From positions 1-64,000 of the forward strand of contig DYJA01000018.1 of assembly GCA_020723345.1 (NCBI GenBank): a stretch of 64,000 nucleotides of DNA. Direction: 5' to 3'. A model generated the notes under the pieces. It was not told the DNA's origin, searched no databases, and was given only the letters and a program-made list of their open reading frames with translations. A program made the position numbers and the translations under genes. Every line of letters begins with the position of its first letter. Position 1 is the first letter of the stretch. Of this stretch, positions 1-64,000 are shown one piece after another. The DNA is from Candidatus Aquidulcis sp. (GTDB taxonomy: Bacteria > Chloroflexota > Anaerolineae > UBA4142).

Positions 1-1
1 T

Positions 2-400
2 TTTCTGCTGGAAGGCAAGTCGACTGGGGTCAACCCCACTCAAAACCAAAGAACCATCGAAAAGAAATGTCCGGCGGTCTGGAAGCAAATCCAAGCGCCT
101 GTCAAGAGCGCAGGCAACATCGAGATTCCCGGCATCGCGACTATGTACAGCGCGGACGCCAAACTCAAACATCCCGCCGCCGGCAAGGTCTCCGCCGCCG
201 GCGTGGCAGTGTGGTTCTTCCCACCCACCGACAAGTTCTTGGTTGAACTCGCGTTCACCGGCTCGGTCAAAGAGCGCGCGGACGTGGACAAAATGTACGC
301 CGAATTGCAGGCGACGCTGAAAGGCGCAGGATTATTGAAAGCGGATCAATCGTCCAAGACACAACAATACTTTGCCGCGTACTTTGGCGCAAAGAAATAA
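2..400 (+). CDS. Hypothetical protein, 5' end outside the window
   Basis: The reading frame is open from the first bases of the window, so the start lies upstream; 132 residues are visible, ending in a lysine-rich tail. The visible part looks like a soluble alpha/beta domain with a hydrophobic strand around Val-Ala-Val-Trp-Phe-Phe followed by an amphipathic helix. I recognise no family. A strong rho-independent terminator follows 34 bases after the stop, which supports this being the real end of a transcription unit. The neighbour, a LysR regulator, is convergent and ends just past that terminator. Function unknown. Confidence 0.6.
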   Translation, partial: FLLEGKSTGVNPTQNQRTIEKKCPAVWKQIQAPVKSAGNIEIPGIATMYSADAKLKHPAAGKVSAAGVAVWFFPPTDKFLVELAFTGSVKERADVDKMYAELQATLKGAGLLKADQSSKTQQYFAAYFGAKK

Positions 401-433
401 GTGCGTCGAAAATCTCTCCATCGCCTGATCGAA

Positions 434-468
434 AACAACTTGCGAGTCTTGCTCGCAAGTTGTTTTTT
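434..468 (+). terminator. Rho-independent terminator after the partial first gene
   Basis: A perfect 13-bp stem (434-446 with 452-464), loop TCTTG, is followed by six T. It lies between two convergent genes; the minus-strand side has only a short T tract, so termination should be stronger for the plus strand. Confidence 0.85.
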
Positions 469-1380
469 CTATCTGCACGCTTCTCCGAGCGTTGCGCTAT
501 GCGCGGTAAAGAAACTCAAGAACGCCTCCGCCGCTTTGGACAAGCGCCGGTCTTTGCGCCAGACGAGATACAGTTGGCGTTGCAGTGGTGTCTTGGCAAT
601 TCGCAAAGCGTTGAGCCGTCCGGTCTCGATCTCCTGCTGGATCGCGAACCGGGACATGATCGAAATGCCCAGATTCGCCTCCACCGCTTTTTTGATCATC
701 TCGATATTTTCCATTTCCATCACGACGTTCAGCCGGACGCCCGCCGCGGCGAATTGTCGCTCGATGGCTTGGCGCGTCGCCGATTCTTTGTGCGAGGCGA
801 TGAATGGCTGCGTTGCCAGGTCCGCTGCCGGGATCGCTTTCAACTTGGACCACGGATGGTTCTTGGACATGATGACGAGAAATTCGTCATTCAAGAAAGG
901 TGTAGTGGCAATGTGCGGGTGTTTGATCGGATTGCCTTCGCCGATAAAGCCCAGTTCGATGTTGTTGGCGACGAGTTGTTCGACAATCTTGGGCGCGTGC
1001 TCAACCTGGAGATTGATTTCGATCTCCGGGTGCTTGAGTTTGAACTGTCCGAGAATTCTAGGCAGCACGTAAATCCCCACGATCAGACTCGCACCCAGAT
1101 TCACCTTGCCGCGCCGTAATCCTTGCAACGCGTCGAATGATTGTCGCATCGCCTCCACCACGCGCAAAATCTCGTTTGCCGCTGCCAGCAGAATTTCTCC
1201 GGCTTGAGTCAATCCAATTCCCTTGGTCGTGCGATGGAATAGGACGACGCGGTATTCTTTTTCCAGTAGAGCAATCTGAGTGCTGACGGCGGGTTGCGTG
1301 AGATTGAGCGCATCCGCCGCGCGCGAAAAACTTTTCACCCGCGCGACCGTAACAAAAGTGCGTAGTTGATCGAACGTCAC
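469..1380 (-). CDS. LysR-family transcriptional regulator
   Basis: This 303-residue protein has the LysR layout: an N-terminal winged helix-turn-helix in about the first 60 residues (MTFDQLRTFVTVARVKSFSR, then an ALNLTQPAVSTQIALLE recognition region) and a periplasmic-binding-like effector domain after about residue 90. The start is GTG, preceded by GGAGG at a spacing of about 5. It is divergent from the ABC transporter operon that begins at 1500, the usual arrangement for a LysR regulator and its target. The intergenic region carries an interrupted palindrome. The likely role is effector-dependent activation of the transporter operon; the effector cannot be read from the sequence. Confidence 0.93.
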   Translation of the reverse strand: MTFDQLRTFVTVARVKSFSRAADALNLTQPAVSTQIALLEKEYRVVLFHRTTKGIGLTQAGEILLAAANEILRVVEAMRQSFDALQGLRRGKVNLGASLIVGIYVLPRILGQFKLKHPEIEINLQVEHAPKIVEQLVANNIELGFIGEGNPIKHPHIATTPFLNDEFLVIMSKNHPWSKLKAIPAADLATQPFIASHKESATRQAIERQFAAAGVRLNVVMEMENIEMIKKAVEANLGISIMSRFAIQQEIETGRLNALRIAKTPLQRQLYLVWRKDRRLSKAAEAFLSFFTAHSATLGEACR

Positions 1381-1401
1381 AAAATCCTCCGATCTGTGGT
1401 T

Positions 1402-1467
1402 ATAAATTTCAACTTATGATGATTGCAGAAAAGATTGATAACTATTATAGCCATTTCGTAGTATAAT
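1402..1467 (+). promoter_or_regulatory. Divergent control region: LysR-type site and -10 for the ABC operon
   Basis: An interrupted palindrome ATAAATTTCAACTTAT (1402-1417) resembles a LysR recognition site. A consensus TATAAT lies at 1462-1467, 33 bases before the transporter start. No good -35 sits 16-18 bases upstream; the nearest, TTGATA at 1435-1440, is 21 bases away. That fits an activator-dependent promoter. The assignment of the site to this regulator is inference. Confidence 0.5.
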
Positions 1468-1499
1468 ACAAGCGAAAATTTTACGATGGAGGTTCAACG

Positions 1500-2531
1500 A
1501 TGAACGACAAAAGGTTTTCGCTTGCGCTCCTGCTTGCCTTATTCACCCTCAGTATCCTCGTCGCGTGCGCGACGCCCCCCGCGGCTGCCCCAAGCCCCGC
1601 GGCGCCCGCGGAAGCGAAAGGCAAAATCGCGATCTACACTTCCGTGCCCCAACCCATCGCCGACAAAATCCAAGCCGATTTTCAAGCCAAGTTCCCCGGC
1701 GTCACGCTCGACATCTTTCGCGGCGGCACGAGCGAAGTCGTCGCGAAAATTATGACGGAGAAAGCCGGAGGCGAAATCATCGCCGATCTGGTGTGGGTCG
1801 CCGAGCCATCGACCTACGAGGATTTCAAGGCGCAAGACTTGCTGCTCAAGTACACGCCCGCCGAAGCGTCCGCGTTGACCGACGAGATGAAAGACAAGGA
1901 CGGCTATTATTACGCCGGTCGTCTGATCAACATGGTCATCGCGTACAATTCAGCAACCGATCCCAAGCCAAAGAGCTGGAAGGATTTGCTCAATCCGGCG
2001 TACAAAGGCAAGATCGGTTTTCCATCGCCGTTGAATTCCGGCGCGGCGGAAGGCGCGGTTAAGACGTTCGCGGATCTTTCCAATTTCGGCTGGAAGTACT
2101 TTGACGATTTGAAAGCGAACGGCGCGAAGCAAGTCGCAAACAATTCCACGTTGCGCGATCAGATCGCGTCCGGCGAATTCAAAGTCGGCGTGCTGCTCGA
2201 TTACATGGTGCGCGAAGTCAAGCCCAAAGGCGCGACCATCGAGTATGTCTGGCCCGACGAAGGCGCGGTCTTCATTCCCAGCCCGATCGCGATTCTCAAG
2301 ACGACGAAGAATCCCGTCACCGCCAAAGCGTTCCTCGATTTCGTCCTCTCCAAGCCCGGACAAGAAACGATGGTCAAACTCGGTTTCTTCATTCCGATCC
2401 GCGCGGATGTCACGCCGCCGGAAGGCGCGCCCTCGCTCGACAAGATCAAGCGCTTGCCGACCGATTGGAAAGCGGTCACGCGTGATCGCCAAGCGACCAA
2501 GGACAAGTGGACGGAAATCTTTGGCAAGTAA
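1500..2531 (+). CDS. ABC transporter substrate-binding lipoprotein (iron/polyamine/phosphonate type)
   Basis: A 343-residue lipoprotein: a hydrophobic signal with lipobox LVAC (Cys23), a short Ala/Pro linker, then a type II periplasmic-binding fold starting KGKIAIYTSVPQPIADKI. The composition and the dual-domain permease next door place it with the FbpA/AfuA/PotD/2-aminoethylphosphonate group. GGAGG lies 6-7 bases before the ATG. It heads an operon of binding protein, permease, ATPase and isomerase-like protein. The ligand is not determinable: ferric iron, a polyamine, a phosphonate or a small sugar phosphate are all possible, and the TIM-barrel isomerase at the operon end argues for an organic ligand. 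Confidence 0.9.
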   Translation: MNDKRFSLALLLALFTLSILVACATPPAAAPSPAAPAEAKGKIAIYTSVPQPIADKIQADFQAKFPGVTLDIFRGGTSEVVAKIMTEKAGGEIIADLVWVAEPSTYEDFKAQDLLLKYTPAEASALTDEMKDKDGYYYAGRLINMVIAYNSATDPKPKSWKDLLNPAYKGKIGFPSPLNSGAAEGAVKTFADLSNFGWKYFDDLKANGAKQVANNSTLRDQIASGEFKVGVLLDYMVREVKPKGATIEYVWPDEGAVFIPSPIAILKTTKNPVTAKAFLDFVLSKPGQETMVKLGFFIPIRADVTPPEGAPSLDKIKRLPTDWKAVTRDRQATKDKWTEIFGK

Positions 2532-2550
2532 CAACTTGCGAATGTAGGGG

Positions 2551-2581
2551 CGTTGCCGCCGGTTCCGCGCCGGAGGCAACG
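2551..2581 (+). repeat. Hairpin between binding protein and permease
   Basis: A 12-bp stem with one mismatch (2551-2562 with 2570-2581), preceded by GTAGGGGCG, lies between the binding-protein gene and its permease. There is no T tract, so it more likely slows mRNA decay or reduces read-through than fully terminates. The GTAGGGGCG leader is shared with the hairpin at 8542-8570. Confidence 0.7.
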
Positions 2582-2606
2582 TCTCGGCGTTAGATCAAGA
2601 GACACG

Positions 2607-4292
2607 ATGAAACGATTGCGCCTCAATAGTGGTCAGGCGACTTTGGCGTTCGCCGTTTTGGTATTGACGATTCTGGTAGTCTATCCGCTCGCGCAACTCG
2701 TTTACCAGAGTATTCAGTACAATCAACAGTGGTCGCTCCAAAGTTATCTCGCCGCAATGACGAGCGAAAGCAATCTGCTCGCGTTGCGGCACAGTCTCGA
2801 AGTTTCCCTCGCGGCGATGCTGGGTTCGACTGTCTTGGGGACGTTTCTCGCGTGGCTGATCGCGCGGACGGATCTGCCGGGGCGCAACTTTTTCCGCACT
2901 GCGTTCGTTTTGCCGTTTCTAATTCCGCCGTTCATCGGCGCGCTCGCGTGGTTGCAGATTCTCGGACCCGTCGGTTATCTCAACAAATTCCTTATGACGC
3001 TCACCGGCGCGAGCGAACCATTCTGGAATATTTACGGTCCCGCCGGAATCGTCCTCGTGATGATGCTGCACGAATACCCGACGGTGTTCATCAGCGTGCT
3101 GGGCGGACTGGAGCGGATGAATCCCGAACTCGAAGAAGCCGCGCAGATTTCTGGGGGGCGGATCTTTCGCGTGATGCGCGATGTTACGCTCCCGTTGATG
3201 ATGCCGACGATTGCGGCGGGCGCGCTGCTCGTCTTTATCACCGATATTGCGAATTTTGGCGTGCCCGCGATTCTAGGATTTTCCGAAAACTATTACGTGC
3301 TGACGACGCAAATTTACAACGTCATCACGCGCAGCACTCAACCCAACAGTCTGAACATCGCGGCGGCGATGTCCATTCTGCTCGCGCTCGTTTCGGGCTT
3401 GGGCATTTTTCTCCAGCGCTTTTATCTGAGCAACAAAGAATTCGCGGTCATCTCCGGCAAAAGTATGCAGCCGAATGTCGTCAAACTGGGCGCGCATCGG
3501 TACTGGCTGTTCGCGCTCGCGCTGACGCTGTTCGTGATCGCCACCGTCGCGCCGCTGGTCGCGATTTTGCTGACCGCGCTCGTGCGCGCGTACGGTTTGC
3601 CGCCGCTCCCCGAAAACTTGACGCTCCAAAATTTCTACGATGTACTGATGCTCAATCAATCCTCGCGGCGCGGCATCGTCAACAGTCTCGGTCTCGCCGT
3701 GACCGCGGCGACGATCATCAGTCTGCTCAGCGCGTTCATCGCGTACATCATCGTCAAGACGAAAATGCGCGGGCGCGCGCTGCTCGATTTCATTTCGAAC
3801 GCGCCGTACACCTTGCCCGGCACCGTCGTCGCGCTCGCGATGATCCTCGCCTGGCTCAAGCCGCTGCCGCTGATTGATTTTCGTCTGTACAACACGATTT
3901 GGATTTTGCTCGTCGCGTACGTCGCGCGCTATCTCGCGTTCGGCGTGCGGACGGCGGCGGGGTCGCTCGCGCAAGTTCATTCGTCGCTGGAAGAAGCCGC
4001 GCGCATTTCGGGCGCAGGATGGCTGCAATCGTTTCGCGACATCGTCATTCCACTGATCCGCCCCGGTCTTTTCGCCGGATGGTTTCTTGTTTTCATTCCT
4101 TGTCTGCGCGAACTGACGATCTCCGCGCTTTTGTGGTCGACGCGCAATGAAACAATTGGAGTCGTCGTGTTCAATCTGCAACAATCGGGCAACACGTCCG
4201 CGTCTGCCGCTCTCGCGGTGATTATGATTGCCGTGCTTTTGATCGCGAACCTGATCACGCGGCGATTGACCGGCGGCAAGCTGGGATATTAA
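2607..4292 (+). CDS. ABC transporter permease, fused two-domain (FbpB type)
   Basis: A 561-residue inner-membrane protein with about twelve membrane segments in two homologous halves, each carrying the EAA loop that contacts the ATPase (ELEEAAQISGG... and SLEEAARISGA...). This duplicated permease is typical of the ferric iron and 2-aminoethylphosphonate importers. The frame is open from 2553, but that extension is Arg/Pro-rich and not membrane-like, so I choose the ATG at 2607 directly before KRLRLNSG. It lies between the binding protein (75 bases upstream) and the ATPase (13 bases downstream), so it is part of the same importer. Confidence 0.93.
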   Translation: MKRLRLNSGQATLAFAVLVLTILVVYPLAQLVYQSIQYNQQWSLQSYLAAMTSESNLLALRHSLEVSLAAMLGSTVLGTFLAWLIARTDLPGRNFFRTAFVLPFLIPPFIGALAWLQILGPVGYLNKFLMTLTGASEPFWNIYGPAGIVLVMMLHEYPTVFISVLGGLERMNPELEEAAQISGGRIFRVMRDVTLPLMMPTIAAGALLVFITDIANFGVPAILGFSENYYVLTTQIYNVITRSTQPNSLNIAAAMSILLALVSGLGIFLQRFYLSNKEFAVISGKSMQPNVVKLGAHRYWLFALALTLFVIATVAPLVAILLTALVRAYGLPPLPENLTLQNFYDVLMLNQSSRRGIVNSLGLAVTAATIISLLSAFIAYIIVKTKMRGRALLDFISNAPYTLPGTVVALAMILAWLKPLPLIDFRLYNTIWILLVAYVARYLAFGVRTAAGSLAQVHSSLEEAARISGAGWLQSFRDIVIPLIRPGLFAGWFLVFIPCLRELTISALLWSTRNETIGVVVFNLQQSGNTSASAALAVIMIAVLLIANLITRRLTGGKLGY

Positions 4293-4305
4293 TGGAGTTT
4301 GTCCC

Positions 4306-5352
4306 GTGGCAACTGTAACTCTCGAACAAATCAGCAAAGCATTTGGCGCGACGTTCGCGGTGAAAGATTTTTCCGCGACGATTGCGGACGGCGAGTTCGT
4401 CACGTTTCTCGGTCCGTCCGGTTGCGGCAAGACAACCTGCCTGCGAATGGTTGCCGGGTTCATCGATCCGACGCGCGGACGCGTGTCGATCGGCGCGCGT
4501 GTCGTGTCCGATCCGGAACGAAAAATTGCGGTGCCGCCGGAAGAGCGCGGCGTCGGAATGGTTTTTCAATCGTACGCGGTGTGGCCCCACATGACGGTCT
4601 TTGCGAACGTGGCGTATCCACTCAAGATCAAATCGGTATCGAAAGAGGAACAGCGTCAACGCGTCGGGCGCGCGCTCGAACTGATGAAAATGTCCGATCT
4701 CGCGGATCGTTTTCCGCACCAACTCTCCGGCGGTCAGCAGCAGCGCGTCGCGTTGGCGCGCGCGCTGGTGATGAATCCACAAGTCTTGCTGCTCGACGAA
4801 CCGCTCTCCAATCTCGACGCCAAGTTGCGCGAAGAGATGCGGCTTGAATTGAAGCAACTGCAAAAGCAAACCGGCGTCACGATCATTTTCGTCACGCACG
4901 ATCAGATGGAAGCGATGGTGATGGCGGATCGCATCGTCGTGATGAACGCCGGAATCATTCAGCAGATCGGCGCGCCGCGCGAGATTTATCTCAAGCCCGC
5001 GAATCGTTTCGTCGGCGAGTTTATCGGCGTCGCGAATTTCCTGAGTGGGCGACGACGCGGCGATGGTTTTGCGCTGGCAGCGTCGCCGCAGATCGTTCTG
5101 CCGTTTCAGCCGCCTGCCGCGCTGACGAGCGATGCGTTGGTGATGATGGTGCGTCCGCAAGACATCGCCTTGCATCCCAGTCAAGGACAACTTGCCGCGC
5201 AGGTCGCGCAAAAAATGTTTGTTGGCGATGCGACCGAGTATTTTGTGAGTGTCGGCGGCGAGACGTTGCGTGTGCGTGGCGCGCCGCGCGAAGATTACGC
5301 CGTCGGCGCGACGGTACACTTGACGATCAGCGCGGGACAATTTTTTCAGTGA
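4306..5352 (+). CDS. ABC transporter ATP-binding protein (FbpC/PotA type)
   Basis: A 348-residue ATPase with Walker A GPSGCGKTT (36-44), signature LSGGQQQR, Walker B LLLDEP and a switch histidine in FVTHDQ. It has a C-terminal TOBE-like regulatory region (VMMVRPQDIAL onwards). The start is GTG with GGAG about 9 bases upstream, 13 bases after the permease stop. It energises the importer encoded by the two preceding genes. The length and TOBE domain fit the iron/polyamine/sugar group rather than amino-acid importers. Confidence 0.95.
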   Translation: MATVTLEQISKAFGATFAVKDFSATIADGEFVTFLGPSGCGKTTCLRMVAGFIDPTRGRVSIGARVVSDPERKIAVPPEERGVGMVFQSYAVWPHMTVFANVAYPLKIKSVSKEEQRQRVGRALELMKMSDLADRFPHQLSGGQQQRVALARALVMNPQVLLLDEPLSNLDAKLREEMRLELKQLQKQTGVTIIFVTHDQMEAMVMADRIVVMNAGIIQQIGAPREIYLKPANRFVGEFIGVANFLSGRRRGDGFALAASPQIVLPFQPPAALTSDALVMMVRPQDIALHPSQGQLAAQVAQKMFVGDATEYFVSVGGETLRVRGAPREDYAVGATVHLTISAGQFFQ

Positions 5353-5361
5353 GTCGAAACG

Positions 5362-6150
5362 ATGCGATTCGGTTCTTCAACGATGTTCTTGCGCGAAAAA
5401 CCGGTGACCGCCGCGCTCGATTTGATCGCGCGTTCCGGCTTTGTCGCCGCCGAGGTGTGGATCGAACATTTGTGGCGCAGCGAAGAGACGCCGGAGTTAA
5501 TCAAGCAGCGCGCGCGCGATCTAGGCTTGACGCTGACCGTGCACGCGACGAGTTACGATGTCAATATCTGCTCGACGAATCCGGGTATCCGCCGCGAATC
5601 CATGCGGCAAATGGAAGAATCGTTGGAGATTGCCGTGCGGCTGGGAGCGCAGGTTGTCGCAATGCATCCGGGTTTTCTCTCGTCCAGTCGCGCGTCGCTT
5701 GAAACTGCCTGGGAATTTTTGCTTGAGGCAGTTGCCGCGCTGGACGCCAACGCGGCGCGCGCTGGTTTGCGGTTGGGCGTCGAAGCGATGGAGAGACGCG
5801 CGAAAGAATTTTTCGTCTTGCCATCGGATCTGCGGCGATTGTTCCAACGCGCATGGTGCAGCACCGGGCTGACGATTGATCTCGCGCACGCGCAAACGGT
5901 GATGAATCCGCGCGATTATCTCGCGCAGATTCCCGCCGCCAAGATCATTCACGCGCATTGCAGCGATAACGCGCTCAAGCAAACCCATTTGCCGCTTGGA
6001 CGCGGCGCGCTTGATCTGCCCGCCGCGCTGACGGCGCTCGGCAAAAACTACGATGGCATTGTGATCATCGAGGGCTATGTGCCGGGGCAGGGCGAGAGCA
6101 TTGTGCCTGCGAACGCCGAGTATTTACGTACGATTGGAATGATGAGGTGA
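5362..6150 (+). CDS. Sugar phosphate isomerase/epimerase-like TIM-barrel protein
   Basis: A 262-residue protein of the xylose isomerase-like AP endonuclease 2 superfamily. Typical elements are a strand ending in TVHA, GAQVVAMHPG, an acidic strand GLRLGVEAM, TIDLAHAQ, IIHAHCSDN and the C-terminal IVIIEGY. The scattered His, Glu and Asp residues at strand ends would bind a divalent metal. It starts 9 bases after the ATPase stop and closes the importer operon, so it probably acts on the imported compound or on a product of it. The substrate is unknown. Confidence 0.85.
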   Translation: MRFGSSTMFLREKPVTAALDLIARSGFVAAEVWIEHLWRSEETPELIKQRARDLGLTLTVHATSYDVNICSTNPGIRRESMRQMEESLEIAVRLGAQVVAMHPGFLSSSRASLETAWEFLLEAVAALDANAARAGLRLGVEAMERRAKEFFVLPSDLRRLFQRAWCSTGLTIDLAHAQTVMNPRDYLAQIPAAKIIHAHCSDNALKQTHLPLGRGALDLPAALTALGKNYDGIVIIEGYVPGQGESIVPANAEYLRTIGMMR

Positions 6151-6156
6151 AAAAAC

Positions 6157-6190
6157 AGACCTGGAAGGTTTCTGCAAACTTTCCAGGTCT
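6157..6190. terminator. Bidirectional terminator hairpin between convergent operons
   Basis: A 15-bp stem with one G-T pair (6157-6171 with 6176-6190) sits just after the isomerase stop. The minus-strand side is followed by a run of six T (from the A run at 6151-6155), the plus side only by CTTCATTT. It probably terminates the carbohydrate operon arriving from the right, and partly the ABC operon. Confidence 0.7.
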
Positions 6191-6208
6191 CTTCATTTAA
6201 GGGTCTTT

Positions 6209-6309
6209 GTCATTGCGAGCGGAGCGAAGCAACCTCCGATTCGTGGAATGGAGATTGCTTCGTCGCATCGTTCGACGACGCTCCGCTCATGCTGCTCCTC
6301 ACAACGACA
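6209..6309. repeat. Dispersed intergenic inverted repeat (GTCATTGCGAG... type)
   Basis: GTCATTGCGAGCGGAGCGAAGC at the left and GCTCCGCTCATG...CTCACAACGAC at the right are imperfect inverted copies, with a second inner pair (CCTCCGATTC / GGAGATTGC). The same GTCATTGCGAG start occurs at 42788 inside a gene. This looks like a dispersed REP-like element; no coding content. Confidence 0.6.
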
Positions 6310-6318
6310 TCATGAAGA

Positions 6319-7074
6319 TCATTTCCCGTGAACGATCTCCGCAATCGCGCGCGTGATCTTTGCCGGATCGGGATGCTGCCACACATTGCGTCCCAGCGCG
6401 ACGCCCGCCGCGCCTGCACGGATCGCGTCTTGCGCTTGTCCCAGGATCTCGGTTTCCGCTTTCGAATCGCCGCCGAGCATCAAAACCGGTACGAAACAAC
6501 TCGCGGTGAGAGATTGGAAACTCTCCGGCGTGCCGGTGTACGCGATCTTGATAAAGTCCGCGCCCATCTCCGCGCCGATGCGCGCGGCGGTCAGCAAATT
6601 TTCCGCCGACGCGTTCTCGCCTGCCGCGCCCATCAGCATCATCTCCGCGAGCAGCGGCACGCGCCATTCCAGACATTCGCGCGCGACGGCGGCGAGCGAC
6701 GCGAGACTCGCTTGTTCCTCCGCGCCGCCGATGAAACCCATCGCGACCACCGCGTCCGCGCCAAGCCGCACCGCGTCGGCGACAGAAAACAACTGGCTCA
6801 TCGCGCCCCAGTTTCCGCCGAGCCGCGTCGTGCCTCCGTCGACGCGCAGAATCAGTCCCGCGCGTCTGAACGCGCCGCCGTAGGCGGACGCGATTCCGGG
6901 GGATGTGAGAATCGCGTCCGCGCCCGCGGCAACAACTTGCGCGATCAGATTTCCGGGGTCGCGCAAGTTGCCAAGCGGACTCGCGCCGAACAAGCCGTGA
7001 TCCATCGCGATCACAACCGTGCGATTGTCCGCGCCGAAGATACGATGCCAGCGCAGCGATTTGATATTGTTCAT
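6319..7074 (-). CDS. Class I aldolase of the DhnA/LsrF/DeoC superfamily
   Basis: A 251-residue TIM-barrel aldolase. VVIAMDHGLFG near the N terminus, the substrate-binding TSPGI loop, the Schiff-base lysine in ADFIKIAYTG and the phosphate-binding GVALGRN near the C terminus match the DhnA fructose-bisphosphate aldolase/LsrF group. The frame is open to 7146, but the extra 24 residues are not conserved-looking and come from a repeat cassette, so I start at ATG 7074. It is the last gene of the SorC operon, downstream of the importer, and would cleave the phosphorylated sugar or ketose. The LsrF alternative (AI-2 degradation) is not supported by other lsr genes. Confidence 0.85.
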   Translation of the reverse strand: MNNIKSLRWHRIFGADNRTVVIAMDHGLFGASPLGNLRDPGNLIAQVVAAGADAILTSPGIASAYGGAFRRAGLILRVDGGTTRLGGNWGAMSQLFSVADAVRLGADAVVAMGFIGGAEEQASLASLAAVARECLEWRVPLLAEMMLMGAAGENASAENLLTAARIGAEMGADFIKIAYTGTPESFQSLTASCFVPVLMLGGDSKAETEILGQAQDAIRAGAAGVALGRNVWQHPDPAKITRAIAEIVHGK

Positions 7075-7092
7075 TGATTGTTCCGATGAATT

Positions 7093-7150
7093 GCGTATGG
7101 CGAATCGCGTATGGCAAAACACTCCAAGCCATCTGCCATTTGCCATACGC
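7093..7150. repeat. Iterated hairpin cassette, unit GCGTATGGC
   Basis: GCGTATGGC is repeated on the left (7093 and about 7107), and the reverse complement GCCATTTGCCATACGC closes the right side. It fills the junction between the aldolase start and the end of the binding-protein gene. Confidence 0.65.
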
Positions 7151-7156
7151 TGTTTG

Positions 7157-8515
7157 CTACTGCCCCGCCAAGTTTTTGTTGATCACCGTCGCCGCTGCGT
7201 CCAACGCATCTTTCGGACTCGCGGTGCCGAGTTCAACTTTTTCGACGGCTTTGCGGAGTTGCTCGTCGCTGTTGCCGAGTTCGCTGAACAGTGGAATCGC
7301 GCTGGAGTACTTGGTCGCATCCACGAGCGCCTGCGCGTTCGGCGATGTCTTGATGTAATCTTTGAGCGCGGCGTTATCGGTCACGGATTTGCGGAGCGGC
7401 AAGTAGCCGGTCTGGATGAACAAGTCGACCGTGTTCTCGGCGTTTGTCATCCATTGCGTAAATTCCCACGCGGCTTTTTGTTTTTCCGGCGTGCTCTTGA
7501 AGATCAGGATGCTCGCGCCGCCGAGCGGTTCGGAGCAACTCTTCTTGCACGGCAGCGGCGCGACGCCGACTTTGAACTTGGCTTCCGATTGAATCGAGCC
7601 GAGCGACGCGGACGAGCGCATGATCATGCCGAGTCTGCCAGCCGTGAAATCGGCGCCCGCTTGTCCATGTTGATTCGACGGCATGACTTTGTGTTTGTTT
7701 ACGAGGTCGCCCCAGAATTGCAGCGCTTCGATTCCTTCCGCGCTGTTGTAGACAACCTTCTTGCCGTCGTCGCTCAGAATCTTGCCGCCGTTCTGCATGA
7801 TCATCGCGCTGAGATACCAGTGCGTGTCGGTGTGGGTGTTGAAACCCCACTGTCCCGGTTTGGTCAGCGCTTTCGCGGTGGTGACGAGTTCGTCCCAGTT
7901 CGTCGGCGGTTTGTTCGGATCGAGTCCGGCGGCGGTGAACAGATCTTTGTTGTAGTACAGCACCGGCACGCTGTTGTTGAACGGCATCGAGATGATCTTG
8001 TTGCCGAATTTGTTGTAATCCCAGAACCCAGGATGAATGTCGTCGAGGTCTTGCTTGCCGACCAAATCGGCAATTGGCACGACTACACCCGAGTCTGCCA
8101 TCGTGGGCGCGCCGCCCATCTGCGCGACATCGGGCAGCGTCTTCGCCGTCGCTGCTGCCAGGAGTTTTTGCGCGATGTCCGCGTAACTGCCCTGGAAGAT
8201 CACGTCCACCTGGATGTTCGGGTTCGTGTCGTTGAACTTTTTCACCATCGCCTCGAACACCTTGCCCGTGTTGCCGCTCAGCGCGTACCACAAAGTGAGT
8301 TTCACTTTCGCGGCAGGCGGCGCGGTCGTCGGCGCGACAGTTGGCGCAGGCGCAGTCGTCGGTTTGGGCGCGTCAGTCGGCTTTGCCACGGGTACGTCAG
8401 TCGGTTTCGGCGCGGCGGTCGGTGGCGCGGCAGTCGGCGCGGGTGTCGGCGCAGGCGCGCACGCCAGCGCGATCGCGCCGAGCATGACGAGTGTGAACAG
8501 TACGAGTTTTTTCAT
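7157..8515 (-). CDS. ABC sugar transporter substrate-binding lipoprotein
   Basis: A 452-residue lipoprotein with signal lipobox LALAC (Cys19), a Pro/Thr/Ala linker to about residue 70, and an MalE/UgpB-type domain starting VKLTLWYALSG. The KLTLWYA start and total length fit the sugar-binding family 1 proteins that partner MalFG-type permeases. The two permease genes lie immediately upstream in the same operon. No ATPase gene is present in the operon, so a shared MsmK/UgpC-type ATPase encoded elsewhere is likely. The linker would tether the domain away from the membrane surface. Confidence 0.92.
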   Translation of the reverse strand: MKKLVLFTLVMLGAIALACAPAPTPAPTAAPPTAAPKPTDVPVAKPTDAPKPTTAPAPTVAPTTAPPAAKVKLTLWYALSGNTGKVFEAMVKKFNDTNPNIQVDVIFQGSYADIAQKLLAAATAKTLPDVAQMGGAPTMADSGVVVPIADLVGKQDLDDIHPGFWDYNKFGNKIISMPFNNSVPVLYYNKDLFTAAGLDPNKPPTNWDELVTTAKALTKPGQWGFNTHTDTHWYLSAMIMQNGGKILSDDGKKVVYNSAEGIEALQFWGDLVNKHKVMPSNQHGQAGADFTAGRLGMIMRSSASLGSIQSEAKFKVGVAPLPCKKSCSEPLGGASILIFKSTPEKQKAAWEFTQWMTNAENTVDLFIQTGYLPLRKSVTDNAALKDYIKTSPNAQALVDATKYSSAIPLFSELGNSDEQLRKAVEKVELGTASPKDALDAAATVINKNLAGQ

Positions 8516-8541
8516 TTCTCCTCCTTTGAGAGATGGATTGG

Positions 8542-8570
8542 GTAGGGGCGCAATTCAATTGCGCCCCTAC
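8542..8570. repeat. Perfect 14-bp palindromic hairpin at the permease/binding-protein junction
   Basis: GTAGGGGCGCAATT and its exact reverse complement are separated by a single base. It starts at the stop codon of the upstream permease. No T tract follows, so mRNA stabilisation or dosage control of the binding protein is more likely than termination. Confidence 0.85.
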
Positions 8571-9412
8571 TATTGTTTAATTCCCGTTCCAGCAATTCCT
8601 TGCACGAATTGTTTTTGCACGACGAGGTACACGATGACGACAGGAAACGTGATGAACACCGCGGCTGCCATCAACGAGCCCCATTGACTCGCGGTTTCCT
8701 GTCCGACGAAATAGCGCAAGCCGATTTGCACCGTCCGCATGTCGTTGCTGTTTGTGACGATGAGGGGCCACAGGTAACTGTTCCAGTTGCCCATAAACGT
8801 AAAAAGCGCGAGCGTCGCCAGCGCGGGGCGCGACAGCGGAATGACGATGCGCCACAAAAAGCCGAGTTTGCCGCAGCCGTCGAGAATCGCCGCGTCTTCG
8901 AGTTCGTTCGGCAGCGTCAGAAATGATTGACGCAACAAAAAGATGCCGAACGCGCTCGCGACGAACGGCGCGATCAGCGCAAAGTACGTGTCGAGTCCGA
9001 GCGCGGGCGAAATGTCGCCGAGATTGCGTAGGACGAGAAACGACGGGATGATCGTCATCTGATGCGGAATCATCATGCTGCTGAGATAGATCGCAAAGAG
9101 CGCGTCGCGCCCGGGGAAGCGAATCCGCGCGAACGCGAATGCCGCGAGCGAGCCGGTGATCAGCGTTCCCAGCGTCACCGCGAGCGCGATGACGATGCTG
9201 TTGAGAAAATAACGCGCGAACGGCGCGCCTTGCCACGCACGCACATAGTTCTGCCAGATCAATTCCGACGGGATCCATTGCGGCGGATAACTGAAAACTT
9301 CGCTCTGACTTTTGAGCGATGTCGAGAGCATCCACGCGAACGGCAACACCATCGCGAGCGCGCCGAGCGTGAGAAGCGTATGGATGGAGAGGGATTCAAG
9401 TCTTTTGATCAT
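8570..9412 (-). CDS. ABC sugar transporter permease (MalG/UgpE type)
   Basis: A 280-residue inner-membrane protein with six predicted membrane segments and the EAA loop in LPNELEDAAILDGCG. The C-terminal VVQKQFVQGIAGTGIKQ is the characteristic end of MalG/UgpE/LacG permeases. The frame is open to 9781, but the extension contains repeat-cassette sequence, so the ATG at 9412 (MIKRLESLS) is chosen. It pairs with the permease encoded directly upstream and with the binding protein downstream. Confidence 0.93.
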   Translation of the reverse strand: MIKRLESLSIHTLLTLGALAMVLPFAWMLSTSLKSQSEVFSYPPQWIPSELIWQNYVRAWQGAPFARYFLNSIVIALAVTLGTLITGSLAAFAFARIRFPGRDALFAIYLSSMMIPHQMTIIPSFLVLRNLGDISPALGLDTYFALIAPFVASAFGIFLLRQSFLTLPNELEDAAILDGCGKLGFLWRIVIPLSRPALATLALFTFMGNWNSYLWPLIVTNSNDMRTVQIGLRYFVGQETASQWGSLMAAAVFITFPVVIVYLVVQKQFVQGIAGTGIKQ

Positions 9413-9427
9413 TGGTTGCCATTTGGA

Positions 9428-9491
9428 GTATTCAGTGTTCAGTATCCAGTATTCAGTGACTGGAAACTGGAAACTGAATACTGAACACTGA
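9428..9491. repeat. Iterated hairpin cassette, unit GTATTCAGT
   Basis: GTATTCAGTGTTCAG is followed by more GTATTCAGT-like units, then an inverted arm of ACTGGAAACTGGAAACTGAA units ending in ACACTGAC. It fills the gap between the two permease genes almost completely. Confidence 0.7.
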
Positions 9492-9492
9492 C

Positions 9493-10398
9493 TTACTGAT
9501 AATGCACTTTCGAGCCCAGCATCTTGTTCTGGATCAACGTCAGTCCGAGAATGATCAGGAACAACACGATTGCCAATGCGGAACCGTAACCCATATTGAA
9601 TTGCTGAAACGCCTGTTGGTACAGGTAGTACACGATGACGGTTGTCGAGCCAATTGGTCCGCCTTGCGTCATCACGTGAAATTCCGTGAACGACTGAAAT
9701 GAATTGATCACCGCCATGATCAAAATCAGGAAGGTCGTCGGCGTGAGCAGGGGCCAGGTGACGTGGCGGAAAAGTTGCCAACGATTCGCGCCGTCAATTT
9801 GCGCGGCTTCGTACAGATGTTGCGGAATATTCTGCAAGCCCGCGAGATAAATGATCACGTTGTACCCCAGACCCTTCCAGACGCCCAGGATGATCAGCGC
9901 GGGCATCGCCCAACGCGGATCGTTCAGCCAGCGAATCGAAGGCAAGTGCAGGAGGTTGAGCAAATAATTCATCAAGCCGACATCGGGATGATAAATCCAC
10001 ATCCACACGACCGAGACCGCGACCATCGAGGTGACCGTCGGCAGAAAGAACGCGGTGCGATAGATCGTCCGCGCGCGCAAGGGGCGATTCAGCAGCAGCG
10101 CGATGAAAAGCGAAACCGCCATCCCCGTCGGAATCGCGCCGACCGCGAAGTAAATCGTGTTTCCAACGGCTTGCCAAAAATCTTCCGACGTGAGCAATAA
10201 CTCGTAATTCCCCAATCCGAAAAACGTCGGCTCGCCGCGCATGATGCGCCATTTGAAGAACGATAGCCCAAGCGCGTACGCGACGGGAAAGTACGTGAAC
10301 ACCGCGAGGATAATGAAACTCGGCGCGAGAAACGCATAGCCCGCCAGCCATTCCGTCCACTGGCGACGTTGTTTGAGGGAAACGGGAAAGACTGTCAT
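9493..10398 (-). CDS. ABC sugar transporter permease (MalF/UgpA type)
   Basis: A 301-residue membrane protein with six segments; EAA loop in PQHLYEAAQIDGAN; C terminus with LTLIQNKMLGSK, typical of UgpA/LacF. The start is uncertain. ATG 10398 (MTVFPVSLK) is preferred because the more upstream candidates at 10434 and 10479 are encoded by repeat-cassette sequence. It is the partner of the MalG-type permease downstream. Confidence 0.92.
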   Translation of the reverse strand: MTVFPVSLKQRRQWTEWLAGYAFLAPSFIILAVFTYFPVAYALGLSFFKWRIMRGEPTFFGLGNYELLLTSEDFWQAVGNTIYFAVGAIPTGMAVSLFIALLLNRPLRARTIYRTAFFLPTVTSMVAVSVVWMWIYHPDVGLMNYLLNLLHLPSIRWLNDPRWAMPALIILGVWKGLGYNVIIYLAGLQNIPQHLYEAAQIDGANRWQLFRHVTWPLLTPTTFLILIMAVINSFQSFTEFHVMTQGGPIGSTTVIVYYLYQQAFQQFNMGYGSALAIVLFLIILGLTLIQNKMLGSKVHYQ

Positions 10399-10436
10399 CA
10401 GATTGATCCAAGGACGTGTTCCGTGTTCCGTCATTA

Positions 10437-10494
10437 CATATCTCGCAACACGCAGCACGAACCACGCATCACGTATCACGCATCACGAGTTCGC
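10437..10494. repeat. One-armed iterated repeat, unit ACGCATCACGT
   Basis: Several CGCAACACGCAGCACG and ACGCATCACGTATCACGC units lie between the permease start and the isomerase gene and run into it. The last codons of the isomerase gene (Val-Met-Arg-Asp-Thr, stop) are made of this repeat. Confidence 0.6.
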
Positions 10495-11305
10495 GCATCG
10501 CCGCGAAACTCTCCACCATCCGCTCGTGCAGTCGCTCGACGCGCTGCGCGCGATAGCCGTTGATCTCCATCACCACGTCGCCTGCAAAGTCGACACGGGC
10601 AAGCGCGCGCAAATCGGCTTGCCAGGGCACGTTGCCGTACACCAGTGGGAAATGATCTTCGCCGGCGGCGTTAATATCGTGAATGTGAACGTGCCGCACC
10701 GCGCGTAGAAAATCATCAGTGGGCAATTCAGTGTAACCGAGCAAGTAATCGTGCCCCAAGTCCCAACAAATTCCAAGACGCGGCTCGCGCAGAGCGCGCA
10801 TTGCGCGCACGATGTCGAGCACTTCGTCGCGGCTTTCGCCCGTGCGCGTGAACGGCGGCTTGTGGTTCAGAATCTCGAGCATCGGACGCACGCGCGGCGT
10901 TTCAGCGAGCACCCATTCGAGAAACGATTCCGTGTCGCGGCGCAATTCCGCGCGCGTCGTTTCCGCGTGCGCGCCGTGAATGACGAGCGCGGAATCGAAA
11001 TGCTGCTGCTCCGCCAAGCGTTCGGCAAGTTCAAGCGCGGGCGCGAACATTTTTTGAATCGCGTCGCGCCGCGTCGTCGCAAATCCTGCGAGATTGAACG
11101 GCGCTTGGTACGGCGCGTGAAAATGACAACGATAGCCCGCGTTCACACATTCTTCCGCGAGCGCGCGCATTTCCGCCCATTCGTCCGTGTTTGGATGCAG
11201 CGTAAATTCCAACACGCTCATTCCTGCCGTTTTGAGTGGCGCAAGGAATTGTTCGCGCGTGCTGTTCGTTAGCCATTTGGGGTGCAAGCCAAATCCCAAG
11301 TCCAT
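10469..11305 (-). CDS. Sugar phosphate isomerase/epimerase-like TIM-barrel protein
   Basis: A 278-residue member of the xylose isomerase-like TIM-barrel superfamily. Visible elements include YRCHFHAPY near residue 60, SALVIHGAHAETTRAE, PMLEILNHK, GICWDLGHDYLL, VRHVHIHDINA and VVMEINGY, which supply the His, Glu and Asp residues of the metal site. It is not closely similar to the isomerase at 5362. Its position between the glycohydrolase-like gene and the importer suggests it isomerises the imported or released sugar. Its last five codons are derived from a repeat cassette. Confidence 0.85.
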   Translation of the reverse strand: MDLGFGLHPKWLTNSTREQFLAPLKTAGMSVLEFTLHPNTDEWAEMRALAEECVNAGYRCHFHAPYQAPFNLAGFATTRRDAIQKMFAPALELAERLAEQQHFDSALVIHGAHAETTRAELRRDTESFLEWVLAETPRVRPMLEILNHKPPFTRTGESRDEVLDIVRAMRALREPRLGICWDLGHDYLLGYTELPTDDFLRAVRHVHIHDINAAGEDHFPLVYGNVPWQADLRALARVDFAGDVVMEINGYRAQRVERLHERMVESFAAMRELVMRDT

Positions 11306-11318
11306 GTGTGTCCTGATT

Positions 11319-11366
11319 CGTGATGCGTGATGAGTGAAACGTGAAGGTCACGTTTCACGTTTCACG
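11319..11366. repeat. Iterated hairpin cassette, unit GTGAAACGTGA
   Basis: CGTGATGCGTGATGAGTGAAACGTGAA is mirrored by TTCACGTTTCACG after a short loop. It overlaps the last codons of the ADP-ribosylglycohydrolase-like gene. Confidence 0.7.
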
Positions 11367-12334
11367 AGTCCTCGCGCGACCGCCGCCAACTCCAACCCAT
11401 TCACGCGTTCGACTTCGCACACCATCGCCGCGTCTAGCGCGTCAATGCCGCGCAGCGCGCCCGCGAGCGCGCCGACAATCGCGCCGAGCGTGTCGGTATC
11501 GCCGCCGGCGTTTGCTGCCGCGAGGAGCGCCGATATCGGCTCGCCGTTTGCCGCGCGCAAAAGCGCGAACGCGGATGTGATCAATTCCCACGGCGCTTCG
11601 CCGGTGCCGATCACTTCATACGCGAATCGCGCCGCGTCGCGCGGCGACATTCCCGCGACGGTGCGCATCGCCCACGCAATTCGTTGATCGAGCGGCGGCG
11701 TCCAACTCCACGCGCCGAACGCGCTGCCGATGCGCGCGCCCTCCGCTGCCGCGTCCGCCATCGTTTCGATGGTCGCGTTCGATTCAAGCGCGGCGGAGAC
11801 CGCAAACGCGATTGCCATCGCGCCGCTGATCGCCGCGTGCGTGTTGTGCGTTGGTACGCACGATGCGACAGCTTGCTCGATCAGTTTGTCGCGCGAGGCG
11901 AACGCCAGCGCGACCGGCGCGACGCGCATCGCCGCGCCAATCGTCTCGCCGCGTCCAGTGGATTCGACAGGCGCGCCCGCGGCGATCGCGTCGAGCGCGG
12001 CGCGCGTCGCTTTGCCAAGAAAATTGTTATCGCGGACACGCGACGCGCGCGACCACGCGAGGAGTTTTTGCGCGAGGCGATTCGGATCAATCGCGCCGTC
12101 ATCGATCAAAAGTTGCGCGAGCAGCAGTGCTTGGTCGGTGTCATCGCTCACCGAGCCGCGCGGCAAGTTGTGATGCGGATGCCGCGCGTCGATCGTCGTC
12201 AAGCCGCGAATTTCGCCGTACCATTCCGCGATCAGTTGCGGCGTCAGCATTTCGGTCGGCAAGCCCAGTGCGTCGCCGAGCGCGAGTCCGGCGAGACAAC
12301 CATAAACTTTGTCGAAGGAAATTTCAGTTCGCAT
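11348..12334 (-). CDS. ADP-ribosylglycohydrolase family protein
   Basis: A 328-residue all-helical protein of the ADP-ribosyl-hydrolase (DraG/ARH) family. It shows GCLAGLALGDALGLPTE near the N terminus, the metal-site SDDTDQALLLAQ around residue 60 and GGDTDTLGAIVGALAG near residue 280, the two Asp-rich magnesium ligands of the family. Known members remove ADP-ribose from proteins or hydrolyse related glycosides. Inside a sugar operon, cleavage of an N- or O-glycosidic ribose-type substrate is more plausible than protein de-ADP-ribosylation, but this is inference. It overlaps the methyltransferase gene upstream by 11 bases. Confidence 0.9.
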   Translation of the reverse strand: MRTEISFDKVYGCLAGLALGDALGLPTEMLTPQLIAEWYGEIRGLTTIDARHPHHNLPRGSVSDDTDQALLLAQLLIDDGAIDPNRLAQKLLAWSRASRVRDNNFLGKATRAALDAIAAGAPVESTGRGETIGAAMRVAPVALAFASRDKLIEQAVASCVPTHNTHAAISGAMAIAFAVSAALESNATIETMADAAAEGARIGSAFGAWSWTPPLDQRIAWAMRTVAGMSPRDAARFAYEVIGTGEAPWELITSAFALLRAANGEPISALLAAANAGGDTDTLGAIVGALAGALRGIDALDAAMVCEVERVNGLELAAVARGLVKRET

Positions 12335-13124
12335 TGCGTTTCTGCGCGATAAACAAAACCGCGACGTATGGTCTTTCGATGAATCCGCCGTGCCGCTCGA
12401 TTACTTGCGCCACACCATCAAAAAGATGCTGTCTGACATTTGGCGCAAGCAGGAGATGATCGGAGTACGTGTTGAGCAAACCGAGATATTGCCTTGTGTC
12501 GTACCGCGCCGACCAGGGAAATGTGCGTACCTGAACGCGCTCAAAACAACCGCTCTCGTTGATTGCCGTTTCGACCCGATGGATCAATTCATCCATCGAT
12601 GAATCCAACGGCGTTGATACCATATCGGGTGCGCGTTCCCGGTATACCCGATCTAAGGCGCGCGCGATGTCGCTGTTTAGCGGAGGATAGCGATTCCAAA
12701 ATAACGCAAGATGTCCGCCGTCCCGGAGCGCGCGTGCGGCTTTGGCGTAGCCGGTCTCTTTCGGGATCCAATGAAACGCTTGCGCGGAAGTAACCAGATC
12801 GAATTCGTTCGCGCGTTCGCGCCACTCTTCAAACCGCGCGATTTCAAATGCGACACGATACGCCTTCAATCTTTGCGCGGCAACGGCGACGAGATTTTCC
12901 CCCGGTTCGACGCAGACAATTGAAAAACCGCGCCGCGCGAACATCAAGGTTGCCTTGCCGGTGCCGCTGCCAACTTCCAGAATTTTCGCGTTCGGCGCGA
13001 TGCCTGTTTCTGAAATGATCGTTTCGATCAATGATTCTGGATAATCGGGACGATAGGTGTCGTAGAAATCGGCAACGCCGTCGAACGTTTGGCTTTCTTT
13101 CTTCCAATCACGTGTATTGCTCAT
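12324..13124 (-). CDS. Class I SAM-dependent methyltransferase
   Basis: A 266-residue Rossmann methyltransferase with motif I KILEVGSGTGKATLMFA around residues 45-60, an acidic end to strand 2 (VCVEPG), motif post-I around EFDLVTSAQAFHWI, and a lid region with FWNRYPP. It resembles the Methyltransf_11/25 group acting on small molecules. The start codon overlaps the stop of the alcohol dehydrogenase by four bases (ATGA), showing translational coupling. Its substrate is not apparent; a role in the surrounding carbohydrate operon is only positional. Confidence 0.85.
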   Translation of the reverse strand: MSNTRDWKKESQTFDGVADFYDTYRPDYPESLIETIISETGIAPNAKILEVGSGTGKATLMFARRGFSIVCVEPGENLVAVAAQRLKAYRVAFEIARFEEWRERANEFDLVTSAQAFHWIPKETGYAKAARALRDGGHLALFWNRYPPLNSDIARALDRVYRERAPDMVSTPLDSSMDELIHRVETAINESGCFERVQVRTFPWSARYDTRQYLGLLNTYSDHLLLAPNVRQHLFDGVAQVIERHGGFIERPYVAVLFIAQKRNAN

Positions 13125-14158
13125 GGTGAGAGACTTGTCACCATCACCGATTTGATGTCGTGTTCGATGGACGTGTTTCGAAACGCGTCGAGCAAATCAT
13201 CGAACTGCACCGCGCGCGTGACGATGCCGTCGAGATCGAGCGCGTGGGCGTTTACCAAATCCACCGCCTGTCGAAAATCGTCGGGACCGAAACCGAACGT
13301 GCCGAGCACGCGCACTTCGTCGTAGTGAATTCGATACGACGATAAATTCAACAACTCTTTCGACGGCAGTCCCGCAAAAATGTTGACGCTGCCGCCGCGC
13401 GCGACACATTGCAGCGCGTCTTCGACGAGGCGCGTGTCCGCGACGGAGAGCATTACTTTGTCCGTGCCGTAGCCGTTCGTCAGTCGCTTCACTTCCTCGA
13501 TCAAGTCCGTCGCGCGCGGATCGATCGCCGCGTCCGCCACGCGTTGCGCGCGCGCGCGTCGCGCGGGCGTGACGCCGCTGACGATGATCGGTTGCGCGCC
13601 GATGTGCCGCGCGAGTTCGGCTTGCAGCAAGCCCATCGCGCCGTCGCCGATGATGAGGAGCGAATCGCGCGCGGTGAGAGCAATCGCGTGCAGACCGTGA
13701 ATGCAACACGCAAGCGGTTCGAAGAGCGCGCCGGTCGCGTCGCTAATGTCCGCGTTCAATTTGAACATCCCGCGCTGAACGAGGCGCGGCGGCACGCGGA
13801 CGAACTCGGCGAATCCGCCGGGCTCGATAAATGCTTCGTACAATTTTTCGCACAGCGAATAATTTCCGCGTTGACAAAAATAGCACTGTCCGCAACCCAG
13901 GTACGGCGCAACCGCGACGCGCTCGCCGACCCGCCAACCTGAAACACCCGCACCGATTTCCGCGATCACGCCGACGATTTCGTGCCCCAGCACCGCGCCG
14001 ACGGGAATGAGCGGATGTCCGCGCGCGAACGTTTTGAGATCCGTCGCGCAAATGCCGCACGCAGTCACGCGCAGCACGACCGCGCCCGAACCTGGGTGTG
14101 GCGCGTCGCTTGTTTCCAACTTTAATTGCTGCGGACCGATGTATCGCCACAGTTTCAT
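13121..14158 (-). CDS. Zinc-dependent medium-chain alcohol/polyol dehydrogenase
   Basis: A 345-residue MDR dehydrogenase. It shows the catalytic-zinc Cys in VTACGICATD and the GHE motif (AVLGHEIVG). The four-Cys structural zinc lobe is CGQCYFCQRGNYSLC around residues 95-110, and the NAD-binding glycine motif is LIIGDGAMGLLQAE. The family covers sorbitol, threonine, galactitol and related dehydrogenases. In this SorC operon it most likely oxidises a polyol or sugar. It is translationally coupled to the methyltransferase and follows the NAD-kinase-like gene. Confidence 0.93.
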   Translation of the reverse strand: MKLWRYIGPQQLKLETSDAPHPGSGAVVLRVTACGICATDLKTFARGHPLIPVGAVLGHEIVGVIAEIGAGVSGWRVGERVAVAPYLGCGQCYFCQRGNYSLCEKLYEAFIEPGGFAEFVRVPPRLVQRGMFKLNADISDATGALFEPLACCIHGLHAIALTARDSLLIIGDGAMGLLQAELARHIGAQPIIVSGVTPARRARAQRVADAAIDPRATDLIEEVKRLTNGYGTDKVMLSVADTRLVEDALQCVARGGSVNIFAGLPSKELLNLSSYRIHYDEVRVLGTFGFGPDDFRQAVDLVNAHALDLDGIVTRAVQFDDLLDAFRNTSIEHDIKSVMVTSLSP

Positions 14159-14179
14159 TCAATTCCCCTGATTCATATT

Positions 14180-14245
14180 GGACACTGATAAACACTGATG
14201 CACACTGATTTTTCTATCTGTGTTTATCTGTGTTCATCCGTGTCC
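14180..14245. repeat. Iterated hairpin cassette, unit ACACTGAT
   Basis: GGACACTGATAAACACTGAT plus one more unit on the left, TTTTTC loop, then ATCTGTGTTTATCTGTGTTC and CGTGTCC on the right. It joins the NAD-kinase-like gene end to the dehydrogenase start and overlaps the last codons of the former. Confidence 0.75.
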
Positions 14246-15256
14246 CGAAGAATCTTCCTGATCTTTAGTGCGCACTACAAGCGCGTTGATGCATTTTCGT
14301 TTCACGCCAATCGTCACCGTATCGCCGCGCGACAAAATCTTCAGCGGATTGCCGTCGACGCAGAGCGCGACGCCGTTGCGCAAACCGGTCGCGTGAATCG
14401 TGCTGTTCTCGTCGAAACTGGCATACCGCGAGACGAACGGCTCATCGCGCATCAGCTCTTCCGCGTTCGCGATCATTCGCACGAGCGGCTGACTGCCGAC
14501 GAGACAGCCCGCAGCCAGATCAAGATACGCGGCGAGACATGCTTGTCCCGCAATTGCTTTGCCGAAGAATCGCGAGTCGGGAAATCCGCAGAGCAGCGTG
14601 CCAACTTGATCGCCGTGCGCGATCTCGATTGCGCCGTTCGGCGATTCGCGCCAGACGCGCGTCGCGCCGGTGAAAATCGTTTCCGATTTTCCAGGAATAT
14701 TTTCGCCTGCGATTTTTGGCGCGACTCGAACTTCGGCTAGTTGATCGTTAATGGTTGCCAGCACGGTCGTGCTGATGACGACATCGTTGAACGCGATGCC
14801 AAGCGTTTCGCCGTTCGCGCCTGCGATCAGCGCAGTGAGCGCGCGTGGTTCGAGTTGCGCGTTCGTGAGCCGCGCGATCTCGTCGCCGCGAATTGTGACG
14901 AGTCTGCCGACATTCGCCGATCCGACGCCGACGCCGAGAATCGGCACGCGCGACGCGACGCGAAAGAGTGTGAACGCGACGTCCGCCATCGTTCCGTCGC
15001 CGCCGACGACTGCGATCAGGTCGACGCCGCGCGCGATCATCTGCGCGACAAGCGCGGGCGTGCGAGCGCGACCTTGCGCGGGCGCGTAATCGAGCGGTTC
15101 GACGCGCAAGCCCGTGAGCGCGTCTGCGCCCATTTCGCCCGCGCCGACGAGCGTGATCTCTGGCGAGAGCGTTTCGATTAGTTGACGCGCGATCCGCGCG
15201 TTGGATTCACCGCCGCGTCCCGCGCGCGGATTGACGACGAGTCCGAGTTTTGACAT
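14234..15256 (-). CDS. ATP-NAD kinase-like protein (AcoX-type family)
   Basis: A 340-residue protein beginning MSKLGLVVNPRAGRGGES, the start of the AcoX/NAD-kinase-like family, with the GGDGT motif in AVVGGDGTMADVAF around residue 110. True NAD kinase (NadK) is shorter and differs downstream. Members near acetoin genes (acoX) and in other dehydrogenase operons have no firmly established reaction, so NADP supply to the adjacent dehydrogenase is a reasonable but unproven role. The frame is open to 15310. I choose ATG 15256, which overlaps the SorC gene by 50 bases; the extension is Arg/Ala-rich. Confidence 0.82.
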   Translation of the reverse strand: MSKLGLVVNPRAGRGGESNARIARQLIETLSPEITLVGAGEMGADALTGLRVEPLDYAPAQGRARTPALVAQMIARGVDLIAVVGGDGTMADVAFTLFRVASRVPILGVGVGSANVGRLVTIRGDEIARLTNAQLEPRALTALIAGANGETLGIAFNDVVISTTVLATINDQLAEVRVAPKIAGENIPGKSETIFTGATRVWRESPNGAIEIAHGDQVGTLLCGFPDSRFFGKAIAGQACLAAYLDLAAGCLVGSQPLVRMIANAEELMRDEPFVSRYASFDENSTIHATGLRNGVALCVDGNPLKILSRGDTVTIGVKRKCINALVVRTKDQEDSSGHG

Positions 15257-16232
15257 CGCGTTTTTCATTGCGCGCCGCGCGTTCGATGATGCCGCGTGCG
15301 GCGATTGCATCGGTAACGAGTGTTTTGATATAGCCGCCGCGCAGCGCGCCTTCCAGCGCGTCGATTTTATTCGCGCCGCCTGCCACGGCGATCACGCGCT
15401 CAATCGCTTTGATTTGGCGCAGCTCGATTCCCAGGATTGCGGGAACGGCGGGCGGACACGCGCGACCATTCCAATCAAAAAAGCGCATACAGAGATCGCC
15501 GACCGCGCCCGCGTCAAGCAAACGTTTCTGATCGCGCGGGCGCAGATAGCCGACGAACAGCATTTGCACTTCGCTGTGGACGTCCAGGTTGCCGACGCCA
15601 ACGAGCGCGACGTTGATTTTTTTCCATTGCTCGACGACGCGGCGGACGTCGCTTTGCGCGGTGAGCGCGGCAAGCGCGGTTTGGCTTTCCAAGACAGCGG
15701 GCGCATACAAACATTCCCAGGTTCCGCCATACGCGGTAGCAAGTTGTTGCGCGAGTTCATTCACTTGAAACGACGGCGCGACTTGTCCCAGCCCGCCGAC
15801 GAGCGGCAGAACGTGCGGCGGTGTTTTGAGCGGCGCGGGCGTGAGCGAATTGACGACTTGGTGCAGCGTGCGACCCCAGCCGATGCCGACGATGTCACCG
15901 CCTTTGATGGTTTGGGTGAGATGGCGCGCGGCGGCTTGACCCAGGCGGCGGCTGACGACGCGCTCACCCTCCGTGGGACTGGCTGGCACGACAATCGCGG
16001 CGCGCAATCCGAACGCGTCAATCAATTCGCGTTCGAGCGCGTGATCGCTGGCGAAGGGATCGCGGATCGTGATTTGCACGATGCCGAGTTCGCGCGCGCG
16101 TTGGAGCAGCCGCGCGATTTTGGGGCGGGAGAGTTTCAGCGCGTCGGCGATTTGTTCTTGCGTTTGATTCTGTTCGTAGTAGAGGCGGCTGATCTGAAGG
16201 AGCAGCGCGCGTTCGTCGGTGGATTTGGACAT
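15207..16232 (-). CDS. SorC-family sugar-binding transcriptional regulator
   Basis: A 341-residue regulator. The N-terminal helix-turn-helix (QTQEQIADALKLSRPKIARL, residues about 24-43) is followed by a phosphosugar-binding SorC domain with GIGWGRTLHQVV and LPLVGGLGQ. It is the first gene of the ten-gene minus-strand carbohydrate operon. A near-perfect 29-base palindrome lies between the promoter and the start codon, so autorepression with a phosphorylated sugar as inducer is the natural model. Family knowledge: SorC, DeoR-like CggR and LsrR all sense sugar phosphates. Confidence 0.93.
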   Translation of the reverse strand: MSKSTDERALLLQISRLYYEQNQTQEQIADALKLSRPKIARLLQRARELGIVQITIRDPFASDHALERELIDAFGLRAAIVVPASPTEGERVVSRRLGQAAARHLTQTIKGGDIVGIGWGRTLHQVVNSLTPAPLKTPPHVLPLVGGLGQVAPSFQVNELAQQLATAYGGTWECLYAPAVLESQTALAALTAQSDVRRVVEQWKKINVALVGVGNLDVHSEVQMLFVGYLRPRDQKRLLDAGAVGDLCMRFFDWNGRACPPAVPAILGIELRQIKAIERVIAVAGGANKIDALEGALRGGYIKTLVTDAIAARGIIERAARNEKRDVKTRTRRQSARGTRR

Positions 16233-16260
16233 TGAGAATTTGTTCTGAACAATTGCTCAA
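16232..16260 (-). promoter_or_regulatory. Palindromic operator of the SorC operon
   Basis: TTGAGAATTTGTTC and GAACAATTGCTCAA flank a single central T; 12 of 14 positions are symmetric. It lies immediately downstream of the -10 and directly before the SorC start codon, an ideal place for autorepression. Binding by this SorC protein is inference. Confidence 0.85.
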
Positions 16261-16264
16261 TCAG

Positions 16265-16293
16265 ATTATACTACGTTTGGCGTGCTGTGTCAA
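16265..16293 (-). promoter_or_regulatory. Consensus sigma-70 promoter of the SorC operon
   Basis: On the minus strand TTGACA (16293-16288) and TATAAT (16270-16265) are separated by exactly 17 bases. It should be strong when the downstream operator is free. It drives the sorC-like gene and, by tight spacing, the nine genes after it. Confidence 0.9.
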
Positions 16294-16343
16294 TAAAAAA
16301 AGAAACCCGTTTTCTCCCCTTCGGGGAAAACGGGTTTCTTGTG
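16294..16343 (-). terminator. Rho-independent terminator of the ArsA-to-phosphodiesterase operon
   Basis: AAGAAACCCGTTTTC and GAAAACGGGTTTCTT form a 15-bp stem around an inner CCCC/GGGG element; on the minus strand a T-rich tail (TTTTTTT) follows. It sits 10 bases after the phosphodiesterase stop and directly before the SorC promoter, insulating the two operons. Confidence 0.9.
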
Positions 16344-16352
16344 GGTTGCATT

Positions 16353-18056
16353 TCAGGAAATATATCCTAGATCTGCAAGCCGTTCGATGACTTCTTGCTC
16401 TTCCGCTTCGGAATATCCTTCCGTCGTCGCCGCGCGCGCTTCCGACGTACCGCCGTACTCAACCGCGCGCGAATCGGCGAGCGCTTCCGTCAGCACGCGC
16501 CCGTCCATATCGGTTGGTACGGGCATGCCCATCAAGTGCAGGATCGTCGGCGCAAGGTCGGTGATTTGCGCGCCGTGAAATTGCCCCGCATGTTTGATGC
16601 CCGCGCCGCTCGCGACAAAAATGCCGTTCATGCGGTGTGACGACGACACGCCGAACGATTTCTCGATCACCTTGTTTGAACCGAATTCGAAATCGCCGAA
16701 GGCAATCGTTTCGAGATTGCGCGGCAGGAACAAAATGTCGGGCGCGTCCGCGAGGTGCGCGCCGTGATAGATTTCCTCTTTTTTCCAAATGTGTTCGATG
16801 AGTGGCGCGCCATCCTTCGACTCCGCTCCGCTCCGCTCAGGACGCAGTTTCAATTCGCGTAGCGTATTGATTACATCGTCGCGCACGCGTTCATATTCCG
16901 CGCCAGGTTCGACGATGCCTTGCGGCTCGCGTCCGCGCAGATTGATATGCACTTCGCCGATGTAGCCGATGGAGTACGCGCGTGTGCGCGACCAATCCAC
17001 ATCGCCGAATGAAAGGAAGAATCGCTTGAGCAGACCGCGCCCGCCGCGTCGTTTGTCGAGTGTGCGCCGCAATTTGCCTAGCCCAAGCGCGAGCAAAAAG
17101 TTGTACACAAATCGCGGCGTCAGCCCGCGTTGGAACGCCGCGCGCTTGAGTTGCGATGCGAGGTCCGGTTTGAATTTGAGATAGCCGCGTTGCGCCAGAA
17201 AATTGTTGACGTAGAGAAAGTTGCGGACGGGACCGTGACCGTGATCGGACATTAGGAGAATAGAGATTGGAGGCTTGTCCTGAGCGGAGTCGAAGGATTG
17301 GAGGTTGGAGATTAGACGCGCCAAGAGTGTGTCAATGTGTTCGTAAATCTCCAGAATCCCATCGCGGAATTTCGCGGCTTGCGCGGGATCGTGCTCGTGA
17401 TGCGTGGAATCGTACGCCGACCACAAACCGTGCGCGACGGTATCGGTTTCTGGGAAAACGAGCATGAAGAAATCCCAGGGATATTTTTGCAGCAAGTGCT
17501 CGGCGGCGCGGACGCGCTGATCGGCGGAATATTTTAGCGCGTTCAAAAAAATCTCGCCACGCCCTTTAGAGTACACTTCGTCGGAATAGACGATATAATC
17601 GCCAATCGCGGACTTCAACTCCTCCGCGAGTTCTTTCGGGTACGTATAATTCTCCGCGTTGCGCGGCGTCAACATTCCTGTCACGAGCAAGCCGTTAACC
17701 GATTGGGGGGGCCACGTCACAGGCACGTTCATCACAATCACGCGCTTGCCCGCATCGCCAAGCAAATCCCACAACGCTTTGCCATCGCGGTCGCGCGCGG
17801 AGACCGGCGCGAGATCGTACGAATTCGCGCGGCGTCGCATGAAATCGAACAGACCGTGCGCGCCGGGATTTTTGCCGGTCATAAAGGACGACCACGCGGA
17901 CGCGGTGACGGGAGGCACGGTCGAGCGCAGTTCGCTCCACGCGCCGGCGTCCATCAATTTCTTGAACGTGGGCAATTTGCCTTGCGCGATGAACGGCTGG
18001 ATGAGGTCGAACGTCGCGCCGTCGAGACCGATAACGATGAGTTTGGACGCTTGCAT
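16353..18056 (-). CDS. Alkaline phosphatase superfamily phosphodiesterase/sulfatase-like protein
   Basis: A 567-residue enzyme of the type I phosphodiesterase/nucleotide pyrophosphatase family. It has the metal-site VIGLDGATFD at residues 8-17, a nucleophile Ser/Thr in VTASAWSSFMTG, metal ligands in FPETDTVAHG and LLMSDHGHGP, and a C-terminal ITDLAPTILHLMG. No signal peptide is visible, so it is probably cytoplasmic. It is last in an operon with glycosyltransferases and a radical SAM gene. Two short peptides, SFDSAQDKPP and LRPERSGAESKDG, are encoded by copies of a dispersed DNA repeat inserted in frame (17278-17297 and 16813-16842). The substrate is unknown. Confidence 0.9.
   Translation of the reverse strand: MQASKLIVIGLDGATFDLIQPFIAQGKLPTFKKLMDAGAWSELRSTVPPVTASAWSSFMTGKNPGAHGLFDFMRRRANSYDLAPVSARDRDGKALWDLLGDAGKRVIVMNVPVTWPPQSVNGLLVTGMLTPRNAENYTYPKELAEELKSAIGDYIVYSDEVYSKGRGEIFLNALKYSADQRVRAAEHLLQKYPWDFFMLVFPETDTVAHGLWSAYDSTHHEHDPAQAAKFRDGILEIYEHIDTLLARLISNLQSFDSAQDKPPISILLMSDHGHGPVRNFLYVNNFLAQRGYLKFKPDLASQLKRAAFQRGLTPRFVYNFLLALGLGKLRRTLDKRRGGRGLLKRFFLSFGDVDWSRTRAYSIGYIGEVHINLRGREPQGIVEPGAEYERVRDDVINTLRELKLRPERSGAESKDGAPLIEHIWKKEEIYHGAHLADAPDILFLPRNLETIAFGDFEFGSNKVIEKSFGVSSSHRMNGIFVASGAGIKHAGQFHGAQITDLAPTILHLMGMPVPTDMDGRVLTEALADSRAVEYGGTSEARAATTEGYSEAEEQEVIERLADLGYIS
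16813..16842. repeat. In-frame dispersed repeat, TCCTTCGACTCCGCT..CAGGA type
   Basis: TCCTTCGACTCCGCTCCGCT followed by CCGCTCAGGA, inside the phosphodiesterase gene, encodes part of LRPERSGAESKDG. It belongs to the same family as 17278, 23799, 42226, 42806, 46719 and 48196. Confidence 0.85.
17278..17297. repeat. In-frame dispersed repeat, TCCTGAGCGGAGTCGAAGGA
   Basis: The shortest form of the repeat (20 bases) lies inside the phosphodiesterase gene and encodes SFDSAQD. It is flanked by GATTGGAGG on both sides, so it sits within an iterated GGTTGGAGATT-type cassette. Confidence 0.85.
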
Positions 18057-18057
18057 C

Positions 18058-18291
18058 TTACAGGCGCTCGATCAAACGATTGTATTCGTCAACCGTCAGT
18101 CCCATATCCCGAATGATTTTTCGCAAGAGTGGACGGACGATAACCTGGCTGCCGTGATCGGGAATGACGACGACGCGACCATCCGCCGATTGAAAAGTGT
18201 TATGACTGGCGCGGACGCGTTTCCAATTGAAACCAGCCATTTCTGCCACACGCGCGAGATCGCGGTACGCCAGGAGTTTGAGACCGCTCAC
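18058..18291 (-). CDS. hicA: HicA-type mRNA interferase toxin
   Basis: A 77-residue small basic protein with the HicA double-stranded RNA-binding-like layout: VAEMAGFNWKRVRASHNTF, with the presumed catalytic His30 in the usual SH position, then RVVVIPDHG and a C-terminal helix IRDMGLTVDEYNRLIE. It cleaves mRNA when free of antitoxin. Its start overlaps the hicB stop by four bases (antitoxin first, as in some HicBA loci). Its stop is one base before the phosphodiesterase start, so it is embedded in a metabolic operon with no gap for its own terminator. Confidence 0.88.
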   Translation of the reverse strand: MSGLKLLAYRDLARVAEMAGFNWKRVRASHNTFQSADGRVVVIPDHGSQVIVRPLLRKIIRDMGLTVDEYNRLIERL

Positions 18292-18512
18292 GCCGCGACC
18301 TCAATACGTTGTAGCCCAACGAATTGGGGCAGGAGTGAGGTGTCTGGCTTCGTCTCCAAGTAAACTTGAATCGCTTCACGGATATTACGCTCCAAGTCAA
18401 CCATATTTTGCGCTTGTGTGTAACATCCTGGCAATTCGGCAACCTCGCCGACGAGCCAACCACTTTCAACGTCGCGCTCAACGATCACTGTGAATTGCTG
18501 TGTCATTTTCAT
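18288..18512 (-). CDS. hicB: HicB-type antitoxin
   Basis: A 74-residue protein with the HicB RNase H-like partial fold: FTVIVERDVESGWLVGEVAE, LPGCYTQAQ and a helix with LERNIREAIQVYLE. There is no C-terminal helix-turn-helix or ribbon-helix-helix, so it belongs to the short HicB class and may not bind DNA by itself. It overlaps the radical SAM gene upstream and hicA downstream by four bases each (ATGA), so translation of toxin and antitoxin is coupled to operon translation. Confidence 0.88.
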   Translation of the reverse strand: MKMTQQFTVIVERDVESGWLVGEVAELPGCYTQAQNMVDLERNIREAIQVYLETKPDTSLLPQFVGLQRIEVAA

Positions 18513-19618
18513 TCCTTCCTTTCACGCGTTGCTTTGCGCCCCTTGGCGTTTCCCATCCCCAACGCGCGCACAATATCGCCCGTGTAAATCGCGTTTGGTT
18601 TCGCTTCGCAGCCCGCCCAGCACCCCGGACATTTGCGGACGACCTCGCGCTGCTGCTTTGCCGCGTCGTTGTACCACACTTGTTCCAGCGGTTGCACGCG
18701 TAGATTGCCGACGACGGTTGGATAGTAAACGCACGTGACGACATCGCCGTTCGGCATCAGGCGGAGATGATTGCGCAGTTCGACGCACCGCGGCTTGGGC
18801 GATTCGACGTGGTGGAGCAAACGATTTTTCAAGCCGCGCAAATAATATTTTTGCACGAGCCATTCGGGAATGTCGCGAATGCCGTCGCGCGTATCGAGTT
18901 GCTCGAAAATGTAATTGAGTTGCTTGGGCGTGAAATCGGACATCGAGACCGATTTCATGTCGGGCACGTCTTTTTCTTTATCGGTGTTGAGGCGATAGAG
19001 CGTGTAGTGATCGGTTGCGATCGCGTAATGCACGCTCACGCCGAGTTTCGCCATCTCGGCGCGCAGCGGTTCGATGTGATCCCAGTTGCGATCGGTGATC
19101 GTTTGATTCACGCCGATATAGAAGCCGTACTCGTCGCGCAGCGCGACAACCGCGCGCAGCGTTCGCATCGCCTTGTCGTACAAGCCGCGATAGCCGCGAA
19201 TCTCGTCGTGCCGCGCGCCGACCGCGTCAATCGAAAATTTCAGGTGCAGTTTTTTCGAGCCGACCGCTTTGACGTACTCGACGATTCGCTCAGTCAGCAC
19301 GCCCGCCGTCGTCACGTGAATCACCGTCGGATCGTTTGTCTCGATGATCGCGCGCGTGATGTCGGTGAGATCGCGGCGCAAGAACGGTTCGCCGCCCGTG
19401 ATGCGCAGCGAGTCGAGATGCGGAATCTGTTCGAACACGCGGCGAATTTCGTCCACGCTCATATCGTCGTGATCTTTTTTCTTCCACACGTCGCACATGA
19501 AACAACGCAAGTTGCAGCGCCATGTCACGATGAACGTGCACATATTCGGCAGCTCGACGCGTCCGATTTTGTTATTGACTATCGCTTTCGCGATGTTGAG
19601 GTATGTAGCTAGCGCCAT
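18509..19618 (-). CDS. Radical SAM protein with SPASM-like C-terminal domain
   Basis: A 369-residue protein. The radical SAM cluster is C35-x3-C39-x2-C42 in TWRCNLRCFMCDVW, followed by GGEPFLRRDLTDI. The C-terminal region has cysteines in RCVELRNHL, VVTCVYYP and KCPGCWAGCEAKPN, consistent with an auxiliary iron-sulfur cluster (SPASM/twitch). The frame opens at a TTG 12 bases upstream; I choose ATG 19618 with GGA about 8 bases before it. Neighbours are a family 2 glycosyltransferase and hicBA. Family members modify peptides, lipids or cofactors; the target here is unknown. Confidence 0.88.
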   Translation of the reverse strand: MALATYLNIAKAIVNNKIGRVELPNMCTFIVTWRCNLRCFMCDVWKKKDHDDMSVDEIRRVFEQIPHLDSLRITGGEPFLRRDLTDITRAIIETNDPTVIHVTTAGVLTERIVEYVKAVGSKKLHLKFSIDAVGARHDEIRGYRGLYDKAMRTLRAVVALRDEYGFYIGVNQTITDRNWDHIEPLRAEMAKLGVSVHYAIATDHYTLYRLNTDKEKDVPDMKSVSMSDFTPKQLNYIFEQLDTRDGIRDIPEWLVQKYYLRGLKNRLLHHVESPKPRCVELRNHLRLMPNGDVVTCVYYPTVVGNLRVQPLEQVWYNDAAKQQREVVRKCPGCWAGCEAKPNAIYTGDIVRALGMGNAKGRKATRERKE

Positions 19619-19632
19619 TTGAATTTCCAAAT

Positions 19633-19690
19633 CGTGAAACGTGATGCGTGATGCGTGAGATGCCCGTCACGTATCACGTTTCACGCATCA
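19633..19690. repeat. Iterated hairpin cassette, unit CGTGATGCGTGA
   Basis: CGTGAAACGTGATGCGTGAT plus further units pair with CACGTATCACGTTTCACGCA after a short loop. It fills the gap between the glycosyltransferase end and the radical SAM start. Confidence 0.75.
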
Positions 19691-20569
19691 TTCGTATTTC
19701 TCCCGTCGAATCGCGCTCACCTGATCCGCGAGAATTCCAAACATGAACACGATGACGGACGACAGCATCACCAGCATCGCGCCGGTTGGAATATGGAACG
19801 CGGGTACGATGTTGGAGGCGTAGCGAAAAATTCCAGAGCCGATCCAATACACCGCGCCGAGCAGGAAGAGCGCGATACTCGTCGGCAAAAACACTTTGAT
19901 CGGATCGAACAGCGCGATGATGCGAATGATCAACATCAGTGTGCTGACGCCATCGCGGATTGGATTGACGGTGCTCGGACTGCCGACGCGCGGCGTCGTC
20001 GTGATCGGCACATAGGCAGTATTGTATCCCTCTTTGAACAGCGCGAGCGTCAGTGTCGTCGTAAACGAAAAACCGTTCGGTAAAATGTGCAAGAATAATT
20101 TTGCAACGTCTTTGCGAAACGCGCGGAAACCCGAATTCAAATCGGGAATATCCGTCTGCGCGAGATAGTTGGCGACCTTCGACAGAATCCATTTGCCGGG
20201 GCGTCGGATCAGCGGCGCGTGCGATCCCTTGGCGCGCGCGCCGACGACCATATCGTTATCGCTCATCGCGTCGAGCAAGCGCGAGATTTGCGCGGCGTTG
20301 TGTTCCCCGTCCGCGTCCATCATCACGATCACGTCGCCCATCGCGGCGCGGATGCCCGTCTTGAGCGCCGCGCCATAGCCCTTGTTGACGCGATGGCGAA
20401 TCACGCGCACGCCCGCGCGCTCGGCGATTTCGGCGGAATGATCAGTGGAGCAATCGTCAATCACGATGATTTCGGCGCGGGCGCGCCATTCGCGCAAACC
20501 TTCCAGCACGCTACCGATGACTGCTTCTTCGTTGTAAACGGGAATGATGATGGAGATTGGAGATTGCAT
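19688..20569 (-). CDS. Family 2 glycosyltransferase (dolichyl/polyprenyl-phosphate type)
   Basis: A 293-residue GT2 enzyme: SIIIPVYNEEAVIGSV at the N terminus, VIDDCSTDHS, the DxD in VMMDADGEHNA, and the acceptor region LNSGFRAFRKDV. Two C-terminal hydrophobic segments anchor it in the membrane (ISIALFLLGAVYWIGSG and MLVMLSSVIVFMFGIL). This layout is that of DPM1/ArnC/GtrB-like polyprenyl-phosphate glycosyltransferases. It probably makes a lipid-linked sugar used by the multi-membrane glycosyltransferase encoded at 21998-24277. Its ATG overlaps the RelE-like toxin stop by one base. Confidence 0.92.
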   Translation of the reverse strand: MQSPISIIIPVYNEEAVIGSVLEGLREWRARAEIIVIDDCSTDHSAEIAERAGVRVIRHRVNKGYGAALKTGIRAAMGDVIVMMDADGEHNAAQISRLLDAMSDNDMVVGARAKGSHAPLIRRPGKWILSKVANYLAQTDIPDLNSGFRAFRKDVAKLFLHILPNGFSFTTTLTLALFKEGYNTAYVPITTTPRVGSPSTVNPIRDGVSTLMLIIRIIALFDPIKVFLPTSIALFLLGAVYWIGSGIFRYASNIVPAFHIPTGAMLVMLSSVIVFMFGILADQVSAIRREKYE

Positions 20570-20820
20570 TAGCGATATGCCTCGCGCCGATGTTTGACTC
20601 GATAAACCACAACGCGCTGATTCTTGTCGTCAATATCGTAAAGAATGCGGTACACGCCAACGCGCAAACTAAATCCCAGATCGCCTTTCAGTTTCTTGGT
20701 ATCAACAGGACGCGGATTCTCTTGCAAACGATCAATATGCTGGCTCACCAATCGCGCGTAATCGTTCGGCAGATCAAAAATATCTTTGATCGCGTGACGC
20801 AAAACGACGATGCTATACAT
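20569..20820 (-). CDS. RelE/ParE-family toxin
   Basis: An 83-residue protein starting MYSIVVLRHAIKDIFDLP. It has the RelE core (helix with LVSQHIDRLQENPRP, strands KKLKGDLGFSLRVGVYRILY) and the terminal strand VVVYRVKHRREAYR, with basic residues typical of the ribosome-dependent mRNA endonuclease fold. The longer open frame to 20925 is the antitoxin region in another frame. It overlaps the antitoxin by 8 bases and the glycosyltransferase by 1 base. Confidence 0.87.
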   Translation of the reverse strand: MYSIVVLRHAIKDIFDLPNDYARLVSQHIDRLQENPRPVDTKKLKGDLGFSLRVGVYRILYDIDDKNQRVVVYRVKHRREAYR

Positions 20821-21034
20821 TCTTGCCTGCGCTCCGCAGTTCGGCTTTCGCCTGTTCCCAGGGAATGTACTCTTGCTTCGCTTCGCGCAATTGTTTGATT
20901 TCGTCCGCGTCTTCCAAATCTTCAAGCAAGGTCAGCAATTCTTCCCAGATTGCCCAATCCACGACAACGGCTCTTTTCTTGCCGTGCGCATCGACAACGA
21001 ACTGTGCTTTTTGAACCAATTCTGCAATACTCAT
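20813..21034 (-). CDS. Phd/YefM-type antitoxin
   Basis: A 73-residue acidic protein starting MSIAELVQKAQFVVDAHGKK, followed by RAVVVDWAIWEELLTLLEDL. The arrangement (helix, strand, then a helix after an AVVV-type strand and a disordered acidic tail) matches the Phd/YefM antitoxins that pair with RelE toxins. It precedes and overlaps its toxin. It lies 25 bases after the methyltransferase stop, with a short iterated TTTTGACTTTT stretch between. Confidence 0.8.
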   Translation of the reverse strand: MSIAELVQKAQFVVDAHGKKRAVVVDWAIWEELLTLLEDLEDADEIKQLREAKQEYIPWEQAKAELRSAGKNV

Positions 21035-21059
21035 ATTCTTGCTCCTTGCTTTTGACTTT

Positions 21060-21932
21060 TTACTTTTGACTTTTCACTCGACCCAGCACGTACCGATGAT
21101 GCGCCCAAATCGCTTTGATTTGCCACGGTATCGGCGCGTGTTCCAAAAACGTATAGCGGTCGATCATTGCTTTCAATTCGGGACGACGACCCAGGTAGTA
21201 ATCCATCGTGCTCCAGTTCCAGCCCGCGCCCGTAAATTGCGCGCCGAGTTTCTTCGATTTGATCCCCAGTCGCTTCAGCACTTGCGACGCGGGCATCACC
21301 GTATCGGGCCACGGCGGCACATCGAGCACGCCTTCCTCGATAATCTCTACGCTCGAATCTCTAACCTCTCTCTTGATCCGATTAATGTCCGCCCAACTCT
21401 CGTCCACGTAATTCACAAAATCGCGTTCAAGCAAATATTTCCGCATCAGGTAGCCGACTTGAACGCGGTTCGGCATTGCGACGAAAACGAGCTTGCGCGA
21501 GACGCGCGCGAGTTCGCGCAGCAGCGCGTCCGCGTTCGGCAGGTACCACAGCGCCGCCCACTCCCACGCGAGATCGAACGCGTGGTCGTCGAACGGCAAG
21601 CGCGCGAAATCGGTGTGATGCACGAAGGTCGCGCGCAGGCACAGTTCGCCCCAGATGCGCTCGACGCCGCGCAGGCGTTCCGCGTTTTCGTCGACAAGCG
21701 TGACCGCGCAGCCGCGCTGCGCGAGCCGCACGCTGTTGATTCCGCTCACGCCCGCCATTCCAAAAATCGGCGCTTCGAGCACGGTGTGGATGTTGTGCTG
21801 GCTGACGATGCGGTCGAGATAATCGTTGAGGACGAGGCGTTCGTAGACGAGACCGAGACCTTCGTTATAGTCAGTGAGATATTTTCGCCAGCGCTCATCT
21901 GGAAGGCGCTGGCGCGGCAGTGCGTCTGTCAT
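21060..21932 (-). CDS. Class I SAM-dependent methyltransferase
   Basis: A 290-residue protein with a Rossmann methyltransferase core: VLEAPIFGMAGVSGINS in place of the canonical glycine-rich loop, VTLVDENAERLRG (the acidic residue that binds the ribose), DHAFDLAWEWAALWYL and ELARVSRKLVFVAMPN. It lies between the membrane glycosyltransferase gene and the RelE antitoxin. The unusual N terminus and the degenerate motif I make the exact family uncertain; methylation of a glycan or lipid in the same pathway is plausible from position only. Confidence 0.75.
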   Translation of the reverse strand: MTDALPRQRLPDERWRKYLTDYNEGLGLVYERLVLNDYLDRIVSQHNIHTVLEAPIFGMAGVSGINSVRLAQRGCAVTLVDENAERLRGVERIWGELCLRATFVHHTDFARLPFDDHAFDLAWEWAALWYLPNADALLRELARVSRKLVFVAMPNRVQVGYLMRKYLLERDFVNYVDESWADINRIKREVRDSSVEIIEEGVLDVPPWPDTVMPASQVLKRLGIKSKKLGAQFTGAGWNWSTMDYYLGRRPELKAMIDRYTFLEHAPIPWQIKAIWAHHRYVLGRVKSQK

Positions 21933-21976
21933 CGGTGTGAATATTACACGATTTTGGAAGATTTGTCGAATGAGTT

Positions 21977-21998
21977 GGACAAATTTGCAAATTTGTCC
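21977..21998. repeat. Palindrome GGACAAATTTGCAAATTTGTCC
   Basis: A perfect 22-base palindrome lies between the methyltransferase start and the end of the DUF2723 gene. A near-identical copy, lacking two central bases but with the same flanks (GTT before, TAC after), is inside mtaB at 28118-28138. Confidence 0.85.
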
Positions 21999-24277
21999 TA
22001 CGGCGCGATTTCGAGTTTGGCGATTTTGATCAGATCTTGCGGATCGAATCCGACCGCGAGTGTGTACGCGCCTGCAGGCAGATCGCGCAAGTCATGGTGC
22101 GCTTTGAGTACTTCACCCTGTTTCCACTCGCGCGTCGGATAAAACGCGATGGGTGCGACTTGCCATGTCCGCGCGATTCTGTCCGATGCGTCCAGCAGCG
22201 CGAACGTCAACGTCAAATCCGCGCCGACGTCTTCGCGCGCGAAGAAAACGAGATTGCCGTCGACTGTTTCGCCCACGCGGTACGTTCCTTCAAATCCGCC
22301 ATAGCCCCACAGCGCGATGCGATCATCTAGCACGATGTCAAGTGGGTGCGCGATGAAAACCTGTTCGCGCGTCAGATTCATCGCGCGCTCAACCGCGAAT
22401 GAACCGAGCGCGATTTCATCGCTTGACGACGATTTCGTTGCCGCGTCGAGTGTCTGCAATTTGAGTTGGTATGTGCCGGGGGGCGTGCCGCCTGGAATCT
22501 GCACGTTGTGAACATCGCGGACGTACTCGCCGCGCGACCACTGCGACGCGGGATACAAGCCGCGCGCGGGCGGTTCGTCGCGCTGCACGATGGCGCGTCC
22601 GTCGGGATCGTACAAGCGCACGCGCACGAGAAAATCTTTGACACTGCCGTTCGCCTGCCAATCGAGCGTGACGCGCGCGGAACGCGTCGGCGCGATGCTC
22701 GTCGTCGGCGCGTATGGTTCAAGCGCGGTCGTGATTTCAAAGTTTGCGAGCGTGAGCGCGGAACTGATCGCGATGTTTTTTGGCGCGGCGGGCGCGTTCA
22801 TCTGCGGCTTGTCGCGCACTTCGAGCAGCGGTCCGAGTTGCGCGTACCGATACGCGCCAAGCGGTTGCGCGATGCCAGGCGCGAGAAAAATCGCGCGTCC
22901 ATCGGCGAACGCGGCGCGCGCGGCATCGGTCTGCGGTGCGGGATCGTACAACGTGCCGACGGCTTGAATGTCGGGGCGGCGCCGCTCGACGTGCTGCATG
23001 TACCGCATCGCGTTCAATTGACTCCAGTTGCCGACAATCGTCGCGCTCTGCGGAACCGGCAGCGTGAAAATTTCGTCCCACTGTTTGTACACGCGGTCGA
23101 ACGCGCTCCAGTCGGCGGCGCGCATCCGCGCGGGGAAGGGCAGAAAAATTAGGAGCACCAGTACGAGCACAAGAGTCAGGCGGAATGAATTCCAAAGTTG
23201 AGTTATAAAAGTCGGCAATTGATTCGATTCACTCAAAGCGGTTAGGCGATCTTCGAGCATGTCCACACCAAACGCGAACCAGTAAACCAAGAGAGCGAAT
23301 GGTAGAACGAGATAGCGGTCGGGTTCACCCGAGACGAAGGTTGCAAAAGCGATGTACGTGAGCGCGCCCAAGCCTAAAAACAATGCCGCGCGCGGGTTAG
23401 GCAAGCGCGTCTGGGTGCGATCGAATCGGGAAAGAAAACTCGCCGCGCCAATTCCAATGAACGCGATTCCGATAATGCCGAACGATTCGAATAGATATTG
23501 CAAAATCGAAACGAATGCTTGACCTAGTTCGAGCCAGTTGCCGCGTGTGTAATTCCCTGCTTCACTTCCCGCGACGTAATTGAAAAACCCTTCTGCGCTG
23601 CCGAAAATTGGAATGTAGAGATAAAAAGCGAGCGGTAGCGCGAGCCAAAAGAGCGCGCGCGCCCATTCGCGCGGGCGACGGATGATCCCAGGATCGCCGA
23701 GCAAAACAAAAATCGCAATGGCAGGCGCGAGGAAAAGGATCGTGCGATGATGCGCGAGTCCCAAGCCGAAAATGAACGCGGCGAGGGTGAGCGGCGCGCC
23801 CTGAGCGGAGCGCAGCGGAGTCGAAGGGCGCGCGCGCCACAGCAGCAGCGCGTACACGAGCGCGGACAGCAGCAGCAAGTTGAGCGGACCGACGGACGCG
23901 ACGCCGGCTTGTCGCCACACGGCGGCGTTCGTCGCAAAGAGCGCGGTCGCCGCGATTGCCGCGAAATCGCGCTTGGTGAGCAAGCGCGCGTTGAGATAGA
24001 CGAACATTGTCGCGAGCGCGGTCAGAATCGCGGAAAGTACATTCATCCGGTACGCGATGTTGCCAATCGGAACAAGCGTCGCGAAAATTTTGCCGAGGAT
24101 GAGGTACAGCGGATAACCCGTCGAGTGCGCGATGCCGAGCGTGTACGCGACGTGCTGAAACTCTTCGCTGTCCCAGCCGCCGCCGAGCGTCGGGCAGGCG
24201 GTGCGGAGGTAGAGCGCGAGCGCCGCGATGAAGATCAAAAGCGCGGTGAAACGTGATGCGTTGGGCGTGTTCATCAA
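21998..24277 (-). CDS. Multi-membrane glycosyltransferase (DUF2723/GT39-like)
   Basis: A 759-residue protein. The N-terminal half has about ten membrane segments and begins with the DUF2723 signature region (ACPTLGGGWDSEEFQHVAYT, an extracytoplasmic loop with catalytic-type Asp/Glu, then HSTGYPLYLILGK). The C-terminal 350 residues are a soluble beta-rich region. It probably uses a lipid-linked sugar to glycosylate an extracytoplasmic acceptor. Its start overlaps the ArsA-like gene by four bases. One peptide, PSTPLRSAQGAP around residue 155, is encoded by an in-frame copy of the dispersed repeat at 23799-23828, in a loop between membrane segments. Confidence 0.85.
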   Translation of the reverse strand: MMNTPNASRFTALLIFIAALALYLRTACPTLGGGWDSEEFQHVAYTLGIAHSTGYPLYLILGKIFATLVPIGNIAYRMNVLSAILTALATMFVYLNARLLTKRDFAAIAATALFATNAAVWRQAGVASVGPLNLLLLSALVYALLLWRARPSTPLRSAQGAPLTLAAFIFGLGLAHHRTILFLAPAIAIFVLLGDPGIIRRPREWARALFWLALPLAFYLYIPIFGSAEGFFNYVAGSEAGNYTRGNWLELGQAFVSILQYLFESFGIIGIAFIGIGAASFLSRFDRTQTRLPNPRAALFLGLGALTYIAFATFVSGEPDRYLVLPFALLVYWFAFGVDMLEDRLTALSESNQLPTFITQLWNSFRLTLVLVLVLLIFLPFPARMRAADWSAFDRVYKQWDEIFTLPVPQSATIVGNWSQLNAMRYMQHVERRRPDIQAVGTLYDPAPQTDAARAAFADGRAIFLAPGIAQPLGAYRYAQLGPLLEVRDKPQMNAPAAPKNIAISSALTLANFEITTALEPYAPTTSIAPTRSARVTLDWQANGSVKDFLVRVRLYDPDGRAIVQRDEPPARGLYPASQWSRGEYVRDVHNVQIPGGTPPGTYQLKLQTLDAATKSSSSDEIALGSFAVERAMNLTREQVFIAHPLDIVLDDRIALWGYGGFEGTYRVGETVDGNLVFFAREDVGADLTLTFALLDASDRIARTWQVAPIAFYPTREWKQGEVLKAHHDLRDLPAGAYTLAVGFDPQDLIKIAKLEIAP
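23799..23828. repeat. In-frame dispersed repeat in the DUF2723 gene
   Basis: CCCTGAGCGGAG..CGGAGTCGAAGGG, a 30-base copy with GGG/CCC ends, encodes PSTPLRSAQG within a loop of the membrane domain. Confidence 0.85.
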
Positions 24278-25455
24278 CTTGTTTTGACTTCCGGATTCGC
24301 AAACGTGAGAATGAGATGATCGCCGTCGAACTTTGCTTTTTGCACGTCGCGCCCGGCAAGCACGCGCGGCAGAATAATGTTGCGGCGAAAATTGCCGATG
24401 CTGATCGCGAGTTCGTCGCCGCTGCGTGTCATGTTCACATCGTCTTTGCTAATGAAAGGCAGGCGCAACTCGAGCGTGTACGCGTCGTCTCTTTTCGCGA
24501 TGACTTCGCTTTGCCCCGCGTAAAAAATCTGCGTGGGGTCTTGGTCGCCGTAGATCGCCGTCGCCATTTTTCGCAGCATTGCCGCGCCGACTACTTCGTC
24601 GTCCATCAACGGCACTTTGAAAATTGGCAGCGGCGCGAATGCGTCTTCGACCAGGTGACCGTAACGCGCTTGCGATCCTTTCCACGCGTTGAAATATTGA
24701 TCGCCAACCGAAGTGGGGATGATGCGATTCGAAATCACGAGATCCGTCGAATAGCCATAGAGATTGAGATACGTGTACGTGCGTTGCGCTTCTTTGATCA
24801 CCATCTTTTCGGGATTCAACACGAGACGCACGGACGATTTCTTCTGATCGGTCAATAGTTTGTGCATTCGGTCGAGTTGCAGAATCAGCCCTTTGATCGT
24901 TTCGAAGACTTGATCGTCGGGCACGGGCAGATCGGTGATACTGCGGATCAAGGGTCCCGCCACCTTGGCGACTTGGCGTTGGATCGGAAAGATACGCGTG
25001 AGGTACCATTCGGCGACTTCGGGCAGCGAAAGGAGGCGCAGTGTTTCCCCCGTCGGCGCACAGTCGACGATGATTGTATCGTACTCGTTGCTATCGTGCA
25101 GGAAAACAATTTGCAAGAGACTGGCGAGTTCATCCATGCCAGGGAGGACGCTCGCTTCGTCCGCGATCAATTCGTCCAAGCCGCGCCACGACAAGACGGT
25201 CACCATCCATTCCTGCACCGTGCCCCAATATTTTTGCATCTGGTGCAGAACGTCAATCTCTTGACCTTTGAGGCGCGGCGCGATTTCGATTGGCTCGTTG
25301 CCAATTGAAACGTCGAACGAATCGGCGAGCGAGTGCGCGGCGTCGGTGCTGACGACGATGGTGCGATAACCCAGGTCGGCGCAGCGCAGCGCGGTTGCCG
25401 CGGCGACGCTCGTTTTGCCGACGCCGCCTTTGCCAGTGTAAAGTAGAATTCGCAT
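24274..25455 (-). CDS. ArsA/TRC40/GET3-family ATPase
   Basis: A 393-residue cytoplasmic ATPase: P-loop GKGGVGKTS at residues 8-16 (deviant Walker A), switch region VVSTDAAHSLADSF, DCAPTGETLRLLSLPE, and the family helix that binds clients. The C-terminal ~70 residues (YTLELRLPF to LILTFANP) look like the alpha-crystallin/HSP20-type domain of ArsA_HSP20 proteins. There is no arsenic gene nearby, so arsenite export is unlikely; targeting of tail-anchored or envelope proteins is a possibility. It heads the envelope operon behind a consensus promoter and is coupled by ATGA to the DUF2723 gene. Confidence 0.92.
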   Translation of the reverse strand: MRILLYTGKGGVGKTSVAAATALRCADLGYRTIVVSTDAAHSLADSFDVSIGNEPIEIAPRLKGQEIDVLHQMQKYWGTVQEWMVTVLSWRGLDELIADEASVLPGMDELASLLQIVFLHDSNEYDTIIVDCAPTGETLRLLSLPEVAEWYLTRIFPIQRQVAKVAGPLIRSITDLPVPDDQVFETIKGLILQLDRMHKLLTDQKKSSVRLVLNPEKMVIKEAQRTYTYLNLYGYSTDLVISNRIIPTSVGDQYFNAWKGSQARYGHLVEDAFAPLPIFKVPLMDDEVVGAAMLRKMATAIYGDQDPTQIFYAGQSEVIAKRDDAYTLELRLPFISKDDVNMTRSGDELAISIGNFRRNIILPRVLAGRDVQKAKFDGDHLILTFANPEVKTS

Positions 25456-25487
25456 TGAAAACTCCGCGAGGATTTGAGAACGAGGAT

Positions 25488-25515
25488 ATTATAGCGCGGG
25501 TGGGGATGGTGTCAA
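25488..25515 (-). promoter_or_regulatory. Consensus promoter of the ArsA operon
   Basis: On the minus strand TTGACA (25515-25510) and TATAAT (25493-25488) are 16 bases apart, 33 bases before the start codon of the ATPase gene. Confidence 0.85.
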
Positions 25516-25539
25516 TAACGTCAAGACAAGAGGACAGAA

Positions 25540-25746
25540 ATGCAGAACGCCGTAGTACCACGCAACGGCGGACGAATCGAGATGACCTTCCAATCGCGCG
25601 GCACCCCGTCGTTGCCGTGGCGCGCGTGTTTCGCGGCGTTAATCGTGTTTCTCTTTTCTATTGTTGTGCCTCTGACAACAGAGCCGCGAGTATTGCAAAG
25701 TAAGCGGGCTTGGGTTGAAAATTATCATCAAACGGCAACGGGTTAG
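25540..25746 (+). CDS. Possible truncated small membrane protein
   Basis: A 68-codon frame with AGAGGA before the ATG and one hydrophobic segment (ACFAALIVFLFSIVV). It runs into the 3' end of the oppositely oriented xylanase gene. The GC-rich part (25540 to about 25655) resembles the chromosome, the rest is xylanase sequence. It may be the remnant of a gene cut by the xylanase insertion, or chance. I do not recognise it. Confidence 0.2.
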   Translation: MQNAVVPRNGGRIEMTFQSRGTPSLPWRACFAALIVFLFSIVVPLTTEPRVLQSKRAWVENYHQTATG

Positions 25747-27091
25747 CGTCGGGAGAATAGAAAGGATAGTCGGGTACAGATTGCCACGTTGACAATCTAT
25801 CTATGACACCAAGAATCGAGAAACCTTTGCATACACCAGATTCAATTGCCGCCTGAACCATTTCCTTGTAGATTCTTGCCTGTATTTTGAATCTTTCGTC
25901 TCGCGTACCCTTGACATCTTTCATATTCACGTCGAACTCGGAAACATAGACGGGCAGACCGTAACTCTTCATTGTAGCAATGACATCTTGTTTGTTGGGT
26001 GGAATATTTCCGAACAAGTGCATTTGCAACCCTACTCCGTCAATGAGTCCTTTGCTTTTCAAATTCTGCACTACTTGGCGTGTAATTTCAGTTCGTCGCC
26101 CGTTATACTTTCCGTAGAGCGAGTCTGTGCTATCGAGTGAATGATTCCAATAATCGTTGTAAACCAAAATCGCTGATGGGTCGGCTTGGCGAGCGGCTCG
26201 GAAAGCAGTCTCGACGTAATCCAAACCAACGATTGCGTCAAAAACATCACGATTGCAACCCTGATACTCATTGACCACATTCCACGTTTGTATTTTGCCC
26301 TTGTATCTTTGCAGTAATGTGGCTACGCGGTCTTGGATGATTTGAATTAACTCGGGGCGAGAAAAAGTGCCTTTCGCTATCCAATCGGGAAGACTCCCAC
26401 AACCCCAGATAACCAGATGTCCATACGTTTGCATTCCATTGCGCGTTGCAAGATTGGTATCACTGTCAACGGGATTGAAATAATTTTTTCCGCGTTCTGG
26501 TTCAGTAAACCGCCACCCGACGTTTATTTGTCCAAGATTGAATTCTCTCGCTTGTACCTTGACCAAGTTGTTGTAATCATTCGCAAAGCCATAGCCACCT
26601 ACCGCACCACCAATTTTGAAATTTATCTTGTCTGCCATTCCCCGCATTGTTGTCTGTTGCCAAGTACCTTTTTGTTCTATCAATAAAGGTGTGCCGTCAG
26701 CAGTGACAATGGCTATGAATGGATTTGTCTGGTAATCCTTGAATGTTTTCGCCGTCAGACCACTTTTCACTTGTTCTGGCGTTAGATTCATAGCGGTTGA
26801 ATAAGGTGCTATTGCCGCGTCTACTAACTGAACCGTTGGATACTGGGATTCAGTAAGACCGCCAATTGCAACTGTAGGTTCGCGTGTAGAAGTTGGTGTT
26901 GGAATGTTAGTTGCAGTTGCGGTTGCGGTTGGCAAAGCCGTCACAGTTGGCGTTGTAGTGGGCGCGAGAGTTGAAGTAACAGTAGCACCGACCGTTACAG
27001 CGATAGTAGCAGTAGGTGTAGCGTTTGGCGCGGGCGTGCAAGCGGTAATCAAGACGAAGCACATCAAGACAGCCAGTATTGTACATTTCAT
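25658..27091 (-). CDS. GH10 endo-beta-1,4-xylanase-like lipoprotein
   Basis: A 477-residue lipoprotein: lipobox ITAC (Cys18), a Thr/Pro linker to about residue 73, then a GH10 TIM barrel. The acid/base is Glu275 in TWNVVNEY and the nucleophile is Glu385 in YVSEFDVNM. The usual WHxQxPxW of the -1 subsite appears as WGCGSLPDW, so a conserved histidine is replaced by glycine. The frame is open to 27673, but GAGGAG 12 bases before ATG 27091 and the signal peptide fix the start. The gene is clearly lower in GC than its neighbours and may be acquired. It would cleave xylan or related glycans at the cell surface. Confidence 0.88.
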   Translation of the reverse strand: MKCTILAVLMCFVLITACTPAPNATPTATIAVTVGATVTSTLAPTTTPTVTALPTATATATNIPTPTSTREPTVAIGGLTESQYPTVQLVDAAIAPYSTAMNLTPEQVKSGLTAKTFKDYQTNPFIAIVTADGTPLLIEQKGTWQQTTMRGMADKINFKIGGAVGGYGFANDYNNLVKVQAREFNLGQINVGWRFTEPERGKNYFNPVDSDTNLATRNGMQTYGHLVIWGCGSLPDWIAKGTFSRPELIQIIQDRVATLLQRYKGKIQTWNVVNEYQGCNRDVFDAIVGLDYVETAFRAARQADPSAILVYNDYWNHSLDSTDSLYGKYNGRRTEITRQVVQNLKSKGLIDGVGLQMHLFGNIPPNKQDVIATMKSYGLPVYVSEFDVNMKDVKGTRDERFKIQARIYKEMVQAAIESGVCKGFSILGVIDRLSTWQSVPDYPFYSPDANPLPFDDNFQPKPAYFAILAALLSEAQQ

Positions 27092-27142
27092 CTTGGGCGG
27101 GTCTCCTCTGGGAAGAAAAAGTAATGGCGCATAACTACTGGT

Positions 27143-27205
27143 TTCCCGCATGAGTGCGGGAAGCACAGATTCGGCAAGTTTCCTGCACCCGAAGTGCGGA
27201 AACCC
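27143..27205. repeat. Two short hairpins upstream of the xylanase gene
   Basis: TTCCCGCA TGAG TGCGGGAA (27143-27162) is perfect; a second hairpin, GTTTCCTGCAC with GTGCGGAAAC, follows at about 27177-27201. They lie in the xylanase leader region; role unknown. Confidence 0.6.
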
Positions 27206-27259
27206 ACGCTTTCCACGCCCCAAGTATACCACGTTTTCCTTGAGCAAGCCAAATTTGCA

Positions 27260-27387
27260 AGTCTTGGCGGGCGAATAAATTCGCCGCAACAAAGGCGCGA
27301 AACCGACCTTTGTCGGTTCAATGCCAGTCGCCGCAGGGCGACTTGGTGTAGTTGTAGCCGCGAATTTATTCGCCAGGCACCAAGTCC
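27260..27387. mobile_element. MITE-like inverted-repeat element between xylanase and mtaB
   Basis: About 128 bases. Outer arms AAGTCTTGGCG..GGCGAATAAATTCGCC (left) and GCGAATTTATTCGCC..CACCAAGTC (right) are inverted copies. The inside holds two further hairpins (ACCGACCTTTGTCGGT and AGTCGCCGCAGGGCGACT). It is AT-rich at the arm centres and encodes nothing obvious. With the hairpins at 27143-27205 it accounts for most of the 340-base gap between genes. Confidence 0.65.
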
Positions 27388-27431
27388 TCAATCGTTTGAC
27401 ACGCTCACTGAAAGATGCTATTCTCCCGCGC

Positions 27432-28841
27432 GTGAAAATCTTTTTGAGCACGCTGGGCTGTAAACTGAACGAGAGCGAATTGGAAGCATGGGCGCGCCGC
27501 TTTGCCAACGATGGACACGAAATCGTAAACGACGCGCGCGCGGCTGATGTAATCGTGCTGAACACCTGCACGGTCACGCACGTCGCCGCGCGCAAAACGC
27601 GCCAACTCGCGCGGCAACTCGCGCGCGCGAATCCAAACGCGCGCATCGTGCTCACGGGCTGTTTCGTCACCATCTCGCCCGACGAGGCAAATGCGCTACC
27701 GAACGTCGCGCTCGTCGTGCCGAACGCGGAGAAGGAGCGACTCGTTGCACTGGCGGAGGGCGAGTTCGCAATTCAAAATTCAAAATTCGAAATTCAAAAT
27801 TCTCAAGCAATCGCCCTGGATTCGTCTCAATGGTTGGACGCGGATGTGGAAACCCAAGTTGCAGGACGCCAACCTGCGCCGAAAGCAGAAAACATTCATC
27901 CTTCATCCTTCATCCTTCATCCTTCACTTCGCACTCGCGCCTTTGTCAAAATCCAAGACGGCTGCAACTTGTCCTGCGCGTACTGCATCATCCCGCATGC
28001 GCGCGGCGCAGAGCGCAGTCGTCCGCGCGATGAAATTATCGCCGAAGTCAACGCGTTGGTTGGCGCGGGATACAAGGAAATCATTTTGACGGGTGTGCAG
28101 ATTTCGGCGTACCGTTGGACAAATTTGAAATTTGTCCTACACGATCTCGTCGCCGCGATTCTCGCGGAAACGAACGTGCCGCGCTTGCGCTTGACGAGCA
28201 TCGCGCCGTGGGATCTCGATGAAGCGTTGTTGGATTTGTGGCGCGACGCGCGCTTGTGCCGCCATCTGCACTTGTCGCTGCAAAGCGGCAGCGATGCGGT
28301 TCTGCGGCAGATGCGCCGACCGTACACGACCGGGCAGTTCGCGCGCGCGGTCGAACTCGCGCGCGCAAAAATTCCCGACGTTGGCATCACAACCGACGTG
28401 ATCGTCGGATTTCCGGGCGAGAGCGATGCCGAGTTCGAGGAGTCGCTGAAATTCGTCGAGCAGATGCAGTTTTCGCGCGTCCACGTTTTTCCGTACTCCA
28501 AGCGCGATGGCACAAGCGCGGCGGCGTTCCCGAACCAAGTGTCCGACGCGGCAAAGCAAGCGCGCGCCAAGCAAATGCAAGCAATCGCGGACGCGAGTCA
28601 GTGCGCGTTCGCGGCGCGGTTTGTCGGACGCGAGTTGATGGTGTTGTGGGAAGCGCGCGAAGAGAGCAGAGGAGCAGGGGAGCGGGGGAGCAGGGGAGAA
28701 AATTCACCCCTGCGGTATTGGTCGGGCTACAGCGATAACTACATCCGCGTCATCGCGGCGAGTGACGCGAATTTGACAAATCAGTTTGCATCAGCGCGTG
28801 TGACGGATGTGACTGACGATGGCGTGAGCGCAGAGTTGTAG
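27432..28841 (+). CDS. mtaB: tRNA threonylcarbamoyladenosine methylthiotransferase MtaB
   Basis: A 469-residue radical SAM enzyme: N-terminal UPF0004 domain starting VKIFLSTLGCKLNESE, radical SAM cysteines C178, C182 and C185 in CNLSCAYCIIPHARG, and the LTGVQISAYRW and LRLTSIAPWDLDE region. The CKLN form of the first cysteine motif distinguishes MtaB from MiaB and RimO. It converts t6A37 to ms2t6A37 in tRNA. GTG 27432 is chosen; the open frame upstream is element sequence. Two low-complexity inserts (about residues 113-124 and 155-166) and a Gly/Arg-rich one near the C terminus are encoded by iterated DNA repeats, and a palindrome copy lies at 28118-28138. Confidence 0.93.
   Translation: MKIFLSTLGCKLNESELEAWARRFANDGHEIVNDARAADVIVLNTCTVTHVAARKTRQLARQLARANPNARIVLTGCFVTISPDEANALPNVALVVPNAEKERLVALAEGEFAIQNSKFEIQNSQAIALDSSQWLDADVETQVAGRQPAPKAENIHPSSFILHPSLRTRAFVKIQDGCNLSCAYCIIPHARGAERSRPRDEIIAEVNALVGAGYKEIILTGVQISAYRWTNLKFVLHDLVAAILAETNVPRLRLTSIAPWDLDEALLDLWRDARLCRHLHLSLQSGSDAVLRQMRRPYTTGQFARAVELARAKIPDVGITTDVIVGFPGESDAEFEESLKFVEQMQFSRVHVFPYSKRDGTSAAAFPNQVSDAAKQARAKQMQAIADASQCAFAARFVGRELMVLWEAREESRGAGERGSRGENSPLRYWSGYSDNYIRVIAASDANLTNQFASARVTDVTDDGVSAEL
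27769..27802. repeat. Iterated AATTCAAAATTC repeat inside mtaB
   Basis: AATTCAAAATTC-type units in tandem encode QNSKFEIQNSQ in the linker between the N-terminal domain and the radical SAM domain. A second run, CATCCTTCATCCTTCATCC, follows at 27894-27927 in the same linker. Confidence 0.75.
28118..28138. repeat. Palindrome copy GGACAAATTTGAAATTTGTCC inside mtaB
   Basis: A 20-21 base palindrome matching 21977-21998 apart from two central bases. It encodes TNLKFV in the MtaB chain, right after the conserved LTGVQISAY region. Confidence 0.8.
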
Positions 28842-28877
28842 AGACCTTCGAGAATATGACCTCGAAGGTCTTTTTTT
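28842..28877 (+). terminator. Rho-independent terminator of mtaB
   Basis: AGACCTTCGAG (28842-28852) and CTCGAAGGTCT (28861-28871) form a perfect 11-bp stem with an 8-base loop, followed by seven T. It starts at the mtaB stop codon. Confidence 0.92.
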
Positions 28878-28955
28878 ACAACGATTTTACAACGGGCTAA
28901 TCTTGCGCTTAACTCTGTACGCAAGAATGAACACATCCTGATGGAGGGAGTGACT

Positions 28956-30614
28956 ATGCAAATCACACGTCGTGATTTTCTCAAGGACATTGCGTGCGGC
29001 GCCGCGCTTGTCAGTTTGCCGCCCTGGGTTTCACAACTCGACGAGCCGCTAGCGCGACAAACGCACCTCCCGATTTTTCATTCGTCTCCGTGGCAATGGA
29101 TTCCTGCGCGCGATTTAGGTACAGGCAATCCGATTATCACCGCGCTCAATCGCCTCGCGTTCGGACCGCGCCCCGGTGATTTCGAGCGCGTGCAGCAAAT
29201 CGGCGTGGACGCTTACATCGAAGAGCAACTCGCGCCTGAAAAGATCGACGACAGCGCGCTCGAGCAACGCCTCGCGACGATGTACCCAACTCTGAGCAAA
29301 AGCATCGGCGAATTGATGCGCGATTATCCGCAGCGACCACAAGTCGTTCAAAATATGAGCAAGGCAGAACGCTTGGAGCAAATTCTCGCGGGTCTCGGCG
29401 TCAAGACCGAGTTGACGCAGAATCCGCAACAAGTCGTCGCGCAACTGCAAGACGCGACGATGATGCGCGCGCTCTTCAGTCGGCGGCAACTACAAGAGGT
29501 GGTCGTCGATTTTTGGTCGAACCACTTTACGATCTACGCGCTCAAGAATGACGATCGCTGGATGAAGACGGTGGACGACCGCGAGGTGATTCGCAAGCAC
29601 GCGTTCGGCAAATTCGGCGATCTGCTTCGCGCGAGCGCGCAGAGTCCCGCGATGCTCGTCTATCTCGACAATCAGTTGAACGTCAAAGGCGTCGCGAACG
29701 AAAATTACGCGCGCGAAATTATGGAACTGCACACGCTCGGCGTGGACGGCGGATACACGCAGCAAGACGTCGCGGAACTCGCGCGCGCGTTTACGGGCTG
29801 GACGGTTCGCCAGCCGCGGCGCAGCGGCGCGTTCGGCGCGACGGATTATTCCGACGCAGGCACGTTTTTCTTCGATTCGAATCGGCACGACAACGCAGCC
29901 AAGCGCGTGTTGGGGATCGATCTGCCCGCGAACGGCGGCATCAACGACGCGCTCAAAATCGTCGACGTTCTCGCGAAACATCCATCCACCGCGCAATTCG
30001 TTTCCAAGAAATTGGCGCGCCGTTTCGTTTCCGATAATCCACCCGACGCGCTCGTGCAACGCGCCGCGCAGACGTTCACGCAAACGAACGGCGATATTCG
30101 CGCGGTGTTGAGTGTGATTCTGCACTCGGACGATTTCAAGAATTCGTTCGCGCAAAAAATCAAACGACCGGTTGAACTGGTCGCGTCCGCCGCGCGCGCA
30201 ATGGATTTACAAGCCGACGATGTGCGCGCGTTGTCTACAACTGTTCGATTGATGGGGCAGGGTTTGTTCCTGCATCCCACGCCCGACGGCTACCCCGATG
30301 TGGGCGACGCGTGGATCAACACGGGCGCGCTGCTCGCGCGCTGGAATTTCGCGCTCGCGCTCGCGTACAACCGCGTGCCGCGCGCAAAGGTCGATTTGTC
30401 CAAGTTGATCGCTTCGCGCGGCGTGTCAATCAAGACGACCGGCGAAGTCGTGGATTTCTGGACGGACGTGATCTTGCATCGCGCGCTTGCCGACGCGGAT
30501 CGCAAGAAATTGATCGACGCGTTCGGCGGCAACGCGTCCGCGAATTTCGATCCGACGCGCCTGCCCGATCCCGTCGCGCTGATTCTCGCGTCGCCGCAGT
30601 TTCAATATCGGTGA
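28956..30614 (+). CDS. DUF1800 family protein with Tat-type signal
   Basis: A 552-residue protein starting MQITRRDFLKDIACGAALVS, a twin-arginine signal, followed by the DUF1800 body (ALNRLAFGPRPGDFERVQQ, YIEEQLAPEKIDDSALE, VVDFWSNHFTIYA, NYAREIMELHTLGVDGGYTQ). An in-frame ATG at 28941 exists, but GGAGGGAG lies 6-9 bases before the 28956 ATG. Exported folded proteins of this family regularly pair with DUF1501 proteins, as here. The biochemical role of the pair is unknown; export of a cofactor-containing or pre-folded protein is implied by the Tat signal. Confidence 0.92.
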   Translation: MQITRRDFLKDIACGAALVSLPPWVSQLDEPLARQTHLPIFHSSPWQWIPARDLGTGNPIITALNRLAFGPRPGDFERVQQIGVDAYIEEQLAPEKIDDSALEQRLATMYPTLSKSIGELMRDYPQRPQVVQNMSKAERLEQILAGLGVKTELTQNPQQVVAQLQDATMMRALFSRRQLQEVVVDFWSNHFTIYALKNDDRWMKTVDDREVIRKHAFGKFGDLLRASAQSPAMLVYLDNQLNVKGVANENYAREIMELHTLGVDGGYTQQDVAELARAFTGWTVRQPRRSGAFGATDYSDAGTFFFDSNRHDNAAKRVLGIDLPANGGINDALKIVDVLAKHPSTAQFVSKKLARRFVSDNPPDALVQRAAQTFTQTNGDIRAVLSVILHSDDFKNSFAQKIKRPVELVASAARAMDLQADDVRALSTTVRLMGQGLFLHPTPDGYPDVGDAWINTGALLARWNFALALAYNRVPRAKVDLSKLIASRGVSIKTTGEVVDFWTDVILHRALADADRKKLIDAFGGNASANFDPTRLPDPVALILASPQFQYR

Positions 30615-30677
30615 TCAGTCAACTAGTCAACCAGTCGATTGGTCGACTAGTTGACCAATTGACTGATTGACTAATCA
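30611..30677. repeat. Iterated hairpin cassette, unit TAGTCAACC
   Basis: GTGATCAGTCAACTAGTCAA and further units are mirrored by TTGACCAATTGACTGATTGA and ATCAC. It is an almost continuous AT-rich inverted repeat at the junction of the DUF1800 and DUF1501 genes, starting at the DUF1800 stop. Confidence 0.85.
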
Positions 30678-30697
30678 CTCCAAGAGGGATTTCTAAA

Positions 30698-31954
30698 ATG
30701 ATGAACGATACACTTTCCCGTCGTGATATTCTGCGCCGCGCCGGCGCGTTGGCGATGAGCGCGATTGCGCTGCCGGTGTGGATGCCGCGCGTCGTGTTCG
30801 CCGCGAAGAACGCGCCTGCGTCGTCGAACGATATGCTCGTCTGTGTGTTCTTGCGCGGCGCGGCGGATGGGCTGAATCTCGTCGTGCCGCACGGCGACAA
30901 GGATTACTACGCCGCGCGCCCAACGCTCGCAATCGCGCCGCCGAAAGCGGGCGACGCGAACGCGGCGATTGATCTCGACGGCTTTTTCGGATTGCATCCG
31001 CGGCTCGCGCCGCTCAACGATATTTACCGTGCGGGCGCGCTCGCGATCGTGCACGCGGTTGGCTCGCCCGATCCGACGCACTCGCATTTCGACGCGATGG
31101 ATTTCATGGAGCGCGGCACGCCGGGAGAGAAATCGATCCCGACTGGCTGGATCGGTCGGCACTTGCAACAAATGGCGACGAGCAACGCGTCGCCGTTCCG
31201 CGTTGTCGGCATGGGTACGATTTTGCAGCAATCTCTGCGTGGACCGATTCCCGCTACCGCACTGCAAAGTCTCGCCGACGTGCGCTTGCAAACCGACGCG
31301 CGCAAAGCGCCGCAGGTGCAAACCGCGCTTGCCGCGCTGTACGACGGCAGTGGTTTTATCGAAGCGAATGGCAAGCAAACTCTGCAAGCGATCAACGATT
31401 TGGCGAAACTGCCGTCGAACTACGCGCCGTCGAACAGCGCGCAATATCCCGACACGATGTTTGGCAAATCGCTGATGGCAGTCGCGCAGTTGATCAAAGC
31501 TGACCTGGGTTTGGAAATCGCGTGCGTCGATCTTGGCGGCTGGGATATGCACGTGCAAGAGGAAGGACAACTGACGCGTCTCGCGGATGAATTCGCCAGC
31601 GGTCTCGCCGCGTTCTACGCCGATTTGCAAGATCGCATGAAACGCATCACACTCGTCGCGATGACGGAATTTGGTCGGCGCGCGCAAGAAAATTCGAATC
31701 GCGGGACGGATCACGGACACGGCGGCGTGATGTTTGTGATGGGAGGCAACGTCAACGGCGGCAAAGTGTACGGCGATTGGCCCACGTTGAGCAAGGACAA
31801 ATTGTACGGTCCCGGCGATCTCGACAATACGACCGATTTTCGCGACGTGCTGGGCGAGATCGCGCAAAAACGATTGGGCAATTCGAATCTCGCGGCGGTG
31901 TTTCCGAAATACAATACGTTCAAGTTTCGCGGACTCGCACGCGATAATGCCTGA
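30698..31954 (+). CDS. DUF1501 family protein with Tat-type signal
   Basis: A 418-residue protein with twin-arginine signal MMNDTLSRRDILRRAGALAM, then the DUF1501 domain (alkaline phosphatase-like fold): MLVCVFLRGAADGLNLVVPH, HPRLAPLNDIYRAGALAIVH, FDAMDFMERGTPG, CVDLGGWDMH and MTEFGRRAQENSNRGTDHGH. The His/Asp-rich last motif could hold metals. It is co-transcribed with the DUF1800 gene and ends at a strong terminator. Function of the family is not established. Confidence 0.92.
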   Translation: MMNDTLSRRDILRRAGALAMSAIALPVWMPRVVFAAKNAPASSNDMLVCVFLRGAADGLNLVVPHGDKDYYAARPTLAIAPPKAGDANAAIDLDGFFGLHPRLAPLNDIYRAGALAIVHAVGSPDPTHSHFDAMDFMERGTPGEKSIPTGWIGRHLQQMATSNASPFRVVGMGTILQQSLRGPIPATALQSLADVRLQTDARKAPQVQTALAALYDGSGFIEANGKQTLQAINDLAKLPSNYAPSNSAQYPDTMFGKSLMAVAQLIKADLGLEIACVDLGGWDMHVQEEGQLTRLADEFASGLAAFYADLQDRMKRITLVAMTEFGRRAQENSNRGTDHGHGGVMFVMGGNVNGGKVYGDWPTLSKDKLYGPGDLDNTTDFRDVLGEIAQKRLGNSNLAAVFPKYNTFKFRGLARDNA

Positions 31955-32000
31955 ATTTTTAGATGCCGACGTTCGATCTGATCTCGCGAACCGAATATCG

Positions 32001-32036
32001 ATGGCGCAGGAAGTCAATCTCCTGCGCCATTTTTTT
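32001..32036 (+). terminator. Rho-independent terminator of the DUF1800-DUF1501 operon
   Basis: ATGGCGCAGGA (32001-32011) and TCCTGCGCCAT (32020-32030) form an 11-bp perfect stem, followed by seven T. Confidence 0.92.
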
Positions 32037-32046
32037 GGCATGAATA

Positions 32047-32074
32047 TTGCCAATATCTTGAATCTAAATACAAT
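32047..32074 (+). promoter_or_regulatory. Promoter of the first GlcDE-Nramp-kinase operon
   Basis: TTGCCA (32047-32052) and TACAAT (32069-32074) are 16 bases apart, about 50 bases before the GlcDE start and just after the preceding terminator. Confidence 0.65.
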
Positions 32075-32124
32075 AAGCAAGCGCATCCTCATTGTCATTT
32101 GTATATGCCAACATTGGATCAATC

Positions 32125-34686
32125 ATGTTGAAGCAAGACCTGTTGCAATCTCTCGCTAAAATTTTCAACCCACACCAAGTCGTCACCAATCCTACCGAAC
32201 TCATTGTCTACGAAAGCGACGCGACCTGGGAACGCGGATTGCCGGATGTCGTTGTATTTCCGCAGTCAGTCGAAGAAACGCGTCGTCTCGCGCAATGGGC
32301 GGCGGAGCAAAACATTCCTCTGATTGCGCGCGGCGCGGGCACCGGACTTTCGGGCGGCGCGGTCGCGGAACACGGCGGCATCGTCGTCGAATTCGCGCGC
32401 ATGGATCGGATCGTCGAGTTCGATCAGGCGGGGCGCAGCGTCGTCGTCGAACCCGGCGTCGTCAATCTCGTTTTGGACGAACTCGTCAAGACGCAAGGGT
32501 TGTACTATCCGCCCGATCCCGCGAGCGGTCGCACCGCGACGATTGGCGGCAACATTGCGGAGAACGCCGGCGGTCCGCATTGTTTCAAGTACGGTGTGAC
32601 GGCGAACTATGTAACCGGTCTCCAAGTCGTGTTTGCCGATGGACGCGTTGCGCATCTGGGCGGACGCGCGCTCGATTACCCCGAATATGATCTCATCGGC
32701 TTGATGACCGGCAGCGAGGGTACGCTCGGCTTGATCACCGCGATGGAAGCGCGGCTGATTTGCAATCCGCTCGGCGTCAAGACGGTGATGGCGTCGTTCG
32801 ATTCGGTCGAGCAAGCGGGCGCGGCGGTCTCCGCGGTGATCGCGGCGGGCTTGGTTCCGGCGACGATGGAAATGCTCGATCAAAAGATCATGCGAATCGT
32901 CGAGGATTACATGCATATCGGTTTGCCGGTGCACGCGGGCGCGATGCTGATCGCTGAGGTGGATGGGTATCCGGAGGGGCTAGACGCGCAAATGGCAGAG
33001 GTGGTGCGCGTGCTCGAACAAAATGGCGCGTCGGGAATTCGCGTCGCGCGCGACGCGGAGGAACGCGAGCAGATTTGGTACGGGCGCAAGAGCGCGGCGG
33101 GCGCGTTCGCGCGGCTCGCGCCGCAAAAATTTTCGATGGACTGCACTGTGCCGCGCAGTCAGATCGCCAGCACGCTGCGCGCGATGAACGACATTTGCGC
33201 GCGGCTCGATCTCACGGTCGGCTACATCATGCACGCGGGCGACGGCAATTTTCATCCCAACATTCCTTATGATCCGGCAGATCAGGATCAAGTTAGACGC
33301 GGCACGCGCGCGTTCGCGGAAATGGTTGATGTCGTCGTCGCGTGCGACGGCAGTATCACTGGCGAACATGGCGTCGGGATCGAAAAGCGCGAGTTTATGC
33401 CGCTGATGTGTCGCGGCGCGGAACTCGCGGCGATGTGGGATGTCAAACAGGTTTTCGATCCGGCGCAGCGACTCAACCCCGGCAAGATTTTCCCCAGCCA
33501 GATGCCGGAGGTGGAGCGCGTCCCGCCCGCGCCGAGCGTTCCGCAAGATTTCTTTGCGCCGAAAAACGCGCCAGAGGCGGCGGCGGGACTTGCCGCGCTG
33601 TCGGCAGCGAACAAGCCGGTGGCGATCAATCGTACGCGCGCTGGCGCGGTGACGTTGTCAACGCAGGAATTGACCGGCGTTGTCAAGTACGCGGCGGAGG
33701 ATTTGTATATCACAGTCGGTGCGGGCACGCCGCTTGAGCAGGTTCAAACATTTCTCGATCCGCACGGTTGGCAAATTCCGCTCGCGTCGCCCTGGCGCGA
33801 GATGACTGTTGGCGCAATCGTGGCGACGAATCTCAACGCGCCGCAGCGTATTCGATACGGCTCGGTGCGCGATGTGTTGTTGTGCTGTACCGTCGCGCTG
33901 CCCGACGGGCGCGTCGTGCGCGCCGGACGCGCGGTCGTCAAAAATGTTGCGGGGTACGATTTGCCCAAAGTGTTCGTCGGGTCGTACGGCACGCTGGGAT
34001 TGCTGACGGATGTGACGTTCAAAATTGTGGCGAAGCCGCGCCGCAAACAAACTTTCGTCGTGCCGGTGGATGATCTCAAAGCCGGTTTGGCGTGGAGCAG
34101 TCAGTTGCTTCAAGTCGCGCTGATGGCGTCGGCAGTCGTTTTGACGCGCGGCGTCGCGGCGCGCGGCGTGATAAGTCCGTACGCGCTGGTTTACACCGCC
34201 GAAGGACACGAACAAGATGTCGAAGCGGAAATGGCGCAGGTTCGCGCGCTGTTGCAGAAATTGAACGCGCCGATGCCGCGCCAAATTTCGGCGACCGGTA
34301 CCGATTTGTGGATCGATTTGTTGCGCGGCGCGACGGCTGGGTCGTTCGTCGTGCGCGCGGGCGTCGCGCCGAAAGACCTTGTCGATTTTGTGCGGAATCA
34401 AACGGCGCGCCTTGAATCGAGTTCGTATCTTGTGGACATCGCGAGCGGTTTGGTGTACGCAGTCGCTTTGCCCGCGAACGCGAGCGACGCGAAGACGTGG
34501 CTCGATCCATTGCGTCAAGCCGCGCTGGCAATCGGCGGGTATGCGATTGTCACGCAGCTGCCGGATGAATGGCGCAACACGATTGATTGGCGCGGCTATC
34601 GCCCCGACGCGCTCGACGTGATGCGCGCACTCAAGACGCGCTGGGACCCGGCGGGAATTTTGGAGATGGATCAGTTTGTCGCGTGA
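32125..34686 (+). CDS. glcD: FAD-dependent 2-hydroxyacid oxidase, GlcD-GlcE fusion (copy 1)
   Basis: An 853-residue fusion. The first ~460 residues are GlcD: FAD-binding PCMH fold with ARGAGTGLSGGAVAEHGGIV, then HAGDGN (370-375) and GEHGVG (413-418) of the FAD-linked oxidase C-terminal domain. The rest is GlcE-like, with a second FAD-binding domain containing KNVAGYDLPKVFVGSYGTLG (from 606). In E. coli these are separate subunits of glycolate oxidase with GlcF. The start ATG 32125 aligns with the paralogs; the 11-codon extension does not. It precedes an Nramp-like gene and a two-component system. The substrate is likely glycolate or lactate; electrons go to an iron-sulfur partner encoded elsewhere (glcF at 48241). 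Confidence 0.9.
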   Translation: MLKQDLLQSLAKIFNPHQVVTNPTELIVYESDATWERGLPDVVVFPQSVEETRRLAQWAAEQNIPLIARGAGTGLSGGAVAEHGGIVVEFARMDRIVEFDQAGRSVVVEPGVVNLVLDELVKTQGLYYPPDPASGRTATIGGNIAENAGGPHCFKYGVTANYVTGLQVVFADGRVAHLGGRALDYPEYDLIGLMTGSEGTLGLITAMEARLICNPLGVKTVMASFDSVEQAGAAVSAVIAAGLVPATMEMLDQKIMRIVEDYMHIGLPVHAGAMLIAEVDGYPEGLDAQMAEVVRVLEQNGASGIRVARDAEEREQIWYGRKSAAGAFARLAPQKFSMDCTVPRSQIASTLRAMNDICARLDLTVGYIMHAGDGNFHPNIPYDPADQDQVRRGTRAFAEMVDVVVACDGSITGEHGVGIEKREFMPLMCRGAELAAMWDVKQVFDPAQRLNPGKIFPSQMPEVERVPPAPSVPQDFFAPKNAPEAAAGLAALSAANKPVAINRTRAGAVTLSTQELTGVVKYAAEDLYITVGAGTPLEQVQTFLDPHGWQIPLASPWREMTVGAIVATNLNAPQRIRYGSVRDVLLCCTVALPDGRVVRAGRAVVKNVAGYDLPKVFVGSYGTLGLLTDVTFKIVAKPRRKQTFVVPVDDLKAGLAWSSQLLQVALMASAVVLTRGVAARGVISPYALVYTAEGHEQDVEAEMAQVRALLQKLNAPMPRQISATGTDLWIDLLRGATAGSFVVRAGVAPKDLVDFVRNQTARLESSSYLVDIASGLVYAVALPANASDAKTWLDPLRQAALAIGGYAIVTQLPDEWRNTIDWRGYRPDALDVMRALKTRWDPAGILEMDQFVA

Positions 34687-34702
34687 GCCGAGTCAAAGCG
34701 AG

Positions 34703-34744
34703 TTCGTAGTACGCGCTTGAGCGCGCTCGAGCGCGCACTACAAA
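34703..34744. repeat. Dispersed inverted repeat, TTCGTAGTACGCGC type
   Basis: TTCGTAGTACGCGCTTGAGC, then a GC-rich core and GCGCGCACTACAAA. A related element lies at 55921-55972, and a fragment (TAGTGCGCACTACAAGCGCG) at about 14267. Confidence 0.6.
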
Positions 34745-34763
34745 CCGATTTTCAAAGAAGACG

Positions 34764-36295
34764 ATGATCGAACACACAATTCAGCCGAAAGAATCTCGCA
34801 CCGGAATCGATCCTTGGTCGGTTGCCGATCTGCCGCCGTCGCTCCCGCTGCGCGGTTTGAACGTACTGGGCGCGGTCGGACCCGGCATCATCATTCTCGG
34901 CGTTTCAATCGGCAGCGGCGAATGGTTATTGGGTCCCGCCGCGTTCGTCAAGTACGGTCTCGCGCTCTTGTGGGTCACGACCGTCGCGATCGTTTTGCAG
35001 ACGATCTTCAATACCGAAGTGATCCGGTACACCTTGTATACCGGCGAGCCGATCTTCACCGGTTTTATGCGGACAAAACCGGGCGTGAATTTTTGGGGGA
35101 TCTTTTACGCGATCCTCTTTTTCCTCCAAGTCGGCTGGCCCGTGTGGGCGGGCGCGGCGGCGACGGCGATCTTTTATCTTTTCCTCGGGCGCTTGCCGCG
35201 CGCGGCGGACGGCGCCATCGTCTACGCGATTGGCGTCGGCACTTTTTTGCTGTGCGTCGCGATCTTGCTCTTCGGTCGGCGCATCGAACGAACCCTGGAA
35301 ACCTTCAACTGGATTCTCGTTTTGCTGATCGTGACCGGTCTCGCCGCGCTGTGCGTGATTCTCGCGCCGCCGACGCAGTGGGCGAGCGTACTGCTCGGCT
35401 TGATCGGTTTTGATACGCGCACGCGCGCGTTCGATTTGTTTCCGGCGGGCGCGGACTGGTTTCTCATCGGCGCGTTTGCCGCGTACTCCGGCGCGGGCGG
35501 CATGGTGAACTTGATGATCGCGTCCTGGGCGCGCGACAAGGGGTACGGAATGGGGCGCATCGTCGGTTTTATCCCGGCGGCAATCGGCGGGCAAAGGTGC
35601 GTCTGGCTCACTCCGGCAGTGTATTCAAGATCACGCCGGAGAATTTGGCGCGGTGGCGCGAGTGGTGGCGCATCGTCCAGGTCGATCAATGGATCGTGTT
35701 CGGCGTCGGCGCGTTGCTTGGTATGGCTTTGCCTGCCATGCTGTACACCACCTTCATTCAAGCCGGGCGCGATATTGGCGGACCCACCGCCGCCGCCGAA
35801 CTCGCCAACGCGATTGCCGAACGCGGCGGCATCGCCTTTACCTACATGGTCGCGATCATCGGCGCGTGGATCTTGTTCAAGACCCAGTTGAATATTTTCG
35901 ACGGCTTGGTGCGCGCGGTAACCGACATCGCCTGGGTCTGGAGTCCGCGCGTCCGGCGCTGGCGCGGCGGCGACGTGCGCGTCGTTTACTACGGCGTCCT
36001 GTTTTTTGCCATCGTGTGGGGAATGATCGCGCTGCGCGTGACCGAGCCGGTGCTTTTGCTGGAACTGGGCGCGAACATGGCGGGCATCGCGTTTATGATC
36101 GCGGGCTTGCACGTGCTGCGCGTCAACACGACTTTGCTGCCGCGCGAATTGCAGCCGCCGCTCTGGCGTCGCGTCTGTTTGGTGCTGCTGTCGTTGTTCT
36201 ACGGACTGTTCGTCTACCTTTGGTTGATGGGCGGTTTTGTGCCTGATCCCAGCAAGGGTTTCTTGTTCAACATCCCCAGATATTTGAGATTCTAA
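34764..36295 (+). pseudogene. Nramp-like transporter broken by a one-base frameshift (copy 1)
   Basis: Two overlapping frames together match the intact Nramp-like protein at 52722-54227. The first (34764 to about 35595) holds the N-terminal ~277 residues through IGGQ. The second (from 35597, frame -1) holds KITPENLARWREWW..VQVDQW to the C terminus. Restoring one A in the CAAAGG at 35592-35597 (CAAAAGG) reads IGGQKVRLAHSG and joins the frames. The 5' frame otherwise runs on to a stop at 35891. It may be a recent mutation or an assembly error. As in the intact copy, the metal-binding DPGN is replaced by GSGE (50-53). It follows glcDE and directly precedes the kinase gene. Confidence 0.88.
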
Positions 36296-36298
36296 ACC

Positions 36299-38248
36299 GT
36301 GACAGAATATCGCTTGACTTCTGAACAATCACTTCCGAATCCGAGCATCCGCCTGCGCGTGGGGCTGATTATTTCGGCGGGCTTGGTGCTGCTCGTCGGC
36401 GCGGTCGTCGGTGTGACGTTTGGTTTCAGCGAGCAAGTGGCGCGGGATGACGAACGCGCGCACCTGCTCGACGCGTTGAATTTCGAAATGGCGCAGCCCG
36501 ATCAAACGCTCGCCGCCTCCGCGATATTTGAGTCGACCGCGCGCGCGTTGCTGGATGGCGGGATCGTGCGACGCGTGGAAAACGAGCCGGTGCGCGTCGA
36601 ACCGATTGACGATGCCGAGGCAAAGCAATCGCTCGAAAAAATGCTGGCGGCGTGGCGCGATTTTCTGCGCGCGCACGAGCAATCTCAGCGCGCGCCTGCC
36701 GACGCGATCTTGCTCGCGCGCGCGCGCGACGCACGTGGCGCGGCGCAGACGAATTTGACGGAGGCGACGCGCCTGATCGGTTTGCGCCGCGCCGATGGAA
36801 TCGGGATGGTGCGCGGGATGTACGCGACGCTCTTTCTCAGTTCGCTGCTCTTTCTCTTGTTCGGTTTGTGGTTTATGCAGCAGAGCGTCGTCACGCCGGT
36901 CGAAGACTTGGATCGCATCGCGCATCGCATCGCGGCAGGCGACTTCGATACGCCGGTCGCGCTGGGCGGGCAGGGCGAATTTCTCGATCTGACGCGCAGC
37001 TTTGAAACGATGCGCCGGGAGTTGCAGCGCTCGCGCGATCAAATGACGCGCTGGACGCGCGATCTGGAGGCGCACGTCGCCGAGCGCACGCAGCAAATCA
37101 GCGCGCTCTCGCAAGTGATCGCGACGGCGAGTCGTTCCCTGGAACTCGTCACGGTGCTAAACACCGCGTTGGAACAATCGCTCAAGGTGATCGGCGCGGA
37201 GACCGGCGCGCTCTGGTTGAAAGACGACGACGCCCAGAATTTGCATCTAGCGGCGTTTCATGGTTTGCCTGTCAGTATGCGCGAGGAATTGCGCGTGATG
37301 AATTTGGGCGACGGCGTCACCGGACGCGCCGCGGAAACCGGGCAGACGATTGTCTTGGAGGATGTTTCACAATCGCCGGGTCCGATGAAAGCCGTTTCGA
37401 TTCGCGAGGGGATGCGTAGCGTCGTCGCCGTGCCGATTCGTTTGCGCGATCGCGTCGTCGGCGTGTTGGATGTGATGGCGCGCCAGCCGCGCGTGTTCAC
37501 GCCGGAAGAAATCGCGCTGCTCACTTCGATTGGGCAACAAATCGGCATCGCAGTGGATAGTCTGCGCTTGATGCAAGCGGCGCAGCAACAGACGCGTCAA
37601 GTCGCCGCGCTGATGGAACGCGAGCGCATCGGGATCGAGTTGCACGATGGTTTGCTGCAAACGCTCGGCTATTTGTATCTCAAGACCGATCAACTCGAAG
37701 CGCAAGCGCTGGCGGCTGGGTTACCCAAGATTGTCGAACAGTTGACCGCCCAGCGCGAATTGATCGGCGAGGTTTCGCGCGAGGTGCGCCGGTTCATCGC
37801 CGACTTGCGCGAGCCGCCCGCGCCGCGGCGCGTCTCGCTGCAAACCGCGCTGCGCGAAATGGTCGAATCCTTCACGCGCGAAAATTCGCTGCAAGTGCAA
37901 CTCGATCTGGAAGCGCGGCTCGCGCGGTTGGACGCCGAACGCAGCGAGCACCTGGTCCGCATCGCGCGCGAGGCGCTGCTCAACGCGGCGCAGCACGGCA
38001 ACGCGCGGCGCGCGGTTGTGCGTTTGACGTGGCAGGACGATCACGCAGAATTGAGCGTGCAAGACGATGGCAGCGGTTTCGATCCCGCGCAGTTGTCGGC
38101 GGACGAGCGCGAACATTTTGGCGTGAGCATCATGCACGCGCGCGCGGCGCGCATCGGCGGCACGTTGCGCGTCGAATCGCCGCCGGGGCAGGGCGTGTGC
38201 GTACGCGTGATCTTTACACTTGCAAGTGGAGAAAATCGGAATGGATAA
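36299..38248 (+). CDS. Sensor histidine kinase (NarX/DegS-like) with HAMP and GAF domains
   Basis: A 649-residue membrane kinase (GTG start, 3 bases after the Nramp stop). Two membrane segments (about 23-44 and 178-194) bound an extracytoplasmic helical sensor. HAMP follows (VVTPVEDLDRIAHRIAAGDF), then a coiled-coil, a GAF domain (about 290-420), a HisKA_3 dimerisation helix with phosphoacceptor His449 in IGIELHDGLLQTLGYL, and a HATPase with REALLNAAQHGNARRA and DDGSGF. It is coupled to the response regulator by overlap. Placed after glcDE and the Nramp-like gene, it may sense the substrate or a redox state linked to them; the signal is not known. Confidence 0.93.
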   Translation: MTEYRLTSEQSLPNPSIRLRVGLIISAGLVLLVGAVVGVTFGFSEQVARDDERAHLLDALNFEMAQPDQTLAASAIFESTARALLDGGIVRRVENEPVRVEPIDDAEAKQSLEKMLAAWRDFLRAHEQSQRAPADAILLARARDARGAAQTNLTEATRLIGLRRADGIGMVRGMYATLFLSSLLFLLFGLWFMQQSVVTPVEDLDRIAHRIAAGDFDTPVALGGQGEFLDLTRSFETMRRELQRSRDQMTRWTRDLEAHVAERTQQISALSQVIATASRSLELVTVLNTALEQSLKVIGAETGALWLKDDDAQNLHLAAFHGLPVSMREELRVMNLGDGVTGRAAETGQTIVLEDVSQSPGPMKAVSIREGMRSVVAVPIRLRDRVVGVLDVMARQPRVFTPEEIALLTSIGQQIGIAVDSLRLMQAAQQQTRQVAALMERERIGIELHDGLLQTLGYLYLKTDQLEAQALAAGLPKIVEQLTAQRELIGEVSREVRRFIADLREPPAPRRVSLQTALREMVESFTRENSLQVQLDLEARLARLDAERSEHLVRIAREALLNAAQHGNARRAVVRLTWQDDHAELSVQDDGSGFDPAQLSADEREHFGVSIMHARAARIGGTLRVESPPGQGVCVRVIFTLASGENRNG

Positions 38249-38894
38249 ATTGCGCGTTCTCGTCGTGGACGACCATGCCTTGTTCCGCGAAGGAATTGTG
38301 GGCATTTTGAACGCTCAACCGGACATCGAGGTTGTCGGCGAAGCGAGCGATGGACTCGAAGCGCTGGTGCTAGCGCGCAGTTTACGTCCCGCCGTAATTT
38401 TGATGGACATTAATATGCCCGGCACTGATGGGATCGAAGCGACGCGGCTGATCAAGCGCGAACTGCCCGACGTGTACGTCGTCATGTTGACGGTGCGCGA
38501 CGAAGACGAGAAACTTTTGGAGGCGATCAAACGCGGCGCGCAAGGATATTTGCTCAAAACGATTCGCGCGCAACAGTTGATCGACATGCTGCACGCCGCG
38601 CAGCGCGGCGAACCGACGATCAGCCCGCCGCTTGCCAATCGCATCCTCGACGAATTTCGGCGCGTCGCGACGTCCGCGGCGTCCGCGACCGCCGATCCGC
38701 CGTCGCTCGATCCGTTGACGCCGCGCGAACGCGAAGTGCTCGATCTCGTCGCGCGCGGCGCGAGCGACCGCGCGATCGCGCAAGAACTCGTCATCAGCGT
38801 GTACACCGTCAAGGCGCACATGCGCTCGATCCTCAACAAACTTCAGGTCGATAGTCGGCGTCAAGCGGCGCGCCTGGCAAAGCGCGACGCGTAA
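38241..38894 (+). CDS. NarL/FixJ-family response regulator
   Basis: A 217-residue regulator: receiver domain with phosphoacceptor Asp56 in VILMDINMPG, acidic pair D10-D11, Lys in the TVRDEDEKLLEAIKRGAQGY region, and a C-terminal LuxR helix-turn-helix (LTPREREVLDLVARGASDRA, then TVKAHMRSILNKL). ATG 38241 has GGAG 10 bases upstream; the gene overlaps the kinase by 8 bases. It is the cognate partner of that kinase. A terminator-like hairpin follows immediately. Confidence 0.94.
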   Translation: MDKLRVLVVDDHALFREGIVGILNAQPDIEVVGEASDGLEALVLARSLRPAVILMDINMPGTDGIEATRLIKRELPDVYVVMLTVRDEDEKLLEAIKRGAQGYLLKTIRAQQLIDMLHAAQRGEPTISPPLANRILDEFRRVATSAASATADPPSLDPLTPREREVLDLVARGASDRAIAQELVISVYTVKAHMRSILNKLQVDSRRQAARLAKRDA

Positions 38895-38898
38895 ATAG

Positions 38899-38937
38899 CG
38901 CGGGGGCAGGAATCGTCACCTCCTGCCCCCGCGACGT
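38899..38937 (+). terminator. Terminator-like hairpin after the response regulator
   Basis: A 13-bp perfect stem (38899-38911 with 38921-38933) and a 9-base loop, followed by ACGTTTT. The T tract is short, but the gene on the other side is convergent, so termination here is expected. Confidence 0.7.
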
Positions 38938-38959
38938 TTTGGAACCGGCGTACGATTTT

Positions 38960-41677
38960 TTACGTCGTTGCCTCTTTCATCCTGCTGGTTCGGCGCAGCA
39001 CTGCCTTGATGATTTCCATCGAGGCAAAGACGACGACGCCAAACCCGAAGATGATACTCAGGTCGGTGACGGTCGGCATTTTGATTCCGAAGGTTTCACG
39101 CATAAATGGGAATTGGATCAACAGGGCGAGCAAACCGATTTCCCAGGCGAGCGCGAGGAGCAACCACTTGTGCGGTCGCACCTTGAAGACGCTGTACCGC
39201 ATCGAACGAAAGTTGAGCGCGATGATGAGTTCGATGATGATGAACAGGAAGAAGGTTTCAGTTCGCGCGTGTTCGATGTTGTCGCCCAGTTCGGTAAAGA
39301 ACAGAAAGTAAAAGAAGGGGACCTCGATGAAGAGCGCGAGCATGATGAACGCGCGCACGTCCCACGAAAAGACGCTCTCCTTCGGATCGCGCGGCGGGCG
39401 GGACATGATGTCCGGATCAGCCGGCGCGATCCCCAGCGCGAGCGCGGGCAAGCCGTCCGTCGCAAGGTTGATGTACAAAATCGCGGCAGGTAGGAGCGGC
39501 AAAAATTCGGGTCCCAGGATCATCACCACGCCGCCGATGACTGCCACTTCGGTGATGTTGCAGCGCAAGAGGTAGGTTAGGTACTTTTTGATATTGTCGT
39601 AAATCCAGCGTCCTCGCTCGATGGCTTTGACGATCGTCGCGAAATTGTCGTCGCTCAAGACCATGTCCGCCGCTTCTTTCGCGACGTCGGTGCCTTTGAT
39701 GCCCATCGCGACGCCGATGTCCGCGTGCTTGAGCGCGGGCGCGTCGTTCACGCCGTCGCCGGTCATCGCGACGACCTCGCCCCGGGCTTTCCACGCCGTG
39801 ACGATTTTGAGTTTGTCCATCGGCGAGACGCGCGCATACACGGTGATCTGGTCTACCCGGCGGCTGAATTCATCGTCGGAGAGTTTCTCCAGTTCTTCGC
39901 CCGTCAGCACCTGATCGCCCGCGTGGTAAATATCCATCTCTTTCGCGATCGCGACGGCGGTCAGTTTGTGATCGCCCGTGACCATAATCGGCTTGATCTT
40001 GACTTGCCGGCAGACCTTGATCGCTTCGACGGCTTCTTCGCGCGGCGGGTCGATCATCCCAGCCAAGCCAAGCAGGGTCATCCCGCTTTCGACCGCGTCT
40101 TCCGTGTAGGCGATGCCGTCGGGTAATTCACGGTACGCGAGACCGAGCACGCGCATCGCATTGCTCGCCATCTCTTCGTTGGCTTTTTGGAGCGTTGCTT
40201 GGCGTGGTGTGTCGAAGGGCTGGGCGCCGCCGTTTTCCATGATGTGTGAACACCGCTGCATTACCAATTCGGGCGCGCCCTTCATGAACGCGACCCGCTT
40301 GCCGTCCGCCATCTGATGAATCGTGGTCATGCGCTTGCGTTCGGAACTGAACGGAATTTCCTCGACGCGCGAATTTTCCATCCGCGTTTCGGCTTGATGC
40401 AGGCCGGCCTTGGACGCCGCGACGACGAGCGCGCCTTCCGTCGGATCGCCCTTGATGATCCAGGCGCCGTTGAGTTCTTCCAGGGTAGAATCGTTGCAGA
40501 GCAGTCCCGCTTGAAGCAACGAACGGAATGACTGATTGTCGGCAGGATTAAAGCCGTCGGCTTTGAACTCGCCATTCGGCTCGTACCCCACGCCCGTGAC
40601 CTCGACCGCGCGACCATCGACGAAAATTTGGCGAATCGTCATTTCGCCTTTGGTCAGCGTCCCCGTCTTGTCCGAGCAAATGACGGTGGTGCAGCCGAGC
40701 GTTTCGACGGCAGGCATTTTGCGAACAAGCGCGTTCTGTTTCGCCATTTGATGCATCCCGATCGCGAGCGCGCCGGTCACGATGGCGGCGAGCGCTTCCG
40801 GCACGGCGGCGACGGCGAGCGCGATCGCGAACATGATGATTTCGATGTAGAACGCCGGATCCGCTTTGCCCGCGATCAGTTCGCGGAGGATGCTGAAGCC
40901 CGCGACGAACGCGCAGATGGAGAGCGCGATAATGCCCAGCCATTTGCCGATCTCGGCGGTCCGTTTTTCCAACGGCGTTTGTTCCGTTTCGATCTCGGTC
41001 ACTTCTTGCGCGATCTTGCCGAACTCGGTGTTCATTGCCGTCGCGATCACGGCGGCTTTGCCGCGACCGTACGTGACGGTCGTGCCGGCAAAAACGACGT
41101 TCCGGCGATCGCTGACGCGCGTCTCCGTCGCGACGGGCTGGATGAATTTGTCGACCGGCAGCGACTCGCCGGTGAGCGACGCTTCATCGCTCTGCAGCGA
41201 GTGACTTTCCACCAGGCGCGCGTCGGCGGGGATCCGGTCGCCCGCTTCGAGCAACAACACGTCGCCAGGCACCAGTTCTTTGGACGGCACTTCTTCTTCC
41301 TTGCCGTCCCGCAAGACGGTGATCGTCGGCGAAAGCATTTTCTTCAACGCTTCCAGCGCGCGCTCCGCGCGATACTCTTGAATGAAACCAAGCCCCGCGG
41401 AAAACACGATGATCACCGCGATGATCGCCGCGTCCACCAATTCGCCGACCAGCGCGGAAAGCACGACCGCGATCAAGAGGATGATAATGAGAATGTTCTT
41501 GAATTGGCCAATGAAAATCTCGAACGGCGAGACGCGCCCTTCCTGCTTGAGTTCATTGTGCCCGTACGTTTGCAGGCGCTGACTGACTTCTCCTTGCGCC
41601 AAGCCGCGATGAAGATCCGTCCCCAGTTCTTGGACGACCTCTGCCACGCCCAGCGCATGCCAAATTGTTGATGGCAT
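38960..41677 (-). CDS. P-type Ca2+-transporting ATPase (P2A/SERCA-like)
   Basis: A 905-residue P2 ATPase: cation ATPase N-terminal domain (TIWHALGVAEVVQELGTDLH), TGES in SLTGESLPVDK, TM4 with AVAAVPEALAAIVTG, phosphorylated Asp336 in CSDKTGTLTKGEM, nucleotide-binding KGAPE, hinge TGDGVNDAPALKHADIG, and ten membrane segments in total. The length fits bacterial SERCA-type pumps. In TM4 the usual PEGLP is PEALA, a variation seen in some prokaryotic pumps, so Ca2+ is likely but Mn2+ or Na+ cannot be excluded. GGAGGAGG lies 5 bases before ATG 41677 and a consensus promoter precedes it. Confidence 0.93.
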   Translation of the reverse strand: MPSTIWHALGVAEVVQELGTDLHRGLAQGEVSQRLQTYGHNELKQEGRVSPFEIFIGQFKNILIIILLIAVVLSALVGELVDAAIIAVIIVFSAGLGFIQEYRAERALEALKKMLSPTITVLRDGKEEEVPSKELVPGDVLLLEAGDRIPADARLVESHSLQSDEASLTGESLPVDKFIQPVATETRVSDRRNVVFAGTTVTYGRGKAAVIATAMNTEFGKIAQEVTEIETEQTPLEKRTAEIGKWLGIIALSICAFVAGFSILRELIAGKADPAFYIEIIMFAIALAVAAVPEALAAIVTGALAIGMHQMAKQNALVRKMPAVETLGCTTVICSDKTGTLTKGEMTIRQIFVDGRAVEVTGVGYEPNGEFKADGFNPADNQSFRSLLQAGLLCNDSTLEELNGAWIIKGDPTEGALVVAASKAGLHQAETRMENSRVEEIPFSSERKRMTTIHQMADGKRVAFMKGAPELVMQRCSHIMENGGAQPFDTPRQATLQKANEEMASNAMRVLGLAYRELPDGIAYTEDAVESGMTLLGLAGMIDPPREEAVEAIKVCRQVKIKPIMVTGDHKLTAVAIAKEMDIYHAGDQVLTGEELEKLSDDEFSRRVDQITVYARVSPMDKLKIVTAWKARGEVVAMTGDGVNDAPALKHADIGVAMGIKGTDVAKEAADMVLSDDNFATIVKAIERGRWIYDNIKKYLTYLLRCNITEVAVIGGVVMILGPEFLPLLPAAILYINLATDGLPALALGIAPADPDIMSRPPRDPKESVFSWDVRAFIMLALFIEVPFFYFLFFTELGDNIEHARTETFFLFIIIELIIALNFRSMRYSVFKVRPHKWLLLALAWEIGLLALLIQFPFMRETFGIKMPTVTDLSIIFGFGVVVFASMEIIKAVLRRTSRMKEATT

Positions 41678-41707
41678 TGCCTCCTCCACATGAGATGATG
41701 TTGTTAC

Positions 41708-41736
41708 TTTATATCCGAAGAAAAGAAATACGTCAA
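41708..41736 (-). promoter_or_regulatory. Promoter of the P-type ATPase gene
   Basis: On the minus strand TTGACG (41736-41731) and TATAAA (41713-41708) are 17 bases apart, 31 bases before the start codon. It separates the ATPase from the 2-hydroxyacid island upstream. Confidence 0.8.
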
Positions 41737-41739
41737 AAC

Positions 41740-44361
41740 CTATGATGAGCCGCCGTCAACGACGAAGGTCTCAGGGTTGAGCAATCCGCGCGGATCCCAA
41801 CGTGCTTTGAGCGCGCGCATCAAATCGAATCCATCCGGCGTGTGTCCCCAAACGTCTTGCGGGGTCAACGCGCGCAGGACAATCGCGTATCCGCCGACCG
41901 CGCGCGCGGCGCGACGCATTGGCTCCACCGGCGCGTCGTGCGCGTAAATCAGCCCCGGCGCAAAATCGACGACGACGCGCGCGTCGCGCAGCGCGGGCGC
42001 GATTTTGTTCAACACGCTCGGCAAATCTTTCGGCGGAACACCAGTGCGCGTGAGCGTACCGCTCTGCGATGCTGTGTTGATCCAGCGCGCCCACACGTCC
42101 GTACCGGTCGCAAGATCGGCGTTGGCGATTTCCGAAAGACCGGCGGCGCGAACGACTTGGCGCGCTTGCGCGAGTTCGGCTTGTACGTCTTCCGGTACAC
42201 CTTCGACAGTGTAGACGATAGTGTATCCTGAGCGAAGTGGAGCGGAGTCGAAGGACGCGGCTGATCCGGGAATCTCACAGCCCTTACACAGCAAGAGCGA
42301 CGACGCGACGAGACACACGCGCAGCAATTCCATCCCCAGTTTCACGCCGCGATCCAGATCGTCTACTGGAACGACCATCGTCGCACGCGCGCGCGGGAAA
42401 GGCACGATCTTGAACGTCACATCGGTCATCACGCCAAGCGTGCCGTACGATCCGACGAACAACTTGGGCAGATCGTACCCCGCGACATTTTTGACGACCG
42501 GCTTGCCCGCGCGAATGATGCGCCCATCCGGCAAAACGGTCGTGATCGCCAAGATCAAATCGCGCAGCGCGCCGTACCGCATTCGCAGCGGCGCGTTGAA
42601 ATTCGTCGCGACGATCCCGCCGATGGTGGATTCGCTCCACGGCGACGCGAGCGGCACCCACACTTGATCGCGCGCGAGTTCGGTTTGCAATTCCGCGAGC
42701 GTCGTCCCCGCGCCGACCGTCACGTACAAATCGTTGCGCGCGTATGCCGTGATGCCGCGCAGCGCGCGCGTGGACAGAGTTACCTCTGTCATTGCGAGGA
42801 GCGCATCCTGAGCGGAGCCGCGAAGCGGCGCAGTCGAAGGATCGCGCGACGAAGCACTCTCCGCTTCGCGGCTTGACAACTTTGTGCCGCCGCCGCGAAT
42901 CCGCACGCGCGGCGCGGGATTCAGTACGTTCCACGCGCGCAGCGCGTCCGCCGCTTCTTCGAGAGTTGTCGGCGCGCAAGTTTTTTCAGCGGGCGCGGGT
43001 TTCGTCGGTTGCGGTTCGAGCGTGTACGCCGGAATAATCTTGCCGGGATTGAGCGCATGCTTCGGATCGAACACGTCTTTGATGTCTTGCAGCGCTTGCA
43101 ATTCTGCCGCGTTGTACATCAGCGACATGTATTTTACTTTTTCGCTGCCGACACCATGCTCGCCGGTAATCGTGCCGCCTTGTTGCACGCACAATTCCAT
43201 CACTCGCTGCCCAGCGGTGTGAACGCGCCATACCATATCCGCGTCGCGCGGATCGAACAGAATGAGCGGGTGCAGGTTACCGTCGCCCGCGTGAAAGACG
43301 TAACCGACGCGCAGGTTTTGCGTCGCGCAAATTTGATTGATCGCGGCGAGCGTCGCGCCAAGTTTCGAGCGCGGTACCGTGCCGTCGACGATCAGGTACG
43401 CCGGACTGATCTGCGCGATCGCGCCGAACGCGCTCTTGCGCGCGAACCAGATTTGATCGCGCTCGGCGGCGGTTTTGGCGAGGCGCATTTCGCGCGCCTT
43501 ACATTCGCGCATCACGTCCACGATCTCGGACATTTGCGCGTCCAGCCCTTCCGGATAACCGTCCGCCTCGATGATGAGCAGCGCGTTCGCGTCCGTGGGC
43601 AGACCGGCGTGGACGTAATTTTCGACGATGCCGATCATGTTGCGATCCATCATCTCCAACGTACCGGGCACAAGTCCGCGCGCGATGACTGCGGAGACTG
43701 CTTCCCCGGCTTGTTCGACCGAATCGAACATCGCCATCAAAGTTTTGACGCCGGGAATATTGCGAATCAGCCGCGCGTACGCTTCGGTCATCACGCCGAG
43801 CGTACCTTCGGAACCGATCAGCACGCCGGTCAAATCGTATTCGGGATAATCGAACGCGCGACCACCGGTGACGATCACGCGTCCGTCCGCGAGGACCGCT
43901 TTGACGCCGGTGATGTAATTCGTCGTGACGCCGTACTTGAAGCAGTGCGGTCCGCCGGCGTTCTCGCCCAGGTTGCCGCCGAGCGTACACGCGCGCCCGC
44001 TTGCAGGATCGGGCGGATAGTACAGTCCTTTCGTCTTGACGAATTCGTCGAACGATTGATGCACGATCCCAGGTTGAATGATCGCCGAGCGTCCTACTTC
44101 GTCGAGTTCGACGACTTGATTCATCCGCGCAAACGAGATGACCAAGCCACCTTGCGATGCAAGCGCGCCGCCGCTCAAGCCGGTGCCCGCGCCGCGCGCG
44201 ATGATCGGAATATTGTTTTGACGCGCCCAGCGAACTGCGGAGACGACTTGTTCGGTGGTACGAGGGAGGACGAGCGCGCAGGGTTGTCCGACGCCGAGAC
44301 TGCCATCGGTTTCGTACGTGAGCAGTTCGACCGGATTGGTCACGACGGCGTCACGCGGCAT
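41740..44361 (-). CDS. glcD: FAD-dependent 2-hydroxyacid oxidase, GlcD-GlcE fusion (copy 2)
   Basis: An 873-residue fusion with the same two FAD-binding halves as copies 1 and 3: ARGAGTGLSGGALASQGGLV near the N terminus, HAGDGN and GEHGVGSEK in the GlcD half, and KNVAGYDLPKLFVGSYGTLG in the GlcE half. The N terminus is about 15 residues shorter than the others and no good ribosome site precedes ATG 44361. Compared with its paralogs it carries two extra peptides: about 30 residues (SREAESASSRDPSTAPLRGS..) between the two halves and about 11 (ASFDSAPLRSG) after the CKGCEIPG region. Both are encoded by dispersed repeats at 42788-42841 and 42226-42255. It is last in the minus-strand island. Confidence 0.9.
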   Translation of the reverse strand: MPRDAVVTNPVELLTYETDGSLGVGQPCALVLPRTTEQVVSAVRWARQNNIPIIARGAGTGLSGGALASQGGLVISFARMNQVVELDEVGRSAIIQPGIVHQSFDEFVKTKGLYYPPDPASGRACTLGGNLGENAGGPHCFKYGVTTNYITGVKAVLADGRVIVTGGRAFDYPEYDLTGVLIGSEGTLGVMTEAYARLIRNIPGVKTLMAMFDSVEQAGEAVSAVIARGLVPGTLEMMDRNMIGIVENYVHAGLPTDANALLIIEADGYPEGLDAQMSEIVDVMRECKAREMRLAKTAAERDQIWFARKSAFGAIAQISPAYLIVDGTVPRSKLGATLAAINQICATQNLRVGYVFHAGDGNLHPLILFDPRDADMVWRVHTAGQRVMELCVQQGGTITGEHGVGSEKVKYMSLMYNAAELQALQDIKDVFDPKHALNPGKIIPAYTLEPQPTKPAPAEKTCAPTTLEEAADALRAWNVLNPAPRVRIRGGGTKLSSREAESASSRDPSTAPLRGSAQDALLAMTEVTLSTRALRGITAYARNDLYVTVGAGTTLAELQTELARDQVWVPLASPWSESTIGGIVATNFNAPLRMRYGALRDLILAITTVLPDGRIIRAGKPVVKNVAGYDLPKLFVGSYGTLGVMTDVTFKIVPFPRARATMVVPVDDLDRGVKLGMELLRVCLVASSLLLCKGCEIPGSAASFDSAPLRSGYTIVYTVEGVPEDVQAELAQARQVVRAAGLSEIANADLATGTDVWARWINTASQSGTLTRTGVPPKDLPSVLNKIAPALRDARVVVDFAPGLIYAHDAPVEPMRRAARAVGGYAIVLRALTPQDVWGHTPDGFDLMRALKARWDPRGLLNPETFVVDGGSS
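42226..42255. repeat. In-frame dispersed repeat in GlcDE copy 2 (C-terminal site)
   Basis: TCCTGAGCGAAG..GCGGAGTCGAAGGA, 30 bases, encodes SFDSAPLRSG between EIPGSA and YTIVYTVEG. The paralogs at this position go directly from the CAIPG/VAARG region to YALIYT/YALVYT. Confidence 0.88.
42788..42841. repeat. Composite in-frame repeat in GlcDE copy 2 (linker site)
   Basis: GTCATTGCGAGGAGCGCA (same start as the intergenic element at 6209) is followed by a TCCTGAGCGGAG..CAGTCGAAGGA copy at 42806-42841. Together they encode most of the extra ~30 residues between the GlcD and GlcE halves. Confidence 0.85.
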
Positions 44362-44443
44362 AACAGCGTTGAGTCATTTGATTTGCTCAGCCGTGAGCGG
44401 CGTCATGCCTGGCTTCTCCCTCCCGAGTCGCGCAGAAAAAAGT

Positions 44444-45565
44444 TTACGCCAACAATTTGCGGAGTGCGGCGAGCAGCAACGTGATGTTCTCGCGGCGGCT
44501 GCCAAAGCCCATCAAGCCGATGCGCCAAATTTTTCCTTTGAGCGGACCAAAGCCCCCGGCAACTTCGATGTTGTACTCGTCGAGCAAGCGTTTGCGACCC
44601 GACGCATCGTCGAGGCGCGGGCTGAGCGCGCACGTCGTCAGCGCGGGCAAACGATGTTTGAGCGGGACGAACGGCGGCAGATCGATTTCTTCCAGTCCTG
44701 CCCACAACATTTCCGCGTTCGCGCGATGCCGCGCAAAGCGCGCGTCCAATCCTTCTTCCGCGACGATGCGTAAACCTTCGCGCAGCGCATAGTTCATCGT
44801 GATCGGCGCGGTGTGGTGGTACGCGTGATCGCCGCCCCAGTATTTTTCGAGCAGCATCAAATCGAGATACCAATTTCCAACGGGTGTCTTGCGACTGCGG
44901 AGAAAATCGCGCGCGCGCGGACTGACGGTGATCGGCGCGAGACCGGGCGGGCACGACAGACATTTTTGCGAGCAACTGTACGCAATGTCCACGTCCCAAT
45001 TATCAACTTCGACGGGGACGCCGCCGAGTGACGTGACGCAGTCCATCACGACGAACGCGCCGTGCTTGTGCGCCGCGGCGGCGATGTCTTTGACGTTCAG
45101 TTGCAGCGCGCCGGTCGATGTTTCGGCTTGGACGAACGCGACGAGTTTGTACTTTTTCTGCGCGAGTTGTTTTTCGATGTCAGCCGGATCGAAGATTTCG
45201 CCCCAAGGGCGATCCAGCCGATCCACCGTCGCGCCGTACCGCTGCGCCATGCTGACCATCCGCTCGCCAAAATAGCCGACGACCGCGACGAGCACATTGT
45301 CGCCGGGTTCGATCAAGTTGCACAGCGCGGCTTCCATCCCGGCGGTACCGGTGCCGGAGATCGAAATAGTCAATTCGTTTTTGGTCTGGAAGACGTAACG
45401 CAACAATTGCTGCGTCTCGTTCAGGAGCGTAAGAAATTCTGGATCGAGGTGTCCGAGCAAGGGAGTTGCCATCGCGCGCAAGACACGCGGGTGAATCGGG
45501 CTGGGTCCGGGTCCCAGCAGCAAGCGCGGCGATGGATTCAGGTCTTTGAATTGAGGTACGTCCAC
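44444..45565 (-). CDS. Alanine/serine-glyoxylate aminotransferase (class V)
   Basis: A 373-residue PLP enzyme of the AGXT/SPT group: LLLGPGPSPIHPRVLRAM at the N terminus, SGTGTAGMEAALCNLIEPGD, VQAETSTGALQL, MDCVTSLGGVPVEVD, and the PLP-binding Lys201 in YSCSQKCLSCPPGLAP. GTG start with AGGAG 7 bases upstream. It transfers an amino group from alanine or serine to glyoxylate, giving glycine. Located between two GlcDE oxidase genes, it would consume the glyoxylate produced from glycolate. The extra cysteines next to the lysine (QKCLSC) are common in bacterial members. Confidence 0.93.
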   Translation of the reverse strand: MDVPQFKDLNPSPRLLLGPGPSPIHPRVLRAMATPLLGHLDPEFLTLLNETQQLLRYVFQTKNELTISISGTGTAGMEAALCNLIEPGDNVLVAVVGYFGERMVSMAQRYGATVDRLDRPWGEIFDPADIEKQLAQKKYKLVAFVQAETSTGALQLNVKDIAAAAHKHGAFVVMDCVTSLGGVPVEVDNWDVDIAYSCSQKCLSCPPGLAPITVSPRARDFLRSRKTPVGNWYLDLMLLEKYWGGDHAYHHTAPITMNYALREGLRIVAEEGLDARFARHRANAEMLWAGLEEIDLPPFVPLKHRLPALTTCALSPRLDDASGRKRLLDEYNIEVAGGFGPLKGKIWRIGLMGFGSRRENITLLLAALRKLLA

Positions 45566-45601
45566 AGGAATGACTCCTTTGTCACAAAATTCTATCCTTA
45601 A

Positions 45602-48160
45602 TTATACAACAAACGCGCCAGAATTGAAAAATCCGCGCGGATCCCATCGCGCTCGCAGCGCGCGCATGATCTCCAATCCTTCGGGTTGATAGCCCCAGCG
45701 ATCATTTGCCAGACCGGACAAGACGATGGCGTACCCACCCAGTTTGAGCGCGGCAGGACGAATCGTTTCGACTGGCGCGCCGCGCGTGTACAACATTCCA
45801 TTCGCGATGTCGACCACAAAGGACGCGTCGGCGAGCGCGAGTCCAGCGACGAACGCGGACAAGTCTTTCGGCGCGATTCCGGCGCGCAGGGTTACGGCGT
45901 CTGATCTCGCGTTGAGGAAACTTGCCCACACATCGTTCGCCGATGGCGCGTCGAGTTGCGCGAGATTGCCGATGTTTTCGTTTTGCAAAACGGCGCGCGC
46001 TTGCGCGAGTTCCGCGTTCACGTCTTCCGACATTCCTTCGACGGTATAAATCAGCGCGTACGATTTGGATGCGCCTGGAATTGCGCAACCGCGACACAAG
46101 AGCAAGCCCGACGCGGCGAGACAGACGCGCAGCAATTTGGAGCCGATTGCCAAGCCGCGTTTCAAATCGTCGACCGGCGCGATGATGCTCGCGCGGGCGC
46201 GCGGCAGCGGCGCGAGTTTCAGCGTCGCATCGGCGATGAGACCCAGCGTGCCGTACGATCCGACGAACAACTTGGGCAGATCGTACCCCGCGACATTTTT
46301 GACGACCGGTCGCCCCGCCCAAATCACGCGACCATCGGGCAAGACGACGCGCGCGGCAAGGAGCAAATCGCGAATGCCGCCGTACTTCATCCGCAGCGGC
46401 GCGTTGAAATTCGTCGCGATGATCCCGCCGATCGTCGCATCGGCGAATGGCGAAACGAGCGGCACCCACATCTTGTCGCGCGCGAGTTCCGCTTGCAGAT
46501 CGGCGAGCGGCGTGCCCGCGTTCACCGTCACGAACAAATCGTCAATCGAGCGCGTCGTGATGCCGCTTAAGTTTCGCGTCGAAAGAGTTGCGCCGTCGGT
46601 ACGCGTCGCGCCGTCGCTCGCGATGAAAATCTTTTCGGCTTGCGCGTTCCACGCGCGAATCGCGCGCGCGGCTTCGTCGGCGTTGTGCGGCGCGACCTCT
46701 CTCCCTACGTCCTCTCCATCCTGAGCGGAGCGAAGCGGAGTCGAAGGAAGGAGAGGGGAGTGGGGAGAGGTCGGCATTTCAGTTGGGAAAATTTTTCCCG
46801 GATTGAGAATTTTCTGCGGGTCGAAAATTTCTTTGACGTCCCACATCATCGCGAGTTCGTCAGGCGCGTACATCAGCGGCATAAACTCGCGCTTTTCGAT
46901 GCCGACGCCGTGCTCGCCAGTGATGCTGCCGCCCATCTCGACGCACAACTGCATAATCTTGCGTCCGGTCGCGTGGATGCGTTTCATCAATTCCGCATCT
47001 TTCGGATCGGTGATGAGAATGAATGGATGCAAGTTGCCGTCGCCCGCGTGAAAAACGTAGCCGACGCGCAAACCGTTTTCGTCGCACAATCTGTTGACGC
47101 CCGCGAGCGTGGCGGCGAGTTTGCTGCGCGGCACCGTGCCGTCGAGCAAATAGTACGCCGGAGAAAGTCGCGCCATCGCGCCTGCCGCGCTCTTGCGCCC
47201 GTACCAAATCAGGTCGCGCTCTTCGGCGGTTTGCGCGATACGTAAATCGCGCCCGGCGTTGTCGCGCAGAATCGCCGCGATTTCTTCGATTTGCGGCGTG
47301 ACGCTTTCGGGATAACCGTCGGCTTCGATGATGAGCGCAGCGCCCGCGTGAATCGGCAAGCCCGCGTGCGCGAAATCTTCGATGATTTGCATCATCTTTT
47401 GGTCCATCATTTCCATCGTCGCGGGGACGAGTCCGCGCGCGATGATTGCCGAAACCGCTTTGCCCGCTTGCTCGACCGAATCGAACGACGCCATCATCGT
47501 TTTGATCGCGAGCGTGTTTCGCAGCAAGCGCGCGCTCGCTTGCGTGACGATGCCGAGCGTTCCTTCGCAACCGGTGACGATGCCCAGCAGATCGTACTCG
47601 GGGTAATCGAGCGCGCGCCCGCCCAATCGGATCACGCGACCGTTTGCAAGGACGACGGTCAAGCCGGTCAAGTAGTTCGTCGTCACGCCGTACTTGAAAC
47701 AGTGCGGACCGCCGGCGTTCTCCGCGATGTTGCCGCCAATCGTCGCGGTGCGACCGCTCGCAGGGTCGGGCGGAAAATACAATCCCTTCGTCTTGACGAA
47801 TTCGTCGAGCACGAGATTGACGACGCCCGGCTCGACGACGACGCTGCGTCCCACTTCGTCAAATTCGACGATGCGTTTCATCTGCGCGAATTCGACGATG
47901 ATGCCGCCGTGTTCCGCGACCGCGCCGCCCGACAAGCCGGTGCCTGCGCCGCGCGCGACGATCGGCACGTTGTTTTCGTTTGCCCACTTGACCGCTTTGA
48001 CCACGTCGTCCACATTGCGCGCCATGACGACGCTGTCGGGCATTCCTTTATCGAGACTCGCGTCGCCGTCGTACGTCAGCAATTCGACGCGGCGCGTGAG
48101 AAGTTGTTTGTCGGCGAAGAGTTGGGTGAGGGAACTGAGTTTGGAATTTGCAAATGCCAT
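45602..48160 (-). CDS. glcD: FAD-dependent 2-hydroxyacid oxidase, GlcD-GlcE fusion (copy 3)
   Basis: An 852-residue fusion, again with ARGAGTGLSGGAVAEHGGII, HAGDGN, GEHGVGIEKREFMPLMY and KNVAGYDLPKLFVGSYGTLG. GGAGG lies 6 bases before ATG 48160; the longer frame upstream is repeat-cassette sequence. It directly follows glcF and is probably its main partner. The linker between halves contains SPLLPSTPLRSAQDGEDVG, encoded by a dispersed repeat copy (46719-46748) inside an iterated CTCTCC hairpin; the paralogs have unrelated linkers of ordinary composition. Copy 1 and copy 3 share the AEHGG motif that copy 2 has as ASQGG. Confidence 0.91.
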   Translation of the reverse strand: MAFANSKLSSLTQLFADKQLLTRRVELLTYDGDASLDKGMPDSVVMARNVDDVVKAVKWANENNVPIVARGAGTGLSGGAVAEHGGIIVEFAQMKRIVEFDEVGRSVVVEPGVVNLVLDEFVKTKGLYFPPDPASGRTATIGGNIAENAGGPHCFKYGVTTNYLTGLTVVLANGRVIRLGGRALDYPEYDLLGIVTGCEGTLGIVTQASARLLRNTLAIKTMMASFDSVEQAGKAVSAIIARGLVPATMEMMDQKMMQIIEDFAHAGLPIHAGAALIIEADGYPESVTPQIEEIAAILRDNAGRDLRIAQTAEERDLIWYGRKSAAGAMARLSPAYYLLDGTVPRSKLAATLAGVNRLCDENGLRVGYVFHAGDGNLHPFILITDPKDAELMKRIHATGRKIMQLCVEMGGSITGEHGVGIEKREFMPLMYAPDELAMMWDVKEIFDPQKILNPGKIFPTEMPTSPHSPLLPSTPLRSAQDGEDVGREVAPHNADEAARAIRAWNAQAEKIFIASDGATRTDGATLSTRNLSGITTRSIDDLFVTVNAGTPLADLQAELARDKMWVPLVSPFADATIGGIIATNFNAPLRMKYGGIRDLLLAARVVLPDGRVIWAGRPVVKNVAGYDLPKLFVGSYGTLGLIADATLKLAPLPRARASIIAPVDDLKRGLAIGSKLLRVCLAASGLLLCRGCAIPGASKSYALIYTVEGMSEDVNAELAQARAVLQNENIGNLAQLDAPSANDVWASFLNARSDAVTLRAGIAPKDLSAFVAGLALADASFVVDIANGMLYTRGAPVETIRPAALKLGGYAIVLSGLANDRWGYQPEGLEIMRALRARWDPRGFFNSGAFVV
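46696..46769. repeat. Composite repeat in the linker of GlcDE copy 3
   Basis: CCTCTCTCCCTACGTCCTCT on the left and GGAGAGGGGAGTGGGGAGAGG-like sequence on the right form an inverted cassette around a TCCTGAGCGGAG..GAGTCGAAGGA core (46719-46748). The reading frame stays open through it. Confidence 0.8.
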
Positions 48161-48170
48161 CGTTGCCTCC

Positions 48171-48243
48171 GCGATGCGTGATACGTGATGCGTGACCCTT
48201 CGACTCCGCTCAGGGCGTTTCACGCATCACGTTTCACGTCTCA
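48171..48243. repeat. Iterated hairpin cassette with a dispersed repeat in its loop
   Basis: GCGATGCGTGATACGTGATG and further units (48171-48195) pair with TTTCACGCATCACGTTTCAC (about 48218-48237). The loop (48196-48215) is CCCTTCGACTCCGCTCAGGG, a copy of the repeat that is found in frame in genes. It separates glcF from GlcDE copy 3. Confidence 0.85.
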
Positions 48244-49539
48244 CTTTTCCATCGCTTGGTACGACATGTCCAAGACCTGGACGACGTGATACACCGGCAT
48301 TTTTAGTTTTGCTTTGCGCGCGCCTGCGATCAATTGCATGTGGCAACCGATGTTGCTCGCAATGATCCAATCCGCGCCGGTGCTGGCAATGTCTTGCATC
48401 TTGGCGTCCAAAATCGCGTCGGCGGTGTCGGCTTGGACGATGTTGTACACGCCCGCGCTGCCGCAGCAGCGGTCGGGCAGTTTCAGTTCGACGAGTTGCA
48501 GACCGGGAATGCTCTTCATCAAATCGCGCGGCTGCTTGACGACTTTTTGGACGTGGCGCAAGTGACACGAATCGGAGTACGTCACGCGCGCTTTGACTTC
48601 GCCGGTCGGCGGGACGCGCAGATTCGCGGCGAGAAATTCGGAAATGTCCTTGACCTTCGCCGCAAAATGTTTCGCTTTTTCGAAATAGACCGGGTCGTCG
48701 TGGAAGAGATGGACGAGTTCGTCTTTGAGCGTCGCGCCGCAGCCGCCCGCGTTCGAAATGACGGCGACGTAATCGCGCGCGAGGAACGCGTCGATGTTTT
48801 TGCGCGCGAGTTCGCGTGCGAGCGCGTGTTCGCCCTGATGAATTTGCGCCGCGCCGCAGCACGTCTGTCCGAGCGGGAAATGCACTTGGTAGCCGTTGCG
48901 TTGCAAAACGCGAATCGTCGCCTCGTTGACCTGCGCGAGAAATGCTTCCTGGATGCAGCCGATGAAGAACGCGACCTCGCCGCGCTTTTCGCCAAGCGCG
49001 GGTGCGGGCGCGCGATAATCGCGATATTTCGGTTCAATCGGCGGCAGGATCGCTTCCATCGCTTGAAGTGGCTTGGGCAAGATGTTCAGCGCGCGGATGA
49101 TTCTTTGAACGCCGGTGATTTCGTACAACCACATCGCGCGCGCCATCAATTTCAACAGACCCAGGTTCGGCATCATTTGGCGCAAGCCAAGCCAGCGCAC
49201 GAATCGTTCGATCACGCCGATCTTGCGATTCAGCGAAATCGCGGCTTGCGCGCCGTCGACGAGGATGCCGTACTTGACGCCCGACGGACACGCGGTTTCG
49301 CACGAACGGCACGCGAGACACAAATTGATGTGCGTCGTGAACGAGTTGGTGAATTCTTCCAGCCCGATGCGTCCTTCCGACGCGGCGCGCATCAGCGCGA
49401 TGCGACCGCGCGGCGCGTCCATCTCCGTGCCGAACACCGCGTACGTCGGACATGCTTGCAGACACAAACCGCAGTGGATACACTGCGTCAATTTTGCTTT
49501 GTAATCTGGCGATTGAAGAATTTCGATCCCTTTGATCAC
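48241..49539 (-). CDS. glcF: Glycolate oxidase iron-sulfur subunit GlcF
   Basis: A 432-residue protein: two 4Fe-4S ferredoxin motifs (CIHCGLCLQACP and CLACRSCETACPSG), then two CCG cysteine-rich domains (FIGCIQEAFLAQ..QTCCGAAQ and SDSCHLRHVQK..DRCCGSAG). The start is GTG 49539 with GGAG 7 bases upstream; the longer open frame upstream is not protein-like. It takes electrons from the GlcDE flavoprotein to the membrane quinone pool. The neighbouring GlcDE copy 3 is 80 bases downstream. Confidence 0.93.
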   Translation of the reverse strand: MIKGIEILQSPDYKAKLTQCIHCGLCLQACPTYAVFGTEMDAPRGRIALMRAASEGRIGLEEFTNSFTTHINLCLACRSCETACPSGVKYGILVDGAQAAISLNRKIGVIERFVRWLGLRQMMPNLGLLKLMARAMWLYEITGVQRIIRALNILPKPLQAMEAILPPIEPKYRDYRAPAPALGEKRGEVAFFIGCIQEAFLAQVNEATIRVLQRNGYQVHFPLGQTCCGAAQIHQGEHALARELARKNIDAFLARDYVAVISNAGGCGATLKDELVHLFHDDPVYFEKAKHFAAKVKDISEFLAANLRVPPTGEVKARVTYSDSCHLRHVQKVVKQPRDLMKSIPGLQLVELKLPDRCCGSAGVYNIVQADTADAILDAKMQDIASTGADWIIASNIGCHMQLIAGARKAKLKMPVYHVVQVLDMSYQAMEK

Positions 49540-49644
49540 ACCCAAACTCCTTGTGGCAAAATCGCGCGAGTGATTATCGCGCGATGAAACAGTCCGTGAA
49601 ATAACTTTACCACAAAGACGCGAAGAACGCAAAGACCTATGCTG

Positions 49645-49671
49645 GTCATTTCGAGCAAAGCGAGAAATGAC
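49645..49671. repeat. Hairpin GTCATTTC..GAAATGAC between lutC and glcF
   Basis: An 8-bp perfect outer stem with an imperfect inner part lies 12 bases after... the glcF-side gap and just downstream of the lutC stop on the minus strand. No T tract; it may mark the end of lutABC or protect the mRNA. The rest of the 143-base gap shows nothing else. Confidence 0.5.
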
Positions 49672-49682
49672 GTTGACAAAAT

Positions 49683-50324
49683 CTATATCACTTGCCACAC
49701 GTAAAGCGCTTTGGCTCCGTGTACGCCAATCGTCACCGTCAGTTCGATGTCGGCGGTGCGGCTGGGACCGGTGATAAAGATCCAATAATTGTCTCCGCGA
49801 ACTTCCGCGAACGCGGGACCGAGATCAGCGCGCAACGCAGATGGCGAAACGATGGCGAGGTGAACGCGCGGCAGTAGCGAGACCGCGCGCGGTTTGTCGG
49901 GCAACGCGCGCAGCATCAGCGTCCCGGTTTCGGGAAACGCATAGTCGACGCCGGTCACACCCAGGTCGCACTCTGCCATTGCGCGTTTATCGGCGAGCGG
50001 CGAAACGAGTTGCACGCCCAGTTCCGTCAATATCTGGGCGATGCCGAGTTCCTCGAGTTCGCCGGTGTTCCACAACGTCGCCTTTTTTACTTCTTGCTCC
50101 TTCACCAATTTTTCGAGCGCGGCTTTTATTTCGTTTTTCTTGACGCGTCCGGTCGCGCCGCCCAGTTTGCCGATTTCTTCGAACAGCATATTCATTTCCG
50201 CGTTCGCGTCGTCGGGCGTGCGCGGCGCGATGCGCGCGGACGCGGAGATCGCTGCGACCGGTGCATCACTTGTACGATGCAGCGCATTTTGGACATCGGC
50301 GAGAATTTGTTCACGAGCGTTCAT
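49683..50324 (-). CDS. lutC: Lactate utilisation protein LutC (LUD domain)
   Basis: A 213-residue LUD-domain (DUF162) protein starting MNAREQILADVQNALHR, with LGVTGVDYAFPETGTLML, VHLAIVSPSALRADLG and the C-terminal YWIFITGPSRTADIELTVTI. Together with LutA and LutB it forms the iron-sulfur L-lactate oxidising system described in Bacillus and others. It overlaps lutB by four bases (ATGA), so the two are translationally coupled. Confidence 0.92.
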   Translation of the reverse strand: MNAREQILADVQNALHRTSDAPVAAISASARIAPRTPDDANAEMNMLFEEIGKLGGATGRVKKNEIKAALEKLVKEQEVKKATLWNTGELEELGIAQILTELGVQLVSPLADKRAMAECDLGVTGVDYAFPETGTLMLRALPDKPRAVSLLPRVHLAIVSPSALRADLGPAFAEVRGDNYWIFITGPSRTADIELTVTIGVHGAKALYVWQVI

Positions 50325-51757
50325 CGTTGCCTCTCATTTTTTCTTTTGCGAAACCAGGCGCGAAAATCTGCGCCAAACGCGGGGAGCGGGCGCGCCATCG
50401 TCCAGCGATTTGCGGGCGGCGGCAAGTTCGGCAGCCAGCCGTTTTTGCGGAGCGGTGCTTGAATGTATTTGAGCATCTGCGTCCCAAATTCGTACAGCCA
50501 CGGCAGACTGAATGACAGTGTTCCGAGTTTTACGCCGGCCTGAATCACGGCGGGCGCAGCCGCGCGTTCGATTTGATCGCCTTCGACCGCGCGATGACGC
50601 AAGCGCAGCAGGATTTCGGGAATCGGAATTTTGACCGGGCAGAATTCCGCGCACGCGCCGCAGAGCGACGACGCGAACGGCAAATCGGCGGCGGTTTTCA
50701 TGCCGAGCAACTGCGTCGAGAGCATCGCGCCGATGGGTCCCGAGTACGCAAAGCCGTACGCGTGCCCACCGACGTTGTTGTACACAGGGCAGACGTTCAA
50801 GCAGACGCCGCAGCGAATGCAGAGCAAGGTTTCGCGCGTCACCTCGTCTTTCATAATGCGTGTGCGTCCGTTATCAAGCAGGACGAGGTGAAATTCTTTG
50901 GGACCGCCTTCTTCGTTGGAGCGGCGCGGACCGGTGATGAACGACGTGTACGCCGACATCTTTTGTCCGGTCGCGCTGCGCGGCAAGAGTTTGAGCAACA
51001 CGTTGACCGATTCCCAATCCGGCACGACTTTGTCGATTCCGACGACCGCGATGTGCAGCGGCGGCAGCGTCGTACACATGCGCCCGTTGCCTTCGTTCGT
51101 CACGATGACGAGCGTGCCAGTTTCGGCGACCATGAAATTCGCGCCCGAGATTCCCAGGTCGGCGGAGAGAAATTCTTCGCGCAGGCGCGTGCGCGCGATC
51201 GCGCACAGTTTGAGCGGATCGGGCGGCGCGTCCACGCCGAGTTTTTGTGTGAACAATTCGGCGATGCCTTCTTTCGTCAGATGCACCGCGGGGACGATGA
51301 TGTGCGACGGACCGACGCCCGCGAGTTGGATGATGAATTCGCCGAGGTCAGTTTCCAGAACCGAAATGCCGTTCTCTTGCAACGCGTGGTTCAAGCCGAT
51401 TTCTTCGGTCGCCATGCTTTTGACTTTGACCGCGCGCTTGACGCCGCGTTCTTTCGCGAGTTCGAGCACGATTTGTTTTGCTTCCGCCGCGTCGCGCGCC
51501 CAATGCACGATGCCGCCGGCAGCGCGCACTTTTTCTTCGAGCCGCGTTAAATAATGATCCATGTGTGTCAAACTGTGCAGCCGGATTTCGTGTCCGGCTT
51601 GGCGCAGCGCCTGCCAGCGTTCGTCTCCGACGACGTCGACGACGGCTTGGCGCGTGCCGAGAAACTTGCTCGTCGCTTTGCGAACCGAGACGGGCATGTG
51701 GGGTGGCACGTTCTTTACGTTCGTGCGAAAGTTTATGTGGGTAGGAATTTGACTCAT
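50321..51757 (-). CDS. lutB: Lactate utilisation iron-sulfur protein LutB
   Basis: A 478-residue protein: N-terminal LUD domain with VKSMATEEIGLNHALQENGI and ISGANFMVAETGTLVIVTNE, then two ferredoxin-type clusters (CIRCGVCLNVCPVYNNVGG and CGACAEFCPVKIPIPEIL) and a C-terminal region with PLRKNGWLPNLPPP. Length and order match LutB/YkgF. It lies between lutA and lutC in the canonical order A-B-C. Confidence 0.94.
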   Translation of the reverse strand: MSQIPTHINFRTNVKNVPPHMPVSVRKATSKFLGTRQAVVDVVGDERWQALRQAGHEIRLHSLTHMDHYLTRLEEKVRAAGGIVHWARDAAEAKQIVLELAKERGVKRAVKVKSMATEEIGLNHALQENGISVLETDLGEFIIQLAGVGPSHIIVPAVHLTKEGIAELFTQKLGVDAPPDPLKLCAIARTRLREEFLSADLGISGANFMVAETGTLVIVTNEGNGRMCTTLPPLHIAVVGIDKVVPDWESVNVLLKLLPRSATGQKMSAYTSFITGPRRSNEEGGPKEFHLVLLDNGRTRIMKDEVTRETLLCIRCGVCLNVCPVYNNVGGHAYGFAYSGPIGAMLSTQLLGMKTAADLPFASSLCGACAEFCPVKIPIPEILLRLRHRAVEGDQIERAAAPAVIQAGVKLGTLSFSLPWLYEFGTQMLKYIQAPLRKNGWLPNLPPPANRWTMARPLPAFGADFRAWFRKRKNERQR

Positions 51758-51777
51758 TGGATTTTCTCCAAGATCTA

Positions 51778-51831
51778 CGTGATGCGTGAAACGTGAGTGT
51801 CACGCATCACGTATCACGCATCACGTTTCAC
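51778..51831. repeat. Iterated hairpin cassette, unit ACGTGATGCGTGA
   Basis: ACGTGATGCGTGAAACGTGA is mirrored by TCACGCATCACGTATCACGC and ATCACGTTTCAC. It fills the gap between lutA and lutB; the last bases overlap the lutA stop. Confidence 0.8.
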
Positions 51832-52556
51832 TGCGCCGCTAACACCGAGATCAAATGTAGCGCGCGAATCGGCGAACCGACCTTGCGCAATCCGCCCGCG
51901 ATGTTCATCAGACAACCTGGGTCGCCCGCGATGATGTACTCCGCGCCGCTCGCCTGGATATTGTCCAACTTGGTTTCCATCATCGTCTTGGAGACTTCGG
52001 GGTAGACGACGCTGAACACGCCGCCGAAACCGCAGCAGGTTTCCTCTTCGTTCAGCGGCACGAGTTCGAGACCTTTGACCGCGCGCAAAAGTTTTTTCGG
52101 TTCTTCGCGCAAGCCCAAGCCGCGCAAAAGGTGGCACGACGCGTGATACGTCACCTTGTGCGGAAACACTGCGCCGACATCGGTCATCTTGAGCACGTTC
52201 AATAGAAACTCGCAAAACTCGAACGTGCGCGGAACAAGTTCCTTGACGCGCGCGTGTTCCGGCGTCCCTTCGGGGAACAATTCGCGATAATGATGGCGGA
52301 CGAAATCCACGCACGAGCCGGACGGCGCGACGATATAGCCGTCGGTCTTGCCGAACACTTTGATGAACTGGCGCGCGGGCGCAAGCGCGCCGCTTTGAAA
52401 ACCGCTGTTGAAAAACGGTTGACCGCAGCAGGTTTGCCCTTCGGGCATTTCGCACTGCACGCCTAATCGTTCCAGGACGCGCACCATATCTTTCAGCGTG
52501 TCCGAGAAAAAATTTTCGCCGAGACAAGTGATGAACAATTGCGCTTTAGTCGTCAT
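51828..52556 (-). CDS. lutA: Lactate utilisation protein LutA (CCG domain)
   Basis: A 242-residue protein with two CCG domains: FITCLGENFFSDTLKD..EGQTCCGQPFF and YHASCHLLRGLGL..EEETCCGFGG, as in LutA/YkgE. The open frame extends to 52715, but GGAGG lies 6 bases before ATG 52556 and a promoter precedes it, so the shorter protein is chosen. It is the first gene of lutABC. Confidence 0.92.
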   Translation of the reverse strand: MTTKAQLFITCLGENFFSDTLKDMVRVLERLGVQCEMPEGQTCCGQPFFNSGFQSGALAPARQFIKVFGKTDGYIVAPSGSCVDFVRHHYRELFPEGTPEHARVKELVPRTFEFCEFLLNVLKMTDVGAVFPHKVTYHASCHLLRGLGLREEPKKLLRAVKGLELVPLNEEETCCGFGGVFSVVYPEVSKTMMETKLDNIQASGAEYIIAGDPGCLMNIAGGLRKVGSPIRALHLISVLAAQ

Positions 52557-52617
52557 CTGCATCCTCCAACAATCGTTTGGTTCTCTCGCGAGTTGCGGGG
52601 AGTTGCCATACAAGAGA

Positions 52618-52647
52618 ATTATACTACGCGGGAACAGGGTCGCGCAA
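52618..52647 (-). promoter_or_regulatory. Promoter of lutABC
   Basis: On the minus strand TATAAT (52623-52618) is preceded by TTGCGC (52647-52642) at 18 bases. It lies about 60 bases before lutA and after the hairpin that follows the Nramp-like gene. Confidence 0.6.
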
Positions 52648-52663
52648 AAATCGCTTGACACAC

Positions 52664-52696
52664 AACTGCCTCTCTGCCGGGGACAGAGAGGCAGTT
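52664..52696 (-). terminator. Hairpin after the Nramp-like gene
   Basis: AACTGCCTCTCTG and CAGAGAGGCAGTT form a 13-bp perfect stem with a 7-base loop, 26 bases after the transporter stop. The T tract on the minus strand is weak, so partial termination or processing is likely; lutABC has its own promoter just downstream. Confidence 0.65.
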
Positions 52697-52721
52697 GCCG
52701 CGATGCTTCGTTCAACGCGGG

Positions 52722-54227
52722 CTAGAACTTGACGAGCGGTTGTCCCGTCGCGATCAGAGCCACAAAGTTGAGGAAGAAGAAGCCGAAGAACAGAACGTTC
52801 GCAACCAACACGACGTACGACCACCAAGCCGCGCGCGCGGGTCGGGGAAGTTTGCTGTTCAGGTAGATCAGCACGAGCGGATAGATGATCGACGCGAGGT
52901 TTGCCATGTTCGCCGAATACTGCAGCAACTGAGTTGGCAGCGCCTGATGGATGACCCAACTGATGAAGACGATGAGCACGATTGCCACGATGTAGTAGAA
53001 CTTGCGCGGGTCGTCTCCGATCCAAGCGCGGAGGCGAGGACTCACGGCAATCGCGGTATCCGTCGTGTTGCGGATCAGCATCTCCAACAGGGTGGTTTGC
53101 GTCTTCCACAAGATCACCGCGCCCAGGACCAGGGTGAAGGGGAAGAGCCACTGAGCTTTCTTTGCCAACTCCGCGGCGACAAACACCGGCATATTCGCAG
53201 AGGTGGGTTCTGCCGCGCCGGGTGTTACGGCAAGCGAAACCGCCAGCACGCTGGGGATAAACATACCGATCATCGCGCCAGTGAAGAAGACAACCCACTG
53301 ATCGACGACCAGGAATCGGAACCAACGTTTCCACGTCTTGGCGTTTTGCTCGGTCTCGCGGAAGGTGACGCCGGAGGGCAGGACTTGCTGCTTCTGCCCG
53401 CCGATGAGACCGGAGAAGAAGCCGATTTTCGATCCCATCCCGTAGCCGTGATCGCGATAGTAGTTGATCAGCATAAAGTTCATGCCGGAAGCAAAGCCGG
53501 TGTAGCCAATGATCGAACCCAGGGTGGTCGCGTCGATGCCTTTCGGCAGCGCGGCTGGGGTGACGATGCTGGCAAGCATCGTGCCCCAGAGACTCGCCGG
53601 CGCAAAGACGATGGACAACACGATCAACACGAACAGGATGATGAACACGGCAGCCGATTCGACGAATTCGAGCGTGCGGGAAATCTTTTTGCCGAACAAG
53701 TAGATTCCCAACGAGAGGAATAACAAAGCGATGGCGATGTAGCGCACCGTCTGCAATTCCACAGGGTTTTTGGCATCGAATGTGCGTCCGACGAAGATGG
53801 CGTAGAGACTCTGCCCGGCGGCAGCTGCCCAGCCGCCCCAAATCCAAGCCAGGTAGATCAGGAACAAAGTCACCGGCACCCAGAACGCCAAGCCGGGGGG
53901 CGTGCGCGTAAAGCCGACGACCGGCACTTCGCCGGTGGCAAGCGTGTAACGCGCGTTTTCGACGTTGTAGAACGTTTGGAGAATCGCGGAAATGGTGACG
54001 AGGAAACCCAGCCCCATGAAGCCGAACTTGCCGAACCCTAACGGACCCAGGAGCCACTCACCGCTTCCGATGGAGACGCCCAGCGCGATCATGCTGGGAC
54101 CGAGGACTGCCGTGATCATTTCTTTCGCGCCGATCTTGGGCAGTTTGAATACTTCTTCCGGTGTTGGCAGATCGTCCACCGCAAGCGCCGGACGACTAAC
54201 GCCGATTTGAAGTTTCTCTTCTGGCAT
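52722..54227 (-). CDS. Nramp-like transporter lacking the metal-binding motifs (copy 2)
   Basis: A 501-residue membrane protein with about eleven segments, annotated by similarity as Nramp family. AGGAGG lies 6 bases before the ATG. In canonical Nramp proteins TM1 carries DPGN and TM6 carries MPH; here TM1 reads VSIGSGEWLLGP (GSGE at 54-57) and the TM6 region reads TGFASGMNFMLINYYRDHGY with no MPH. The metal site is therefore altered. It stands upstream of lutABC-glcF-glcDE, and its frameshifted paralog follows another glcDE. Import of the hydroxyacid, or of a metal or proton-coupled solute, are alternatives. Confidence 0.85.
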   Translation of the reverse strand: MPEEKLQIGVSRPALAVDDLPTPEEVFKLPKIGAKEMITAVLGPSMIALGVSIGSGEWLLGPLGFGKFGFMGLGFLVTISAILQTFYNVENARYTLATGEVPVVGFTRTPPGLAFWVPVTLFLIYLAWIWGGWAAAAGQSLYAIFVGRTFDAKNPVELQTVRYIAIALLFLSLGIYLFGKKISRTLEFVESAAVFIILFVLIVLSIVFAPASLWGTMLASIVTPAALPKGIDATTLGSIIGYTGFASGMNFMLINYYRDHGYGMGSKIGFFSGLIGGQKQQVLPSGVTFRETEQNAKTWKRWFRFLVVDQWVVFFTGAMIGMFIPSVLAVSLAVTPGAAEPTSANMPVFVAAELAKKAQWLFPFTLVLGAVILWKTQTTLLEMLIRNTTDTAIAVSPRLRAWIGDDPRKFYYIVAIVLIVFISWVIHQALPTQLLQYSANMANLASIIYPLVLIYLNSKLPRPARAAWWSYVVLVANVLFFGFFFLNFVALIATGQPLVKF

Positions 54228-54464
54228 CGTTGCCCTCCTTAGGAATAGAAGATGGTTGGAAAAACGAAATACGCGAGGAGAAATTGAATCTGGGTTTGTC
54301 TACTCGATAGGCACCCTCCTTGCCTCTTCCATATTTCGCGTCTGGGAAAAAGACACACTCATTGTATCCTAGACAGACGCGCAATTCTATCGCTCTTGAT
54401 CGACAAAGCGAACGAATCAAGAACTATTTTTGCTCAGACCGAGAACTAGTTCCCGACCGGTCGC
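54228..54464. other. Intergenic region upstream of the Nramp-like gene
   Basis: About 240 bases between the two divergent genes. On the minus strand it holds a candidate -10 TACAAT near 54363, a small hairpin AGGCA..TGCCT enclosing AGGAGGG near 54310-54326, and the ribosome site. I see no known riboswitch fold. Confidence 0.4.
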
Positions 54465-54493
54465 TTGCCAAACTGGGGGAATCGGCATACAAT
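54465..54493 (+). promoter_or_regulatory. Promoter of rarA
   Basis: TTGCCA (54465-54470) and TACAAT (54488-54493) are separated by 17 bases, about 40 bases before the rarA start. A GAACTAGTTC palindrome lies just upstream at 54443-54452. Confidence 0.7.
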
Positions 54494-54531
54494 TGCGGCA
54501 ATCGACCTTCGAGGTCTCAACAAGGTTATCT

Positions 54532-55851
54532 ATGGATCTTTTTGATTATCGCCGTCACGAACTTGAAAAGACGGACGCGCCGCTTGCCGCGCGCATGCGT
54601 CCGCGCACGCTCGACGAATTTGTTGGACAAGAGCACATCGTCGGGCAAGGCAAACTGCTGCGCCGCGCGATTGAATCCGATAAACTTTTCTCCTCGATCA
54701 TTCTCTGGGGACCCCCGGGTACCGGCAAAACGACGCTCGCGACGATCATCGCGAACACGACGAAATCGCACTTTGAAACGATCAGCGCGGTCACGGCGGG
54801 CGTCGCCGATATTCGCCGCCTGATCGCCGACGCGAAAGAGCGGCGCGGGATGCACGGCACGCGCACGATCGTTCTCGTCGACGAAATTCACCGCTTCAAC
54901 AAGGCGCAGCAAGACGCGCTGCTGCCGCACGTCGAAGACGGCACGATCATTTTGATCGGCGCGACGACCGAGAATCCGTACTTTGAAGTGATCTCCGCGC
55001 TCGTCTCGCGTTCGCGCGTCTTTCAACTCAAATCGCTGGACGACGATCAGGTCGCCGCGTTATTGCGACGCGCGATTGCCGATAAAGAACGCGGGTATGG
55101 CGATTTGAAATTGGAGATTGGCGACGACGCGCTCGCGCACCTCGTCGACATTTCCGGCGGCGACGCGCGCTCCGCGCTCAACGCGCTCGAACTCGCGGTC
55201 GAATCTACGCCGCCAGGGCAAGATGGCGCGATTCGGATCGATCTGACGGTTGCCGAAGAAGCGATTCAACGCCGCGCGGTGCGCTATGATCGCGCGGGCG
55301 ATGAGCATTACGACACGATCAGCGCGTTCATCAAATCGGTGCGCGGCTCCGATCCGGACGCCGCGTTGTACTGGCTCGCGCGCATGATCTACGCGGGCGA
55401 AGATCCCAAGTTTATCATGCGCCGCCTGCTGATTCTCGCCGCCGAAGACATCGGACTGGCGGATCCGGCGGGTATCATCGTCGCGGCGTCGTGCGCGCGT
55501 GCGCTCGAATGGTGCGGCTTGCCGGAGGCGCAATTCCATCTCGCGGAGGCGACGCTCTATCTCGCGACCGCGCCGAAGAGCAATTCGGCGATCGCGTATT
55601 TCAAAGCGTTGGAAGAAGTCGAGCGCGAAGGAAAGATAGAAGTCCCGAATCATTTGAAAGATTCATCGCGCGATGGCAAAGCGTTGGGACACGGCAAAGA
55701 TTACAAATACCCGCACGATTTCCCAGGTCATCACGTCGAGCAGCAGTACTTGCCGGAGCGTTTGCGCGGCAAACGTTTCTACGCGCCGAGCGATCAGGGA
55801 CGCGAGAAGGATATTGCGGCGCGGTTGAAGAAATGGCGCGGCGAAACGTGA
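54532..55851 (+). CDS. rarA: Replication-associated recombination protein A (RarA/MgsA)
   Basis: A 439-residue AAA+ ATPase: [37 protein letters not shown], Walker [10 protein letters not shown] (60-68), Walker [16 protein letters not shown], sensor 1 [12 protein letters not shown], Arg finger LVSRSRVF, and the C-terminal tetramerisation region with AEDIGLADP and [20 protein letters not shown]. It acts at stalled replication forks. The open frame starts earlier, but the ATG at 54532 matches the conserved family start and follows the promoter. Confidence 0.95.
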
Positions 55852-55905
55852 TGCGTGCTGCGTATTGCGTATTGCGTGTTACTTGGAATGCGAACTTGAA
55901 CCTTG
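55844..55905. repeat. One-armed iterated repeats after rarA
   Basis: GATGCGTGCTGCGTATTGCGTATTGCG-type units, then AACTTGAACCTTGAACC units. They overlap the rarA stop and are not clearly mirrored. Confidence 0.5.
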
Positions 55906-55920
55906 AACCTGAAATCTGAG

Positions 55921-55972
55921 TTCGTAGTACGCGCTTCAGCGCGAGAGGCAGCGATAAATCGCCTACTACGAA
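55921..55972. repeat. Dispersed inverted repeat, TTCGTAGTACGCGC type
   Basis: TTCGTAGTA (55921-55929) and TACTACGAA (55964-55972) are exact inverted ends around a GC-rich core containing GCGCTTCAGCGCG. Related to 34703-34744. Confidence 0.7.
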
Positions 55973-55989
55973 CAAACATGCAAAGTATC

Positions 55990-56044
55990 TGCAATCGGCA
56001 ATCGCAAATCGAAAATCTGAAATCATAAATCTGAAATCTGAAAT
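55990..56044. repeat. Iterated AATCTGAAATC repeat before the GHKL gene
   Basis: Tandem degenerate units (AATCGGCAATCGCAAATCG, then AATCTGAAATC several times) run up to 8 bases before the start codon region of the GHKL ATPase gene. No ribosome site is visible between. Confidence 0.6.
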
Positions 56045-56052
56045 GGTGTGCC

Positions 56053-57609
56053 ATGGGCGAAACGCGCGTCAACTTACAACACTTGCTCGAAGACATTCGC
56101 GACACGTACCCGTTCCCGGCGGAAGAAGCGATTCTCACCGAATTGGTCGCGAACTCGCTTGACTCGACCGCGTCCGAGATTCGATTCTTGGTGAGCAAGA
56201 GCGAAAAAACAATGACGGCGGTGGACAACGGCAAAGGGATGTCGCCGTCGCAGTTGGAGCATTATCACGACATTGCCGCGACGACGAAAGTGCGCGGCAA
56301 GGGCATCGGCTTTGCGGGCATCGGCGCGAAACTCGCGCTGCTGCTCGCGCGCGACGTCATCACCGAAACGCGCGCCGGACGTTCGTACACCGCGACGCGC
56401 TGGCGACTCGAAAGTTCGCAGCGCGCCCCGTGGGAACTTGTCGAACCGCAAGGCATTTTGGAAAACGCGAAAAGCGGAACCGCGGTCACGCTCGTTTTCC
56501 GCGAAGCGTCGCCGCTCGTCGAGCCGAATTACGTCGAGATGATTTTGCAAGCGCACTTTCATCCGCTGCTCGACGAAACGTTCGGCGAAATTTTCAAATC
56601 GCTTTATCCGCAGGGTATTCGCTTTTTCGTGAACAATCGTCCCGTTGCCGCGCCCGAACTCGCAGAGTTGCGTGGGCGCAAAACATTCGTCGTGCGCGCG
56701 TCGCTCTCGTCGAATCCAAACGCGAAGGGGAAACCGGTCGGCGTCGGTTTTATCGGACGGAGCGAGGACGATTTGCCGGAAGCGCAGTACGGCATCGGCA
56801 TTTCGGCGTACGGCAAAGTGATCAAACGCGGGTGGGATTGGATCGGACTGACGCCGAAACATCCGACGCGCTTGAGCGGCATCGTCGAAGTGCCGCCGCT
56901 CGTCGAAATTCTGACGACGAACAAAGCCGATTTTCTGAAGGACGGCGGATCGCTCAAACGGTACTATCGTTATCGCAAAGCGATTCAAACCGCGCTCGCG
57001 CCGATTCTGCGCGATTTGGGCGAAACGACGCCGGTGCGCGAACGCGAAGAGCGCGAGGTGCGCCCGCTCGAACGCGAAGTCGAACGGGTCCTGGGAACGA
57101 TGCTCGGCGAATATCCGGAGATCGCGCCGCTGATCGGTCGCCGCCGCACCAGTCAACCTGGGATCAATCTCGCGCCGGACGCGGACGGCGCGGATGTCGG
57201 CGCGCTCACCGAGACGCTCGCGGAAATCGCGCAGCAACAGCACGCAGCGGGCGAGCCGCCCGCTCCACAGCCCGCGCCGTTTCAGCCGCCGCCGGAATCC
57301 GGCGCGGTGCTCGAACCAAATCCCGAAGGCGGCGAACCGGCGCGTCCGCAAGAAGGCAAGCGCGTCGGACCGGGGTTGATGATTGGCTTTGAGGACGCGA
57401 CGGAGCGCGCCGAACTGGGTTGGTTGTTGGAGAACACGGTGTGGATCAATCGCGCGCATCCGGCGTACCAAAAGGCGGTCGCGGGTGGACACGAGCAGTA
57501 TCACGTCGTCCTCACCGTCGCGTGGGTGTTGCTCGGACATCTCGAAGATCAACATTCGGCGCAGCGATTCATCGGCGAGTTTTTGTTCGGGTGGGGCGCG
57601 CGCAAATGA
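56053..57609 (+). CDS. Stand-alone GHKL (Bergerat-fold) ATPase, unknown function
   Basis: A 518-residue protein. The N-terminal ~190 residues are a GHKL ATPase: N box ELVANSLDS (Asn34), G1 box VDNGKGM (58-63), and the lid GKGIGFAGIGAKLALL around 80-95. The layout resembles MutL, Hsp90, TopoVIB and MORC rather than histidine kinases; no dimerisation helix with a phosphoacceptor is seen. A middle region (about 190-330) could be an S5-like transducer domain, then a Pro/Glu-rich linker (400-440) and a conserved-looking C-terminal ~75-residue domain with VWINRAHPAYQKAV. Its stop overlaps the start of the next gene by four bases. Role unknown; nucleic-acid-related or defence functions are possible. 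Confidence 0.75.
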   Translation: MGETRVNLQHLLEDIRDTYPFPAEEAILTELVANSLDSTASEIRFLVSKSEKTMTAVDNGKGMSPSQLEHYHDIAATTKVRGKGIGFAGIGAKLALLLARDVITETRAGRSYTATRWRLESSQRAPWELVEPQGILENAKSGTAVTLVFREASPLVEPNYVEMILQAHFHPLLDETFGEIFKSLYPQGIRFFVNNRPVAAPELAELRGRKTFVVRASLSSNPNAKGKPVGVGFIGRSEDDLPEAQYGIGISAYGKVIKRGWDWIGLTPKHPTRLSGIVEVPPLVEILTTNKADFLKDGGSLKRYYRYRKAIQTALAPILRDLGETTPVREREEREVRPLEREVERVLGTMLGEYPEIAPLIGRRRTSQPGINLAPDADGADVGALTETLAEIAQQQHAAGEPPAPQPAPFQPPPESGAVLEPNPEGGEPARPQEGKRVGPGLMIGFEDATERAELGWLLENTVWINRAHPAYQKAVAGGHEQYHVVLTVAWVLLGHLEDQHSAQRFIGEFLFGWGARK

Positions 57610-57998
57610 ATCAACGTTTCCCGATTCACATCCATCGCCGCGCTGAAAACGGCGTGACGACGTTTCTGGCGACGACTGCGCTCGTCAAACTCGCGGACGC
57701 GCCCGATCAGGTGCAAGCGCAGTTGCGCGATTTTGCCGACGCGTACGCGCGCACACTTGCGGAAGCGCGCGCCGCGCTTGACGATTCGCGCGCGTACTGG
57801 CGCGTCGGCAAGGCGATTTACGATTTCGAGGCGTCGCTCGGCGGGGCAGGGTTTTATCTCGCGGGACAGACCGCGACGTTCGCGCGCGATCTGGGACTGA
57901 ACGCGGGCACGCTTCGGAAAGTTCTCGCGTTCTATCGGCGCAATGCGGACGCGAATGCGCTGCGCGCGGATTCGCCATGGCGGCGGCGCAGCGCGTAA
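57606..57998 (+). CDS. Small DUF1016-N-like helical protein coupled to the GHKL ATPase
   Basis: A 130-residue protein whose ATG overlaps the GHKL stop (ATGA), so the two are translationally coupled. After a basic start (MNQRFPIHIHRRAENG) it is mostly helical; AYWRVGKAIYDFEASLG, FARDLGLNAGTLRKVLAFYR resemble the N-terminal winged-helix-like domain of DUF1016/YhcG proteins. The PDDEXK nuclease half of YhcG is absent. The C terminus (WRRRSA) ends just before an iterated repeat, so it may be truncated. The ORF in this frame opens earlier, but inside the ATPase gene. The family assignment is tentative. Confidence 0.65.
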   Translation: MNQRFPIHIHRRAENGVTTFLATTALVKLADAPDQVQAQLRDFADAYARTLAEARAALDDSRAYWRVGKAIYDFEASLGGAGFYLAGQTATFARDLGLNAGTLRKVLAFYRRNADANALRADSPWRRRSA

Positions 57999-58005
57999 GG
58001 AATTT

Positions 58006-58064
58006 GTCCACGAAGGACACGAAGGTCACGAAGAAATTTCGTGTCCTTCGTGCGCTTCGTGGAC
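58006..58064. repeat. Iterated hairpin cassette, unit CACGAAGGACACGAAGG
   Basis: GTCCACGAAGGACACGAAGG, TCACGAAG, loop AAATTT, then CGTGTCCTTCGTGCGCTTCG and TGGAC. It follows the small DUF1016-like gene by 8 bases and could act as a transcription brake; no T tract follows. Confidence 0.85.
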
Positions 58065-58146
58065 GAGAGGGTTACCCAAGACGAAAATCGCGCTGGCGGA
58101 CGCGGCTGGCGCGGTGAGAAATCCAAATCAATCGCAAGGAGGAAGG

Positions 58147-58305
58147 ATGAAAGTCAAGACCCACAAACCCAACTCGGTCATCTGGATCGTCGCGTTCTTG
58201 CTGTTCCTGTACGGGTTGGTTGCATTTTTCGTGCCGCTCCCGTATTCGGGATTCGCCGTTCTTATTTCGGCGGCGCTGTTGCTGCTGGGAACGACGGTGT
58301 TTTAG
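58147..58305 (+). CDS. Small two-segment membrane protein
   Basis: A 52-residue protein with a strong AAGGAGG 6 bases upstream. Two hydrophobic segments (VIWIVAFLLFLYGLVAFFV and FAVLISAALLLLGTTVF) are joined by PLPYSG; the N terminus is basic (MKVKTHKPN). No family recognised. It begins a run of three small genes on the plus strand. Confidence 0.65.
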   Translation: MKVKTHKPNSVIWIVAFLLFLYGLVAFFVPLPYSGFAVLISAALLLLGTTVF

Positions 58306-58499
58306 CGCGGCGCAAGTGCTTGGATCGCGAAACTCGCGAAATGGAGCGATAACCGCAAGTCTTGCGCGGCTTGCGTACTTTTCGCGGGTTTCGTGATCCC
58401 AAGGTTTTGTTTGTGCTTTGTCCAAAACTCGACGGCGCCCTTGCAAAATGGATTGCGTGTTGCAGAGGCAGCGGCGCGTTTTTAGAAAGGAACAAGACT

Positions 58500-58754
58500 A
58501 TGGATTCGCAATTGCACCAGAAACTCGCGGAGCTTCACGCTGAACTCGAACAAACGCAAGTGCTCGACGATGAAGCGCGGCAATTGCTTGGGCATTTGCA
58601 GCGCGATATTCAAGCCGTGCTGAAGGAATCGAATCCATCTACGCGCAAATCACTGCGCGAGCGTTTGAGCGCGGCGGTTGGGCATTTCGAAGAATCGCAC
58701 CCCAGTCTCACTCTGATGCTCAAGCAAGTTCTGGATAGTCTCGCGCAGGTCTAG
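58500..58754 (+). CDS. DUF4404 family protein
   Basis: An 84-residue soluble helical protein: MDSQLHQKLAELHAELEQTQ, LDDEARQLLGHLQRDIQAVL, then a second helical hairpin with HFEESHPSLTLMLKQVLDSL. Length and layout fit the DUF4404 family. AAAGGA lies 8 bases before the ATG. The preceding ~195 bases after the small membrane protein hold no recognisable feature. Function unknown. Confidence 0.75.
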   Translation: MDSQLHQKLAELHAELEQTQVLDDEARQLLGHLQRDIQAVLKESNPSTRKSLRERLSAAVGHFEESHPSLTLMLKQVLDSLAQV

Positions 58755-58787
58755 AGTCACCCAATAACTCACAAGGAGGAAGATCGG

Positions 58788-58976
58788 ATGGACTGGTTGT
58801 TCAAGTTAGTCGGTTGGCTGATTGATGTGGACATCTGGGTTGATCGGCTGCGGGCAGTGCCGGAACTCTATTCAAAGCACGGTATCAAAGGTTGTTTGCT
58901 CGTAATGTTGTTTTTTGTGCTTCTGTTTGCATGCATCGCGGTTTTTGTCTACGGTTCGGGCGGTGGAACTCCGTAG
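58788..58976 (+). CDS. Small single-segment membrane protein
   Basis: A 62-residue protein with AAGGAGG upstream, one amphipathic N-terminal stretch (MDWLFKLVGWLIDVDIWVDR) and one membrane segment (CLLVMLFFVLLFACIAVFVY). No family recognised. A terminator-like hairpin follows after 46 bases. Confidence 0.55.
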   Translation: MDWLFKLVGWLIDVDIWVDRLRAVPELYSKHGIKGCLLVMLFFVLLFACIAVFVYGSGGGTP

Positions 58977-59022
58977 CCGTGCAGGAAAGATTGAGCGATG
59001 TCGTAGATCAGGTGTTTGTGCG

Positions 59023-59052
59023 AGGGCGGCGTAATGCTGCCCTTGTTTTGTT
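59023..59052 (+). terminator. Probable terminator after the small-protein cluster
   Basis: AGGGCGGC GTAAT GCTGCCCT, an 8-bp stem with one G-T pair, followed by TGTTTTGTTT. Confidence 0.5.
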
Positions 59053-59318
59053 TGGCGCAATCGCAAGTGCCGGGGGCTTGTCAAACATTTCGCGATGTGG
59101 CAGAAATCTGCTCGCGGCGCGCGCGATGACACCGAATTTCAAATTTTGCAAGCAGATCGTCGAGATAATGAATCGATTCAAAGATATTTTCATCATCAAT
59201 AATACGATCTACGGCAACGACGATAACGGTTCTGCATTTGCTCGACCAGCGTTCCCTCAGCGCAATTGACGATTTTTGATTTGTGTTTTGCCGCATCGCG
59301 CGTAAAATGCGAGGAGAA
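59053..59318. other. Intergenic region of lower GC
   Basis: Apart from the terminator-like hairpin at its left edge, this 266-base stretch shows no convincing gene. A short minus-strand frame (59081-59485, C-terminal half) has a protein-like stretch with VDRIIDDENIFESIHYLDDL, possibly a remnant, but no start or ribosome site supports it. Confidence 0.35.
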
Positions 59319-60380
59319 ATGGATGCTATCTTCGATCTCGAATTCGCGCGCGCGACGATGGTGCTTGCGTTTGGGTTGCTCGGTTGGTGGATCGGCGCGC
59401 GCGTCAATCTGCCCGCGCCCGCGCTTTTGGGTTCAATGCTGCTCGTCGCGATCGTGACCGCGACCGGGTTGATTCCCCCTCCCAATTTTCCTCAGTGGTT
59501 GCGCGTCTTGGTGCAGTCCGTCATTGGCGGATACATCGGTTTAAAGATCGACCGCGCCGCGCTTGCCTCGACGCGAACGCTGCTCGTTCCCATCATGGCT
59601 TCGACGGTGTGGTTTGTCGCGTTCACTTTGCTGATCGGTTACGCGATGGCGCGATTGACGAGCATGGACTTGTACACCGCGCTGCTGTCCGCGACGCCGG
59701 GCGGAGTCGCCGAAATGACCGTGATCGCGATGGCGGTTCACGCGGATGTGGCGATGGTTGCCACGATCCAAGTCGTTCGATTTTTTTGCAGCAACCTGGG
59801 CATTCCGTTTTTGGTACGGCGCGGAATAAATCCATGTCCGCTTCCGCGAAATGAAGCGAATACTGCGGCAACTACTTTGCCTGCGCCGCGCGGATTGCAC
59901 TGGCTCGCGTGCTTGGGCGTTGGCGCATTGGGCGGCTTTGGTCTCGACGCGCTTCAGGTTCCGGCAGGCGGTGTCATCGGCGCGATGCTCGCGGTCGCGA
60001 TTGTCCAGTTGGCGGGCGCGCGCTTGCGGACGTTGCCCGCGCGCGCGCGGATGCTGGCGCAAACGTTTATTGGCGTGTTCGTCGGCGTTACGTTCACGCA
60101 GCAAACACTGATCGAGTTGCAAAACTCGTTTGCGATCATTATCGGCGCGACGCTCGCGACGCTGGCGAGCTCGTTCATGCTCGCGTTCGTCATGCAGCGC
60201 TGGATGCGCTTGGACGCCGGGACGGCGATCCTCGGTTGCGCGCCGAGCGGTTTGTCGTTGATGCCGGTGATCGCGGATGAACTTGGCGCGCAGACCTTTA
60301 TCGTGAGTTTGTTTCACCTGACGCGCGTCGTCCTCGTGATTTTGGTCCTGCCGATCATTTTTCGATTTTTGATCGCTTGA
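59319..60380 (+). CDS. AbrB-family membrane protein (COG3180)
   Basis: A 353-residue integral membrane protein of the AbrB duplication family: FGLLGWWIGARVNLPAPALL, PGGVAEMTVIA, then a second half with GLDALQVPAGGVIGAML and GCAPSGLSLMPVIADELGAQ, about ten segments. Family members are of uncertain transport function (often misnamed ammonia monooxygenase). The start is unclear: ATG 59319 has GAGGAG only 2 bases upstream, ATG 59307 has none; a TTG or GTG further upstream is also possible. The methionine promoter overlaps its stop codon. Confidence 0.85.
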   Translation: MDAIFDLEFARATMVLAFGLLGWWIGARVNLPAPALLGSMLLVAIVTATGLIPPPNFPQWLRVLVQSVIGGYIGLKIDRAALASTRTLLVPIMASTVWFVAFTLLIGYAMARLTSMDLYTALLSATPGGVAEMTVIAMAVHADVAMVATIQVVRFFCSNLGIPFLVRRGINPCPLPRNEANTAATTLPAPRGLHWLACLGVGALGGFGLDALQVPAGGVIGAMLAVAIVQLAGARLRTLPARARMLAQTFIGVFVGVTFTQQTLIELQNSFAIIIGATLATLASSFMLAFVMQRWMRLDAGTAILGCAPSGLSLMPVIADELGAQTFIVSLFHLTRVVLVILVLPIIFRFLIA

Positions 60381-60405
60381 CAAATTCGCGCTTGTGTGGT
60401 ATTTT
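60377..60405 (+). promoter_or_regulatory. Promoter of the metYXW operon
   Basis: TTGACA (60377-60382) and TATTTT (60400-60405) are 17 bases apart, with an extended -10 TGG. It overlaps the stop codon of the preceding gene and lies about 30 bases before the riboswitch. Confidence 0.88.
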
Positions 60406-60436
60406 AGCGCCACACGAATCGAATAGCGAGTGCAAA

Positions 60437-60590
60437 CTCATCCAGAGAGGTGGAGGGACCGGCCCTGTGAAACCTCGGCAACCGGATTGGATGCTAGACG
60501 TTAGATGTTGGAGTTTAGACGCTCCAACCTCCAACTTCCAACTTCCAGACGCGGTGCCAATTCCGACAGAAGTACATTCTGGAAGATGAG
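60437..60590 (+). ncRNA. SAM-I (S-box) riboswitch
   Basis: P1 is CTCATC (60437-60442) with GATGAG (60585-60590). The conserved core reads AGAGAGGTGGAGGGACCGGC, CCTGTGAAACCTCGGCAACC and GCGGTGCCAATTCCGACAGA. It binds S-adenosylmethionine. The P3 arm is enlarged by about 60 bases (60489-60557) of iterated AACTTCCAACTTCC and TTAGATGTTGGAG units. A terminator follows at 60614. Placement before metY-metX-metW fits feedback repression of methionine synthesis. Confidence 0.93.
60489..60557. repeat. Iterated cassette inside the riboswitch P3 arm
   Basis: GCTAGACGTTAGATGTTGGA, a TGGAG/CTCCA hairpin, then CCAACCTCCAACTTCCAACTTCC. It is the same kind of iterated, partly self-complementary sequence found at gene junctions, here in a variable loop of the riboswitch. 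Confidence 0.75.
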
Positions 60591-60613
60591 CGAAGATCAA
60601 CCGATGTCGCTTG

Positions 60614-60647
60614 ACTGCTTCTTCTTATCCAGAGGAAGCAGTTTTTT
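60614..60647 (+). terminator. Riboswitch-controlled terminator
   Basis: ACTGCTTC (60614-60621) and GAAGCAGT (60635-60642) form an 8-bp stem followed by TTTTTT. It is the expression platform of the SAM-I riboswitch; I could not identify the exact antiterminator strand by eye. Confidence 0.85.
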
Positions 60648-60734
60648 GTTTACCCGGCGCGCGAAGCGGCGCGCAAGAAACGCGAAAGGACGCGAAAAAA
60701 TATGGAGGAACAATGTTTGGATGGATCATGCGTT

Positions 60735-62194
<1,460 letters not shown>

Positions 62195-62195
62195 A

Positions 62196-62246
62196 GCGTA
62201 TTGTGTGTTGCGTATTGCGAAGACGGAATACGCAGCACGCAACACG
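62196..62246. repeat. Iterated hairpin cassette between metY and metX
   Basis: GCGTATTGTGTGTTGCGTAT is mirrored by AATACGCAGCACGCAACAC. It occupies almost the whole metY-metX junction. Confidence 0.75.
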
Positions 62247-62257
62247 GGGACTATGGA

Positions 62258-63409
62258 ATGGAAAACTCAAACTCACTCGGCGTCGTTGAACGAAAGTATT
62301 TTGCATTTGCGCAAGATGCGCCGATGCGACTCGACAGCGGCGAAACGCTGGGACCGATCACGCTGGCGTACGAAACGTACGGACGACTGAACGCCGAACG
62401 CGACAACGCGATCCTGATCGTCCACGCGCTCTCCGGCGACGCGCACGCGGCAGGTCTCACGCCGGATGGCAAACTCGGTTGGTGGGACGATTGCATCGGA
62501 CCCGGCAAGGCGTTCGATACGAACAAATACTTTGTGATTTGTTCGAATGTGATTGGCGGCTGTCAAGGTTCGACGGGACCCGGTTCGATCAATCTGCAAA
62601 CCGGCAAACCGTACGCGCTCGGTTTCCCGGTGCTCACGATTGCTGATATGGTGCGCGCGCAGCGTCACTTGATCGATCACCTGGGCGTCGAAAAATTGCT
62701 GGCGGTCGTCGGCGGCAGTATGGGCGGGATGCAGGTTTTGCAGTGGACAGTCAGTTATCCTGATCGCGTCCTTGCCGCGCTGCCGCTCGCGACGACTGCG
62801 CGTCACTCGCCGATGCTGATCGCGTTCAGCGAAGTCGGGCGGCAGGCAATCTACGCGGATCCAAACTGGCGGAACGGCGATTACTACGACAACGGCGCGC
62901 GCCCGAACACCGGACTCGCGCTCGCGCGCATGATCGGACACATCACGTACCTCAGTGAAGAATCGATGCACCAAAAGTTCGGTCGGCGGCTGGAAGCGCG
63001 CGAACATTTCGGTTACGATTTCAGCACCGATTTCGCGATCGAGGGTTATCTGCACTACAAAGGCAATCGCTTTACCGAACGCTTTGACGCGAATTCGTAC
63101 CTCTACATCACCAAGTCCATGGATTATTTCGATTTGGCAAATGGAAATGGCAGTCTGACCAAAGCGTTCGAAAAATGCGCGGCGTTGATGTACCTCGTCG
63201 TCTCGTTTACCTCCGACTGGCTTTATCCAACGTATCACTCGAAAGAAATGGTGAGCGCGTTGACCGCCATTGGCGCGGATGTGACGTACTGCAATCTGCA
63301 ATCAACGTGGGGACACGACGCGTTTTTGCTCGAAGTCGAAACGATGACGCGCTTGATTTCCGATTTCCTCGACCGCGTCGTGTCGCATCACGGGATTCAA
63401 CTGCCATGA
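62258..63409 (+). CDS. metX: Homoserine O-acetyltransferase
   Basis: A 383-residue alpha/beta hydrolase: GPITLAYETYGRLNAERDNA, HALSGDAHAAG, nucleophile Ser154 in VGGSMGGMQVLQW, catalytic Asp320 in FTSDWLYP and His353 in GHDAFLLE. This is the MetX triad. It acetylates homoserine for MetY. The start ATG 62258 follows GGGGA; the longer frame upstream is the repeat cassette. Some MetX proteins use succinyl-CoA; acetyl is assumed from the MetY partner. Confidence 0.95.
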   Translation: MENSNSLGVVERKYFAFAQDAPMRLDSGETLGPITLAYETYGRLNAERDNAILIVHALSGDAHAAGLTPDGKLGWWDDCIGPGKAFDTNKYFVICSNVIGGCQGSTGPGSINLQTGKPYALGFPVLTIADMVRAQRHLIDHLGVEKLLAVVGGSMGGMQVLQWTVSYPDRVLAALPLATTARHSPMLIAFSEVGRQAIYADPNWRNGDYYDNGARPNTGLALARMIGHITYLSEESMHQKFGRRLEAREHFGYDFSTDFAIEGYLHYKGNRFTERFDANSYLYITKSMDYFDLANGNGSLTKAFEKCAALMYLVVSFTSDWLYPTYHSKEMVSALTAIGADVTYCNLQSTWGHDAFLLEVETMTRLISDFLDRVVSHHGIQLP

Positions 63410-64000
63410 TTACAAACAATTCGATTCATCTGCGCGCCGACTTGCTCGCGATCGCCAATCTAACCAAGCCCGGCGAAAAAGTTCTCGACCTGGGTTGCGG
63501 GGATGGAACGTTGTTGCGGTACTTGATCGACGCGCGGCAAATCGTCGGACGCGGCGTCGAGCTATCGGAACCCGATGTGCTCGCGTGCGTCGGCAAGGGC
63601 TTGAGCGTGCGCCAGGGCAATCTCGACGAAGGATTGCGCGACTATCCCGATCAATCGTTCGACACGGTGATTCTCAGCCAGACGCTGCCGTACCTCGACA
63701 ACCCGTCGTTCATCATTTGCGAAATGCTGCGCGTCGGTCGGCGCGCGCTCGTGAGTTTTGCGAACTGGGGACACTGGCGTTGTCGGTTGGAATTGCTGTT
63801 CACGGGGCGCGTTCCGCTTGCGCCGGGTTTGCCGCAGGCGTGGCACGAATCGCCGCGCGCGCGTCCGCTGACGGTGCGCGATTTCGCGGATTTGTGCGCG
63901 CGCGAGCGCATCAAGGTCGCGCGCGAGATCTACTTGGGGGAATCGTATCGCGCGTTGCGCGCGAGCGGGTGGGCAAACAATTTGCGCGCAACGATTGCGA
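63406..64000 (+). CDS. metW: Methionine biosynthesis protein MetW, 3' end outside the window
   Basis: At least 198 residues are visible: MITNNSIHLRADLLAIANL, motif I KVLDLGCGDGTLLRYLID, GRGVELSE, QGNLDEGLRDYPDQSFDTVI, LSQTLPYLDNP, FANWGHWRCRLELLFTGR. This is the MetW methyltransferase-like protein that accompanies MetX in many bacteria. Its ATG overlaps the metX stop by four bases. The stop codon is beyond the window edge. The precise biochemical role of MetW is not settled. Confidence 0.93.
   Translation, partial: MITNNSIHLRADLLAIANLTKPGEKVLDLGCGDGTLLRYLIDARQIVGRGVELSEPDVLACVGKGLSVRQGNLDEGLRDYPDQSFDTVILSQTLPYLDNPSFIICEMLRVGRRALVSFANWGHWRCRLELLFTGRVPLAPGLPQAWHESPRARPLTVRDFADLCARERIKVAREIYLGESYRALRASGWANNLRATIA

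Follow-up and report, generated by a model that had tools for sequence, protein, structure and literature searches.

Gene content and borders of the operon

The window, by which we mean the whole analysed stretch of 64,000 nucleotides, contains one predicted transcription unit on the minus strand, at positions 16293-6319. The unusual enzyme set that the original prediction placed here was confirmed: the profile search found every named gene in place on the minus strand, each matching its family. Neighbouring genes of the unit overlap or are closely spaced. In the direction of transcription, the features are as follows.

16295-16338, minus strand: terminator-like hairpin with T-run belonging to the upstream gene, read directly in the sequence and absent from the hairpin list; 5' border of the unit
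16265-16293, minus strand: sigma-70 promoter TTGACA-17-TATAAT (12/12 consensus matches); start of the unit
16233-16259, minus strand: predicted operator, a 27-bp palindrome abutting the start codon of SorC; equivalent palindrome in 7/7 loci
15207-16232, minus strand: SorC/DeoR-subfamily repressor (PF04198; nearest solved relative Bacillus subtilis DeoR)
14234-15256, minus strand: AcoX-like protein with NAD-kinase/DAGK fold, proposed sugar kinase (PF01513/PF00781; predicted fold; conserved GGDGT)
13121-14158, minus strand: zinc-dependent medium-chain dehydrogenase (PF08240/PF00107)
12324-13124, minus strand: class I SAM methyltransferase, lineage-specific accessory (PF13649)
11348-12334, minus strand: ADP-ribosylglycohydrolase-family hydrolase of the yegU-like subfamily, proposed glycosidase (PF03747; HMM, tree and motifs)
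10469-11305, minus strand: xylose-isomerase-like TIM-barrel isomerase/epimerase (PF01261, AP_endonuc_2)
9493-10452, minus strand: CUT1-type permease A, start codon uncertain (PF00528, BPD_transp_1)
8570-9412, minus strand: CUT1-type permease B (PF00528, BPD_transp_1)
8542-8570, no strand assigned: palindromic repeat of a dispersed type (18 genome copies), lying between the genes for permease B and the binding protein
7157-8515, minus strand: extracellular solute-binding lipoprotein (PF13416, SBP_bac_8)
6319-7074, minus strand: DhnA-type (LsrF/archaeal class I FBA-like) aldolase (PF01791, DeoC/LacD)
6157-6190, no strand assigned: terminator-like hairpin from the hairpin list; 3' border of the unit

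Immediately upstream of the promoter, at 16338-16295, lie the hairpin and T-run that would terminate the preceding gene. The best solved relatives of the binding protein are sugar-glycoside binding proteins and UgpB, whose ligands are presumably sugar glycosides or glycerol-3-phosphate. The importer stays below the UgpABE/UgpB equivalog cut-offs (151/335, 183.7/297 and 138.9/411 bits), and none of the operon's genes was found to encode a transporter ATPase. The nearest solved relatives of the dehydrogenase are a putative Zn-dehydrogenase and threonine dehydrogenases, and the E, D, H, E motifs of the isomerase are kept in six orthologues. The aldolase matches PF01791 with 132.7 bits, and the lysine of its FIK stretch aligns with those of archaeal FBA and LsrF. 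Its scores are under the equivalog cut-offs for class I FBP aldolase (140.1/430 bits), LsrF (135.9/297) and 2-amino-3,7-dideoxy-heptulosonate synthase (197.5/299.45), and under that for the subfamily NF005556 (218.5/241).

Conservation in Chloroflexota

The gene set and its order, the methyltransferase excepted, are kept in six other Chloroflexota loci, seven with the window, and the operon is therefore not a chance assembly. Weaker AcoX-like matches (L028-L034, and L024, L026 and L027, which lacked operon neighbours) were excluded as operon relatives, and the PDH genes beside L021 were not counted, as they resemble ordinary pyruvate dehydrogenase. In the six relatives tblastn gave no match to the methyltransferase. 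Being present in one of the seven loci, it is by sequence comparison a local accessory outside the conserved set; the original prediction listed it among the enzymes of the operon. Literature searches turned up no account of this combination of genes.

The aldolase adjoins the operon in four of the seven loci and is tied to it by the operator alone in a fifth. Around the operons of L023, L045 and L046 none was found, and genome G420 had no aldolase match at 1e-15. In genome G416 the aldolase gene lies on a separate contig and is preceded, 66 bp ahead of the ATG, by an operator-like site that departs from the pattern at two positions; hence the aldolase belongs to the predicted regulon. The G416 protein is 71–72% identical to the aldolases encoded divergently from SorC in L021 and L025, whereas the window aldolase is only 39–40% identical to the divergent ones.

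The regulator and its predicted operator

SorC control, as originally proposed, is upheld by a strong match to the PF04198 effector domain (223.1 bits, cut-off 27) and by a predicted palindromic operator upstream of SorC in all seven loci; HTH_36 matches with 27.2 bits. The closest solved relative is B. subtilis DeoR (8r7y, E 9.5e-55), and the regulator scores below the NCBIfam equivalog cut-off for B. subtilis-type DeoR (243.6/420 bits). The lysine of the DeoR motif QLKGG, which we take to be the Schiff-base lysine, is a valine in the window protein. According to the alignment none of the seven loci has lysine at this position, and the inducer is therefore not expected to be bound in the DeoR way.

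In four loci (L021, L022, L025, L046) the predicted operator is identical in 13 of 14 bases to the DeoR operator of PMC11229326, a match reached by none of 20000 random 27-mers from the window. The match is weaker in the window and L045 (11/14) and in L023 (10/14). A search with the operator pattern gave 28 sites, eight with no, two with one and 18 with two mismatches, the seven operon sites among them fitting by construction and the remainder being mostly at chance level; the reversed-pattern control gave seven. One operator-like site with two mismatches (62287-62313) was discarded, being inside what we assume to be a metX-like gene.

The glycohydrolase-family protein

The glycohydrolase, present in all seven loci, matches PF03747 with 203.3 bits and has intact SDDT and GGDTDT motifs. 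In the HMM comparison six PfkB-linked proteobacterial relatives scored 226–290 bits and the retrieved Chloroflexota paralogues 29–100. A tree of 31 sequences (>200 aa at 1e-8; L087 is the window protein again) places the window protein with the PfkB-linked subfamily, apart from the Chloroflexota paralogues (split 84/97). GGDTDT occurs in 13 of 14 subfamily rows versus none of 17 paralogue rows, several of which are fragments. A PfkB/ribokinase-family kinase gene adjoins the yegU-like glycohydrolase gene in each of the six proteobacterial loci examined, the neighbourhood of one (L038) being taken from ORFs; nucleoside/nucleobase permeases or Pot-type importers are also among the neighbours. These neighbours, together with a regulator closest to DeoR, speak for keeping the earlier suggestion of a ribosyl or nucleoside-like substrate as a lead.

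ADP-ribose, also suggested earlier, fares worse. A true ADP-ribosyl hydrolase, in an operon for ADP-ribose salvage or for reversal of protein ADP-ribosylation, would agree with the PF03747 match and its intact motifs. However, the protein is far under the DraG (87.8/337 bits) and Tri1 (57.4/490 bits) equivalog cut-offs, the operon lacks an ADP-ribosyltransferase or nudix gene, and the companions are a sugar importer and an aldolase. We regard this reading as very improbable.

The AcoX-like protein as a candidate kinase

In all seven loci the AcoX-like gene directly follows SorC. Its product scores 40.8 bits with PF01513 (cut-off 25.5) and 35.4 bits with PF00781, and is under the equivalog cut-offs for NAD kinase (29/316 bits) and for the YegS/DgkB-type lipid kinase TIGR00147 (22/118.65 bits). 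The GGDGT motif is intact and conserved in the alignment A1, which took in L024, L026 and L027 and left out the protein of L046. Structure prediction covered this protein alone, and the model resembles NAD kinase (Z 18.8) and DAGK (Z 18.0) almost equally well. Among 400 genomes of the phylum only its own had a relative at 1e-10, against 5 of 20 genomes of the order; none was found in the viral contigs or plasmids searched.

The original prediction held that the operon has no evident sugar kinase and that the phosphorylated inducer must arise otherwise. The AcoX-like protein, with its intact motif and modelled fold, takes the place held by PfkB in the proteobacterial loci, and we propose a sugar kinase role for it; that statement is therefore probably wrong. 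A competing reading casts the protein as an NAD kinase dedicated to providing the operon dehydrogenase with NADP, with any sugar kinase encoded elsewhere. It draws on the PF01513 score, on the presence of NAD kinases at the top of the fold comparison and on a passage of PMC9676059, where AcoX is termed a predicted NAD kinase. Yet six of the seven genomes have another NAD_kinase match that outscores the AcoX-like one, the exception being G413, whose sole other match is below the cut-off; among the matches listed, another is above the cut-off in five of the seven. With the equivalog cut-off so distant and the two fold fits tied, a dedicated NAD kinase appears improbable.

Proposed pathway and alternatives

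We tentatively favour, at somewhat less than an even chance, a unit repressed by the SorC/DeoR-type regulator that imports and degrades a nucleoside-like (or other) glycoside. The gene set, promoter and predicted operator, their conservation, the aldolase in the regulon and the subfamily relations are read from the sequences; what each enzyme catalyses and in which order, on which substrate and with which inducer, we infer. The CUT1 importer would take up the glycoside, using an ATPase encoded elsewhere, and the ADP-ribosylglycohydrolase-family enzyme would cut the glycosidic bond. The released sugar could then be converted to a ketose by the TIM-barrel isomerase, phosphorylated by the AcoX-like protein and split by the DhnA aldolase into triose phosphate and an aldehyde. 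The Zn-dehydrogenase would reduce the aldehyde or, alternatively, oxidise the sugar ahead of the kinase step. The sugar phosphate may act as the inducer and detach SorC from its predicted 27-bp site, located where transcription starts. The narrower version, a new pathway for a modified nucleoside or other riboside with an ADP-ribosylglycohydrolase-fold nucleosidase and an AcoX-family sugar kinase, is doubtful. Against the glycoside reading, plain ribose could be used without the isomerase, the dehydrogenase and the aldolase, AcoX-like proteins carry NAD-kinase annotations, and the modelled fold is a tie. The solved relatives of the binding protein, the loci lacking an adjacent aldolase, the low identity of the window aldolase to the divergent ones, the loss of the QLKGG lysine and the weaker operator matches of the window, L045 and L023 also count against it.

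The locus could instead be an ordinary polyol or oligosaccharide operon, in which the Zn-dehydrogenase first oxidises a polyol or sugar, the inducer comes from an unlinked kinase or a central metabolite, and the glycohydrolase acts on a non-ribosyl glycoside. The solved relatives of the binding protein and a dehydrogenase closest to threonine/sorbitol-type enzymes would suit such an operon, as would the response of the SorC-family CggR to FBP and DHAP (PMC11229326). The invariable position of the AcoX-like gene after SorC and the presence in every locus of a glycohydrolase that groups with the PfkB-linked subfamily argue against it, and we consider it rather unlikely.

The glycoside reading bears on two families without settled function: the yegU-like glycohydrolases, which the loci examined here and published ones show next to ribokinase-type genes of Proteobacteria and staphylococci, and AcoX, known from acetoin loci. 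The operon brings the two together under a regulator of known type, with an operator that can be read and an aldolase in the same regulon, and so suggests a handful of reactions whose testing could clarify the role of either family. A nucleosidase and an AcoX sugar kinase, if true, would be the first metabolic role of this kind for either orphan family.

Comparison with known systems

The B. subtilis dra-nupC-pdp operon for deoxyribonucleoside catabolism, with a deoxyribose-phosphate aldolase (dra) and a nucleoside transporter (nupC), shares the SorC/DeoR-type repressor, the logic of import and aldolase, and, in four of the seven loci, an operator nearly identical to part of that of DeoR. It differs from the present operon, which has a CUT1 importer, a DhnA aldolase, a glycohydrolase and a proposed AcoX-like kinase and lacks the QLKGG lysine. 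The Lsr (AI-2) system has a phosphorylated inducer, as proposed here, a SorC-family regulator (LsrR) and an aldolase of the LsrF-type family; however, its kinase and importer are different, and the operon is below all Lsr equivalog cut-offs. The L-fucose/L-rhamnose and 5-deoxyribose (DHAP shunt) pathways follow the logic of isomerase, kinase, aldolase and aldehyde dehydrogenase. They are alike in logic alone, as all their enzyme families differ from those of the operon.

The Escherichia coli yegTUV operon (GgaR/YegW) is related through the PfkB-linked glycohydrolase subfamily, one member of which, from Pantoea, is accompanied by a nucleoside permease; the tree does not include E. coli YegU itself. 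This operon has a GntR regulator and a PfkB kinase and lacks the isomerase, dehydrogenase and aldolase; PMC10819704 leaves its function unsettled. In staphylococci, genes for an ADP-ribosylglycohydrolase, a permease and a ribokinase occur together (PMC3637587). This cassette trio combines a glycohydrolase-family gene with a ribokinase-family kinase and a cytosine/purine-type permease, all three identified by annotation only. The extra enzymes are missing from it, and the table of PMC3637587 has no AcoX-like kinase.

A second cluster in the same genome (L112) also has glycohydrolase-family genes, and its CUT1 permeases are 39–41% identical to those of the operon. It differs in having a true ribokinase (363.9 bits, cut-off 299.65), a LacI regulator and citrate-lyase-like genes, and in the tree its glycohydrolase L097 groups with the paralogues, in another subfamily.

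Transcription unit and its conservation

The SorC-controlled operon is conserved in several Chloroflexota, and we interpret it as a DeoR-like regulon for the utilization of a glycoside, probably a nucleoside-like one. As far as the literature searched goes, this combination of genes is new; every part comes from a known family. The gene families named in the original prediction were borne out for the operon genes by profile searches. According to the gene calls, the unit comprises ten genes in the same direction, and direct reading of the sequence places its promoter immediately after a terminator-like hairpin belonging to the upstream gene.

Features of the transcription unit
16293-6319, minus strand: ten operon genes
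minus strand: sigma-70 promoter opening the unit, 12/12 match
16259-16233, minus strand: 27-bp palindrome abutting the SorC start codon
6157-6190: convergent hairpin, 3' border of the unit

At 16232-16233 the SorC start codon adjoins the operator, and no Shine-Dalgarno sequence is evident. Beyond the 3' border, a convergent gene cluster at 2553-6150 encodes a two-domain ABC permease together with its ATPase, plus a further AP_endonuc_2 isomerase. No ATPase gene for the CUT1 importer was found within the operon. The 28-29 bp palindrome GTAGGGGCGCA...TGCGCCCCTAC at 8542-8570, which separates the permease B gene from that of the binding protein, is a REP-like dispersed repeat: 18 exact copies occur in the same genome, and the reversed control gave none.

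Genome contigs searched with the AcoX-like protein as query yielded 14 loci, and 5 of 20 genomes of the order, the window's own included, have matches. The operon is present in six loci beyond the window: L022 (genome G419), L023 (G420), L045 (G406), L046 (G416), L021 (taken as G414) and L025 (taken as G413). All seven loci contain SorC, the AcoX-like gene immediately after it, the glycohydrolase, both permeases, the binding protein and the dehydrogenase, the L023 copy of the latter being a 47-residue piece truncated where the contig stops. Six loci have the isomerase orthologue, L023 having a different protein of the same Pfam family instead, and one has the methyltransferase. The aldolase gene lies at the 3' end of the operon in the window and is divergent from SorC in L021, L022 and L025.

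Operator sites and regulon content

The palindrome TGARMRDWTGY-N5-RCAWHYKYTCA was found upstream of SorC in all seven loci, close to the promoter wherever a promoter is visible. When two mismatches at most were allowed, the pattern had 28 sites across the seven whole genomes, versus 7 with the reversed control. The most informative operator-like site, in G416:C150, lies 66 bp upstream of the ATG of an aldolase that shares 71% and 72% identity with the divergent L021 and L025 aldolases; with this site counted, the aldolase is tied to SorC, through position or operator, in five of seven genomes. The link was not found in G406 or G420; at a threshold of 1e-15, no aldolase was matched in G420.

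The closest solved relative of the window SorC is B. subtilis DeoR. The lysine of the DeoR motif QLKGG, which binds deoxyribose-5-phosphate, is replaced by valine in the window protein and by non-lysine residues in all seven. Agreement with the DeoR operator quoted in PMC11229326 is 13 of 14 bases for the operators of L021, L022, L025 and L046, 12 for the G416 aldolase site, 11 for the operators of the window and L045, and 10 for that of L023; among 20000 random 27-mers from the window, scores of 13, 12 and 11 were reached by 0, 4 and 173, respectively.

Glycohydrolase relatives and the putative kinase

A profile built from the seven operon glycohydrolases scored 226-290 bits for six proteobacterial plasmid relatives and 29-100 bits for Chloroflexota paralogues. 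In a 31-row tree, an unstarred branch with support 84/97 separates the operon and PfkB-linked rows from the 17 rows of paralogues; some rows are long or partial. A PfkB/ribokinase-family kinase (five calls from annotation, one from ORFs by eye) adjoins the glycohydrolase in all six proteobacterial loci examined, among 53 matching plasmid records; in one, a permease gene sits between them. The transporters of these loci belong to the nucleoside, cytosine or Pot types. The yegTUV operon is without settled function (PMC10819704), and a similar staphylococcal trio is listed with glycohydrolase, permease and ribokinase (PMC3637587).

The AcoX-like protein exceeds the Pfam cut-offs of both NAD_kinase and DAGK_cat and falls far below those of NAD-kinase equivalogs and the lipid-kinase subfamily. 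GGDGT and 33 other columns are invariant among nine aligned relatives. In L046, the AcoX-like frame ends naturally at a stop after residue 335. The predicted model (mean pLDDT 84.7) fits two groups about equally: NAD kinases, with Z 18.8 and rmsd 4.4 over 260 aligned residues, and DgkB, with Z 18.0 and rmsd 3.9 over 259. Each of the seven genomes has at least one additional NAD_kinase hit, only that of G413 being below cut-off. We infer sugar phosphorylation as the leading reading for this protein, since the relatives of the operon hydrolases use PfkB and these operons have a kinase fold at this position.

Proposed pathway and related gene clusters

The E, D, H and E motifs of the isomerase, which have a metal role, are kept in all six orthologues. 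The lysine, GG and GRN stretches of the aldolase align with archaeal FBP aldolase and LsrF, and the protein is below every equivalog cut-off searched. Taken together, isomerase, kinase, aldolase and dehydrogenase follow a logic like that of fucose- and deoxyribose-type pathways, so a ketose phosphate may stand at the centre of the pathway; an order in which the dehydrogenase would act first is equally plausible.

Downstream of the G416 operon (L046 1-2815 and L076, G416:C90:13000-29500) are SsnA-like and deaminase-like amidohydrolases, aldehyde ferredoxin oxidoreductases, a methenyl-H4MPT cyclohydrolase (PF02289) and a Mer-like luciferase-family protein, with an additional 0-mismatch operator-like site upstream of one amidohydrolase. 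In three further regions, L079, L080 and L081, paralogous DhnA aldolases adjoin luciferase-like proteins (read by eye), with amidohydrolases and ABC permeases also nearby in L080 and L081, which suggests another uncharacterised catabolic cluster of these Chloroflexota.

The genome of the window also has a second CUT1 importer cluster (L112, G000:C80:10000-29900) with two ADP-ribosylglycohydrolase genes, CitF/CitE-like genes and a true ribokinase; its glycohydrolase belongs to another subfamily than that of the operon in the 31-row tree. Related clusters with several glycohydrolase genes occur in G420, G413 and G414.
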